A DNA stretch of 64,000 nt from Artemia franciscana. Taxonomy: Eukaryota; Arthropoda; Branchiopoda; Anostraca; Artemiidae. The stretch covers positions 23,289,696 through 23,353,695 of the forward strand of contig NC_088880.1 in NCBI RefSeq assembly GCF_032884065.1, written 5' to 3'. Within the stretch, counting starts at the first letter, position 1, and each line of letters opens with the position of its first letter. Both the position numbers and the translations under genes were made by a program. The notes under the pieces were generated by a model. The model was not told the origin of the DNA. It worked only from the letters and a program-made list of their open reading frames with translations, and did not search any database. Of the stretch, positions 1 through 64,000 are shown one piece after another.

Positions 1-3000
1 AGAGGAAGGGGTTTTCGTATAAACTTATGGGAAGGGGGGGGGGAGGGCTTGTTCGATTGGAAATCGGAAGAGCCATATATGGGTCTTATAGAAGATATAT
101 TCGTATAAACTTCAGAGAGATCTCAATTGATTGAAAATTGAAAGTTCTAGTTAACTTTTTAAGACTCAGAAGTGATCGGAGGGCAACTAGCCCAACTACG
201 CCTTTTTTCCCAAATACAAAGGAAAAAAATTTGAGATAGCCATTTTGTTACAAATAGTTCGAAAATCATATAATAAGACTTTGAAGATCATATAACTCTC
301 GATAACCCCCCCCCTTATGGCCTGAGGGTAGGCGTTGTAGGTTATGTCCTCGGGGCATATATGTTTTTTACCCAAGGAATGCTGGTATGAACTTCAGAGA
401 GGGCTCATTTGACTAGAAATTGAAAGTTCTAGTTCACTTTCTAAGAGTCAAAATAGATCAGAGGGCAACTACCCCCAACCCCCCCACGCCCTATTCCTCC
501 AAATGTATCCGATAAAAGTTTGAGATGGCCATTTTGTTTGAAATAGTTTAAAGCTCATATAACTGAAACTCTAGGGTCAACACAACCCCCCACGGCCCGG
601 AGAAATCGTTGTAAGTTATGCCCTGGGGGCATATATGGTTTTTATAGTAAGTGTCGGTATGAACTTCAGAGAGGACTCATTTGATTGAATTTTGAAAGTT
701 CTAGTTCAGTTTTTAATAGTCAAAAGAGATCAGAAGGCAACTAGCCCCCTCCCCTATGCCCTTTTCCCAAATAAACCTGATAAAAATTTTGAGATAGCCA
801 TTTTGTTAAAAATAGTTTAAAGATCATATAACAAAACTCTGGGGTCGACGCAACCCCCAGGGCCCGAGGGCAGGCGTTTTAAGTTATGCCCAGGGGGCAT
901 ATATGACTCTTATAGAAGAGATACTCATGCAAACTTCAGAGAGAGCTTATTTGATTGGAAATCGAAAGCTCTAGTTCACTTTTCAAGAGTCAAAACAGAC
1001 CACAGGGTAACTACCCCCACCCTTTTTTTCCAAATTTATCCGATAAAACTTTGAGATAGCCATTTTCTTAAAAATTGTTCAAAGATCATATAACTAAAAC
1101 CTCGGGGTCAAAACGACCCCCCAGAGCCAGGGGGAGGCGTTTTAAGTTATGCCCTGGGGCATAAATGGTTCTTATAGAAGGGATACCGGCATAAACTTCA
1201 AAGAGGACTCATTTAATTGAATATTGAAAGTTCTAGTTCAGTTACTAAGAGTCGAAAGAGATCGGAGGGCAACTAGCCCCTAATGCCCTTTTCCTAAATA
1301 CATTTGATAAAAATAATGACATAGCCATTTTGTTATATAGTTTAAAGATCATATTAAAAAAAACTCTGGGGTCGACGCAAATCCTGGAGTCTAGGAGCAG
1401 GCGTTGTATATAATGCCCTGGGGACATATATTGTTCTTATAGAAGGGATATTCGTATAAACTTCACAGAGGGCTCATTCGACTGAATATTGAAAGTTCTA
1501 GTTAAGTTTTTAAAAATCTAAACAGATCGGAGGGCAACTAGCCCCCGACGGTCTTTTCCCCAAACCCGTCCGATAAAAATTTGAAATGAATATTTTGTTA
1601 AAAATAGTTCAAAAACCAGATAATAAAAACTCTGGGGTCATCCCAGTCCCCCAGAGCCCAGGGGCAAGTGTTTTAAGTTATGCCCCGGGGGCTTATAAGG
1701 TATTTATGTAAGGGGATGTCGTATAAACTTTGGAGGTGGCTCTTTTGATTAGAATTGAAATTTCTGGTTACCTTTTTATGGGTCTATAGGGATTGGAGAG
1801 CATATAACCCCACAAACACACACACCCTCTTTTCCACAAATGTATCTGATAGAAATATTGAGATTGCCAGTTTGTTTGAAATATTCCAACGATCAGATAG
1901 CCAAAACTTCAGGGGCAACGTAACCCCCCTCCCCAGAGCTTGGGGTAAGAGTTGTAACTTATGCTATGAGGGCATATAAAGTTTTTATGGAAGAAGTGGT
2001 CCTATAAGCCTCCGAGGGAACACAAATGATTAGAAACTGAAAGTTCCAATTCCCTTTTTAAGAGTCAAAAGCGATCCGATGGCAACTAGACCCCCCCTCC
2101 TTTCAATTACCCTCTTTTCCCCGAATGTGTCCAATCCAATTTTTTTATAGAGGCATTTTGTTCAAAATAGACCAAAGATCATATAATACAGACTCCAGGG
2201 ATAACACAGCCCACCTGAACCTTGGAGCAAGTGTTGTAAACTATATCCAGGGGGCATATAAGGTTCTTACGGAAGGTTCTTACTTCGGAGGGGCTCATTT
2301 GATTTTAAATCGGATTTTCTAGTGCCCTTTTTAAGAGTCAAAAGTAATCGGAGGGCAACTAGCCCCCCCCCCTCTCATGTCCCGTTTTCCCCAAATGCAT
2401 CTGATCAAAATTTTAGATAGCGTTTTTGTTCAAAATAGTTCAAAGATCAAATAACAAAAAATCAGAGCTTAACACAACCCCCATGAGCCAGGAGAAAGTG
2501 TTTTAACTTTTGCCCCAGGGGAAGATAAGGTTTAAGGATGGCTCTATAAACTTCGAAGGGGGCTCATTCAATTGGAAATTAAAAAAATTGAATTGAAAAA
2601 TTGAAAAAGGGATAGTGCCCTTTTAGAATTCAAAAGTGACCAGAGGGCAAATATCACCCCTTTTCCCCCAAACGTATCCAATAAAAGATTTAATCTTATT
2701 CAAGGATTAGATAACAAAACTTCAGGGTGGATACCACTCCCAAGGCCCAGGGGCAGGTGAAACACTTGCCCAGTGGCAAGTGCTTCAAGTTATGCCCCGA
2801 GGGCGTAAGAGGTTTTATGTAAGGGGTAGTCGTATAAAGTTCAGGAGTAGCGCATTTGATTGGAAATCGAAAGTTCCAGTTGCCTTTTTAAGAGTCAAAA
2901 GTGATCGGAGGGCATCTATCCCCACCAACACTCCCTGTTCCTTAAATGCATCCGATGGATTTGAGAAATAGTCAACGATCAAATAACAAGTACTTCGTGG

Positions 3001-3640
3001 TCAACATATCCCCCTCCCCCAAGACCGTGGGAGTACCAAGGGTTGTAACTTGTGCCCCGGGTGTATATAAGGTTTTATGGAAGAGGTGGTCTTAAGTACG
3101 TCGGAGGGGATTCAAATAATTCGAAATTGAAAGCTCTAGTTCCCTTTTTAAGAGTCAAAAGTGATGCGATGGCAGCTAGCCCCCCCATCCACCAGCCCTC
3201 TTTTCCCCAATTGTGTCCGATCGAAAATCTTATATAGCCATTTTTTCCCAATTGACCGAAAATTATACAAAAAACTGCAGGGATAACACAGCCCCCCGCC
3301 CCCCAGAACCTTGTGAGTAAGTGTTGCAAGTTATGCCCCAGTACATATAAGGCATTTATTGGGGGGGGGGTAGTATACAATCCATAGGGAGCTCATTCGA
3401 TTGTAAATCGGAATTTCTAGTTCCTTTTTTAAGACTCAAAAGTGATCGGAGGGCTACTAGCCTCCAAAAGGCCTTTTTTTCCCAAAGCATCCAATCAAAA
3501 TTTTGATGTAATTCCTTTGTTCAAAATAGTTTAAAGATAGAATAACAAAAACTCTGGGTTTATCTCAACCCCCAGAGCCAATCGGTAAGTATTATAAATT
3601 ATGCACCGGGGGCATATGCGTTCTTATGCGAGGGTTTTGT
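1..3640. repeat. Diverged tandem array, about 270-bp unit, ~13 copies
   Basis: The phrase 'aaacttcagagagggctcat' or a close variant recurs near 109, 389, 660, 929, 1194, 1458, 1726, 2008, 2281, 2547, 2836, 3096 and 3378, giving periods of roughly 260-290 bp. Each unit then carries 'gaaagttctagttc', 'ggagggcaactagcccc', a C-rich stretch, 'gagatagccattttgtt', 'caaagatcatataac' and a 'gccccgggggcata' segment that can fold on itself. Copies differ by many substitutions and small gaps, so the array is old. Short reading frames inside it are not conserved between units and are not genes. The unit is colinear with the middle of repeat H found later in the window. Confidence 0.85.
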
Positions 3641-3686
3641 TAAAAATCAGATATACCGAACCCCCCCCCCCCCCCCTTACTAAAAT

Positions 3687-4020
3687 ACTTATGAAAAATA
3701 TTCTATTCCAAAACTTCATCGAGCTGATATCTGGCCTTCTCTGCATGGCCCGACCCCTCCCCCCAAGAAAACAACTTATTAACAATATTTTATTTTAAAA
3801 CTTACGGGAGCTCAACCCTGGTCATCCATGGTCCAACCCCCGCCCCCTAATAAATAACTTATTAACAATATTTTATTCCAAAAATCACGAGCGCTGACCC
3901 CTGGAGCTCCCTCCATGACTCCCCCCCCCGAATCAAAAAACTTATTAACGATATTTTGTTCCAAATATCGTGGGAATTCGGTTTAATTTTATTAGCTCTT
4001 TCCAAAACTGTTAAAGACAC
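3687..4020. repeat. Four ~84-bp subrepeats inside the 2.15-kb unit
   Basis: The motif 'acttattaacaatattttat' or a variant starts at 3687, 3774, 3857 and 3940, spaced 87, 83 and 83 bp. C-rich tracts of variable length lie between. The same block recurs in copies 2 and 3 of the larger unit. C-run lengths differ between copies, as expected for slippage-prone DNA. Confidence 0.8.
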
Positions 4021-5128
4021 CTATATTCTTCACTACAAATAAGAGTATGGCTACTACCCGCATCCTTAACGATAGAAGCATAAGGTCTACTGCGCATTTG
4101 GAGCCTTACTAGAACGAATTAAATTACAAATATTTTCCTTTGTGCTTATTAAAATATTGAAAATAAAATGACAATTGGAGTGAAACCAGACAAGGATTCA
4201 CCTATAGGCCCACTAGACCCTCCGGTTTTCACTATTCCCGAAGTTTTTGGGATTCTCCTGAAAATCTTACAAAAAAGGAGCGGCAAAAACGCTTGGGCCT
4301 AGAACTGTCTAGTTTGACTCTTCCTCTTAACTCTACTTTTTAAAACAGTAAAAAACTTTAGCTTAAAGAGCGGGGCGTTGAAGAGGAAGCATCTCCTTTC
4401 ATATACGAAGTAATTTCTGTTCGCTTTAAGTTTTAATGTCGCTCCTTACTTTTCGTTAAAAACAAGAGCTAAGAGCTCATATGGCACTTGTGACGAGGCA
4501 AGAAGAGCTAAGAGCCAAGAGCTCGCTCGTATGATATGAGCTATAAGAAAATTCTAAGAATCAATAGATTGATCTAAAAGGAAAATCAGAGGCTTAATGC
4601 CGGTCAGGATTTAGAATAAGAGCTCTGAGTCACGATGTCCTTCTAAATATCAAAATTCATTAAGATCCGATCACCCAATCGTAAGTTATAAATACCTAAT
4701 TTCTTCTAATTTTCCCTCTCCCTTTAGCCCCCCAGATGGTTGAATCTGGGAAAACGGCTTTATTAAGTCAATTTGTGCAGCTCCCTGACACGCCTACCAA
4801 TTTTCATCGTCCTAGCACGTCCAGAAGCACCAAACTCGCCAAATCACTGAACCCCCCAACTCCCCCAACGAGAGCGAATATTAGTTCCATTCCAACCACA
4901 GATGTAGGTTTTTCTGGAGAAGGGATTTCAGTTTATCTTGATGGCAAAATCATTTCCCAGCTGTCTTGGGACAAACATGGGTTGAAATAAAACACGTAAG
5001 TTTGAATTACGATTGGATTGGGGCTCGGGAGATAAAAAGTGCAATAATGACAAACCTTAACAAATAAACTTTCAAATGGAGACAAGTCCGTTTATTAGAC
5101 AGTGAAAGTAGATACAAAATTCTGGATA

Positions 5129-5159
5129 TTTCAACCACATATACAGCAGTCGTCATCAG
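5129..5159 (-). other. Hammerhead-ribozyme-like core motif (weak)
   Basis: Read on the minus strand, CTGATGA is followed by a potential hairpin (CGACTGC paired with GTGGTTG, several G-U pairs) and then GAAA. That is the order of the conserved core and stem II of hammerhead ribozymes. The same arrangement is at 7278-7308 and 21360-21390. In the last copy the hairpin begins CAAC instead of CGAC, turning a G-U into an A-U pair. I could not identify convincing stems I and III or a clear cleavage triplet, so this may be chance or a decayed motif. Confidence 0.25.
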
Positions 5160-5792
5160 CAGAAATACTAAAGCATTAGAATTAACAATAACAGAACAAA
5201 AATAGTAATTCCCGGTTCATTCACTAGATTTGCCTGACAGAGTCTAGTAACTGGGTTCATCCAAAGTCTTGAGTTGTAAATTCCTTCTTTAGTACTGTCT
5301 AAATGTAAGTTGAATTGCTAGTAAAGGTGGCAAAATCTTCTTGTATTCTAATTGCTATAGAATTTTTTTCAATTTATAGATACATACTTGACTAGTCACA
5401 CTGAACATTCATTTGTTCGTCATAGAAAAGCAGTTTGGTCTTGGAAAAAACCTATTTTAGGTATTACTTCGAAACTGTGCCAAATCTTATGATTGCAACT
5501 TCAACAAAATAACTAAACTTTTGCAAAATCGGAAATAACAATGCTTTTTATTTTAAAAAATAGTTAATCTCCAATACAGAACAGGATTGTGTAAAAAGCA
5601 TATCAAACGGGACCTGTTGAACAGCAGAACATTGACATTAATTCATATGTTCTGTCATATATTATCATGATTTGTAGTTTACAGTTGTACAGTTTGTAGT
5701 TTTCTCCAAATCGGAATTAGGCACCTTCAAAGGAAAATATTACAAAACGCGGGCTTTCCACAATTTATCATATTTTTTTACATAACTTGACT

Positions 5793-7941
5793 TAAAAATC
5801 AGATATACCGAAACCCCCCCCCCCCCTTACTAAAATACTTATGAAAAATATTCTATTCCAAAACTTCATCGAGCTGATATCTGGCCTTCTTTGCATGGCC
5901 CGACCCCTCCCCCCAAGAAAACAACTTATTAACAATATTTTATTTTAAAACTTACGGGAGCTCAACCCTGGTCATCCATGGTCCAACCCCCGCCCCCTAA
6001 TAAATAACTTATTAACAATATTTTATTCCAAAAATCACGAGCGCTGACCCCTGGAGCTCCCTCCATGACTCCCCCCCCCCGAATGAAAAAACTTATTAAC
6101 GATATTTTGTTCCAAATATCGTGGGAATTCGGTTTAATTTTATTAGCTCTTTCCAAAACTGTTAAAGACACCTATATTCTTCACTACAAATAAGAGTATG
6201 GCTACTACCCGCATCCTTAACGGTAGAAGCATAAGGTCTACTGCGCATTTGGAGCCTTACTAGAACGAATTAAATTGCAAATATTTTCCTTTGTGCTTAT
6301 TAAAATATTGAAAATAAAATGACAATTGGAGTGAAACCAGACAAGGATTCACCTATAGGCCCACTAGACCCTCCGGTTTTCACTATTCCCGAAGTTTTTG
6401 GGATTCTCCTGAAAATCTTACAAAAAAGGAGCGGCAAAAACGCTTGGGCCTAGAACTGTCTAGTTTGACTCTTCCTCTTAACTCTACTTTTTAAAACAGT
6501 AAAAACTTTAGCTTAAAGAGCGGGGCGTTGAAGAGGAAGCATCTCCTTTCATATACGAAGTAATTTCTGTTCGCTTTAAGTTTTAATGTCGCTCCTTACT
6601 TTCCGTTAAAAACAAGAGCTAAGAGCTCATATGGCACTTGTGACGAGGCAAGAAGAGCTAAGAGCCAAGAGCTCGCTCGTATGATATGAGCTATAAGAAA
6701 ATTCTAAGAATCAATAGATTGATCTAAAAGGAAAATCAGAGGCTTAATGCCGGTCAGGATTTAGAATAAGAGCTCTGAGTCACGATGTCCTTCTAAATAT
6801 CAAAATTCATTAAGATCCGATCACCCAATCGTAAGTTATAAATACCTAATTTCTTCTAATTTTCCCTCTCCCTTTAGCCCCCCAGATGGTTGAATCTGGG
6901 AAAACGGCTTTATTAAGTCAATTTGTGCAGCTCCCTGACACGCCTACCAATTTTCATCGTCCTAGCACGTCCAGAAGCACCAAACTCGCCAAATCACTGA
7001 ACCCCCCAACTCCCCCAACGAGAGCGAATATTAGTTCCATTCCAACCACAGATGTAGGTTTTTCTGGAGAAGGGATTTCAGTTATCTTGATGGCAAAATC
7101 ATTTCCCAGCTGTCTTGGGACAAACATGGGTTGAAATAAAACACGTAAGTTTGAATTACGATTGGATTGGGGCTCGGGAGATAAAAAGTGCAATAATGAC
7201 AAACCTTAACAAATAAACTTTCAAATGGAGACAAGTCCGTTTATTAGACAGTGAAAGTAGATACAAAATTCTGGATATTTCAACCACATATACAGCAGTC
7301 GTCATCAGCAGAAATACTAAAGCATTAGAATTAACAATAACAGAACAAAAATAGTAATTCCCGGTTCATTCACTAGATTTGCCTGACAGAGTCTAGTAAC
7401 TGGGTTCATCCAAAGTCTTGAGTTGTAAATTCCTTCTTTAGTACTGTCTAAATGTAAGTTGAATTGCTAGTAAAGGTGGCAAAATCTTCTTGTATTCTAA
7501 TTGCTATAGAATTTTTTTCAATTTATAGATACATACTTGACTAGTCACACTGAACATTCATTTATTCGTCATAGAAAAGCAGTTTGGTCTTGGAAAAAAC
7601 CTATTTTAGGTATTACTTCGAAACTGTGCCAAATCTTATGATTGCAACTTCAACAAAATAACTAAACTTTTGCAAAATCGGAAATAACAATGCTTTTTAT
7701 TTTAAAAAATAGTTAATCTCCAATACAGAACAGGATTGTGTAAAAAGCATATCAAACGGGACCTGTTGAACAGCAGAACATTGACATTAATTCATATGTT
7801 CTGTCATATATTATCATGATTTGTAGTTTACAGTTGTACAGTTTGTAGTTTTCTCCAAATCGGAATTAGGCACCTTCAAAGGAAAATATTACAAAACGCG
7901 GGCTTTCCACAATTTATCATATTTTTTTACATAACTTGACT
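5793..7941. repeat. 2.15-kb tandem unit, copy 2
   Basis: Near-identical to 3641-5792, joined head to tail at 'cataacttgacttaaaaatc'. It shares several variants with copy 3 against copy 1, for example 'gaatgaaaa' for 'gaatcaaaa' and 'cggtagaag' for 'cgatagaag'. One T is missing in 'cagttatcttgatgg' compared with copy 1 and the 21-kb fragment. It contains no supported gene. Confidence 0.92.
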
Positions 7942-9184
7942 TAAAAATCAGATATACCGAAACCCCCCCCCCCCCCCTTACTAAAATACTTATGAAAAAT
8001 ATTCTATTCCAAAACTTCATCGAGCTGATATCTGGCCTTCTTTGCATGGCCCGACCCCTCCCCCCAAGAAAACAACTTATTAACAATATTTTATTTTAAA
8101 ACTTACGGGAGCTCAACCCTGGTCATCCATGGTCCAACCCCCGCCCCCTAATAAATAACTTATTAACAATATTTTATTCCAAAAATCACGAGCGCTGACC
8201 CCTGGAGCTCCCTCCATGACTCCCCCCCCCCCCCGAATGAAAAAACTTATTAACGATATTTTGTTCCAAATATCGTGGGAATTCGGTTTAATTTTATTAG
8301 CTCTTTCCAAAACTGTTAAAGACACCTATATTCTTCACTACAAATAAGAGTATGGCTACTACCCGCATCCTTAACGGTAGAAGCATAAGGTCTACTGCGC
8401 ATTTGGAGCCTTACTAGAACGAATTAAATTGAAAATATTTTCCTTTGTGCTTATTAAAATATTGAAAATAAAATGACAATTGGAGTGAAACCAGACAAGG
8501 ATTCACCTATAGGCCCACTAGACCCTCCGGTTTTCACTATTCCCGAAGTTTTTGGGATTCTCCTGAAAATCTTACAAAAAAGGAGCGGCAAAAACGCTTG
8601 GGCCTAGAACTGTCTAGTTTGACTCTTCCTCTTAACTCTACTTTTTAAAACAGTAAAAAACTTTAGCTTAAAGAGCGGGGCGTTGAAGAGGAAGCATCTC
8701 CTTTCATATACGAAGTAATTTCTGTTCGCTTTAAGTTTTAATGTCGCTCCTTACTTTTCGTTAAAAACAAGAGCTAAGAGCTCATATGGCACTTGTGACG
8801 AGGCAAGAAGAGCTAAGAGCCAAGAGCTCGCTCGTATGATATAAGCTATAAGAAAATTCTAAGAATCAATAGATTGATCTAAAAGGAAAATCAGAGGCTT
8901 AATGCCGGTCAGGATTTAGAATAAGAGCTCTGAGTCACGATGTCCTTCTAAATATCAAAATTCATTAAGATCCGATCACCCAATCGTAAGTTATAAATAC
9001 CTAATTTCTTCTAATTTTCCCTCTCCCTTTAGCCCCCCAGATGGTTGAATCTGGGAAAACGGCTTTATTAAGTCAATTTGTGCAGCTCCCTGACACGCCT
9101 ACCAATTTTCATCGTCCTAGCACGTCCAGAAGCACCAAACTCGCCAAATCACTGAACCCCCCAACTCCCCCAACGAGAGCGAAT
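7942..9184. repeat. 2.15-kb unit, copy 3, left part
   Basis: Matches the first 1243 bp of the unit and stops at 'gagagcgaat', where copies 1 and 2 continue with 'attagttcc'. Here the sequence continues instead into the 290-bp array element. The remainder of the unit is found at 21109-22025. The two parts sum to about 2160 bp, the expected unit length. Confidence 0.9.
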
Positions 9185-11080
9185 CCAGTACGTTTTCGTC
9201 TATAACGTGTCAAGGAGATTTGCTTATTCTATTTACCAAGCTTCATCCCGATTCCTCCACTCAAACTGTTTCCCAAGATTTCCCCCTGCAACTCCCCCCA
9301 ATGTCAAAAGATCTGGTCGGGATTTGAAATAAGAGCTCTGAGACATGAATTCCTTCTAAATATCAAATTTCATTAAGATCCAATCACCTATTCATAAAAT
9401 AAAAATACCCCAATTTTCATATTTTCCAAGAATTCCGGTTTCCCCCTCCAACTCCCGTCAATGTCGTAGGATCTGGTCAGAATGTAAAATTAGAGCCTTA
9501 AAGCACAAGATCCTTCTAAATATCAAATTTCATTAAGATCTGGTCACCCTTTCGTAAGTTAAAAATACCTCAATTTTCAAAATTACCCCCCCCCCAACTC
9601 CACCAAAGAGAGCAGATCCGGTCCTGTTATGTCAGTCATATTTAAAAATAGATTTAAAATAAGAGATCTGAGTTACGAGGTCCTTCTAAATATGAAGTTT
9701 TGTGAAGATCCGATCACTTCTTCGAAAGTTAAAAATACATTATTTTTTCTAATTGTTCAGAATTAATCCCCCCCCAATAGAGTGGTTCCATTCCAATTAT
9801 GTAAATCACGTATCTACGACTTCTGTTTATTTGTCCCACCAAGTTTCATCCCGATCCCTCCAATCTAAGCGTTTTCCATGATTTTAGGTTCCCCCACCCA
9901 CAACTCCCTCCAATGTCACCAGATCCGGTCGGGATTTAAAAAAGAGCTTTGAGAAACAATATCCTTCTAAATATCAAATTTCATTAAGATCTTGTCACCC
10001 TTTCGTAAGTTAAAAGTACCTCATTTTTTCAAATTTTTCAGAATTACCCCCCCCCAAACTACCCAAGAGAGAGCGGATCCATTCCATTTATGTCAATCAT
10101 GTATCTAGGACTTGTGCTTATTTTTCTCACCAAGTTTCATCTCGATCCCTCCGCTCTAAGTGTTTTCCAAGATTTTAGTTTCCCCCTTTCCTCCCCCCCC
10201 CCAATGTCACCAGATCTGGTCGGGATTTAAAATAACAGCTTTGAGACACGATATCCTTCTAAATATCAAATTTCATTGAGATCCTATCACCTGTTCATAA
10301 GTTAAAAATACCTCATTTTTTCTAATTTTTCAGAATTACCCCCCCTCCCCAACTACCTCAAAGAGAGCAGATCCGTTTCGGTTATGTCAATCATGTATCT
10401 AGGACTTGTGTTTGTGTTTCCCACCAAGTTTTAACCCGATCCCTCCACTCTAAGTGTTTTCCAAGATTTTAGGTTTCCCCCTCCCAACTCCCCCCCCAAT
10501 GTCACCAGATCCGGTCGGGATTTAAAATGAGAGTTCTGAGACTCAATATCCTTCTAAATATCAAATTTCATTGAGATCCGATCACCCGTTCGTAAGTTAA
10601 AAATACCTTATTTTTTCTAATTTTTCAGAATTACCCTCCCCCCCCCCAACTACCCCAAAGAGATCGGATCCATTCTGGTTATTTCAATCATGTATCAACT
10701 CCCAAATCTACCCCCAATGTCACCAAATCTAGTCGAGATTAAAAATAACAGCTCTGAGACACGATATCCTTCCAAACATCAAGTTTCATTAAGATCTGAT
10801 CAACCATTCGTAAGTTGAAAATACTTCGATTTTTCTATTTTTTCCGAATTAAAGGGCCCCCACTCTCCCTCCAAGATGGTCAAACCGGGTAAACGACTAT
10901 TTCTAATTTAATCTGGTCCGGTCCCTGATATGCCTGTTAAATTTCATCGTCCTAGCTTACCTGGAAGTGCCTAAAGTAGCAAAACCGGTTCCGACTGACC
11001 GACAGACGGACAGACAGACAGACCGACAGACCGACAGAATTTGCGATTGCTATGTGTCGCTTGCTTAATACCAAGTGCCT
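9185..11080 (+). mobile_element. Tandem-core repeat element (~290-bp units) with 3' hairpin
   Basis: The phrase 'tatcaaatttcattaagatc' or a close variant recurs near 9352, 9511, 9683, 9968, 10256, 10550 and 10769. The full unit is about 290 bp, with shortened units of 160-220 bp. Each unit contains 'ccagatccggtcgggattt', 'cgtaagttaaaaatacc' and C-runs. The array flows without a break from the end of 2.15-kb copy 3. After it comes a single-copy tail with a GACAGAC-type run (about 10989-11040) and a short hairpin at 11058-11077 (CGCTTG with CAAGTG). A tandem core plus a terminal hairpin recalls non-autonomous Helentron/DINE-type elements, but I cannot show termini or an insertion site. No coding capacity is seen. 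Confidence 0.6.
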
Positions 11081-11089
11081 TAAAAAAAT

Positions 11090-11335
11090 CCGCATTTCTG
11101 CAGATAGGAGCTTGAAACTTATACAGTAGGTTTCTCTGATACGTTGAATCAGATGGTGTGATTTTCGTTAAGATTATATGACTTTTTGGAGGTGTTCCCC
11201 CTATTTTCTAAGATACGGCAAATTTTCTCAGGCTAATCACTTTTTATAGCTAAGACTATTTCGTTTCGTAGAGTTTCGGTTACTATTGAGCTGGGTCGCT
11301 CCTTACTATAATTTGTTACCACGAACTGTTTTGCT
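11090..11335 (-). repeat. Repeat H fragment, minus strand
   Basis: Reverse complement of the first ~240 bp of repeat H. It ends on the plus strand with 'gggtcgctccttacta' and 'ttaccacgaactgttttg', the complement of the family's hairpin start. The hairpin arm is degraded ('taatttg' for 'cagttcg'). Confidence 0.75.
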
Positions 11336-11339
11336 ATGC

Positions 11340-11620
11340 CCGCAAATCTGAGCGGCTGTTTGCTTGTCTCTCTCACATTACTTGTGTGTTTGAGCTGGTG
11401 TTTGCATGTTTCCGTTTCTGTCTTTGTGTGTTTGTGTGCCTGACTTTGTGTGTTTGTGGGTATTTTTTCTCTTTCTATCTTACTGTGCCTGTGTGTCTGA
11501 GCGGCTGTTTGCCTGTCTCTCATTTTATGTCTGTGTGTCTGTGCGGGTGGTTGCATGTTTTCGTTTCGGTCTTTGTGAGTTTGTTTGTTTGACTCTGTTT
11601 GTTTGTAGGAGGGTTTTTTT

Positions 11621-11666
<46 letters not shown>

Positions 11667-11799
11667 ACTATGCCTGTATGTCTGAGCGGCTGTTTGCTTG
11701 TCTCTCTCATATTGCATGTATTTATGAGTGGGTGTTTGCATGTTTCCCTGTCTGTCTTTGTGTGTTTGTTTGTCTGACTCTGTGTGTTTGTAGGTGTTT

Positions 11800-11835
<36 letters not shown>

Positions 11836-12567
11836 TCCCTCTCTCTCACACACACACACTATGCCTGTGTGTCTGATCGGCTGTTTACTTGTCTCTCACA
11901 CTATGCCTGTGTATCTGTGCGGGTGGTTGCCTGTTTCTTTGTGTGTTTGACTCTGTTTGTTTATAGATGTTTTTTCTCTCTCTCTCTCTGTCCCACTATG
12001 CCTATGTATCTGAGCGGCGGTTTTCCTGTCTTTATCACTGTGCCTATGCGTCTTAGTGGGTATTCACATGTTTCTGTACTTGTCTTTGTGTGGATGACTC
12101 TGTGTGTTTTTAGGTATTTTTGTCACTCTCTCTCTCTCTCACCATGCCTGTTTATCTGCTCGACTATCAGTTTGTCTCTCTTACTATGCTTGTGTGTCTG
12201 AGCGGGTGATTAGATGTTTCCATGCCTGTCTTTGTGTGTTTGTCCATCTGACTCGGTGTGTTTGTAGGTGTTTTTTCTATCTATCTCATTGTGCCTGTAA
12301 CTCTGAGTAGATGTTTGCTTGTCTCTCTCACTATGCCTGTGTGTCTGAGCGAGTGTTTGCATGTTTCTGTGTCTGTCTTTGTATGCTTTTGTGTCTGACT
12401 CTGGTGTTTGTAGGTGTTTTTGTCTCTCTCTCACTATGCCTGAGTGTCTGAGTGGCTGTTTGCTTGCCTTTCTCACTATGCCTGTGTGTCTGAGTGGGTG
12501 TTTGCATGTTTCTGTGTCTATCTTTGTGTATGTGTATGTCTGAATCTGTATTTCTGTAGCTGTTTTC

Positions 12568-12612
<45 letters not shown>

Positions 12613-12680
12613 ACTATGCCTGTCTGACTGAGCAGCTATCTTCTTGTCTCTCTCACTCTGACTGTGTGTCTGAGCGAGTA
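11340..12680. repeat. CT-rich tandem array with embedded (TC)n runs
   Basis: Units share 'actatgcctgtgtgtctgag', 'tgtttgcatgtttctgtgtc' and 'gtgtgtttgtaggtgttttt', separated by TC microsatellites at about 11620-11655, 11805-11845 and 12570-12605. Open frames run through on both strands because the composition lacks stops, and they give Cys/Leu/Ser/Val-rich products or Arg-Glu runs. These are composition artefacts and not genes. The inner part (from 12046) lies in the left arm of the large inverted repeat and recurs at 19373-20017. Confidence 0.85.
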
Positions 12681-13955
12681 CTGTCGAGGCATTAGTCTGG
12701 TCTCTGTAGGTAGCAAATTAGTTAGTTATATGATACTTTTTAGACTGAGAGAGGCTGCTGACAAAGTTTTAAGAGAAGAATAGTGCGGTTCGAGAAAAGG
12801 TAGAGGATCTGTCGACCACATTTTCACTCTTAGGTTAATAATTGAGAAGTACCTTAGTTGTCAAACACCTTTGGTCCTCACTTTTGTAGATTATGAGCAA
12901 ACTTTTGATTTCGTTGATAGACAAGCTTTAGTAAAGGTCTTATCCTTATATGGTATGCCAGACATAAACATCAAACTGATTAGCACTATATATGAGAATA
13001 ATACTGCTGCGGTTAAGGTAGGAAATGAGGTTAGCAGCTAGTTTTGTATTAAATCAGGAGTTAATCATGGTCGTGTTATATCCCTCTTTATATGGATTAT
13101 TTTGATGGACTTCGTCTTAAGGAGCACAGGAAAGGCAATGGGAGACCACGGAATCAAATAGGGAGGAAAAACTCTCCTGGACTTAGATTATGCTGATGAT
13201 TTAAACATCCTAGATGAAAGTGTGAGCAAAATGGATAAACTTTTAGAGGTTTCGCGAATTCGGGTTGCTAGAATAGGTTTGAAAATTAATGCTAAGAAGA
13301 CTAAGTCACTAAAGCCAGAAATAAGTGAATGTGAAAAGGTGACGCTGGGTAACGAAAAGATTGATCTGGTGGACAGCTTAAGTTACCTTGGTAGTATAGG
13401 TAGTATTATTAGTAAAGACGGTGGGAGCCGTGATGCTAAAATCAGAATAGTCAGGGCTCTGGGGATTAGAATATTGGATGGTACAGTGATGGCATTGATG
13501 AAATATGGTTCAGAAGCATGGGTGCTCCGAAAAGCACTTGAAGATTTTACTAGATGTTTTCCAGAGAAATTACCAACAGATTGTTCTTGGTACCAGGCTG
13601 ACCAATCGTATTTCAAACAGTAGGCAGTAGGAAAAATTTGGTTCAATCCCGCTTTCTTGGGCTATAATGAAAGGAAGGTTGAGATGGCTAGGGTAGGTTC
13701 TGCGGATGAAGGATGATAGATTGCCGAAAATTGTCCTTTTCGGCCAATCGTTCAAGACTAAACGGAAAGCAGGTTGTCCTCGTCTTGGGTGGGAGGACGT
13801 CATAAAGAAAGATTTAAAAGAATTGGCAACTTCCTTTGAGGGTGTAAAGAGGGAGATTTTGAATAGATTGGGATGGAGGAGGAGCATGCATAGCTGTTTT
13901 GGCCTCAGGCAGCTTGTTGCGGCGGTGGGTTGTTGTTAATAGTAGTAGTCGTAGT
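12678..13955 (+). mobile_element. Broken LINE reverse transcriptase fragment (left arm)
   Basis: Conceptual translation gives the middle and C-terminal part of a non-LTR reverse transcriptase. It runs from an RGISLVSVGSKLVS-like start, through the 'RKGRGSVDH' region and the catalytic block LDYADDL (about 13180-13206), to GLKINAKKTKSL, MKYGSEAWVLRKA and a C-terminal GCPRLGWEDVIKKDLKEL block. It is interrupted by in-frame stops and frameshifts and lacks the endonuclease half, so it is a dead 5'-truncated copy. It ends in a TAGTAG-type trinucleotide tail (about 13936-13958), as RTE-like LINEs often do. It is the same family as 22264-24835. Confidence 0.88.
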
Positions 13956-13961
13956 AGTACA

Positions 13962-14246
13962 AATACATAAAAAGAATCGAATTTTTATGCTGATTTTAAA
14001 AATATAAGTTTAGTCTTATTCATAAAAATTTCAAGCCTGAGAAAATTTGCCTTATTTCCGAAAAAGGGGGACACATCCCTAAAAGTCATAGAATCTTGAT
14101 GAAAATCACACCATCGGATTCAGCGCATCAGAGAACCTAACTGAAGAGGTTTCAAGCTCATATCTGCAAAAATGTGGAATTGTGTTTTATTTCAGAAGAA
14201 AGATCACGGATCCGTGTTTATTTGTTGTTTTTTTTCCAGGGGTGTT
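13962..14246 (+). repeat. Repeat H fragment (left arm)
   Basis: Matches repeat H from 'aaaaagaatcgaatttttat' through 'aaaatcacaccatcggattc' to 'ttttttttccaggggtg', lacking the hairpin start. It is cut off exactly where the SINE begins. Confidence 0.8.
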
Positions 14247-14420
14247 GTACAGAGAACGAATCTTAGATATTTATAGTGTATTGTATTGTATCGGATTAAC
14301 GACGCTTCTTGACTACTAAGGTCCCTGCGTCGGCCCTGCAGTGCATTGCTGCAGCATGATTCGATCTCTGGGTCCCGTATTACCAAGCTAAGGTCAAACC
14401 CACTGCGCCACCGCAGGACA
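14247..14420 (-). mobile_element. tRNA-derived SINE (left arm)
   Basis: Read on the minus strand, the element starts at 'gtcctgcggtggcgcagtgg'. It contains a good polymerase III A box (TGGCGCAGTGG) and, 31 bp on, a degenerate B box (GAGATCGAATC). It then passes through a unique body to an A+T-rich end with 'gtattgtattgt'. It is identical or nearly so to the copy in the right arm. The spacing of the two boxes is tRNA-like, but no tRNA fold is kept, so this is a SINE and not a tRNA gene. The open frame across it is incidental. Confidence 0.75.
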
Positions 14421-14594
14421 AAAAATGATATTTTTAGTGCCATCCTTGTTACTAATATTTAAAAAATCTCAAAATTGCCTTTCCAAGCAGCTAAACATAA
14501 GACTGTTACGTACTCATGATGCTTTGCATTTGGGTTGACCCCAATATGATTTAAAACGTGAATTACGCCATTTACTATGGGTTACAACCATCAA

Positions 14595-14717
14595 TGACGT
14601 CAAACGAAAACAAAAAATCTAGTTATTTGAACTTCCCTTTTGCATTATCATTATGACATCATTTCCCATGATGTCATGAGCTAATATAAAAATACGCTTT
14701 AAAACAAGTCATCTCAG
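14595..14717 (+). promoter_or_regulatory. Putative promoter of left RING-ankyrin gene
   Basis: A TATAAAAA box lies at 14685-14692, about 60 bp before the ATG. Upstream is a perfect cAMP-response-type octamer TGACGTCA at 14595-14602, and a 10-bp inverted pair at 14653-14677 (ATGACATCAT, 5-bp gap, ATGATGTCAT), each half resembling a bZIP site. Transcription would be expected to start near 14715. The layout suggests control by a CREB/ATF-type bZIP factor. That is inferred from motifs only. Confidence 0.55.
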
Positions 14718-14753
14718 AATCAAAAGCTAATTTCATAAGAAGTATCGAAGAGT

Positions 14754-15683
14754 ATGGAAAGGAGTCTCTTTTGTCCGATTTGTTTAAATGAACTGAAGGA
14801 TCCTCTTCGGACTTTAAAATGTAAGCATGTATTTTGTGGCTATTGCATTAAGAAATGGCTACAAGTAAAAGCCTCATGTCCAATGGATCGAAATACTGTA
14901 GTTATAAAAGATTTGTTGCCTCTATATTCATATAGTGACGAGAGACCAACATCACCAATTATTGAAAATCTCTTAGAATACAACGGAATTTACTTTCACC
15001 CGAATAGAATCAGGAACATGTGCTTCTCCTCTGGAAAACCAGCAAAATGTACCGCCTTACATGTTGCTGCTAGACAAGGCAATTTGGAGATTTGTCAACT
15101 ACTAGTTTCAAAAGGTGCCACTGTAGATGCCTTAGACTCGGAAAATAGGACAGCCTTACACTTTGCTGCTTTCAGAGGCAATTTGGAGATTTGCCAACTA
15201 CTAGTTTCAAAAGGTGCCACTGTAGATGCCTTAGACTTGAAAAACAGGACAGCGTTACATGTTGCTGCTTTCAAAGGCAATTTGGAGATTTGTCAACTAC
15301 TAGTTTCAAAAGGGGCGACTGTAGATGCCTTAAACTCGGAAAAATGGACAGCCTTACATTTTGCTGCTTTCAATGGCAATTTGGAGATTTGTCAACTACT
15401 ACTTTCAAAAGGTGCCACTGTAGATGCCTTAGACTTGGAAAACTGGACAGCCTTACACTTTGCTGCTTTCAAAGGCAATTTGGAGATTTGCCAACTACTA
15501 GTTTCAAAAGGTGCCACTGTAGATGCCTTAGACTTGAAAAACAGGACAGCGTTACTTGTTGCTGCTTTCAAAGGCAATTTGGAGATTTGTCAACTACTAG
15601 TTTCAAAAGGGGCCACTGTAGATGCCTTGGACTCGGAAAAATGCACAGCCTTACAAATTGCTGCTTCGGAAAATATTTGCTAA
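14754..15683 (+). CDS. RING-finger/ankyrin-repeat protein, 3'-truncated copy
   Basis: The 309-codon intronless frame begins with the first ATG after a TATA-type promoter. Residues 7-45 form a RING finger with ligands C7, C10, C23, H25, C28, C31, C42 and D45. The last position is Asp in a CPMDR motif, as in the C3HC3D RING of RNF41/NRDP1-type ubiquitin ligases. From residue 100 come six full 33-residue ankyrin repeats (TALHVAA...GNLEICQLLVSKGATVDALD) and the start of a seventh. A role as an E3 ubiquitin ligase with ankyrin substrate binding is inferred from the domains. The frame leaves the shared sequence at the arm boundary (15671) and ends ENIC-stop, with the TAA overlapping an AATAAA signal (15682-15687). 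Compared with the right copy it has lost 34+ C-terminal residues. Expression is unknown. Confidence 0.72.
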   Translation: MERSLFCPICLNELKDPLRTLKCKHVFCGYCIKKWLQVKASCPMDRNTVVIKDLLPLYSYSDERPTSPIIENLLEYNGIYFHPNRIRNMCFSSGKPAKCTALHVAARQGNLEICQLLVSKGATVDALDSENRTALHFAAFRGNLEICQLLVSKGATVDALDLKNRTALHVAAFKGNLEICQLLVSKGATVDALNSEKWTALHFAAFNGNLEICQLLLSKGATVDALDLENWTALHFAAFKGNLEICQLLVSKGATVDALDLKNRTALLVAAFKGNLEICQLLVSKGATVDALDSEKCTALQIAASENIC

Positions 15684-16259
15684 TAAATATTTTTATCTAT
15701 TATCCGTCCATGCGTCATTGCTAGGGCAGTAGAACCAAAGTAGATAGTCATAGAGCTAAGAGAGTGATAGAACCTAAAGTTTTCCAAGCGTTTGATTAAT
15801 TTGGCTTGGGTAAACGGCGATAGTATGTGGGTGCCTCTCTCATTGGACCAACATTTGTTTGTTATCTTTTAGCAAGACACGCCTGCCTAGAGTCTCAGGA
15901 AGGTTGACCCAGAATTTAAAATTGACATAGGACCATTAGATTGCCTGGAATGAGAGGTAAACAAGGGACACTTAACTATGGTCTTAGGCAGGCTGAACCA
16001 ACAATTTAGAATTGAAACAAGAGACCGTTAATTTCGCCTAGAATCAGAGGCAAACAAGCGTCTAAAGTCAAAATGGGACCAGTCTGCAATGAGCGTCAGG
16101 CAAGGCAATTGGTCCAATTTATAAACTTAGGCATTTGCTAGACTAATAAAAAAATTTAATTCAATGTTAGTTGAACAACAAGTTGACTGAAACTGCAAAG
16201 GGGAATAAGAGTCCAAAGCCAACAAGGGCCTCCTATCTGCCTTTAAATGTTATTATAAG
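15684..16259. other. Centre of the inverted repeat, no gene seen
   Basis: This single-copy DNA lies between the 3' ends of the two convergent RING-ankyrin genes. No open frame above about 60 codons and no recognisable repeat was seen. The non-palindromic centre as a whole is 15672-16373 and includes the last part of the right gene. Confidence 0.6.
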
Positions 16260-17291
16260 CTAAGACAGTTGGGATTGATTCACTGCGTAAAATAAGGCTC
16301 TTTTATTGTCCAAATCTAAGACATCTATAGTGGCACCCTTTGAAACTAGTAGTTGACAAATCTCTAAATAGCCTTCCGAAGCAGCAATTTGTAAGGCTGT
16401 GCATTTTTCCGAGTCCAAGGCATCTACAGTGGCCCCTTTTGAAACTAGTAGTTGACAAATCTCCAAATTGCCTTTGAAAGCAGCAACAAGTAACGCTGTC
16501 CTGTTTTTCAAGTCTAAGGCATCTACAGTGGCACCTTTTGAAACTAGTAGTTGGCAAATCTCCAAATTGCCTTTGAAAGCAGCAAAGTGTAAGGCTGTCC
16601 AGTTTTCCAAGTCTAAGGCATCTACAGTGGCACCTTTTGAAAGTAGTAGTTGACAAATCTCCAAATTGCCATTGAAAGCAGCAAAATGTAAGGCTGTCCA
16701 TTTTTCCGAGTTTAAGGCATCTACAGTCGCCCCTTTTGAAACTAGTAGTTGACAAATCTCCAAATTGCCTTTGAAAGCAGCAACATGTAACGCTGTCCTG
16801 TTTTTCAAGTCTAAGGCATCTACAGTGGCACCTTTTGAAACTAGTAGTTGGCAAATCTCCAAATTGCCTCTGAAAGCAGCAAAGTGTAAGGCTGTCCTAT
16901 TTTCCGAGTCTAAGGCATCTACAGTGGCACCTTTTGAAACTAGTAGTTGACAAATCTCCAAATTGCCTTGTCTAGCAGCAACATGTAAGGCGGTACATTT
17001 TGCTGGTTTTCCAGAGGAGAAGCACATGTTCCAGATTCTATTGGGGTGAAAGTAAATTCCGTTGTATTCTAAGAGATTTTCAATAATTGGTGATGTTGGT
17101 CTCTCGTCACTATATGAATATAGAGGCAACAAATCTTTTATAACTACAGTATTTCGATCCATTGGACATGAGGCTTTTACTTGTAGCCATTTCTTAATGC
17201 AATAGCCACAAAATACATGCTTACATTTTAAAGTCCGAAGAGGATCCTTCAGTTCATTTAAACAAATCGGACAAAAGAGACTCCTTTCCAT
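16260..17291 (-). CDS. RING-finger/ankyrin-repeat protein, longer copy
   Basis: 343 codons, intronless, minus strand, convergent with the left copy. It has the same N-terminal C3HC3D RING (residues 7-45), the CPMDR motif and the linker. Seven complete ankyrin repeats follow (residues 100-330), then a partial eighth (RALFYAVNQSQLS). The ankyrin units are almost identical at DNA level, including silent sites, and repeats 2-3 and 5-6 resemble each other as a 297-bp higher-order unit. One visible residue difference from the left copy is W for R in the RIRNMC segment before the repeats. By family, such proteins could join ubiquitin to ankyrin-bound targets in the cytoplasm or nucleus, but the target cannot be told. 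The copy looks whole. No AATAAA is obvious just downstream. Confidence 0.78.
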   Translation of the reverse strand: MERSLFCPICLNELKDPLRTLKCKHVFCGYCIKKWLQVKASCPMDRNTVVIKDLLPLYSYSDERPTSPIIENLLEYNGIYFHPNRIWNMCFSSGKPAKCTALHVAARQGNLEICQLLVSKGATVDALDSENRTALHFAAFRGNLEICQLLVSKGATVDALDLKNRTALHVAAFKGNLEICQLLVSKGATVDALNSEKWTALHFAAFNGNLEICQLLLSKGATVDALDLENWTALHFAAFKGNLEICQLLVSKGATVDALDLKNRTALLVAAFKGNLEICQLLVSKGATVDALDSEKCTALQIAASEGYLEICQLLVSKGATIDVLDLDNKRALFYAVNQSQLS

Positions 17292-17329
17292 ACTCTTCGA
17301 TACTTCTTATGAAATTAGCTTTTGATTCT

Positions 17330-17450
17330 GAGATGACTTGTTTTAAAGCGTATTTTTATATTAGCTCATGACATCATGGGAAATGATGTCATAATGATAA
17401 TGCAAAAGGGAAGTTCAAATAACTAGATTTTTTGTTTTCGTTTGACGTCA
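17330..17450 (-). promoter_or_regulatory. Putative promoter of right RING-ankyrin gene
   Basis: Mirror image of the left promoter: TATA box at 17353-17360, ATGACATCAT/ATGATGTCAT pair at 17368-17392, and TGACGTCA at 17443-17450. All three match the left-arm motifs exactly. Confidence 0.55.
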
Positions 17451-17624
17451 TTGATGGTTGTAACCCATAGTAAATGGCGTAATTCACGTTTTAAATCATA
17501 TTGGGGTCAACCCAAATGCAAAGCATCATGAGTACGTAACAGTCTTATGTTTAGCTGCTTGGAAAGGCAATTTTGAGATTTTTTAAATATTAGTTTCAAA
17601 GGATGGCACTAAAAATATCATTTT

Positions 17625-17798
17625 TTGTCCTGCGGTGGCGCAGTGGGTTTGACCTTAGCTTGGTAATACGGGACCCAGAGATCGAATCATGCTGCAGCAA
17701 TGCACTGCAGGGCCGACGCAGGGACCTTAGTAGTCAAGAAGCGTCGTTAATCCGATACAATACAATACACTATAAATATCTAAGATTCGTTCTCTGTA
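17625..17798 (+). mobile_element. tRNA-derived SINE (right arm)
   Basis: Plus-strand copy of the left-arm SINE. A box TGGCGCAGTGG is at 17636-17646 and a degenerate B box GAGATCGAATC at 17678-17688. It was duplicated with the arm and is not an independent insertion. Confidence 0.75.
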
Positions 17799-18083
17799 CA
17801 ACACCCCTGGAAAAAAAACAACAAATAAACACGGATCCGTGATCTTTCTTCTGAAATAAAACACAATTCCACATTTTTGCAGATATGAGCTTGAAACCTC
17901 TTCAGTTAGGTTCTCTGATGCGCTGAATCCGATGGTGTGATTTTCATCAAGATTCTATGACTTTTAGGGATGTGTCCCCCTTTTTCGGAAATAAGGCAAA
18001 TTTTCTCAGGCTTGAAATTTTTATGGGTAAGACTAAACTTATATTTTTAAAATCAGCATAAAAATTCGATTCTTTTTATGTAT
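17799..18083 (-). repeat. Repeat H fragment (right arm)
   Basis: Mirror of 13962-14246, running from 'cacccctggaaaaaaaacaa' to the A+T-rich stretch before the LINE tail. A few bases differ from the left arm, for example 'cccataaaaa' against 'ttcataaaaa' on the same strand. Confidence 0.78.
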
Positions 18084-18089
18084 TTGTAC

Positions 18090-19372
18090 TACTACGACTA
18101 CTACTATTAACAACAACCCACCGCCGCAACAAGCTGCCTGAGGCCAAAACAGCTATGCATGCTCCTCCTCCATCCCAATCTATTCAAAATCTCCCTCTTT
18201 ACACCCTCAAAGGAAGTTGCCAATTCTTTTAAATCTTTCTTTATGACGTCCTCCCACCCAAGACGAGGACAACCTGCTTTCCGTTTAGTCTTGAACGGTT
18301 GGCCGAAAAGGACAATCTTCGGCAATCTATCATCCTTCATCCGCAGAACCTACCCTAGCCATCTCAACCTTCCTTTCATTATAGCCCAAGAAAGCGGGAT
18401 TGAACCAAATTTTTCCTACTGCCTACTGTTTGAAATACGATTGGTCAGCCTGGTACCAAGAACAATCTGTTGGTAATTTCTCTGGAAAACATCTAGTAAA
18501 ATCTTCAAGTGCTTTTCGGAGCACCCATGCTTCTGAACCATATTTTATCAATGCCATCACTGTACCATCCAATATTCTAATCCCCAGAGCCCTGACTATT
18601 CTGATTTTAGCATCACGGCTCCCACCGTCTTTACTAATAATACTACCTATACTACCAAGGTAACTTAAGCTGTCCACCAGATCAATCTTTTCGTTACCCA
18701 GCGTCATCTTTTCACATTCACTTATTTCTGGCTTTAGTGACTTAGTCTTCTTAGCATTAATTTTCAAACCTATTCTAGCAACCCGAATTCGCGAAACCTC
18801 TAAAAGTTTATCCATTTTGCTCACACTTTCATCTAGGATGTTTAAATCATCAGCATAATCTAAGTCCAGGAGAGTTTTTCCTCCCTATTTGATTCCGTGG
18901 TCTCCCATTGCCTTTCCTGTGCTCCTTAAGACGAAGTCCATCAAAATAATCCATATAAAGAGGGATATAACACGACCATGATTAACTCCTGATTTAATAC
19001 AAAACTAGCTGCTAACCTCATTTCCTACCTTAACCGCAGCAGTATTATTCTCATATATAGTGCTAATCAGTTTGATGTTTATGTCTGGCATACCATATAA
19101 GGATAAGACCTTTACTAAAGCTTGTCTATCAACGAAATCAAAAGTTTGCTCATAATCTACAAAAGTGAGGACCAAAGGTGTTTGACAACTAAGGTACTTC
19201 TCAATTATTAACCTAAGAGTGAAAATTTGGTCGACAGATCCTCTACCTTTTCTCGAACCGCACTATTCTTCTCTTAAAACTTTGTCAGCAGCCTCTCTCA
19301 GTCTAAAAAGTATCATATAACTAACTAATTTGCTACCTACAGAGACCAGACTAATGCCTCGACAGTACTCGC
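18090..19372 (-). mobile_element. Broken LINE reverse transcriptase fragment (right arm)
   Basis: Mirror copy of 12678-13955, with the LDYADDL catalytic block near 18840-18866 on the minus strand and the same stops. At the base level it differs from its twin by only a few changes, including V to M in EKVTLGNEKI and M to I in MALMKYGSEA. Confidence 0.88.
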
Positions 19373-19433
19373 TCAGACACACAGTCAGAGTGAGAGAGAC
19401 AAGAAGATAGCTGCTCAGTCAGACAGGCATAGT

Positions 19434-19495
<62 letters not shown>

Positions 19496-20017
19496 GAAAA
19501 TACCTACAAAAATACAGATTCAGACATACACATACACAAAGATAGACACAGAAACATGCAAACACCCACTCAGACACACAGGCATAGTGGGAAAGGCAAG
19601 CAAACAGCCACTCAGACACTCAGGCATAGTGAGAGAGAGACAAAAACACCTACAAACACCAGAGTCAGACACAAAAGCATACAAAGACAGACACAGAAAC
19701 ATGCAAACACCCGCTCAGACACACAGGCATAGTGAGAGAGACAAGCAAACATCTACTCAGAGTTACAGGCACAATGAGATAGATAGAAAAAACACCTACA
19801 AACACACCGAGTCAGATGGACAAACACACAAAGACAGGCATGGAAACATCTAATCACCCGCTCAGACACACAAGCATAGTAAGAGAGACAAACTGATAGT
19901 CGAGCAGATAAACAGGCATGGTGAGAGAGAGAGAGAGTGACAAAAATACCTAAAAACACACAGAGTCATCCACACAAAGACAAGTACAGAAACATGTGAA
20001 TACCCACTAAGACGCAT
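19373..20017. repeat. GA/CT-rich tandem array (right arm)
   Basis: Complement of 12046-12680. The GA run at 19439-19495 is longer than its partner in the left arm, which explains most of the arm length difference. Confidence 0.85.
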
Positions 20018-21108
20018 TAAGTACAGCCTAAAAGGTCCTGAAGGAAATTATGTATTTTTGAATCATAACAAAATGTTTTCGGTGATATATTCATTTGCTG
20101 TCACCTAGACATATTAGGGGGGAGGGGGCTACTGGTTTGAAAACCCCTCCAAAAAAATTTACTCAAAGAATTTAATTTTTTTTACCCCACCCAAACCAAA
20201 ATTCTGGATGTGACTCCTGCTGTCGCCAAAAGAAACATTTTTTGGCACAAAGCTTTTGCCTTCACGGATAGTTTTTTCTTTAATCGGTCAATCAATTCAT
20301 TCACCCCAGCACATTTTTTTTTAACAAGTACTGCTAACAATTATTCAGCCCAAGAAGATTATATTCTTGAGGGGGGGGGAACAGTATAAAGACAATACAC
20401 CAAAACTGGAACAAAATACACAAGGAAAAAGACAGATAATATAGGCTAGAATACAATAAAATACAATAATAAAGGAAAAAAACACTGAAAATAGTGGTGG
20501 CAATTTACCGAAATATACGGGACGAAAATACATTTTTATAATCTATAGAAGGCAATTTTTTTCCATTTTTCAGTACAAAAATTTTCAGTGAAAATACGCC
20601 CGTCCCCAAAACTTCAAATGGAAAATCTAGGTGGGTAAATAGCTCTTTTTTTACAAAATTTCAAGTTTCTTGCTTTAATTGCTTACTTTTATATTAAATG
20701 CACCCGTACGAACTTTGAAATTACTTCGAAAATGCACTCTCTGCCCTAACAAGTTACAAGTTCTATTTTATGGATTGAATTAACGAAAGTACATGTAGGC
20801 CTACATAGTATTCGTCTTGATGCATGGACAAACAAATTTAACCATCGCATGAAAATAAGAGGCTTGATTCATTCTATCTATAAAGGCATAGATTCTATCT
20901 GTAGACCATATTTTTCCAAACGTCTGAAATAAAAATGGGGGTTCTTCCTAACATATCTCTTATCCTTTCCTATCAAATTGCAAGATTATGCAAAGTCAAT
21001 TAGTAATCAACTGCATAAAAACCGTCAGAAGAACCAACCGAATCATCTTTTTTTCAAGATAAGAAAATTTATGAGACTTATGCTAAACGAGCGCGAACTT
21101 GTCCAGCT
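20018..21108. other. Intervening A+T-rich DNA, no gene seen
   Basis: Lies between the palindrome and the displaced piece of the 2.15-kb unit. It contains G-runs, T-runs and a 14-bp palindrome near 20793-20806, but no coding frame, RNA gene or repeat I can place. Confidence 0.5.
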
Positions 21109-22025
21109 ATATTAGTTCCATTCCAACCACAGATGTAGCTTTTTTTGGAGAAGGGATTTCAGTTTATCTTGATGGCAAAATCATTTCCCAGCTGTCTTGG
21201 GACAAACATGGGTTGAAATAAAACACGTAAGTTTGAATTACGATTGGATTGGGGCTCGGGAGATAAAAAGTGCAATAATGACAAACCTTAACAAATAAAC
21301 TTTCAAATGGAGATAAGTCCGTTTATTAGACAGTGAAAGTAGATACAAAATTCTGGATATTTCAACCACATATACAGCAGTTGTCATCAGCAGAAATACT
21401 AAAGCATTAGAATTAACAATAACAGAACAAAAATAGTAATTCCCGGTTCATTCACTAGATTTGCCTGACAGAGTCTAGTAACTGGGTTCATCCAAAGTCT
21501 TGAGTTGTAAATTTCTTCTTTAGTACTGTCTAAATGTTAGTTGAATTGCTAGTAAAGGTGGCAAAATCTTCTTGTGTTCTAATTGCTATAGAATTTTTTT
21601 CAATTTATAGATACATACTTGACTAGTCACACTGAACATTCATTTGTTCGTCATAGAAAAGCAGTTTGGTCTTGGAAAAAACCTATTTTAAGGTATTACT
21701 TCGAAACTGTGCCAAATCTTATGATTGCAACTTCAACAAAATAACTAAACTTTTGCAAAATCGGAAATAACAATGCTTTTTATTTTAAAAAAATAGTTAA
21801 TCTCCAATACAGAACAGGATTGTGTAAAAAGCATATCAAACGGGACCTGTTGAACAGCAGAACATTGACATTAATTCATATGTTCTGTCATATATTATCA
21901 TGATTTGTAGTTTACAGTTGTACAGTTTGTAGTTTTCTCCAAATCGGAATTAGGCACCTTCAAAGGAAAATATTACAAAACGCGGGCTTTCCACAATTTA
22001 TCATATTTTTTTACATAACTTGACT
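21109..22025. repeat. 2.15-kb unit, displaced right part of copy 3
   Basis: Matches 4880-5792 from 'attagttccattccaaccac' to 'cataacttgact'. It differs from copies 1 and 2 at about eight to ten sites (for example 'agataagtcc' for 'agacaagtcc' and 'gcagttgtcatc' for 'gcagtcgtcatc'), more than those two differ from each other. It begins exactly where copy 3 stops at 9184. Confidence 0.9.
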
Positions 22026-22079
22026 TTTTTGCTTTTTCAGAATCTACCCACTCCCCCACCTTCGGAGTACAGTTCGTAA

Positions 22080-22245
22080 AAACAGAATTCTAGAAAAGCA
22101 ATATATTCGAAAGGGTGTAGCTAGTGGTGTTCATCGGGAGCGGAGTGGGTAGGGAGCCTAAGCCCCCCTATTTTGAAAATTACTTTTTTGGGGGGGGATG
22201 TTTTTATCAAAAATCCATTTTTGGTATTTAATTCAAAAAAGGAAA
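22080..22245 (+). repeat. ~160-bp direct repeat before the LINE
   Basis: The stretch with 'ctagaaaag', 'gtgtagctagtggtgttcat', 'cgggag' and 'agccccccta' recurs at 24840-24995 on the other side of the LINE, in the same direction but with many differences. It is too diverged to be a target-site duplication. Confidence 0.6.
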
Positions 22246-22263
22246 AAAAATTTCTCCTCTAGA

Positions 22264-24835
22264 TATCAGAAAATTCATTTTTCCACCAATACCCTGGTAG
22301 TATATGCCCCTGTAGAACCGAGTTACGAAGATACTAGTGACTCTGATGAATTTTACTTACAGTCACAGGAGCAAATAGACAGGGTTCCAGGTAGAAGTAT
22401 GATGTTTTTACTAGGATATTTTAACGCCCAGGTCGGTAGAAATAGGGATAGATGGTATCCTAGCCTAAGTAAATTTGCTATAGGAAAAGAAAACAGTAAT
22501 GGCTACAGACTTTTGCAATTGTGTAGGTATAACAATCTAGTTATAACCAATACGGTGTTTGGTCATAAAATGTCCCATAAGTTAACATGGTATTCGTGTG
22601 ATGGCACAGCCTAGATACCAATATATTGGTATACATAATATATTGGTGTATATTGGTATCTAAGCTGTGGTGTGATGGTAAGACAGCAAACCTTATTGAT
22701 TATGTTAAAGTAAACCGTAGACTGGCAGCATTAATACAAAATATTAGGGTATAAAAGAGTGCTGTTATTGATGTTAAAAGTAAAGGTCACAATCTAGCAG
22801 TGTCTAGGGTTAATTTGAAGCTGAAATTTCGGAAGGGTAACTACCTCCCAGGAAGTTAGGATATTGGTAGACTCCAGGATTAGAGTTTGAGAGATACTTT
22901 CCAGGAACGGTTACATGCTAAACTTGGGAGTTTAAAATTTGACAATGTGGAAGATGGTTGGAATAGTTTTCGAAAAACAATTTGTTAAGTAGTTGATGCT
23001 GTCTTATGGAAGAAAATTAGGAACGCAGCTAGGAATATAAGTAACAAAAGGCTTTATGTTTAATCGAGAAGAGAAGGGGTCTGCACAAGAATTATCTGAG
23101 TGATAGATTATGTGAAAACAAAAGGAATGTAAACAAAAAGGAGAAAGCATTAAAATCATGAACTAAGGATGTTTAAAGTGGAGGTCACGCATAAAATTGT
23201 CGAGGATCCAGCTAGACGGCATAATAGCAAACTATTGTAATGGCATGTTAATAAATTGAGAGGGAGCAGTCAATCGGGACTTGCCCCAGTTAAAGACAGG
23301 AACAGGACCACAATTAGTCATAAGGAAAGAGTTAAAGAAAGACGGGCAGAACATTTTGAGAATGTGCTAAACCCAGATAGAGTTGCAGGAAAAGATATAG
23401 AGGAAAATGAAAAAGTTTGTGATACCTTGGATGTAAAGGAAGATTCGTTTTACGAGAAAGAATTAGTGACAGTACTAAAAGAAGTAAAAAATAATGAAGG
23501 TGCAAGTGCCGATAGTGTGATAAATGAGTTTCTTAAATATTGTGGCTCTGAGGTTAGAAATAAGTTACTGAAGCTTATGAATATGATTTTTGAAAATGGG
23601 GAAGTACTCAAAGATTTTAGGAAAAACCAACAGTGCGGCTTTAGAAAAGGTAGAAGATGTGTCGACCAAGTGTTCACTCTTAGGTTAATAATTGAGAAGT
23701 GCCTGAGTTGCCAAACAACGTGTGGTCCTCAGTTTTACAGATTAGGAGCAAGCGTTCGATTCTTATGATAGAAGAGCTTTAGCAAAGGTCTTATACTTGT
23801 GTGGTATACCAGACAAATACATTAAAGTGATTAGAGCTATGTATGAGAAAAGACTGCTGCGGTTAAGGTATGAAGCGAGGTTAGCAATTGGTTTTAAGTA
23901 AACCAGAAGTTAAGCATGGTTGTGTTCTATCCCCCTTTAAATGGATCATGCGGATGGACTTTGTCTTAAGGAGCACAGGAAAGGCAATGGGAGACCACAG
24001 AATCAAATGAAGAGGAAAAACTCTCCTGGACTTAGATTATGCTGATGATTTAGTATCCTAGATGAAAGTGTGAGCAAAATGAACGAACTTTTAGAGGTTT
24101 GCGATTTAAGGGTGCTAGAACAGGTTTAAAGATTAATGTTGAGAAGACTAAGTCACTAAGGCTAGGAATGAGTGAAGATGAAAAGGTGACATTGGGTAAC
24201 GAAAAGATTGATCAGGTGGGCAGCTTCACTTACTATTAGTGGGAACAGTGAAGATATTAAAAGTAAAATAGCGAAGGCCCAGGGTGTTTTTTCACAGTTA
24301 AAAAAATTTCGGAAAAATAGGAAGATAAGTCTGCAAACCAAGATTAGAATATTAGAAGCTATAGTGATGGCAGTTGTCAAATATGGCTCTGAAGCGTAAG
24401 TGCTTCGAAAAGCGGATGAATATTTGCTGGATGTTTTCCAGAGAAATTGCCCACAGATTGTTCTGGGTACCCGGCTGACTGACCGTATTTCTAACAGTAG
24501 GCTGTACGAAAAATTTGGCTCAATCGCGCTTTCTAGGACCATAATGAAAGAAAGGTTGAGATGGCTTGGACACGTTGTGCGGGTAAAGGATGACAGATTA
24601 CCGAAAATTGTCCTTTTTGGCCAACCGCCTAGAGCAAAACAAAAAGCAGGTCATCCTCGTCTGGGTTGGGAAGACATCAGAAAGAGGGACTTAAAGGAAA
24701 AGTGAACTACCTGGGAGGGTTTAAAAAAGGATGCTTTGAATAGATTGGGATGGAGGAGGAGCGTGCGTAGCTGTGTTGGCCTTAGGCGGCTTGGTGTCAC
24801 GGTGAGTTGTTAGTAGTAGTAGTAGTAATAGTAGT
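22264..24835 (+). mobile_element. Decayed RTE-like LINE (endonuclease plus reverse transcriptase)
   Basis: It starts in an APE-type endonuclease (VVYAPVEPSYEDTSDSDEFY, then GYFNAQVG, NLVITNTVFGHK, LTWYSCDG). The usual catalytic Asp of the GDFNA motif is Tyr here (codon 22417-22419). After a small insertion the frame resumes as KTANLIDYVKVNRRLAAL. A linker with the 170-codon frame at 23256-23768 leads into reverse transcriptase, with an internal deletion before QCGFRKGR and the LDYADDL block at about 24030-24056. YGSEA, NCPQIVLGTRLTDRIS and HPRLGWEDIRKRDLKE follow. It ends with a TAGTAG tail (about 24810-24835). Stops and frameshifts are numerous, so it is inactive. It is the same family as the copies inside the large inverted repeat. 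Confidence 0.88.
22605..22669. mobile_element. 65-bp palindromic MITE-like insertion in LINE endonuclease
   Basis: Terminal inverted repeats of 21 bp with one mismatch (CACAGCCTAGATACCAATA... against ...TATTGGTATCTAAGCTGTG) surround an A+T-rich middle. The element is flanked by a perfect 9-bp direct repeat GTGTGATGG at 22596-22604 and 22670-22678. Removing the element and one repeat restores the endonuclease frame from WYSCDG into KTANLIDYV. A 9-bp duplication is the size made by Mutator-like transposases, and hAT elements make 8 bp. Confidence 0.85.
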
Positions 24836-24839
24836 TAAA

Positions 24840-24995
24840 AGTTTGGTGGATTCTAGAAAAGGAATAAATTAGAAAGGGCGCAGCTAGCGGCGTCAATCGG
24901 GAGTGTGGTATGAGGGGCCTGTAGCCCCCCTATATTTTTTGAGAGGGGGGGAGTTATGTTCATTGAGAAAACCCTTTTTTGGTCTTTCATTCGTC
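24840..24995 (+). repeat. ~160-bp direct repeat after the LINE
   Basis: Counterpart of 22080-22245, with 'ctagaaaagg', 'gcgcagctagcggcgtcaat' and 'tagcccccctatattttttg'. It starts within a few bases of the LINE tail. Confidence 0.6.
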
Positions 24996-27486
24996 TGTCG
25001 CTATATTTATGCGAACCTGTGCAGCAAAGAAAGGCTCTATGGCCTGGCCTTTGTGGGATGAGTGCATTTTATTTGCTTGATTTTTTCTTGTCGAAAATAT
25101 GCCTTATCTTATCTTAAAAGTATAAAGATGTGTTAAAATCATAACAAAACAAATTTGCACAAATCTGTAAATTTGAAGTAGCAAATCTCTAAATCTTAAT
25201 TCTAACAAATTGTAGTTAAAAAACCGGTTTGCCAGTAAAAAAACAAACTTGTACACATTTCAGGCACCCTATTTTCTTGCATATCGTTTTCACCTCAAAT
25301 CTATTCCATATCAGTGAGACGGTCATCCGCATAAAAAGCGATGAACTGATAAGTTTCAAATTTGATTATTCTATCGTTATTCCTGGGAAAAGATTGAGTA
25401 TTGCCCGGAGACAAACTGGCTTTTTTCTCCTTTCGTTCACAGTACATACGATTCACTGGTGATCGGATGGAAAACTTATGCAAAATTTTTGAAAAATCGC
25501 CCGCTTTCTAAAGTTAGAAAGCGTAAAAAGGGGAGCTTTTTCAAACTGTTTATGACAAATAATTAAATTACAAATTCCCAATATTTGAGCAAGATAATCA
25601 GTCTTCCTTTAAGGGGGTTGAGGGACTACTTGGATAGTCAGCAGATATGATCGTGAAACTCTTGGGAAAAAAGCCGTAAAGAAACAACAAAAACTAAAGC
25701 AACAACAGTAAATAAACAAAAAGCAGCAATTTTACCAAATCTATTACTAGATTAAATAGATGATATAATAACAAGTACGAAAAAAGGCTGCAAAACCAGA
25801 AAGGAAAAAATGTTGATTATTGATGAATAGCCGTTTATGCTTCGTAAAATTTTATTCATACAGATGAAGCAAGGATCAAATCTAATATCCCTCTCCTGAA
25901 ATTTCCCTGGAACACTATTCATGGACAGTTTGAAAATCCGGGCCTAACAAAGTACTTTTGAGACCTTATGTGCCCCCTTCCCCGGCCAATAATAATTTCA
26001 CTCTTTTTTTCTTATAAGAAAAATGCTTTTTAAGAACCAGCTTTAAACTAATTCTGCTCGCTTTTTAAATGATACAGTAGCCCACAAGGTCACCTTTTCT
26101 GCTAAAATGTAACCGTGTGAAATGCGCAAAGGGCATAATTTGAGGACCTTAACATTGACTGTGTTTGGGCCATATCCACCCCTCCCCTCCCAGAAAAAGA
26201 TGTTCCGGGAACACTTGATCTTTTTGAATGAATGGCTCGCTGAAGATTTTGATAATGTACCATGGGGACTGAGATGCTACCCATTGGCAATAAAGAGCAA
26301 ATTAAAGGGGTTGGTTGCGCTCCAATTACTTTCACTCCTTAAAGATGGCATTATGAAATTGTGGGGGGGAAACAAAATCAAAAGTAGATAGTGCATGGTA
26401 GACACGTTGGTTTTTTACGTAGGTGACGCTATTGTGCTGACTGTTGATGTTCAAACCAGATCGGAAGTGACAACAGTATTGATTCAAAGAAATATTTTCG
26501 TTTCTTTCCTGTAAACCTGGCTAGTATTCTGATTTTCTAAATTTTTTTAATATTATGAAAAGTAATTTTATACTATTTCAACAAATAACAAACAAGCTTC
26601 TAGTTAGAATTTTTTAGGGGGTTACGACCCCACTCTTATTTGTGCTAATTTCTGTCTGTTTTAAGTTTAGCTTGATGATAAAGTTAATTTTAGTTTTTCT
26701 GGGTTTCCTTTACTCATCATAATTTTTTTCGTTTTAAGCTTGAATTTGTATAAGATCTTAATTCCGCTCGCTTTTAGTTTCAATATTGCTCTTTGCATTT
26801 ATTTGAGTTTCTTTTAATCAACTACTTAAAAATATGCAATTGTGCAAATGTTTTGTATTTTTAGACCCTTTTTGTAATCACCGAGTTTTCATAAGCAGGA
26901 GGAAAAAACAAACTAAATTAAACGAAATTCCCTCCCCCTTCCATATTAAAATTTCCAAGTTCAGCCGCCAAGACTGAATTATTGGGTATAATCCTATTTA
27001 GAACCATAGAATAACAGTCCCCAATTTTAACCCAAAAAGGTAAATGGCAGCTCCTGGTCAATACTGACTTATAAAGTTCAATTGCTTGCTTACAAGGTGT
27101 GTTCATATCTTATGCTTTCATAAGCGATAACTTATCTGCACTACGTTGTCATAAATATTAGTGCAGACTTACAACTAAGTGCCGAGGGAGGCGGTGAAAA
27201 GTGTCAGACGGAAGATGAAATGAGGAAAGGAAAGTATCGATTCATTTGTCGAAGAAGTAGAAAGAATATGACAGTTGTTTGTTTTATGCTTTTGTTCAGT
27301 GCCAACATTGAATCTGTCTAATCCATTTAGATACGCATGGGAATTGGTAATAAGGAAATTGCCAAATCGGTCACTTAGTTGACCGATGATGACGCCTTGG
27401 TTTCAATGATATGCATACAGTTGACATGAATCGAAAAGGGCGGCTTGGAGATGTCGGTGGTTGAAATCAAAACGAATTTTGTGCAC
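24996..27486. other. A+T-rich DNA, nothing recognised
   Basis: Short open frames (for example 77 codons at 25229 and 89 codons at 26122) have no familiar motif, signal peptide or conserved context. Around 26310-26345 'ttggttgcgctccaattact' resembles a phrase in the 43-46-kb array, so part of this may be decayed repeat. Confidence 0.5.
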
Positions 27487-27835
27487 TTTTTACTGCTTTG
27501 AATCATATACAGCCACGCAAAAAAAGAGAAGCCTCTTGGTCTGTTCTCCAAAAATAAAATTATTTTATTGATCACCTTCATAATTTATGATATTTGTGAG
27601 CGTTTTACTGCTTTGAATCATATACAGCCACGCAAAAAAGGGAAGCCTCTTGGTCTGTTCTCCAAAACTGAAATTATTTTATTGATGACCTTCATAATTT
27701 ATAATATTTGTGAGCGTTTTACTGCTTTGAATCATATACAGGCATGCAAAAAAGGGAGGCCTCATGGCCTGTTCTCCAAAAATAAAAATATTTCATTGAT
27801 CTTCTTCACTATTTATAATATTTCCTGTATGATTC
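27487..27835. repeat. Three ~115-bp tandem units
   Basis: 'ttttactgctttgaatcata' starts at 27487, 27603 and 27717 (periods 116 and 114), each followed by 'gcctcttggtctgttctcca' or a variant and 'atttatgatatttgtgagcg' or a variant. Units are about 90% alike. The 164-codon frame at 27568-28062 overlaps the array and is taken as incidental. Confidence 0.85.
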
Positions 27836-30579
27836 ATCTGTTTTATCTGTCCCCCCTCAATTACACTGCTCCGTTGGTATTTATAAAGATGCAAAACAAA
27901 TGGCTATTGGATATAGGCCCGTCAATCCTTGGGATTTCACTTTTGAGGCTGGGATTTTTGGGAAGTGTAGCTATTAAAATTTACATTCAAAAGTGTATTA
28001 CTTATCTATATCGCAGCTACTTAATATCTTGGCATTCATTTTCAGACCTTGAGGCGTTATAGAAACGGATCTTGGGATATTGTTAGATTTTCAGCTATAA
28101 TTCTTATAAGATTTACTATATTGACTGCTAATTCTTGAGGAATTGTTTGCATCTCAAAATATTATACAAACGTAGATAAAGCTTGGTCTCGGCAGGATAA
28201 AATTTCGGTTGGGCGGTAGGATTTCTTTTTAGAGCTTATTATTTGATATAAGGTCAGTCAAAAAGTATTTAAAACTATCCTCAGACAGTTACTCTGGAAA
28301 ATATTTGGCATATCTTCCTCATTAGGCCAAGAGACCTGTAGTGACGCCTCACTGGTTTCCATAAGGCCCATAGTCAGTACTCCTTTCTTCCTTTAAAGAC
28401 GAAAGAGGCTCAACGGCTATTCCCTCAGCGCAAGTTCGGGGGCATATTACGTCACAGGGAATGTTTTCTAAGAGATGCAGGTGCATGCTGTGTAATAGTA
28501 AGTGCCTTTCTATGGTTGTTATACTTTAAAAACCTAAGGGTCTGGGGGAAACCTTCGGCGGCTTCTCTACTTCAGGATTTATAAGATTGTCACGTAATAG
28601 AGAATTTTTTAAAAACATCTAGGTGCTTCTTTACCCTAGGATTTCTTTGAATTTTCATTTAAAAACCTACGAGAACTACGCCAAATCATGATTTCCCTTT
28701 TAAAAACCTTCATGGGGTCCCTCTTATGTAAGAACATAGTCAATACATCATCCCACTATATGCATGCTTATCCGTCATTTTGTGCTAGCAAATTTACAGC
28801 CATTTTCTATACGGAGAAGTGTTATAAAGATTATTAATTTTATGGAACAAAGGATTCCCGTTATTTTCCGAAAAACAGAAACGTCATCCACTGCTGTTCT
28901 AACGGGAAGCCGAGTAATTCCATTTTCCTTGGGGGTGGGGGTATAAAACGACTGTTAGAAGAAAAATTTTATGAGGCTTACATTAGATCTTGGGTGTGTC
29001 ACATTATTCTAAAATGGATTCTCATAGAAATTAAAAAAGGATTGGAAATCTGCTTATATGCTGGTGAATCTAAATTTCTATTGCTTCCCCATACCAAATT
29101 GGCGCAACTAAACTCACTATTTTAGATAAACAGCTAAAGCTGACCCCCCCCCCCCACTATAAACAGTTTTATCACTGATAGAATAGCCTTGTTTTCTCGC
29201 TAAATTCATTAAAAGCGCTATCAAGCAAGTTGGTAAAAAAAACATAAGCTGGGTTAGATCCCAATGATGTAAAAGGCTTATTTTCTACCGAAACAGCTGC
29301 CATTATTTTGAAGGAGACACCCCGTTGTCTGCTAAATTAATGCATTCATACACTTGACAAATAGTAAACTAAGGACACATACAATACATACCATTAAATA
29401 ACTACTGAAAAAAGAGTCGCTTATATACCTGCTCCTCTCGTCTGGAAAATTTCACCCTAAAAAAAATTTAAGTCTTCATTATACTAGAAAAATAGCAAAC
29501 AATAATGAGGCCCCTCCTCCTCTAGTTGCATTCCTGAAGTTTACTGATTCTGCAGCTTTTTTCTCTAGCACATTTCTCATAGAATTGTATTTTAGCTACT
29601 TTTGATGACTTGGAAAGTGGTTAGGAAAATGAAGAGGTATTTTCAGGCACGTACCAGGCTTACTGTAAATCAACGTATTTTCAATTTGGGCCTGAATTCT
29701 AAATTCTTGGTGTGGAATTGAAAACTCTAAAATTCTCAAAAGGGCGAATAATGGCATATTTTTAAAGGTTTTCTGTTATTCTTGTGAAAACTACTTGCAT
29801 GGCAATTGAAATTGGAGAGGGAGGGTTTCTGAAAATGATGAAGAAGAGGGGAGCGTTTAAATGTTATCTTTAAACTCCTTTCTATAGAATATTTATAGCT
29901 CAATGTTTTTCTTTACAATGCTACACTAAAACCCAAAGAATTAATTCACACAGTGTGATATTCGCCAGTTCAATTTTTTCTATTATATCCCCTATTTTGG
30001 CTTAACTCCCTTAGCAAGGGGCTTAGTAATAAGGTTAACCACATATGTCCTTTTCTATAAAAACTAATTCCATCAGAAGTATTTTCTCACTACATGAAAA
30101 ACCAATATTTTACTTCTTAAAAATTCTGAACTCCCCCTCCCCAAAAAAAGATGGAGAGGATTAAGCAAAGTGGGGAGAATTCTGCGTCCTCAAAAACTTC
30201 AGTAGTCATATATGCTGGTCCACGAGTCCAACGGCACCATACAAGGCGATGATGCACAAATTACGGCGCACAGCCCCATGCCAGTGAAGCTGCCAATACT
30301 TCTATGCCCCCTACCTCACAGTGAAGATATTGAGTCTTCTAGTCAAAATATGCAAGGCCATGATGTGCCCCCTTCGGCCCCCAAGCTTATAAAAACATAT
30401 AAAACAATAAACCATATAAAAAATTCCCTATTATGTAGCATGCACCTAAATCTCTTAGAATAGGGAATCGCCGTTAAACCTTCTTCGTCAATAAAGGAGG
30501 AAAGGGGTAGTGAGTATAGGCCTTGTGGAAAACAGTGAGGCGTCACCACTGACGCCTAAATTCAGGTTGAAACTAGACT
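27836..30579. other. A+T-rich DNA, nothing recognised
   Basis: No coding frame of note. A C-run lies near 29145-29155. The segment near 28255-28320 ('aaaactatcctcagacagtt', 'ctctggaaaatatttggc') resembles the tandem unit at 30580-30895 and may be a stray copy. Confidence 0.45.
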
Positions 30580-30895
30580 TGCACTTAAGACTTAAGTACT
30601 TAAGACTTAGCTTAAATACATAAGACTGTACTTGGAAAGTTCCTCTGGAAAATTTTTGTAGATTTTTTCTCAGCTTATGTACTTAAGGCTTAAGTACTAA
30701 AGAATGAGCTTAAGAACTTAAAGACTATCCTTAGAGAGTTAATTTCGAAAGCATCTAGCAGATTTCCTCATCTTATGTAATTAAAACTTAAGATTTTCTT
30801 CAGCTTGTGTACTTAAGTACTTAAGACTTAGCTTGAGCACTTAAGACTACCCTTAGATAGTTTCTCTGGAAAACATGTAGCAGATGTTCCTCAGC
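30580..30895. repeat. ~115-bp tandem units rich in CTTAAG palindromes
   Basis: About three diverged units carry 'acttaagtacttaagactta', 'actacccttagatagtttct', 'ctggaaaac' and 'cagattttcctcagcttatg' or variants. The palindromic ACTTAAGT words repeat inside each unit. Confidence 0.75.
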
Positions 30896-31185
30896 TTCCA
30901 ATCGCTTATGTTTCAGAACCATACTTAATCACGGTCTGTATCATGGGTTCTAATATTATAATCTTAGTTCACAGACTTATCTTCCAATCCTTCCAAAGTC
31001 TTTCAACTGTGAAAAAACACTCTGTACCTGGGCTATTCTACATCTTTCTTGGCATGTACTATTCTACATCTTGGCTATTTTACATCTTTACTGCATCCAC
31101 AATATTTACTAATATAAGCAACTTATTATTTCTTGCAATAGTTTTCAAACCTATTCTTGCACCCAGAAAAAATAACTTCTTAAAA
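30896..31185 (-). mobile_element. LINE reverse transcriptase scrap
   Basis: On the minus strand the conceptual peptide contains ARIGLK, then IAQVQSVFSQLKDF and a YGSEA-like region. These match the order of the 22-24-kb LINE (ARTGLKIN..., IAKAQGVFSQLKKF, VKYGSEA). It has stops and gaps and is an old fragment. Confidence 0.7.
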
Positions 31186-33608
31186 TCAATATTTCTTTTT
31201 TGGTATACATTTTGAAAAATTGGAATCACTGCCACAGGCAAAAATTATGCAACTAAGGTCACGAACATTTGACTCACGGGACCTACTCCCTCTCTACATC
31301 TTTTGCGTTCTTCCAGCGGCAGTTCACGAAACAGTAGTTATCAAATTCCCTATGTAAATTCTCTGGATCCCCAAAAGACATTAAAATGCAGAGTGTCAGA
31401 TTCATTTCAGGAAAATAATGTGTTATAGTTGAAACAGAAAACGGAGATATTAGAAAATTATGTAAATTATATGAAATGCTTCAAGCATTTTCCAGAAGTT
31501 AGCACAGAAGTTGCTTCCAGATGCAAATCTAGATGTCACTCTGTTAAACGTAAATTTTGACACAAAATTTATGTTAAAAGTTTGTAAAGAAAATGTCTTG
31601 CCAAAATACATTTTCAGCTTTTATATGCAGTTGTTTTATTGCAGTGAATGAGAAAAAGAAATATTTTTTGGTTCATAAAGTAAACTCAAGTACAAGATTT
31701 TTACAAACGTAAATCAGTGGTGTTACCCAAATATGTCCGAGCCCCATTAAGAGAAAAAATAAATAATTAAAACATTCATGTATCGTATTGATAGGAACAA
31801 TTGATATATCCAGATTCCCTATAAGTAAAAATGTGGCTGCATTTCAATCTTTAAACTTCAATCAGAAGATTATAGAAGTCCCTAAAAAAAAAATCACGAA
31901 AATTAAATTCAAAATTTGAAACTTATTTTCCAAAAAAAAAATTGAAACATATTGTCATCACAGATTGTTTTTAAAATTCTCTGCTCAGGATTATAATTAT
32001 CAGTTATTTACTGACGGAAAAATTGATCCATTTTCAATTTCTTAGAAAATTGCTTAATGCTACAGGTATATAAGTAAAAACTTGCAATATAGCCAAAAAG
32101 AGCGAGTGACATAATTGCAAGCTAAAAAAAACGCAAAAGAACTGTAAGATGTAAGTAAAAGTTCTTGGTATGTTCCAGAAAGTGGAAGCAACGAGCCATA
32201 TAGCCTATTAGTTTAGCATCGGCAAAAGATTATCCTTCTCGATAGCATCATTTCCTCATTATCATCACTCGGGTCATAAGTTTTAATAAAAAGTTATACA
32301 GCCAAGCACAAGTTTTGAAATAGACACTTAAGACTACCTTTAATGAAAGTTAGTTTTTGGCATCTCCTATAGGTGATAAAAGTGGCTGTACAAAATTTTG
32401 AAGCTGCTGATGACAGTTACGATGATAGATATGAATGGCTACTTGTAAGAGTGTCGTTAAAATACATACCGTCATTCACAAAAGTCCTCCCGTTAACTTT
32501 CATCAAAGTACTCTGTGGCGCTTAAATTCAAGTAGATTGAAGAATATGACAAGAGAACTGAGGCGTAGTTTTCAAACGGAAGAGACGTGACGTCCTAATA
32601 CTAAATAATTTCTTTTTTTGCCGAATGAACATAATTATATAATAAATTATCCTCTTTAATTATTTGAACTGCTTATATCAGAAATACAAATTTTTTAGTA
32701 AAAGAGCCTTCTGTAGTCAATAAGTCAAATTTCTCGTCTAATAGGTCACAAGCCTTGTGTGATATACTTTATCACAAAATCATATTCAAAATCATATTAG
32801 CTTTATGAACGACATTTGATTGGCTATTGTGGACATTAATCTATGCCTATGCATCGAGCCAACTTTTTTGATTGAACAAAAGCTGGTCGACTGGCAACTC
32901 TGATGCAATTTAGTCAACCAGGATTGACCAGACCGCACGCAAGTTGTGCAAGATTACAAGCAAATATTTCATAGTATGGCCTAGTGCCATTCTATAACAT
33001 GTAAAATAAGTTGTCAAATGTTGTAACCGCTCAATTTGTGCTAACATTGCATTACCTTCAGTAACGCAAGTTAGACATAAAAATCATCAAAGAAAACGAT
33101 GCTTTGTTTGGTTTTCACCAAATCAGATGAAAATTTCTTTGCAAATTTTGTGAAAATTTGAATTAGAATTATTAGTTTCAGTGCGGCATGCTGCCTCAAA
33201 AAAAATTTAAAAACATGCGAATTCTACATTTCTAATGATAACTGCGGTGAAAGCTAAAAAAAAAAAAAATCAAATCTGTTCATTCACGAGAAGACACAAA
33301 ACTTCGTATGAATGCTGGCAAGTACGGAGCTCAATTCGGTAATCGATCTACAATATCTTGCTACTTCTGAAAAATAAACCGGTATCTTGTCTCATAATTA
33401 ACGGGTGTGATCTAATGGCTGAGTTTCGACTGACTGCCAATAAGCTTGAGTCTCAAAAATAAGGCAACGAGTGGCCTTCGAAATACACCCTGTCCCAATG
33501 ACATGCACAAATAAAATGTAAATTGAAGCAAGTATCAAGAGGATTGTCAAATCTACTAAAAAGAACTATCCGAACCAGTTTGCCGGCGCATACATCTGCA
33601 TACCAGGA
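31186..33608. other. A+T-rich DNA, nothing recognised
   Basis: No reading frame above 60 codons, RNA gene or repeat seen, apart from simple A-runs (about 33258-33270). Confidence 0.45.
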
Positions 33609-33766
33609 CTGCCACCCCTAATGACTTATAGCAATTTGTAGATTTTATATTGCTTGAACAAAGAAATCACTAAATTTGTACAAAAATCACTAGACTATTA
33701 ACAGAAATCACTAAATGAACCAAAAAATCTCTCAAATCTAGTGATTTTTTGTCAACGGGTGGCATC
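33609..33766. mobile_element. Small dispersed element, copy 1 (MITE-like)
   Basis: It begins CTGCCACCCCTA and ends CAACGGGTGGCA, short imperfect inverted ends. The body repeats 'aaaatcactagact' and 'aatctagtgattttttgtca'. A second copy lies at 34148-34316. No target-site duplication is clear. Confidence 0.55.
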
Positions 33767-34147
33767 CCCGCTCCAGACCCAAGTATACATATTTATATCA
33801 GTAATGGAAGTGAGAAAGAGTCAGACTTAGATCCAGTATAATGCAAACTTATATTTGATTGTATGACCCCCAAGTGACAAACTTCATCGCCTCTATGGAA
33901 AAAAGGTTAAAAATGAAGAGACATTATTAATCTCCTCATAAAGTCCTCCCCATCAACTTCCAGGTTCAGACCATTTATATCTACTATTTACCATTTATGA
34001 TGCAAATTTGTCTATACCGTCAGAGTCAGAGCCAGCCTATTAGGTAGTCTTGGGAAAGTATGCCCCTCCTGGATGTAATACTTCACACCCATATATAAGA
34101 AGAGTTTGCTGAGATGTATCATTCATTACCAGGAGACATAAGCCGGT

Positions 34148-34316
34148 GTTGCCACTCCTAGTGATTTATTACTACTTTTAGCGATTTTTAATATTTCCTA
34201 AACAAGAAAAAAATCACTAAGCTTGCAAATAAATCCCTAGACTACTGAAGAAAATCTCTAAATCAACCAGACAATCATGGAAATCTAGTGTTTTTTTTGT
34301 CACCAGGTGGTAACCC
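34148..34316. mobile_element. Small dispersed element, copy 2 (MITE-like)
   Basis: It starts GTTGCCACTCCTAGTGATTT and ends CACCAGGTGGTAACCC. It is colinear with 33609-33766, including 'aaaaaatcactaa' and 'aaatctagtgttttttttgt'. No coding capacity. Confidence 0.55.
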
Positions 34317-34582
34317 TGAAATCAGCAACCCTAACATATCAAAACCTTTTGCACCAAACCTCTTACTTAAGAAAAGTAGACTAAAAGAAGATCCAGCCTC
34401 TTGCAGGGCTATCGTGATTTCTCCGGCCCTTGTCTAGGTAAGGAGAAGAGCCTACTCCTACCTTGATAAGATGCAAACTATAAACTACTCTTCTGGTGTA
34501 ACGTAACAGAAATCTGATTACCTAAATTCAAACTGGCCTTCAACTTCGATACCCCTCAAGTGATACATTTGTCCGCTTAGGC

Positions 34583-34660
34583 AACTACTACCACCACTAA
34601 CAACTCACTGCAGCACCAAGCTGCCAAAGGCCAGCACAGGAGCACGCTCCCTCAAGGTAA
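34583..34660 (-). mobile_element. 3' tail of an RTE-like LINE
   Basis: The minus strand reads 'gagggagcgtgctcctgtgc' and then 'ggcctttggcagcttggtgc'. This matches the last coding bases of the 22-24-kb LINE, including the GLRRLG-like segment, followed by a GTGGTAGTAG-type tail. It is a heavily 5'-truncated insertion. Confidence 0.65.
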
Positions 34661-34714
34661 TATCCTCAACTTGTGTTATGTTTGTCACTTTCATCTTATT
34701 CCAGATCAAAAACT

Positions 34715-35235
34715 TAACTTTAATAAACACATTTCAATAACATTTGCAAATGCTACAAATTAATAGGTATATCTAAAGAGGTTTCACCCATCGCGATTAT
34801 CTCGAGTGTGCTGCTAACAATGGCGGCTCTGGCCTTTCTTGTACCTGGGGCAATATCTTGATTACAACTCCCCCCTTGTCCTCCAAAAGTTTTCAGGCCA
34901 AATTTTGACAGAATTTTCATTTTTTAACAGAGTTATTTTAATTTTTTAATTAATTAATAATTTATTTTGTAATTATTTGTATCTTAGTCTAGTTAATATT
35001 ATTATTGAGCATTTTATTTTTTTAATTTATTCTTATTTCATTAATTAACTAATAATTTATTTTCTAATTATTATTATTTATTTTTTTTACGATTTTCTTA
35101 TTAATTAATAAATAATTTATTAATTACTTTCGTTATTAACTGTACCCTCTACTTTATTTCGATAAAATAAAATTATAGAAAAACAAAAGGATTGTAACCG
35201 TTAGATTATTTGTTTGAAGTTTTGCGTTTATAAAA
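34715..35235 (+). repeat. ~520-bp inverted repeat, left member
   Basis: Complement of 36605-37125. Shared markers are 'tgctacaaattaatagg', 'atctaaagaggtttcaccca', 'ttatctcgag', 'gttttcaggccaaatttt', a TTAATTAATAATTTATT-rich middle and 'gtaaccgttagattattt'. Identity is moderate, lower in the A+T-rich part. Confidence 0.8.
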
Positions 35236-36604
35236 TTTTTTATCCCGCTAAACTTGAGTTCCTTGGTTCTGGCATATACGCAGGGGGGAGGGCCTTCGCC
35301 CCCCTCCCGAAATTTTGTGAAATGTTTAATTTCCCCATGGTTTCTTGGGATTTCTGGCAAAAGTAGGACATTTATTAAGAATAAATTTAATAAACACATT
35401 TAACTGAAGCGAAAGAGAGTTTGCTTTTCACAGCAAAATAGAATTATCCTTGATATTAAGGCGTTTAAACCCCCTTTTCAGGATAAAGTACAGCTTTTAA
35501 TGGATCAATTTTGGAAACTATCATTTTTCATTAAAATCTACGTTTTTGCAATAGAAGAACTACCCCCCCCCCCCCCCCACAGCACCCATATTGCATTGTT
35601 AACCCTAAATTTCCCTTTCAGTGGAATATAATAGATTAATCACTAGTTCTGAATCGCTATGAACATAACCTGAGCCTAAAACGTACTTTTGAGGCTTCAG
35701 TCTTCTTCCCCCTATCCGCTACAATACTACAGATTAAAGTTAATAGGCATTTTCCGATATACGTGCTTTTTGCATTACTAAATAAAAAAGTTCTACTTTA
35801 TATCTGCTGTTTCGAAGTTTTTGGCCCCCCCCCAAAAAAAAATTCCTGGGTACGTGCCTGCCTTGGTTTCTTTATTTGTTAAATTAATCAAATTGTTTGA
35901 TTTTTTTTTTGTTTGATGGATTGAGGATGGCAGGTACCCAATGGATTTTTATTTGACTTTTGTCGTTTCTTGTTTTGTTTTTGGTGGCTAACTGTCATCA
36001 CCTTTCATTCGATAATTTATAACTAGCCTAGCTGGGGGATTATTCACCTAGACCTGCTTTGCTTCAGGTTTTGTTATGTTTATTGTTGATCAAATAAACG
36101 TTGACGAATATAAGTTGTTTGTAGTTGGGGTAAAATGTATATCAATATCGGGAGAGTACCAGGCTCAAGGTGAATTAGGTGGATAAGTAGGGGTATTAGA
36201 ACCGTGGGGAATAGGGTATTTAACATTGTTATTAACAACTCCAGGAGCCAGGAAAAAAAAATCGAAGGGTCTTTTAGCTATTCATGTGATAAATGTGAAT
36301 CATTCCGTATTATTTCTTTGAAATATTTTACTATAGAGAGAAATACCTTCTTTCTTTATTTGTAGTAATACCACCCTCTTTAAACGTAACATCAGAGCTA
36401 TTTGACTTCCAAAGGCAAAAATGGAGGGGAATTAGATTATTTTTGATAGTTCTGGTGTTCTTTAGCAGAGTTTTCCAACAACAGCCATAAATCGTTGGGC
36501 CAAAATCAACTTGAAGCCCTGATTTAAGTCTTGTGGAACTTTAACAGGCAGTGGCAGTTTTAGGGAGGGAGTAGAAGGGGCACTTGCCTTGATATCAGAT
36601 ATCT
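35236..36604. other. DNA between the 520-bp inverted repeats
   Basis: No open frame of interest. It contains a C-run at about 35563-35578, G- and C-rich short hairpins (35281-35308) and A+T-rich DNA. If the flanking repeats are transposon ends, this is the non-coding inside of a defective element. Confidence 0.45.
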
Positions 36605-37125
36605 TAGGGATGCAAAACATCAAATAAATAATCTAACGGTTATAATCATTCTGTAATTTCTGATATTTAATTAAAATAAAGTAGATGAAGCAGTTAATAA
36701 ATGAAAGTAAACAATAAATTATTTGTAAATTATAAAAAATGAATAAAATAATAAAAAATAACTATATGATACTAATAATTAGAAAATAAATTCCAAATTA
36801 ATGAATAACATAAAAAAACTATTGAATGATAATAATGATTAAAATAAAAATAATTACAAAATAAGCTAATAATTAATTAATAAATTGAAAATAATCATGT
36901 TAATAAATAAAAAATTTGTTAAGATTTGGCCTGAAAAGTTTTGGGGGACAGGGTAAGGGGGGGGGGGGTTCTAATCAAATTTTGTCCCGGACGCAAGAGA
37001 AACCAAAGCCGCCACTGTTAACAGGACACTCTCGAGATAACTGCGATGGGTGAAACCTCTTTAGATATACCCATTAATTTGTAGCATAAGCAAATAACAT
37101 TGGAATGTGGTAACACTTTTTTATT
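36605..37125 (-). repeat. ~520-bp inverted repeat, right member
   Basis: Mirror of 34715-35235, ending with 'ttaatttgtagcataagcaa' and 'ataacattggaatgt'. The G-run here (36957-36968) faces a C-rich stretch in the left member. Confidence 0.8.
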
Positions 37126-37154
37126 TATCTAGAATCAGAGCAAAGTGACCAAAC

Positions 37155-38290
37155 AGTTCGTGATAAGGAGTGACCCGGCTTAATAGTAACCGAAAATCTA
37201 AAAGCCGGAATTTTGATACCAATATATACATAAAAAGAATCAGATTTTTACTTTGATTTTAATTATATAAGTTTCATCAAACTTTGTCTTACCCATCAAA
37301 AGTTACGAGCCTCAGAAAATTTGCCTTGTTTTCAAAAAAAGAGGGTAACATTCCTTAAAATTCATGGAATGTTAATGAAAATCACACTATCAGTTTTAGC
37401 GTATGAGAAAGATCATCATAAGTTGCGAGGCTTCTTTCAATTCACGACGACACGACACCTCCTATTTAAAATGTACTCATAAGTATGCACAACATTCTTT
37501 CCCATGTAGTCTAGAAAACATGTAATAAATTCCCATAGGAAACAGTTACCACCACAACAGCTAAACAGTTACCTTATAACTATTACAACTTATTTTCTTT
37601 TTTCTTCTTTGTCATGAAAAGGATTTTTCAGGAGATTGCAACACTGGTTACAAGGAGATCCCTCAGAGGTTCCATTGTTTGGCTAATAGTATGAACTAAG
37701 GGGTTCTAACACGCGAGGAGCATTTTGCTGCAATCCGAAAAATGAGAGTTTCTTGCCAGAAGAAAGATCACGGATGCGTATTCAGTTGTTTTTTTGTTTG
37801 TTTTTTTTTTTTTTTCCAGGGGTGATCGTGTCAATCCTAGAATGTCGTGAAAGGGCTCATTCTAACGGAAATTAAAAGTTCTAGTATTCTTTTTCAGCGA
37901 CCAAAAATTGGAGGGCAACTAGGCCTCCTCACACACTCATTTTTTTCCCGAAGGCATCGGATCAAAAATTTAAGATAGCCATTTTGTTCAGCTTAGTCTA
38001 AAAATCTAATAGCTATGTAATTGTAGACGACTCAATCCCCTAAAGTCCCTGGGGGGAGGGCTGTAAGTCGTGAACTTCGCCTATTGTTTGCATATAGTAT
38101 TGGTATACAGTATACAGACATTTTTAGTATAAGAAGTATACAGACATTTTTAGGGGTGATTTTATTCTGGTGGTGAGGAGGGGGGTCGGTGGAGGGGTTA
38201 CGCGAGGGGATCTTTTCATGGAAAAATTTAACATGGGGTAAGATAATTTCCATGAAGGGGCGCTGGATTCTTCAGCGTTATTTAAAAAGA
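37155..38290 (+). repeat. Repeat H, long copy with internal insertion
   Basis: It starts with a degraded hairpin ('aaacagttcgtgataaggag' for the intact form). It runs through 'aaaatttgccttgttttc' and the T-run plus 'ccaggggtgatcgtgtcaat' to the 'ggagggcaactaggcc' and 'gatagccattttgttcagct' blocks, and on to 'ggaagggg'-type sequence. About 37413-37745 has no match to other copies and looks like an insertion. No coding frame. Confidence 0.78.
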
Positions 38291-38317
38291 AAAACAATGA
38301 GAAATTAAATAAAGAAA

Positions 38318-39742
38318 AACAAGTTTTTCAACTGAAAGTAAGGAGTTACATTAAAATTTAAAACGAATAAAATTTATTATGTATATGAGGGGGTTCGTCC
38401 CCTCCTCAATACCTCACTCTTTACGGTAAAGTATTTTTTGGCAATTTCAAAAGAGCTATCTATTCTAATTAAAAGGCCTTTATGATTCAAAGGTCATTCT
38501 TAAAGAATTTGAACAAAATTCGAACTTCTGTGTAAAGAGCGAGGTATTGACAAGGGGTGAACCCCGTCATATACGCAATAAAAATATACAAATATAAAAC
38601 TTTGTTGCGTAAGTTAATTTGTAAGTTACGCATAATTATTATTAATAAAAAATGTTCGCAAAATAAAATTAAAAGTTCTAGTGGACTTTTTAAGTAACCG
38701 AAAGAATTGAAGGTCAACTAGGCCCCCGTCCCTTTTTCTCAAAATCGTCCGATCAAAACTTTGAGAAATCCATTTAGCCAAAAAAAGTAAAATTAATATG
38801 CAAATTTCGTACTAACTATTCATTTACAGTGAGCCAAAATCAAAACCTGTATTTATTTAAAACATTCGGAAATTAGATTAAAAAAAAAACAAGTTTTTTC
38901 AACTGAAAGTGAGGAGCAACATTAAAACTTAGAACGAACAGAAATTATTACGTATATGAGGGATTTCGTTCCCTCCTCAATACCTCTTTCTTTGTGCTAA
39001 AGTATTTTTAGTAATTTCAACAGATCTATTTATTCCAATTAACTGGCCTTTGTGATTCAGGGGGTCATTCTTAAGGAATTGGAACAAAATAAAACTTTAG
39101 TGAATAGAGCAAGGTATTGACTAGGTGGAGAACACCCTCATATACGTAATAAAAACATAGGAATATAGAAGTTCACCACATAAGTTTATTTGTAAGTTAC
39201 TTACATTTAATAATAATCAAAACGTTCGTAAATAAAATGATATTTTCTAGTGGCTTATTTAAGTGACCAAAAAGATTGGAGTACAATTAGGCTCCCTCCC
39301 CCGCACATTTTTTTCTATAACCCTTCCGATCAAAACTTTGATAAAGCTATTTAGCCAAAAAAAAGTAAGATTAATATCAAATTCTGTTTTAATTATTCAT
39401 ATACGTTGAGCAAAAATCATAACCTGCATTAATTCGAAAACATTCAGAAATTAAATAAAAAACAAGTTTTCTTTTAACTGAAAGTAAGGAGCGATATTAA
39501 AACTTAAAACGAACAGAAATTGTTCCGTATAGAAAAGGGGCTGTCCCCTCCTCAACCCCCCGCTCTTCACGCTAAAGTTTGACTTTATCACAACTGTACT
39601 TTTTTAAAACAGTAAAAAATTGTTGCGTAGAGAGCGGGGGGTTGAGGAGGGGACAGCCCCTTCCATGCATGGAATAATTTCTGTTCGTTTTAAGTTTGAA
39701 TGTTGCTCCTTACTTTTGAAAAAATACTTTTTTTATTTAATT
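38318..39742 (+). repeat. Repeat F cluster: two ~570-bp units and one foldback copy
   Basis: Two tandem units (about 38318-38885 and 38886-39460) each start 'aacaagtttttcaactgaaa' or similar. They continue through a G/C-rich inverted segment (CCTCAATACCTC with GAGGTATTGA), then 'ttagccaaaaaaa' and 'cattcggaaatta'. They are followed by a compact foldback copy (39451-39742) whose arms 'ctgaaagtaaggagcgat' and 'tgctccttacttttg' enclose CTCAACCCCCCGCTCT and its complement. Non-coding. Confidence 0.78.
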
Positions 39743-42589
39743 AACTTAAGAAGGTTTAGCGATATTACTTAGGTAAGAAGAGCATTACGTTTTTAGTAAA
39801 CCCACCAAGTGGTGGGCTCTGCTGGAATTTTGGGAAGGACAGATTTGGTTGACGAATTTTTGAAAAAAAGGGTGTTTTCGCCACATTAAGTGGACCAACT
39901 TAAATACTTTTTTGGCTTAAATTAAGATCATCTGACCGTACTTTTAATGTACGGTTTTTAGGTACGTAGGTAAGCTAAGTCAATCGTTAAGCAGATAATT
40001 CTTGCCCAATCTAATTGGTGAATAGTCTTTCATCTATTCTGGCTTTTTTTTTGATTCGGTGTTTGTTCTGCTCTCTTCAAAGGTTAGTTTTTTCGTTTTT
40101 TTTCTTGAGCACTGAAAACAGCTTGGCGGAGGTCCTTGTCGATATATTTACTTTTGTCATTTTCGCTTCTTTTCTGTCCACTTTCTGACATTATCCTCGT
40201 TTCCTCGGCTATTTAATTTTATTATTCATTTTTTGTCATTTTTATAAAAAAAGAAAAATATTGTCCCCCCCCCCTTGATAATGAAAATATTCCCCTTAAA
40301 ATTTCATGCATTGACTCTACTTACTTACTGTGAACAAACAGACAAAACACAATTTAATAGCTAAAAACAACAGTTCCAATACGATATATCGTATATACGA
40401 TATATCGATATATTCCAATACGGTATATCACACGAAGTGGGATTGAAAACATTTTTGCAAATGTTTTTCCAAAAAATTTTGAAGTCCATGGTTAACACCT
40501 TTAATAGTTCAACACTGCGTATGAACTATTAGGGATTCAATTGCTGCATTTACCATTTTCAGAAAAGAATTATCTTAAATTAGCAGTTTTGTTTTTTGTA
40601 AATATTTAAACTCCTGGGTTAACTTGGCCACTTTTCTTTTTCATTTGAAGGTATTGTGTTTACATTTCTGTAACATTAATTCGTAAATATATTCAAATCT
40701 GGAGTATCTACTCTGACAGCCTTGTCATGCTTTCGTTTGTCCCCACAATCTAGAAATTCCTAAAGGAAAAGAAGTCCGTTTCAATGAATCGAATTAGAAC
40801 TTGCCCTAAATGTGACAAACCTGGTCAGCCAATCTTGGCTTTGTAGATTTAATCACTCCAAGATTGCTGTCACGTTTCTTAAGTTAGTATTCTCCCAACT
40901 GGAAAATTCTGGAAGTGCTTCTGAGAACTTAGAAACACTGACAATGTTGTTAGATGTTTAATGTATTACCATGAGTACAGATTAAGAAATTAAGTAGGGC
41001 TAATTATTGTCTCGACAGTAAGATCCAGAAATGAATCTTAAATATTTTGGGTAAGAAATTGACATTTTTGTGAAAGAAATTTTTTAATATCATGATCTTC
41101 AACAGCGTTACATGCCTTAACACTGTGTCCCAGAAGCTCTAAAAATCGTGCCTTTTCTGTCAAAACTATATCAGTAGTAACAACACGTAAACCTCAAAAT
41201 GACCCCTAAAAGCTACCATTTATTTTCCAAGTCTTTCAACAAAGTTGTAATTTCTTCAATCGAAACACCTCAAACCCTTTTCGTCCACCCGGTTTTTCTA
41301 TAAAAAATGATTTTTCTAGGTTTTTGATTTTGTAACCTGAATTACAAAATGAAACAACTGCAACAAAATATAAATCTAACTATCATATTTTTGTCATTAT
41401 TGGCTTTGCTGGGGTCATCTAACAACTCAAAAGGTTGTTGAAACACGGAGAGTTGCTCAATTTATGGAATATTAAAAGTTATAGCGGGCTTTTTAAGGGG
41501 CTAAAACCAGTCTAATGGCGACTGAAAAGATGTCTCACGGGAAGACATTATATGGTCAGCCCAAGTGGCAAGGGCTTCAAATTCTTACAAAAAGCCCATT
41601 GAAATTAACATAGTTAATCATAGACTAATCTGTATTATTGAAGGATCCAAAATGAAGTCCTTTGGCCAGTGCCTCTTCAATTCGCCAATCCCCCAATTGA
41701 TAAATATAAATATATTGCACCCGGCACGAACACATAGCTTTTTTTATGTTGGGGGGGGGGGTAAAAAAAATAATGTATTGGAGAATTTGATTAAAACGCA
41801 TTAAAAAATTCGTTAAAATTAAGTAGTTTTAGGTTGTAGATATGGAACCTTCCCCCTTTATGTGGGCGTCCCTGCTTGAATCCATTTCAATTTGTAATTA
41901 GTCTGGAACGATTTCTGGTATTTATTTGATGATTTCCTAAATGGTCCTACATGATGTGATTTTAATCTAGGTAATGTCCTTTAAAATATATATTTTCAGG
42001 GCTCCTATTTTGACGCCTTATTCTTCTTCCGTATTTAAACTCATGCAAGAACCGTATCCGTGAGATTGAGTAGCATTACCAATATGACACGTCAAATTGC
42101 TTTGCTTTGCTTATTACTTCAGCTCTTTAAAAAAAAAAAATCTCATTTCACTCCAAAGTGGCTTTCAAGGACAGACAGGAGGCATGCCTCACAGTTACCT
42201 AACTGAAAAAATTTTACAACTAATAAATTTGGTACTTGTACTCGTATGTCTTCTTATTCTTCGAAAAATATTTTCAAAAATGTTGAGTATTAAGGGGATC
42301 TTCACAAAAGAAATTAAAAAGGATTAAAAACAACATATCAAATTATCATCTTCTGACTATTAATCAATTTTAATCCCATGATTGTCTAATGAACAAATTT
42401 AAAGTCTGAATAAATTGGATGTTTAAGAAACATGGCAACACTGCCTTTGAACACAAATCATCATCATAATGTCACATCTAGTTCCAACCCCCCCCCCTTC
42501 CCCCAAAGTAGGATAGGCCAGTTATCTATATTATATTCTTTATATATTCTAGACATCTGTGTTGTCAACTCTTTGTCTGTGTTCTGATT
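39743..42589. other. A+T-rich DNA, nothing recognised
   Basis: It contains a small perfect palindrome near 40383-40409 (CGATATATCG, spacer TATATA, CGATATATCG) and a G-run near 41751-41761. Short open frames show no motif. Confidence 0.45.
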
Positions 42590-43140
42590 AGGGTTGACAA
42601 ATGGACACATTTTATGTCAAAATGACACATTCCCATGTGCCGGGACACAGTGACATAAAAGGGCGAAAAAACGACACATTTCAGAAATTTGGGACATAAA
42701 GAGCACAGCAGGGACACCTTTTGCAGATTTGTGACATGAAACGAAACATTTCCCAACTGGATATATGTATTGGTAAAAAAAATTTTTAACTTTTCACCAA
42801 AGTACTGGTTTTTTGTGTTTTTATTTTTTATTTTATTTTGAGCATCTAAGTCTTATAAAGGATTAAAGGTTTTGTTGGTAAACAATTTTCTCAATAGTAA
42901 AGGATTTAGATGTTTATATAAGTTTTGTGCTTTCACACCAAGTCGTTTTTGTATGAATGTTCTATAGGTATTTTTTCTTAGTATTAAAAATATTTGATGT
43001 TAACTGACCGCTTTGAAAGGGCTTACTAAGCATCTTTTGGTCAATAATACAACTGGTAAAAAAACCTCTAGTTTTTGAGATTTGAATATGGACACATTTT
43101 TGAAGCTCAGCACATTTATGGACCAAAAGTTGGCAACCCT
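42590..43140. mobile_element. Candidate 551-bp element with AGGGTTG ends
   Basis: It starts AGGGTTGACAAATGGACACA and ends with TTGGCAACCCT, giving inverted ends of about 11-12 bp with one mismatch. GGACACA/GACACATT words recur inside. A minus-strand fragment of the same sequence is at 60772-60886. No duplicated target bases are evident, so its class is unsure. Confidence 0.45.
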
Positions 43141-43980
43141 CGCACTAACCATTCGATCATTTCCAAATAATTCAAAGAGAACTTTTCTTTACCTTGTAAT
43201 AGTATTTCCTGTACATTTTGCTTAAAAGTAATCAAAAACCTGTGTCGGAATGAAATATTAGTTTGTCACCATTTCGCATCTAATAGAACAAAAATTGTAC
43301 GGGACACTGAAGCAAACAAACTTGACTAATTGTTTATGCAATAAATTATACATCATTTTCATCAATTGATTCGTCAAAAATATTTCAACCATCTCTTTCT
43401 CTTCGTGAATAATGCGTGTTGAACAGATACTAGGGTAAGTATGGCATTTTGATTGGTGAAGATAAATTATGAAATGGCTGAGCAGCCACCGCCGGTTTTG
43501 ACGTGAAACTAATGAAGACATAACATAATTTCCTAGAAAGGATTGTCGAGGGAGAAATAGAATGAGTGATTTGCAGTATTAAAATGAAGATTAATTAAGT
43601 GTTCTGCCAAAACACAAAATGTTAATATATCATTCTTTATATAAATAAAATGAAATCCAGGAAACATGCAGTTCAAAGAAGAGGGTTTTGTTCCTTTTAA
43701 AAAGTAAATGAAAAAGTTATTTCTTTTTTAAAGAAAGATATTATTTCTGATTAGAATAATATTTCTTTTACGCTAAGCCTTATTATTACTGTCTCCATTA
43801 TCGTTTTTATTCCTATTACTAAAATTCCTTTCTCTTATTACTGTACAGATTTTGAAATGGTGGGATTTTGCAGTCAGATATTTTCTGAAAGATTTATGTT
43901 TCTAGTCCCTAACCAAATGTGATGGGGTTAATGTACCCCTCTGAAAATCAAAATACTTTTGTGTGTTCTCATCTTGCCCC
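43141..43980. other. A+T-rich DNA, nothing recognised
   Basis: The 87-codon minus frame at 43258-43521 has a Cys-rich end but no motif I know and no supporting context. Confidence 0.4.
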
Positions 43981-45330
43981 GCACCCCCCTCAGCATTTCC
44001 TGGAAGTGCTTGCAAGTGAAAGTACTCGCAGTCTCAATTTGTCGGAATCCCAGTTGAAGCCACAGTAGCAGCAGTGGTGGCCCTAAAAAACTTCAAACTG
44101 GTGTCCTTAGCTATTCCTAAGAATTTCAGATTGACACTTTTCATAGCTTGGATGCAAACACAGTTTTTTGATTTAGTTCACCATCCCCCTCAACATTTCC
44201 TGAAGTTTCACCTTAACGCTCGTAGTTTTTTCCGACAAACCCAGGATAAAAATTCCAAATAATAATCCCTCTTTCCAAATAATAAATACTGCATGTACAC
44301 AAAGGGGAAATCGTATATTTTGCAACCCTTGCTCTTGGGGTTGTGGAGGGTTTGGAATCACTAGATTCAGTTATTGAACCTTTAAACTAATTTCAACAAA
44401 TTTTTTTCAAAATTTCTATCATTGTTGGGGAGGGGGTCTCTAAATAGGCCAAATAGAGAGGAGCTGACTGCTCTCCAATCCCTTTCAAAAATCCCCCCTG
44501 AACGTGTCCTGAAAGTTTCAAACTAATGTTTGCAGCTGTCCCTGGAGTATTGCTGTTACACTCTTTTGACAAACAATAAGCGCATAGTGGGCTTCGGGCT
44601 TCGATTTTGTTCAATATCCTCCTCAACTTTTCCTGAAAGTGCTCGCAAGAAAAAGTAGTCACAGTGGCAAGCAGTTGCATTCAGAGTCACGGTAAGTCGT
44701 AGTCAGAAGCCGCAGTCACAAGATGCAAGTAGTTGCAGTCGAAATTAGTCGCAGTTGCACCCACAGTATGGAAAAATGGTGGTGGCTGGAAAAAGCTTCA
44801 AGTTAATACCCTTCCTCGTTCCTAAGATATTGCATATACGCCTTTTTGATAACCTGGATGCACATAGTGTTTTCTTATTTACTTTAGCATACCCCTCAAT
44901 GTTCCCTGAAAGCTCGCCTCAATACCCTTTGCCTTTTCAGACACACCAAGGATCAGATAGTGTACCCTTTCTCAATGATAGATCCTGCTTATTAAAAATT
45001 GGCAAATAGCCCAATTTACATTCCATGCCCCAAGGGCTGTGGGGGGTAAGGCGACCTTTTGACAATTTTGAACAAAATGGCTTCTCAACATTTCTGTCAA
45101 TGTTGAGGGGGTGAGGCATCTAAAAAGGGTGATGGGGCTGGGGTTGTCTTCCGACTGCATTTCAACATCCCCCTCGACATGTCCTGAAAGTTTTAACCTA
45201 ATACCCTTAACTGTTCATTAGACATTGATGATAGTCCCTTTTTACAACCACTCTGAATATACTATGGTCTGATCTTTATTGACACTCCCCTAAACACCTT
45301 CTGAAAATGTTGGTTGAATATTTTGAACAA
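43981..45330 (-). repeat. Diverged ~130-bp tandem array, reverse orientation
   Basis: 'ccccctcaacatttcctgaa' variants recur near 43986, 44183, 44500, 44618, 44890 and 45168, with 'ctaagatattgcatatacgc' and 'gataacctggatgcacatag' between some of them. These are complements of phrases in 45430-46690. Spacing is irregular, so units have been lost or interrupted by other sequence. The short frames in this stretch are shadows of the repeat. Confidence 0.7.
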
Positions 45331-45429
45331 AATGGCTATCTTAAAGCTTTGGTTGGATGTCTTAGAGGGTACGGGGGACTGGGTAGCCAAAAAAAGGAAA
45401 GAAGGGAGCTGGTTGCCCTCCAATTACTT

Positions 45430-46690
45430 CTGACCAAAACTTTCGGACAATTTTGAGGGAGATGTTGAGCTAAGTCAAAACACACCTTGTCCATGAAGGT
45501 TATCAAAAGATCGTATGTGCAATATCTCAGAAACGACTGAGTAAATTAAGTTGAAAATTTCAGGCCATGTTTTTTGGGGGGAGGGGGGATTTTGAACTGA
45601 CCAAAAGACACTTTGTAAATTCAGGTTTTCAAAAGGTAAAAAAAAGGGTTTTCAAAAGTATCTGTAATATCTTTAAAATGGTTAAGGATGTTAAGTTGAC
45701 ACCCCCACATCATGTTGAGGGGGATGTGAAACTAGATCAAAAGGGGTTATGTTCATCCAAGTTCTCAAAAGTGTTTATTGGCAATATCCAATGAACAGCT
45801 AATAATTTTAAGTCGAAACTTTCAGAGCATGTTGAGGAGGATGTTAAAATAAAGCAAAAGGTAGTATGTGCATCTTCGTTGTCAAAAAGCGCTACTGCAG
45901 CATCCGAAGAATGACAAAGGACAGCTTTCGGTGCAACAGTTGAACTAAATCAAATGACACAATACGCATCTTCGTTTTGGCAACGGCGTATCTGCAATTT
46001 TCCATAAACATCTAAGGGTATTAAGCTGAAGCTCCCGGGGCGTGTTAATTTAAATCAAAGGAATAAATCAACTAATTCCAAGGATTTAGTTAAATTAAAC
46101 TAAATTCAGGTTGTCAAAAAGACATAAGTGTAATACCTCTGAAGCGGCTAAAGGTATCAAGTCGAAGCTTTCAGGGAATCGTAAGGAGGATCTTAAATTG
46201 TGTCAACAGACATTATGTGCATCTAAGTGGGCAAAAGGGTTTATCTTCAATATCTTAGGGGGGTAAGTTCTTTCAGCTGAAATTTCAAGGTAATGCTGCA
46301 AGGCTGGAGTGGGGGGAAACTACGTAATAAGACATTACGTGTATCAAGGTTGTCAAAAGGACGTACCTACAATATCTCTAGAACGGTTTAGGGTATTAAG
46401 TTGAAATTGGTGTGAAACTCCAACAGGAATGTTGAACAAATATAAGACTTTAAGGGCAAAATGGTTGTCAAAATGGGATATATGCAGTATCTTAGGATTG
46501 TCTCAGGGTGTCATGTTGAAACTTTCAGGGAATGTCTAGGGGGATGTTGAACTGGGTCAAACGACACTAGGTGTATAATGTTTGTCAAATTGGCATATTT
46601 GCAATATTTCAGAAGAAGCTAAAGGTATTACGTTGAAACTTTCGATAGAAATTTAGGGGTATGTTAAACTATATCCAAATTTACAGGAAC
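45430..46690 (+). repeat. Diverged ~115-140-bp tandem array, forward orientation
   Basis: 'attaagttgaaactttcagg', 'gaatgttgaggggatgttga', 'aactaaatcaaa', 'tatgtgcatc' and 'ttgtcaaaa' variants recur about every 115-140 bp, with unit marks near 45550, 45690, 45813, 46026, 46160, 46275, 46400, 46514 and 46633. Identity between units is low to moderate. Non-coding. Confidence 0.78.
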
Positions 46691-47655
46691 TTTAGGTATT
46701 CTGCTGTGTCACATCCTCTTATATAAGCCATTCCCAATTTTAAATTTTTCGGTAAAAAAAAAGAAGAACTGAATCATTAAATAGCAGCATTAAACACTGT
46801 GATCTTACTGTTTTTACGAGTTTCACCGATACTTCAGCGATTTAACGATGATTTTATAGAAGTCCCGATCATTGCTTCTAAATTAGTCCCTAAATATGAC
46901 CAGTTAGTCCAAAGAGTATCTTGGAATATTTTTTTTTAGCTTTGTAATCGTTTTTCTGGCAGGAACTGAAACCAGACACTTATTACTACGCTAATTTAAC
47001 AACTGCTCAAAATAATTACCAAAATACCAAAAGTGTTGCCAAACGATATCATATATAGCGTCAAAGTTTTTTTTTTCGACACTAGCGCCAGTTCTCTCTC
47101 TTGTATGTTAGCATTACTCTTTGAGCGAGTCGCTAAAATCTGTTCTCAAATATAAACTCAGGAACCTATGATTCTTTTCATCTTTTTTTATATGCATAAT
47201 TTATTAATGTATAATTAAAATTATGTATAATTTATCCAGTTTCAAAACTAACAAAGTACAATACGAATTTTTGCATAAAAATCAAGTTATTTCCTCATGG
47301 CAGATTGATGGCAGAACGTGAACAATCAGAGCAGAACAGAACATTCGTATTTGCAGCAACCAGGATATGGTAGTGATAAGTCCTTATGAAGCTTGCAAGA
47401 TCCATTGCCAATGCCCACGACACCACACCTAAAAATGTACGTTTTATTCTAGAAATATATTCCCTCAAAACAAGACAACAAATAGTGCATAGATTTATTG
47501 CTAGGAGCTAAATTCGATAAAATAGATTTTCAAAAAAGTTAAAGAACTGAAATCAGTGAGACCAAACTTGTCCCTTTATCTTTTTGTTTGTTTTTAAATT
47601 TCGATGGATCTCAAAAAAAGAATTTAAAATTAAACTTTCAGCCATAAACCATCAT

Positions 47656-48475
47656 TTTTCCTGGATCTATTCTTCGGACCCTGTATTTTTCACTCATTCA
47701 GCCATATTTAACTTACTGCAACTCGATATGGATGTCTACTTTCCAGTCTCTGCTCCATCCGATTAAAGTAATTCATCAAAAGGCTCGCCAGTTAGTTAAC
47801 GAATTTAATAAAAGTCATCGAAAAGTGCTTTTGAATACTTATGCACTCTATGTCGTCTCTTGCTTTTTAATGATTTTCAAGAATCTTCATGATGAACTGC
47901 TTCTCATAACTCAAGGAGCTCTCATAATCTACGCAATAAAGATCATCTACTATTACCTCAAACTAAGACTGTCAGATCAGATTTTAGTCCCCGAATAGCA
48001 TGTAGTAAAGTATGGAACAGTCTCCCTGATAATGTCCGTAGCATTCATCCGTTTGATGCCTTTAAAACCCAACTAAAAATATTTTTGGTTGATAAATATA
48101 ATGGGGAATAAATTTGTGAAAAAATTATTTTTGAATTGTTTTGAATTAATATTGTTATATCTTTAATAATATGATGAATAATGAGGGTAGGGCGACATCC
48201 CTAGATGCTAGGCTTGAGCACGTTTATTTATTTAATTTTAATTGTTGTGATGGTGGGAGATGGTGTGGACTTGGATTTGAATTTCGAGGACGAAGTGGTA
48301 AGTAAAAAAAAACACAAAATTATTTAATTGGATTTCTCGTTTTTTTTTGTAAGAAGAGACTCTTTATTTGGTATTTATTTTTGTTTTAACCCCTATGTAA
48401 CGGGCCACGGAGCCTTGTAGGGTAGAAAGTTATTGTTGTCCATTTATTTTGATGGTAATAAACTGAACTGAAGAA
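47656..48475 (+). mobile_element. LINE 3' end (reverse transcriptase tail plus 3' UTR)
   Basis: Conceptual peptides are LTYCNSIWMSTFQSLLHPIK, then VIHQKARQLV, and after a frameshift CSKVWNSLPDNVRSIHPFDA, then FKTQLKIFLVDKY and a stop at about 48110. Both blocks are typical of the C-terminal end of non-LTR reverse transcriptases (Jockey/L2/CR1-like). A 3' UTR of about 360 bp ends 'ggtaataaactgaactgaag', a short-repeat tail. It is a 5'-truncated dead copy, absent from the matching place in copy B of the duplication. Confidence 0.75.
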
Positions 48476-49169
48476 GAAGAGCCATTTTTATCCGTTTCTA
48501 TAATCATAACCAGGCAAATTTCTTGCGAAAGTATCCTTAATTTATATTTTAAAATTCTTAGAATCCTTTTTAGAACAGAGAGCACAGGCAAGTAATATTT
48601 TAAATATTACTTACCCCTGAATGTGTTACTCATAGATTATTCAGCTTCATATTTGCTACAGAGTGTGGTTTCGGCTTACTTTTTTAAATTTTTCTTAAGA
48701 CCGCTTTTTTCTTAGAAATTTCAGAATTCAGATTCTTAGGCAATTATTTTATACTGACTATCAGATTAATTCAGAAATAGTAGCCAATTTTGTAATTTTA
48801 ATTTAGAAATATTATCGTTCAACTGAAATAAGGAAGCCTCATACTTATATAAAAAGGATTCAAATTCAACTTGAGAGAACATTCATGCAAATAAGAAACA
48901 AATACATCTATCCAAGAAGTGGAAGAATGCGATGCTCTGGAAAAAAGATTGATTCAAGCTGTATTTGAAACTGTCCAGGTTGGTGAAGGACTTTTAGCTA
49001 GCTTTACTAAAAATTCAAGTAAGAAACCTTTGAAATAGATGATTTTTTTTAATAAATATTTTTTCATCCGTCTTTGAGGGGTGGCTGGATTTCAGTCACC
49101 ATAGTATCTACCAAAAGCGGTTAACTGATCTCAAATCTCCTTAGTGGGAAGTAAAAAGTTTATATACAC
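48476..49169. other. Mostly unique DNA within duplication copy A
   Basis: The first ~70 bp match copy B. The rest (about 48546-49169) is missing from B. No coding frame. Confidence 0.5.
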
Positions 49170-49239
49170 ACCAAACGCCCACGCAAATGCACTCACTTAG
49201 GCTTGTTTTATGCTATGTTCACTGTTTTAAAAATTAAAT

Positions 49240-49590
49240 AAACAACAAGATTTTTTAAGTGAAAGTAAGGAGCAACATTACAACTTAAAACGAACAGAAA
49301 TTATTATGTATATGAGGGGGAGTAGACCCTCCTCAATACATTGATCTTCACGCTAAAGTGTGTTAGTACTTTTAAATAAGCTTCTTAGTGTTCTAATTAA
49401 ATGATCTTTATGATATAAGATTCCTTCTTAAAGTATCGAGAGAAAAATTTGAAATTTAACGTTTCAATTCAATCAATTCAATTAAATTAATAAATTGATT
49501 GATTGAATTGAATTGAAAGAGCAAGCTATTACGAAGGCAGTTCCCCTCGCTTACTTTCAGTTGAAAAAACTTATTTTTTATTTAATTTCT
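49240..49590 (+). repeat. Repeat F, copy with AATTGA-rich centre
   Basis: It runs from 'aagtgaaagtaaggagcaac' to 'cgcttactttcagttgaaaa'. Between the arms is a self-complementary stretch of AATTGA/TCAATT words (about 49464-49518). The 148-codon frame starting at 49513 crosses into repeat H and is not a gene. Confidence 0.65.
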
Positions 49591-50345
49591 TATGGTTTTT
49601 TAAATAATGTCGAGAAACCTGTCTCCTCCACTACGGAAAAATACGCCCCACCTCCTCTACAAAAAGGTCTTCGAGACAACTTGATCCCAGTGAAAATTTA
49701 TCCCGGACAATTACCCTTAACATCTACACGTGTAAAATGGAGTTGGCAAAGAGAAAAGAAGACAAATCTAAAACAATTTTGTATAGGAATTCTAGAAAAT
49801 TCCCCTAGTGTAAAATTTCCCCTGAAAAATTCACTCCCAGGAACTTCTCTCCCTATGGAATTCTCCCCAGCAGATAATTCATCTCCCCCTAAACCTAAAA
49901 ATGTTTGCGTAATTCTCGACAACATTATCCGTAAACTACGGGCAAATCTCATAACTTAAAGACCTTTCTCAAGGGGATGGGGGAGGGGCCATTTTATTTT
50001 CAAAGGCATTGTTATTGGACATTTCAATTAGACTGAACAAAATAGCTATCTAAAAATTTTGATCGAACAGCTATGGGGAAAAGAGGGAACGGGAGGGGGC
50101 TAGCTGACTAAAATCTTTTAGGTCACTTAAGAAAGCCACTAGAACTTTCAATTTTCGTTCTAATGAGCCTTCTCCCGATATTCTAGGACCATTGGTTTGA
50201 TACAACCACCCCTGAAAATAAATAAACACGTATCTGTCATGTTTCTTCTGGCAAAAATACAAAAGTCTGCATTTTTGCAAATTAGAGCTTGAAACCTAGT
50301 AGTTCTCTGTAGGACTACTGATACGCTGATTACGCTGAATCAGAT
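49591..50345 (-). repeat. Repeat H, minus strand, with its distal part
   Basis: Contains the complements of the 'ggagggcaactag' and 'gttctagtggctt' blocks, 'ccaggggtg' and 'cttctggcaaaaa' segments, and farther out a C-rich distal part (49600-49940) shared in inverse orientation with 53600-53960. It recurs as 56905-57425 in duplication copy B. Confidence 0.7.
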
Positions 50346-50425
50346 GGTGATTACGTTGATTACGCTAAACTTAAAGAATCTTACATATTTGGAATCAGCG
50401 TAATATGCCAATTCTTTTGATATAT

Positions 50426-50795
50426 TAAATGTAAAAAAGAGCAATTTTTTTAACTGAAAGTAAGTAGCAACATTAAAATTATTATTCCGAACAACTTTAC
50501 TATTAAACAGAAATTATTCTATGTATGAAGGGTTGCCCCCTCGTTACTATCTTGCTCTTTACGCCAAATTTTGACTGTTATTCCCAATTTTTCAAGAACA
50601 GCTGTTGAGACCCAGGGGTCGTTTAATCAGAATAGAAAGCTTTTTAAAAGTGCTAACAGCTTTAAAGTAAAAGGCAAGGTATTGGAGAGGGGGTACCCTT
50701 TCATATACGGAATAATTTCTCTTCTTTTTGGGTTGTAATGTTGCTCTTTACTTTCAGCTTAGCAAAAACTTTTTTTTATTTAATAAATACAGGGT
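50426..50795. repeat. Repeat F, full foldback copy
   Basis: Left arm 'aactgaaagtaagtagcaac', right arm 'gttgctctttactttcagct', with TTACTATCTTGCTCTTTACG and its partner in the middle. An inverse copy is at 53142-53486 and a duplication copy at 57436-57755. Confidence 0.75.
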
Positions 50796-50849
50796 TAAAG
50801 TCCCTTCCAGAACATAAAATTTCTGGTCAGATCCACAGCCGCAACTTGT

Positions 50850-51530
50850 ATTAAACAGTTCGTGGTAACGAACTGTAGTAAGGAGCGACCCGGCTCAATA
50901 GTAATCGAAACTCTAAAAAATGGAACTTTGATACCAATAGCTACATCAAAGAATTACATTTTAATGCTGATTTTAAATATATAAGTTTCATCAAGTTTAG
51001 TCTTCCCATCAAAAGCTACGAGCCTGAGAAAATTTGCCTTATTTTAGAAAATAGGAGGAGACACCCCCTAAAAGTCATAGAATCTTAACGAAAATTACAC
51101 CATCAGATTCAAAGAACCCTACTGTAGAAATTTTAAGCTGCTATCTACAAAAATGTGGAATTTTGTATTTTTGGACAGAAGACAGATCACGGATGCGTGT
51201 TTATTTGTTTTTGTTGTTGTTGTTTTTTTTCCCAGGGGTGATCATATCGATCAAGTGGTCCTAGAATTTTGCTAGAGGGCTCATTCTAACGAAAATTCAA
51301 AGTTCTAGTGCCCTTTTTAAGCAGCCGCAAAATCGAAGGGCACCTAGGCCCCCTCCCACACTCATTTTTTCCAAAAAGTCACCGGATCAACATTCTGAGA
51401 TCGCCATTTTATTCACCATAGTCGAAAACCTGATACTATGTCTTTAGGAACGACTTACTCCCCCGTAGTCCCCGTGGGAGGGGCTGCAAGTTACAAACTT
51501 TGACCTGTGTTTACAACAAAGGTGTTTACT
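50850..51530 (+). repeat. Repeat H, nearly complete copy
   Basis: Intact start hairpin CAGTTCGTGGTAACGAACTG from 50856, followed by AGTAAGGAGCGACCCGGCTC and all standard blocks through 'ttttttttcccaggggtgat', 'gagggcacc'-like 'gaagggcacctaggccccct' and 'gggaggggctgcaagtta'. No protein-coding frame. Confidence 0.85.
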
Positions 51531-51547
51531 GTGTACACCTGTGTTTA

Positions 51548-51747
51548 CTCAACGCCCCGCTCTTTGCGCTAAAGTTTTTTACTGTTTTAAAAAGTAGACT
51601 TAAGAGAAAGAGTCAAACTTTACCGTAAAGAGTGGAGCGTTGAGGAGGAAAAGCCCCTTACATATACGGAGTAATTTCTGTTCGTTTTAAGTTTTAATGT
51701 CGTTCCTTACTTTCAGTTAAAAAAAACTTGTTTTTTTGTTATTTAAT
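51548..51747. repeat. Repeat F, left-truncated foldback copy
   Basis: It begins inside the left arm at 'ctcaacgccccgctctttgc' and keeps the whole right arm to 'ccttactttcagttaaaaaa'. 51748-52177 then holds further repeat H-like pieces ('gatctaatagttatgtcttt', 'ttggaagggctagtatcctt'). Confidence 0.72.
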
Positions 51748-52177
51748 TGTGGTCAAAAGATCTAATAGTTATGTCTTTGTGGATGACTTGACCTCTCACA
51801 GTCCCCAGGGTAAGGGCTACAAGCTATTGACTTCGCTAATTTCTATCATAGGCAGCGCAATAGCGTTACCTAAGTAAAGAATGATGCTGGCACAATCTTT
51901 CTTTTTATGGTCTTCGACTAGGGCGCTTTGTATCGAAGGAGTTGTCGTAGGAACTTCGAAATGAGCTAATTCAATTGAAAATTGGAAGGGCTAGTATCCT
52001 TTTTAATAGTTAAAATTGATTGGGGCCAACTAACTCCCTCAAAATAACTAACCCTCGCTCCTTTTTTCTCAAAATCATCAAATTCCGTTTGCAAATCTTT
52101 GCAAATTTCGTTTTAATTATTTATGTGCGGAGAGCCAAGATCAAAACATGCATTAATTCAAAAACGTCCAGATATTC

Positions 52178-52470
52178 TATAAAAAAAGCAAGCTTTTTTA
52201 AATGAAAGTAAAGAGCAACATTAAAACTTAAAATGAACAGAAATTACTCCGTATTTGACAATGGCTTTGTCTCCTCAACACCCCGCTCTTTACGCTAAAG
52301 TTTCTTACTGTTTTAAAAAGTAGAATTAAGATAAAGTCAAACTTTAGCGTAAAGAGCGGAGCGTTGACGAGGAAAAGCCCCTTACATATACGGAGTAATT
52401 TCTGTTCGTTATAAGTTTTAGTGTTGCTCCTTACTTTCATTTTAGAAAAAACTTGTTTTTTTGTATTTAA
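52178..52470. repeat. Repeat F, full foldback copy
   Basis: Left arm 'aatgaaagtaaagagcaaca', centre CTCAACACCCCGCTCTTTAC with its near-complement GTAAAGAGCGGAGCGTTGA, right arm 'gttgctccttactttcattt'. It ends in 'ttgtatttaa'. Confidence 0.8.
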
Positions 52471-53141
52471 TACAACGTTAAAACAGTTGTTGCATTCGAT
52501 AAGTTGCAGCAATGATCGGTGAAGAAATTACTAAATCGTCCAATGGAATCGTCCAAAGTTACATAGTTATCCTTACCTGTTACATTAGTTATCCTTACAT
52601 ATAATAAATCCCTTACCTAGATGATTTAATTCATTAACCTGGGCTCTTGCCTTGTCTTAAGTCTTGGATTTTCAATCGATTGTAATTTAGATAATTGCAT
52701 TTAAAACTGAGAGCTGAATATTTCTAAAACCAACACTAAAGCCAATACTGTGAAGAACTTTCATAAAATATAGTAGAGATATTGTAGGGAACAGGTTTAA
52801 TGCGACAAATTGTGCAACTGGGAACACATTTATCTGTATATTTGGAAATATGTTTATCTGGTAATCTCTGCAATTTGAAACCGGTTTATTCGTTAAACCC
52901 TATTTTTTTTCATGCAAAAATTGTGAGATATAAAATAACAAAAGTCTTTCATTACTAAAAATTAACAAGAATCACCACATTTTTGAACTTACTAATGAGA
53001 ATTGTGTTTAGAAATTTTCTCATATGCTGTAATTGACACGAGACTTTTTATTTTAGCAAATAGCTAATATGTTGTCCCTTTTGTTTAATACAAGTTACAG
53101 CTGTGGATCTGACCTGATATGTCGTGTTCTGGAAGGAACTT
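52471..53141. other. A+T-rich DNA, nothing recognised
   Basis: 'ctgtggatctgacctgatat' and 'gtgttctggaaggaactt' at the right end are the complement of 'cttccagaacataaaatttc' near 50808, so the last ~60 bp belong to the inverted relation with copy A. The rest shows nothing. Confidence 0.45.
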
Positions 53142-53486
53142 AATAAATTTTTTTTCTTAAACTGAAAGTAAGGAGCAATATTAAAACCTAAAACGAACAA
53201 AAATTATTCCGTATAAGAAGCGCTACCCCCTCCTCAATAACTTGCTTTTTACGTTAAAGCTGTTAGCACTTTTAAAAAGTTTCCTATTCTAATTAAACGG
53301 CCCCTGTGTCTCAACAGCTGTTCTTGAAAAATTGGGACAAACAGTCAAACTTTAGCGCAAAGATCAAGGTATCGAGAAAGGAGCAACCCTACATATCTGA
53401 AATAATTTCTGTTTATTAGTAAAGTTGTTCAGAATGATAATTTTAATGTTACTCCTTACTTTCAGTTAAATTTATTTATTTAATAT
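53142..53486. repeat. Repeat F, inverse of the 50426-50795 copy
   Basis: Carries 'taaactgaaagtaaggagca', GTCTCAACAGCTGTTCTTGA and 'ttactttcagttaaatttat'. Read in reverse it follows 50426-50795 base by base, including the central AACAGCTGTT segment. Confidence 0.75.
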
Positions 53487-54180
53487 TTCAAAGGAATTGA
53501 CTTATTATGCTGATTTCAAATATATAGGATTCATTAAGTTTTGGTGTAATCAGCGTAATCACCATCAGATTCGTTGTTTACGGATATCATTTGTTGATGG
53601 GATATCATTTGTTGATGGGAACAATGCAAACAATTTTCTGTTTATGGGGAATGAATTATCTACTGGGGGAGGGGAATTTCCACTGGCAGTATTTTCCACG
53701 GGGAGAGAAGTTTCTGGGGAGTGAACTTTTCAGGGGAAATTTTACACTGGGTAATTTTCTAGAATTCCAATACGAAATTCTTTTTATTTGTCTTCCTTTC
53801 TCTTTGCCGATTCAATTTTGCACTTGGAGATGTTAAGGGTAATTGTCCGGGGTAAATTTTAACTGTGATTGAATTGTTTAGAGGATCTTTTTGTGGAGGA
53901 AAGTGGAGGGGTATTTTTTCATGGAAGGGGATACAGGTTTCCCGGTATTATTGAAAAACGATAAGACTGAAAGTTTTTCAACTGAAAGTAAAGAGCGAGG
54001 TCAAAACTTATAACGAACAGAAATCATTACATGTACGAGGGGGGTTACTCCCTCCTCAATGCTTTGCTCTTGACGCTAAAGTTTGAATTTTTGTCTCAAA
54101 TCTTTAATAACGACTCCTGAATCATAAGGGGTGCTTAAATGTCTTTCAAGTACTTTAAAATGGAGGGGAGGGTATAGAAA
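53487..54180 (+). repeat. Repeat H distal copy followed by half of repeat F
   Basis: 53495-53960 contains a short part of repeat H, then the G-rich distal part (complement of 49600-49940) with 'ggggaatttccactgg' and 'gggtaattgtccgg'. From about 53961, 'aactgaaagtaaagagcgag' begins a repeat F left arm that has no right partner. Two short frames here are incidental. Confidence 0.65.
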
Positions 54181-54344
54181 GCAGGATTTTATCACCAATG
54201 GGTTGTCATCTTGAAGAAGACTGGCTTGTTAAACCTGATAATATTATTCGTTGCTAATTTGGGCCTTATTTGTTTAACAAATAAACAAATAACAAGACAG
54301 ATTTTATCTAGGTTGTGTTGAAATTGTCGATTCAAAACAAATAA

Positions 54345-54815
54345 AAAATTAAATTTTATAATTTATCGGACGGTTTCAGGAAAAAGGGCAGGGAGGGGGC
54401 CTAGTTACCCTCGAATCTTTTTGGTCACTTAAAAAGGGCAAAAGAAGTTTTAATTTGAGTTCGGATGAGCCCTATCACGATATTATAGGACTGCTGGATG
54501 GATATGATCACCCCTGGGAACAAAAAGACAAAAAGGGGAGGGGGAACAAATAGATCTTTCTTCTAGCAAAAATATAAAATTTCACGTTTTTGGAGATAAG
54601 AGCTTCAAACCTCTACAGTGAGGTTTTCTGATACACTGAATCTGATGGTACGATTTTCATTAAGATTTTATAATTTTAAAGGGGGTGTTTCCCCCCTTTT
54701 CAAGCCTCGTAGCCTTTAATGGGTAAAACTAAACATAATAAAACATATATATTTGAAATCAGCATAACAAGTCGATGTCGCTTTTTCCTTACAGTTCTTT
54801 ACCACAAACTGTTTT
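54345..54815 (-). repeat. Repeat H, minus strand
   Basis: Complement blocks in order: 'ggcctagttaccctcgaatc', 'gatcacccctgggaac', 'gataagagcttcaaacctct', 'gaatctgatggtacgatttt', and 'ccttacagttctttaccaca' with a degraded hairpin start. Confidence 0.78.
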
Positions 54816-55964
54816 TTTTTAAACTGATGTATTTTAATCTGATTGCTTACTATATCAACTGTATAAGAAACTACTTTATCAAATGATTGAAATCTTGAGT
54901 TATAAGTCATTTGTTAGCGGACACATATCTTGCCTATAATAAAAACCTGAGGTTTTGGTAATATATTGTCTTTTCAGGCAATGAAAATAATTATGAATGG
55001 AATTCATCAATCAAATGTTGAAGAACTAAAAATACACGTCAATTCGAAAAGTTAAATAATAAAAAAGTTCAAGATGAAAATTTGAGCGTTCCATTCTTCG
55101 ATGTTGCAGCAAAAGAAAAGGGTGAAACTTACAATATGTAGATGCTCTGCGATTTAACATGGGAAGTTAGGGATTAAAATTACTATCGCCATTGACAGTG
55201 TAGCGTCTCATTTGGATAGTAAAAAATTTCCAAGAAAATTGGATAATTGATATTTTGATATACAATGCTATGGATCAAAGCTGAAATTTCCTTTTAAGTA
55301 ATTGGCCTTTTTTTGTCGAAATTCCTTTCTTTTTTACCTTTTCCATACAAAACTAGCGAAATAACGTCTAGCAGAGAATAAGGTGCATTTTTACAGAATA
55401 AAAAAAGTGGACATTTGTTCAAAGATCGAAGTTCAATGTCTTTGTTCAAAGATCGAAGTTCAATGTCTATTGCTTCGTATAAAAAACAAATGTCTGTTCA
55501 ATCCATTTTCTTAAACTTCCAACAAATAAAAATGCAACCTCTTGAAACAACATTATTTGATAACCTTTGTAACACTAGGTGCAGCTTAAACTGGATATTA
55601 TTGGCAACGATTACGTAACTTAGAGGAACAAAAGGTTATTGTTTAGACTTCGGAAAATTATTTCTAGCGTTTAATATTTTTATTTTAGATTTGCGCAAGG
55701 GTTTGCCTGGGACTTTGTTCAGTCATGTATTTCCAAGCAATAAATTACAGCATTTAGTTTTTGCTGCAAAAATTATAGGCAGAATGATTTTAAATACTTT
55801 TTGAACATTATCCTGGTCAAGCTCATTCGGGGAGAATTTTAGTTGGGTGACATCAAAATAAACAATTTTAATTTTAAGCTATGTTCTCGGGAGCATATTG
55901 AAGGCTCAAAGCTGCAATCACTATAGGATGAAAATTTTATTTTCCTCATATTTCCAAGGCCTTT
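54816..55964. other. A+T-rich DNA with one small tandem duplication
   Basis: No gene recognised. At 55414-55440 and 55441-55467 a 27-bp unit ('tttgttcaaagatcgaagtt' plus 7 bp) is exactly duplicated. It lies within a 67-codon frame (55415-55618) that has no known motif. Confidence 0.5.
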
Positions 55965-58060
55965 TTTCAGCGCCAGTTCTCTCTCTTGTAGATTAGCAAT
56001 ACTCTTTGAGCTAGTCACTAAAATCTCGTGTCAAATCTAAGCTCAGGAGCATATGATTCTTTTCATCTTCCTTCATACGTATATTTAACTGTTTCCCGTT
56101 TTCAAAACAAACAAAAAATTAACCAGTTACAAAACAAAGTACAGTACGAATGTTTGCATAAAAATCAAGCTTTTTCCTCATCAGTCAACCAGATCAGAAC
56201 ATTCGTATTTGCAGCAATCAGGATAGGGTAGTGATAAGTCTTTATGAAGCTTGCAAGGTCCATTGCCATAGCCCATGACACCACACCTAAAAATGTACCA
56301 TTTAATCTAGAAATATATTCCCTCAAAACAGGACAACAAATAGTGCATAGATCTATTGTTAGGAGCTAAATTTTGATAAAAATAGATTTTCAGAAAAGTT
56401 AAACAACTAAAATCAGTGAGACCTAACTTGTCCCTTTGTTTTTGTTTTGTTTTTATTTTGTATGGAAATTTCGATGGATCTCAACAAAAGAATTCAAAAT
56501 TAAACTTTCTGCCATTAACCATCAAAGTAGCCCGTATGCGGTGCTACACAGACGAAAAAGAAGAGCCATTTTATCCGTTTCTACAATCATAACCAGGCAA
56601 ATTTTTTGCGAAAGTATCCTTAATTTATATTTTCAAACCAAACGCCCACGTATTTGCACTCACTTAGGCTTCTTTTATGATATTGGCTGTTTTATGTTCA
56701 CTGTTTTAAAAAAATTAAATAAACAACAATCTTTTTAAACTGAAAATAAGGAGCAACATTGAAACTTAAAAAGAACAGAAATTCTTGTGCATATGAGGGG
56801 GAGTAGACCCTCCTCAATGCATTGATCCTAGCTCTAAAGTGTGTTTGTACTTTTAATCAGCTTCTTAGTGTTCTAATTAAACGACCCTTATGATCTAAGA
56901 GATGTTTGCGTAGTTCCCATCAACATTATCCGTAGACTACGGGCAAATTTATTAACTTAAAGACCTTTCTCAAGGGGATGGGGGAGGGGTCATTTTATCT
57001 TCAAAGGCATTGTTATTGGGCATTTCAATTAGACTGAACAAAATAGCTATCTAAAAATTTTGATCGTTCAAGTATGGAGAAAAGAGGGAACATGAAGGGG
57101 CTAGCTGACCAAAATATTTTAGGTCACTTAATAAAGCCACTGAAACTTCCAATTTTTGTATTAGTGAGCCTTTTCCCGATATTTTAGGACCATTGGTTTC
57201 AAACAATCACCGCTGGAAATAAATAAACGCGCATAAACACGTATCTATCATGTTTCTTGTGGCAAAAATACAAAAGTCTGCATTTTTGTAAATTAAAGCT
57301 TCAAACCTAGTAGTTCTCTGTAGGACTACTGATACGCTGATTACGCTGAATCTGATGATGATTACGTTGATTACGCTAAACTTAAAGAATCTTACATATT
57401 TGGAATCAGCATAATATGCCAATTCTTTTGATATGTTAGATGTAAAATAATGCTGTTTTCAGTTTTTTATCTGAAAGTAAGTAGCAACATTAAAATTATT
57501 ATTCTGGACAACTTTACTGTTAAATAGAAATTATTCTATGTATGAAGCGTTGCCACCTTCTTAATACCTTGCTCTTTTTGCCTAAGTTTGACTGTTCTAA
57601 CAGTGCTAACAGCTTTAACGTAAAAGGCAAGGTATTGAAGAGGGGGTATCCTTTCATATACGGAATAATTTCTCTTCTTTCTGGGTTTTAATGTTGCTCC
57701 TTACTTTCAGTTTAAGAAAAACTTTTCTTTATTTGATAAACACAGGGTTAAAGTCCCTTCCAGAACATGAAATTTCTGGTCAAATCCACTGCTGTAACTT
57801 GTATCAAACAGTTCGCGGCAACGAACTGTAGTAAGGAGCGACCCGGCTCAATAGTAATCGAAACGCTAAAAGACGGAACTTTGATACCAATAGTTACATC
57901 ATTCAATTATCAAACAGTTCGTGGTAACGAACTGTAGTAAGGAGCGACCCGGCTCAATAGTAATCGAAACGCTTAAAAACGGAACTTGATACCAATAGTT
58001 ACATTAAAAGAATTGCATTTTAATGCTGATTTTAGATATATAAGTTTCATCCTATTTTCT
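55965..58060 (+). repeat. Segmental duplication, copy B
   Basis: Colinear with copy A (47065-51060) at roughly 85-90% by eye. It starts near 'cagcgccagttctctctctt'. It lacks the LINE and two other stretches present in A, and instead has 'gtagcccgtatgcggtgcta' at the LINE position. Confidence 0.8.
57436..57755. repeat. Repeat F, copy inside duplication B
   Basis: Counterpart of 50426-50795 with a shortened centre. Arms 'ctgaaagtaagtagcaacat' and 'tgttgctccttactttcagt'. Confidence 0.72.
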
Positions 58061-58195
58061 AAAATAGGGAGTAAAATTTCCCTCCCATGCTCATTTTTTT
58101 CCCAAAGTCAATGGGTCAATATTTTTAGATAGCTATTTTGTTCAACATAGTCAAAAAACATATTAACTATGTCTTTGGGCTGACTTACTGTTTAT
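57805..58195 (+). repeat. Repeat H with its 5' end tandemly duplicated
   Basis: The 106-bp start segment occurs at 57805-57910 and again from 57911. The first copy has CAGTTCGCGGCAACGAACTG and the second has the standard CAGTTCGTGGTAACGAACTG. After about 58060 the copy jumps to a later block ('gctcatttttttcccaaagt'). Confidence 0.75.
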
Positions 58196-58223
58196 AGTAG
58201 TTATTTACTGTTTTATAAAGTAA

Positions 58224-58635
58224 TAAATAAAAGAAAACTAATTTTTTTAGCTGAAAGTAAGGAGCGACATTAAAACTTAAAACGAACAGAAATTACTCCG
58301 TATATAAAATGGTTTGTCCCCTCCGCAATGCCTCGCTCTTTACGCTAAAGCTTTTAATTGTTTTTAAAAGCAGAATTGTGGAAAAGAGTCAAGTTTTTAA
58401 TTGTTTTAAAAAGTAGAATTGTGACAAAGAATCAAACTTTAGCGTAAAGAGCGAGGGATTGCGGAGGGGACAAACCATTTTATATACGGAGTATATAAGT
58501 TTATATAAGTTTATGTATATATAAGTATATATACGTATATATAAGTTTTATATAAGTATATATAGTATATATATAAGTTTTAATGTCGCTCCTTACTTTC
58601 AGTTAAAAAAACTAGTTTTTTTATTTAATTTCTGA
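58224..58635. repeat. Repeat F, foldback copy with AT microsatellite in right arm
   Basis: Left arm 'agctgaaagtaaggagcgac', right arm 'cgctccttactttcagttaa', inner arms GCGTAAAGAGCGAGG and complement. The central segment is itself duplicated. In the right arm about 80 bp of TATATAAG-type repeats (58491-58575) replace the expected 'atttctgttcgtttt'. Confidence 0.75.
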
Positions 58636-59400
58636 ACGTTTTTAATTAATGCATGTTTGGTTTTGGCTCTCCGCACATAAATTATTAAAATTAAATTTGT
58701 ATATTAATTTTTTTTTTTATTGGCTAAATGGCTTTCTCTTAGTTTTGATCAGACGATTCTGAGAAATAAGGGGTGGAGAAGGAGGCCTAGTAGCCCTCCA
58801 ATTTTTTGGTTGCTTAAAAAGGCAACTAGAACTTTGAATTTTTAACGAACGTTTTTATTAGTAAAAATTATACGTAACTTATAAATTAGCCAAAAGTAAA
58901 ACAGTTCAAAATAGGGATGATACCTTTTTATTGACAGTGAAATATAAAATTTTTTAAAAAAGATTTTATTTAAAAAATTTAAAAAATTTTATATTTCACT
59001 GTCAATAAAAAGGTATCATCCCTATTTTGAACTGTTTTACTTTCGTCATGGAAAGGCAGTGTGGTCTTCGAAGTTATCTATTATAAATTAGCAACTTACG
59101 TAACAATCTTATATTTTTATTATGTATACAAGGGAGTTTGTATCCTCGTTAATACCTCGCTCTTTACATTAAATCTTAAGTTTTGTCCTAATTCTTTAAT
59201 AATGACCCCTGAATCAGAAAGGCCGTAGAATAAATAATTGAAATTACTAAAAATACTTTGGCATAAAGAGCGTGGTATTTATCTCCTCCTAAATACCTCG
59301 CTCTTTATGCTAAAGTATTTTTAGAACCCCTCATATGCGTTATAATCTCTGTTCGTTTTAAGTTTCAATGGTACTCCTTCCTTTCATTTGAAAAAACGTT
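58636..59400 (-). repeat. Repeat F long variant, minus strand, interrupted
   Basis: Complement of the 38318-39460 unit: 'taatgcatgtttggttttgg', 'ggctaaatggct', 'ccaattttttggttgcttaa', then after an insertion 'gcaacttacgtaac' and 'cctcgctctttacattaaat', with the outer arm ending 'ctccttcctttcatttgaaa'. Confidence 0.7.
58891..59090. mobile_element. 200-bp palindromic insertion with 12-bp flanking repeats
   Basis: The direct repeat TTATAAATTAGC lies at 58879-58890 and 59091-59102. Inside is a near-perfect hairpin (58893-59043, arms of about 67 bp starting AAAGTAAAACAGTTCAAAA). Some 47 bp of unpaired tail follow with 'cgtcatggaaaggcagtgtg'. The sibling repeats near 38600-38640 and 39190-39220 lack it, which shows the empty site. 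Confidence 0.75.
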
Positions 59401-59439
59401 TTCATGTTTATTTTTCATTGTTTTCTAATTGTAATGCTA

Positions 59440-60270
59440 GAAAATCATGCGCCCTTTTCCTTGAATTTTTCTTCCCCCATGACAGATTCCTCCAAGGAAA
59501 GATCCTCCAACATAGCCCCCTCCCCTCAGCCCCACCCACCAAACAAAATAAAATCCCCCTGAAAACGTCTGGACACTTCCCAATAACCATTACTATATGT
59601 AAACACTGGTCAAAATTTGTAACTTGCAGCCCCTCCCCCAGGGAATGTGGGGGAGTAAATCATGCCCAAATACATAGTTATTATGGTTTTCGACTATGCT
59701 GAACAAAATGGATATCTCAAAATCTTGATCCGTTGACATTGGGGAAAAAATGAGCGTGGGAGGGGACCTAGATGCCCTCCAATTTTTTTGGTCACTTAAA
59801 AAGGGCACTAGAACTTTTTATTTCCGTTAGAATGAGCCCTCTTGCGACATTCTAGGACCACTTGGTCGATACGATGACCCCTGGGAAAAAAAAACAAAAA
59901 AAAAAAAACAAACAAATAAACACGCACCCGTGATTTGTCTTCTGGCAAAAAATACAAAATTCCACGTTTTTGTAGATAGAAGCTTGAAACTTCTACAGTA
60001 GGGTTCTCGGATACGCTGAATCTGATGGTGTGATTTTCGTTAAGATTATATGACTTTTAAGGGCTGTTTCCCCCTATTTTCTTAAATAAGGCAAATTTTC
60101 TCAGATTCGTAACTTTTGATGGGTAAGACTAAACTTGATGAAACTTATATATTTAAAATCAGCATTAAAATACAATTCTTTTGGTGTAGCTATTGATATC
60201 AAAATTCAATTTTTTAGAGTTTTGGTTACTATTGAGCTGGGTCGCTCCGTTACCACGAACTGTTTGAAAT
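59440..60270 (-). repeat. Repeat H, long minus-strand copy
   Basis: Includes the distal part (complement of the 'ggaggatctttccttgg' block at about 59485-59515), 'cagcccctcccccagggaat', 'gatgacccctgggaaa', 'gtagatagaagcttgaaact', and the start 'gggtcgctccgttaccacga'. A short gap has removed part of the start hairpin. Confidence 0.82.
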
Positions 60271-60274
60271 TGAA

Positions 60275-60415
60275 AGAAAGAATCAAACTTTAGCGTAAAG
60301 AGTGGGGCGTTGAGGAAGGAACAGCCCCTTTCATACACGGAGTAGTTTCTGTTCGTTTTAAGTTTTAATGTCATTCCTTACTTTCAGTTAAAAAAAAACT
60401 TATTTTTTTAAAATT
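60275..60415. repeat. Repeat F, right half only
   Basis: 'aaactttagcgtaaagagtg' through 'ggggcgttgaggaagg', 'acggagtagtttctgttcgt' and 'cattccttactttcagttaa'. The left arm is missing and repeat H abuts directly. 60416-60771 beyond shows no gene or repeat. Confidence 0.72.
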
Positions 60416-60771
60416 TAATCTATTATAGAATGAAAGCAAATTTGTCGACTAATGTTAAAACATTGAACCAAAGGAGTGCAGAAAAATAAGATACAACAAA
60501 CTTGGACAGGAAACATAGGCTTAAGTAGCCTTGAGCGATGCCACTAATACAATATAATGTAGAACCAGTAGTTTAGTTTTGAACTTAAACTCTTTTTATT
60601 TAATTATCATGGCCAAGCAATATTTCATTAAGAAAAACAAACATACAGGTAACTTTACCTAAAGTAAAATCCAATTTTCATTAATTCGATTTCACAGATA
60701 AGTTGAATTTTACACATTGGATTCTAGATGTAATCCACAGGTGAGTAAGCTGCGCACTTCTTTGGTACTGA

Positions 60772-60886
60772 TTGGGGTTGTCAAGTACTTAAATGTGTCC
60801 CCTGAATATCTAAAAATGTGTCATCCTTAGCTATAATGTATCCATCTTGAAATCTCAAAAACAAGAGGTTGTTACTTTACTAGTTG
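60772..60886 (-). repeat. Fragment of the 42590-43140 family
   Basis: 'ggggttgtcaagtacttaaa', 'aatgtgtcccctgaa', 'aaatctcaaaaacaagaggt' and 'ctttactagttgta' match the complement of 43020-43140 with changes. It abuts the start of the next repeat H copy. Confidence 0.5.
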
Positions 60887-60887
60887 T

Positions 60888-61720
60888 ATCAAACAGTTCG
60901 TGGTAAGGAACTGTAGTAAGGAGCGACCCGGCTTAATAGTAATCAAAACTCTAAAAAATGGAATTTTGATACCAATAGCTACATCAAAGAATTACATTTT
61001 AATGCTGATTTTAAATATATAAGTTTCATCAAGTTTAGTCTTACCCATCAAAAGTTACGAGGCTGAGAAAATTTGCCTTATTTTAGAAAATAGGAGGAAA
61101 CACCCCCTAAAAGTCATAAAATCTTAACGAAAATCACACCATCAGATTTAGAGTACCCTACTGTAGATGTTTCAAGCTGCTATCTACAAAAATGTAGAAT
61201 TTTGTATTTTTGGACAGAAGACAGATCATGGATGCGTCTTTATTTGTTTGTTTGTTGTTTTTTTTTCCAAGGGGTGATCATACCGACCCAGTGGTCCTAG
61301 AATGTCACGAGAGGGTTCATTCTAACGAAAAATTAAAAGTGCTAGTGCCCTTTTTAAGTGACCAAAAAATTGGAGGGCACCTATGCCCCCTCTCATGCAT
61401 ATTTTTCCCAGTCACTAGAACACAATTTTGAGACAGCCATTCTGTCCACCTTGGTTCAAAAACCTAATAACTATTTTTTTGGGGATGACTTAATCCTCCA
61501 CAGTCCCCGGGGGAGGGGCTGCAAGTTAAAACTTTGACCATTATTTACATATTTTAATGGTTATTATGATGTGTACAGACGTTTTCAGGGACTTTCTGTG
61601 CGTTGGGGTGGGGGTGGGTCGGGGGTAGGGGGTCACTTGGGAGGATATTTCCATGGAGGAATTTATTACGAGGGATGAGAATTTTCATGAAGGGGGTGCA
61701 GGATTTTTTTTTGACTATTT
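60888..61720 (+). repeat. Repeat H, long copy
   Basis: Starts CAGTTCGTGGTAAGGAACTG at 60894 (one stem base changed) and carries every block to 'ggggaggggctgcaagttaa', 'gtgtacagacgttttcaggg' and 'ggaggatatttccatggagg'. No coding function is supported. Confidence 0.85.
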
Positions 61721-61811
61721 TTCTACACCTAAATACTGACACAAGCCAATGGAATGACCGAAATAATTTGTTCATCCTGGCCTGATAAACCCATTGACTT
61801 TGTATAAATTC

Positions 61812-62880
61812 AAATACTTTATAATAATAATGAATAATAATATTTTTATTTTTGCCCGCTCATCCAAAAAAAGCGGAGTAATACAAAAGAAGATAAGGAA
61901 AGAACAAAAACACTCAGCATCAAAGAACAAAATTAAGAAATAACTTCATCATTCGTACTCGTAGATCTGGTGTAGAGGCAAAAACTCGAATAATTTTTCC
62001 TACGCCTTTTTTTTCTGCACTTGTTTCAGCAGAAGGCACAATGACAATTGGGCCCACCATATTTTGAGATCTTAGAACAAATGCATTTTGTATCGTAGAG
62101 CGGATATCGAAGCAAAAATGCTTCGATTTGCAGTATACATATGGGAGTTTTAGTCTGTCAGTTTGTGTGAACCAGTCCCACAGCCACAGCTTGGATACCA
62201 ATACAATTACGAAAACTCGATTTATTTTTGGGACACAGTGCGCGGTAGCGATGCTAGCGGCTGGAGACAGGAAACTGGCAGCACAGTTTAGATACTGATA
62301 TTGGTATCTAAGCTGTGTATGCAACAAAACAAAATTGTGTTCCCATCTATTGCGTTGTTGTACAATCTACACGTCGAAGCGCGGACTTAGAGGAGGCGCC
62401 AAGTTCAGAGCTCTGTACCAAAATCTTATCATGGGCAACATAGGAGTTTTCATAACTGTATAGGTATCTAAGCTGTGTTGTGCCCAAAGCGGAGATACAT
62501 AAAGCAGGTGAGGGAGAGCAACCACTGCATAAAGCTTTGCAAGAATCTTCCTGTTTAAGCTAAATTTCAGAGAGACAAACTTCCCGTAACTTAAACGAAT
62601 ACTCTTGGTAATTTTCTCGATTATTAGTAAACGGGAACATCTGACATCATGACCGTACGTTATTCCCAGGTATTTCATGGTATTTCCAGGGATAATTTTC
62701 ATTTGTTCAACCGTTACATATGTAGGACCACTGCTTTTCTACTTGCTTGCCGAGGAACAAAATTCAACAAACTCCGTCTTTAGTGCGTTGACCCTTAGAC
62801 CGATACTTTTATAATCAGTGATCAGGTGGTCAATATTTTCTTGTAGAGAAAATAGTTTATGTCAAGCACAAGGATGTATC
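61812..62880 (-). mobile_element. Decayed LINE, 3' half, minus strand (second family)
   Basis: On the minus strand, LQENIDHLITDYKSIGLRVN and ALKTEFVEFC (about 62745-62870) lead, after a stop, into MKIIPGNTMKYLGITYGHDV and KLYAVVALPHLLYVSPLWAQ (62367-62702). This is the palm and thumb region of a Jockey/CR1-like reverse transcriptase. Further down are LPYVYCKSKHFCFDIRSTIQ and a 3' end with 'gatgagcgggc' and an ATT-type tail. Stops and frame changes mark it as dead, and at least one small palindromic repeat interrupts it near 62282-62480. Confidence 0.7.
62185..62317. mobile_element. CACAGCTTAGATACC palindromic repeats in the LINE
   Basis: CACAGCTTGGATACCAATA at 62185 faces TATTGGTATCTAAGCTGTG ending at 62317. 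The inner piece 62282-62317 alone is also a hairpin, and a further GGTATCTAAGCTGTG ends near 62479. The ends match those of the 65-bp element at 22605-22669. No clear duplicated target was found, so exact boundaries are unsure. Confidence 0.5.
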
Positions 62881-63381
62881 CATGTTTTTTTTTAGGGAGT
62901 TACTTTTCTCAGGGGTAGGGGAGACGTAAAAAATTAGAAAAAATTTCTAGGGGTGTGGTTCAAACCCAACCCCCCCCGGTAAAATTATAGCAGTTTATAT
63001 AACTGGCTTACCAATAAAGTGAATATACCACTCAATGCCTTTTCTTTATGTTCTTTACGAATGTAATAATGTAGAACTGAAAAAATGTAGCATTATTTTT
63101 TCGAAAACGATGGAAAAGATGGCGCTGAGAAAACGTAGTATTATTTTGTGGAAAACGAGCGATCAGTCATACTTTAATTGAAAATTTGTCAATTTTAAAA
63201 GCTCAAGCAGTGATGAAATTTGATTTTGCGCTAAAAAGTGATTATTATATTTATAAAGAACATAAAAAAGGCATCAAGTGGTATGTTCAATTTATTGGTA
63301 AGTTAGTTCAGTTACATGACCTATCATTATTTTTTGAAAATTCGTCATTTCTAAGAACTCAAAAAGTGCTTAAATTTGAAT
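62881..63381. other. A+T-rich DNA, nothing recognised
   Basis: A C-run lies near 62970-62980. The 70-codon frame at 63186-63398 runs into repeat H and is not supported. Confidence 0.4.
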
Positions 63382-64000
63382 CAAACAGTTCGTGGTAACG
63401 AACTGTAGTAAGGAGCGACCCGGCTCAATAGAAACCAAAACTCTAAAAAATGGAATTTTGATATCAATAGCTACATCAAAAGGATCGCATTTTAATGCTG
63501 ATTTTAAATATATAAGTTTCATCAAGTTTAGTCTTACCCATCAAGACTTACGAGCCTGAGAAAATTTGCCTTATTTAAGAAAATAGGGGGAAACACCCCC
63601 TAAAAGTCGTAGAGTCTTAACGAAAATGACACCATCAGATTCAGCGTATCAGAGAACCCTACCGTAGAAGTGTCAAGCTCCTATCTACAAAAATATGGAA
63701 TTTTGTATTTTTTGCCAAAATCACGGGTGCGTGTTTATTTGTTTGTTTTTTTTGTTTTTTTTTTTCTTTTTCCCAGGGGTCATCGTATCGACCAATTGGT
63801 CCTAGATTGTTGCAAGAGGGCTCATTCTAACGGAAATGAAAAGTTCTAGTGCCCTTTTTAAGTGACCAAAAAAAATGGAGGGCATCTAGGCCCCCTCCCA
63901 CGCTCATTTTTTCCCAATGTCAACGGATCAAGATTTTGAGATATCCATTTTGTTCAGCATAGTCGAAAACCATAATAACTATATATTTGGGCATGATTTA
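63382..64000 (+). repeat. Repeat H, cut by the end of the window
   Basis: Intact start CAGTTCGTGGTAACGAACTG at 63386, then the standard blocks to 'gatatccattttgttcagca' and 'ccataataactata'. It continues beyond the sequence. Confidence 0.85.

What the first reader, a model, noticed from the sequence alone, without database searches (positions are those of the whole stretch)
12046..20017. 8-kb near-perfect palindrome carrying two convergent RING-ankyrin genes
Arms of 3.63 and 3.64 kb around a 702-bp centre carry the same LINE scrap, repeat H piece, SINE and gene in mirror order, with few differences outside the GA/TC runs. All insertions are shared, so the whole block was copied as one piece, recently or with ongoing gene conversion between arms. 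Convergent near-identical genes mean that any read-through transcript could fold into long double-stranded RNA. A regulatory role through small RNA is possible but only inferred.
Basis: partly seen in the sequence, partly recalled or inferred. Interest (0 to 1): 0.85.

Follow-up and report, generated by a model that had tools for sequence, protein, structure and literature searches.

The report
Young inverted duplication of ankyrin gene
A stretch of probably animal DNA holding one protein gene was recently copied in reverse next to itself, leaving one complete and one shortened copy facing each other; this is a familiar kind of genome rearrangement and no special function is shown.

Summary
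The palindrome is in the sequence exactly as described. Arms 12046-15671 (+) and 20017-16374 (-) are 99.07% identical around a 702-bp centre. They share an old LINE piece, a dispersed repeat, a SINE-like piece and a RING-ankyrin ORF. The right ORF (343 aa) is complete and its last 37 residues lie in the centre. The left ORF (309 aa) is cut at the inner junction and ends in three foreign residues. The outer edges behave the other way round: a minisatellite runs in register across the left edge and stops at the right one. Block 15672-20017 is therefore best read as an inverted copy with two new junctions, made with loss of the parental gene's 3' end. The arms differ at 17 of 3626 aligned bases. 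Six of these could be assigned by alignment to outgroup copies, 4 to the left arm and 2 to the right, so both arms have changed. Nothing found here specifically requires gene conversion. The double-stranded-RNA idea is untested; poly(A)-signal-like hexamers in the centre make it a non-default outcome. An assembly artefact is unlikely but not excluded, because no reads or parental genome were available. Verdict: an ordinary young inverted duplication.

The parts
12046..15671 (+). left arm, 3626 bp
   Evidence: self-blast, 99.07% to right arm; lengths
16374..20017 (-). right arm, 3644 bp
15672..16373 (.). 702-bp centre: native continuation of the right gene (last 37 codons, stop, 3' flank)
16260..17291 (-). 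complete RING-ankyrin ORF, 343 aa, 7 ankyrin units of 33 aa
   Evidence: Pfam RING (PF13923 E 3.3e-13) and Ank (PF13637 E 3.6e-63); units; ankyrin part modelled with pLDDT mostly 75-96, N-terminal 96 residues below 50
14754..15683 (+). truncated RING-ankyrin ORF, 309 aa; last 3 residues come from the centre
12740..13960 (+). broken LINE 3' part (non-LTR reverse transcriptase remnant), left copy
   Evidence: 79.6% to 23609-24835; pieces hit PF00078 RVT_1 at E 1.7e-4 and 0.01, both below Pfam's cut-off
18086..19306 (-). same LINE part, right copy (5 substitutions)
13964..14235 (.). dispersed repeat 'H' piece, left copy; other copies 72-81% identical elsewhere in window
17811..18082 (.). dispersed repeat 'H' piece, right copy (2 substitutions)
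14268..14418 (-). SINE-like piece; tRNA-like A and B boxes seen by eye only (ARAGORN found no tRNA)
   Evidence: sequence; negative; identification is inference
17628..17778 (+). SINE-like piece, right copy (0 differences)
14435..14506 (-). degraded antisense ankyrin-unit remnant upstream of left gene
   Evidence: nhmmer E 6.8e-8, 28.1 bits
17539..17613 (+). same antisense ankyrin remnant, right arm (better preserved)
   Evidence: nhmmer E 2.4e-11, 39.2 bits
14653..14717 (+). promoter-like stretch of left gene: 10-bp dyad ATGACATCAT/ATGATGTCAT, TATAAAAA at 14685, TCAG at 14714 (31 bp on), ATG at 14754
   Evidence: TATA/TCAG pattern is not above chance window-wide (5 found, 2.99 expected)
17328..17392 (-). 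identical promoter-like stretch of right gene
11400..12680 (+). TC-rich minisatellite (units of about 145-185 bp) running in register across the left outer junction
   Evidence: TRF rows 11936-12238 and 12172-12578; blast alignment continuous over 11991-12140
19366..20017 (-). mirror minisatellite, ending abruptly at the right outer junction
   Evidence: no match of 20018-20180 to the left array
15682..15687 (+). AATAAA overlapping the stop codon of the truncated gene

Best explanation
A young inverted segmental duplication. The parental order was minisatellite - LINE piece - repeat H - SINE-like piece - RING-ankyrin gene - 3' flank. A rearrangement placed an inverted copy (15672-20017, 4346 bp) directly after codon 306 of the parental gene, by fold-back repair of a broken end or by replication template switching. 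The parental gene's last 37 codons and 3' flank were lost from the left copy and survive only in the inverted one. The single-copy 702-bp stretch is the spacer of the event. The result is one complete gene, one truncated gene and no demonstrated new function; the left protein lacks its last ankyrin unit and C-terminus. Shown: anatomy, junctions, truncation, post-duplication changes on both arms. Inferred: the event type, that the complete gene is used, and neutrality of the pair.
For: Arm identity and shared insertions. Inner junction native on the right, broken on the left. Outer junction in register on the left, broken on the right, so the two new junctions are the two ends of one block. Six substitutions polarise by outgroup alignment, 4 to the left arm (12819, 13748, 14019, 14020) and 2 to the right (13339, 13729); one (13500) could not be polarised by it. 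PMC3907307 (abstract and passages seen) reports a single-copy spacer at all 21 sequenced human inverted-duplication junctions, 766-70,466 bp; 702 bp lies just below that range. Other young rearrangements lie within 10 kb: array A-B-A-B-A at 3640-9184 and a further B at 21109-22026, with 1-8 substitutions per 915-1239 bp.
Against: The parental locus, reads and relatives are not available, so event order and microhomology at the fold-back cannot be tested. Shared bases at the arm ends would hide any microhomology.
Confidence: 0.78

Rival explanations
1. Assembly or library artefact: a fold-back or amplification chimera, or a second haplotype joined in inverted orientation.
For: Fold-back and amplification palindromes are common: PMC6218980 (passages) reports palindromes in 43.6-47.8% of two amplified Arabidopsis read sets, against 0.5% in the control. 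0.47% divergence is also of the size of allelic differences (general knowledge).
Against: A simple fold-back would mirror its flank onward; here the mirror stops at 20017 and 44 kb of different sequence follows. The 702-bp centre is asymmetric. No N in the window. The arms differ by clumped substitutions, 4 derived on the left and 2 on the right, not by scattered homopolymer errors alone. Two separate errors would be needed. The two-haplotype version is not excluded by the substitutions.
Confidence: 0.13
2. Hairpin small-RNA locus: read-through from either gene makes a stem of about 0.9 kb (gene part) with a 702-nt loop that is diced to silence this gene family.
For: Convergent near-identical ORFs with identical promoter-like stretches.
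Against: Poly(A)-like hexamers lie in the centre on both strands; every young inverted gene duplication has this geometry; no RNA family match in the window, although Rfam would not list such a locus; no RNA data.
Confidence: 0.04
3. Palindrome kept similar by arm-to-arm gene conversion, as in sex-chromosome palindromes, so the duplication is older than it looks.
For: Long identical stretches, e.g. 659 bp over the ankyrin units; conversion between inverted arms is known in general.
Against: The longest identical run is not surprising (P = 0.52); SNPs lie across most of the arm; tandem copies nearby are just as young. Clumped differences could be conversion tracts from other copies, which cannot be separated from multi-base mutations here.
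Confidence: 0.05

Closest known systems
Inverted duplications with a single-copy ('disomic') spacer, fold-back mechanism (Hermetz et al. 2014, PMC3907307; abstract and passages seen)
   Same: Inverted copies around a non-duplicated spacer; one side native into the spacer; more than one new junction.
   Different: Those are large human germline events next to terminal deletions; here arms are 3.6 kb and internal, and the parental sequence is unknown, so inverted microhomology could not be counted.
ODIRA inverted triplication and its secondary products (PMC10766186; abstract and section list seen)
   Same: Also proposes palindromic junctions as source of inverted copy-number variants.
   Different: Predicts a triplication first; only two copies are in this window.
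Y-chromosome palindromes with gene conversion (P1-P8 mentioned in passages of PMC6218980; rest recalled)
   Same: High arm identity, genes in arms, unique spacer.
   Different: Arms here are 3.6 kb, below the 8.7-1450 kb given there; no sex linkage or conversion shown.
RING-plus-ankyrin E3 ligases (BARD1, MIB, XB3/XBAT: recalled, not searched)
   Same: RING and ankyrin repeats in one protein; RING part matches solved E3 ligases, e.g. Peroxin-10 E 9.9e-11 and RING2 E 1e-9.
   Different: Short 343-aa protein, eighth zinc-ligand position is Asp45 not Cys, as in TRAF6 by recall; no BRCT or other domain was among the Pfam matches.

Membership tests
Inverted segmental duplication with single-copy spacer | two inverted arms of high identity | tested here: met
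   99.07% over 3644 columns
Inverted segmental duplication with single-copy spacer | non-duplicated spacer continuous with one arm | tested here: met
   right ORF runs 37 codons into the centre; left ORF is cut at 15671
Inverted segmental duplication with single-copy spacer | inverted microhomology at spacer edge | not testable with these tools
   parental locus not held
Gene-converting palindrome (sex-chromosome type) | arms more similar than their age allows | not testable with these tools
   no relative to date the duplication
Gene-converting palindrome (sex-chromosome type) | identical tracts longer than expected | tested here: not met
   659-bp run, P = 0.52
Long-terminal-inverted-repeat (foldback) transposon | target-site duplication at the outer ends | tested here: not met
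   only one 4-base match (GCCT, not abutting both ends) between the 20-bp flanks
RING-type E3 ligase | RING zinc-ligand pattern | tested here: met
   C7 C10 C23 H25 C28 C31 C42 D45, a C3HC3D form; Pfam above cut-off
RING-type E3 ligase | ubiquitin ligase activity | not testable with these tools
   none
Hairpin/endo-siRNA locus | phased small RNAs from the arms | not testable with these tools
   no RNA data

The most novel reading that the evidence does not exclude
The inverted pair works as a self-silencing hairpin locus: transcripts of the truncated left gene, whose stop and poly(A) signal were created by the junction, read through into the intact gene's antisense strand and feed small RNAs that tune a RING-ankyrin ligase family.
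Probability: 0.04. Interest if true: 0.55.

Novelty: new member of a known kind. Interest (0 to 1): 0.2.

Why it matters
It is a clean snapshot of an inverted duplication caught young, with both new junctions readable and a gene truncated by one of them. It shows how such events produce a shortened gene copy with a ready-made stop and poly(A) hexamer. It does not change any general understanding.

Tried and rejected
Foldback transposon: rejected, no target-site duplication. Bacterial or viral origin of the gene: viral contigs gave 3 pattern matches and no relative. Genome contigs gave 38 pattern matches and 3 relatives, all matching from residue 87 or later, i.e. outside the RING. NCBIfam matches to ankyrin effectors are generic ankyrin similarity, far below cut-offs (e.g. 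159 bits against 600). Other copies of the gene in the window: apart from the two ORFs, the only match found at or below E 0.1 is the antisense remnant. Gene conversion: no specific support. Selection on the ankyrin units: pooled pN/pS 0.59 over the 21 unit pairs, weak and confounded by unit-to-unit exchange. TATA/TCAG promoter: 5 matches in the window against 2.99 expected, 19 of 100 shuffles reach 5, so not significant by itself. Organism: a crustacean such as Artemia was guessed from recall of its reverse-transcriptase repeats; no call tests this. Papers on Artemia (listing, passages of PMC10827361) and palindrome-plus-Artemia gave nothing on this locus. Listings were used for orientation only, apart from the papers cited. 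PMC12870357 passages held nothing decisive. Structure: single-sequence model has pLDDT under 50 for residues 1-96, so the RING fold is not confirmed by it; no fold search was run.

Full report
Observation. Self-comparison of the window finds 12046-15671 against 20017-16374 at 99.07% over 3644 columns. The arms are 3626 and 3644 bp and the centre 702 bp. A MAFFT alignment has 17 substitutions, one 17-base difference in a TC run and one 1-base gap.

Contents. Both arms hold, from outside in: a TC-rich minisatellite, a broken LINE 3' part (79.6% to another copy at 23609-24835; weak reverse-transcriptase hits below Pfam's cut-off), a dispersed repeat with other copies in the window, a SINE-like piece (identified by eye; ARAGORN found no tRNA), a remnant of one ankyrin unit on the opposite strand (E 2.4e-11 right, 6.8e-8 left), a promoter-like stretch with a perfect 10-bp dyad, and a RING-ankyrin ORF. 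Insertions that are old by divergence from other copies are shared, so they precede the duplication.

The copies are not equal. The ORFs agree for 306 codons except R87 (left) against W87 (right). The right ORF continues for 37 residues inside the centre; the left ends N-I-C-stop, all from the centre, with AATAAA overlapping its stop. So the inner junction is native on the right and new on the left. At the outer edge the minisatellite aligns in register across the left junction (blast over 11991-12140) and the sequence beyond the right junction has no match to the array. So the outer junction is new on the right. The two new junctions are the two ends of one block, 15672-20017 (4346 bp), which is most simply an inverted copy put after a truncated parental gene. 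An alternative order is fold-back of the right copy followed by a homologous switch between minisatellite copies; it gives the same product and cannot be told apart here.

Age and conversion. 17 of 3626 aligned bases differ (0.47%). Using the LINE copy at 23580-24840 and six copies of repeat H as outgroups, four changes fall on the left arm, two on the right and one (13500) is undecided. The remaining ten (six in the minisatellite region, two at 14449-14450, two in the gene) were not in that test. At 14446-14450 the right arm looks more like the gene's ankyrin unit (39.2 against 28.1 bits), suggesting the left changed. Differences are clumped (P = 0.00025, post-hoc cut-off), but the longest identical run is not unusual (P = 0.52). 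Youth explains the similarity; conversion is not required and not excluded. Neighbouring repeats are about as young: A-B-A-B-A at 3640-9184 and a separate B at 21109-22026 (A pairs 3-7 substitutions in about 1237 bp; B pairs 1, 7 and 8 in about 915).

Gene. The RING part has ligands C7 C10 C23 H25 C28 C31 C42 D45 and matches solved RING ligases (82 distinct PDB sequences at E up to 0.001, best Peroxin-10 E 9.9e-11). Seven 33-residue ankyrin units follow; the truncated copy keeps six and the start of the seventh. A single-sequence AlphaFold model is confident for most of the ankyrin part only (mean pLDDT 71.4). No expression evidence exists here. Pooled pN/pS among units is 0.59.

RNA idea. Poly(A)-like hexamers lie in the centre: AATAAA at 15682 and 16145 and TATAAA at 16120 on the plus strand, ATTAAA 16160 and TATAAA 16123 on the minus strand. 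Transcripts could end before meeting. Read-through hairpin RNA is possible but inferred, and every young inverted gene pair has the same geometry.

Artefact. Palindromic artefacts are common in amplified long-read data (PMC6218980, passages). Here a mirror that stops at 20017, an asymmetric spacer, no N and arm-private clumped substitutions speak against a simple fold-back read. A misjoined second haplotype is less easily excluded. No whole genome is held, so depth and reads could not be checked.

Known kinds. The spacer anatomy is that of human fold-back inverted duplications, all 21 of whose sequenced junctions had a single-copy spacer of 766-70,466 bp (PMC3907307, abstract and passages). 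I therefore file it as a new member of a known kind, on anatomy alone; inverted microhomology could not be tested.

Noticed in passing
3640-9184 and 21109-22026: Array A-B-A-B-A (A about 1240 bp, B about 916 bp) with a separate B copy 12 kb away having the same ends and 7-8 substitutions; either B is mobile or it was moved by excision and reinsertion.
   Followed up: partly
14435-14506 (-) and 17539-17613 (+): Degraded antisense piece of one ankyrin unit just upstream of each gene: an older inverted copying at the same locus.
   Followed up: yes
14653-14677 and 17368-17392: Perfect dyad ATGACATCAT-5-ATGATGTCAT 8 bp upstream of a TATA-like sequence; looks like a bZIP-type site (recalled).
   Followed up: partly
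15054-15666 and 16309-16991: Ankyrin units of 99 bp are 88-90% alike at DNA level with a higher-order period of 297 bp, suggesting recent unit expansion inside the gene.
   Followed up: partly
57802-58004 and 27488-27823: Tandem repeats of 106 bp (94%) and 114 bp (90%), not examined.
   Followed up: no
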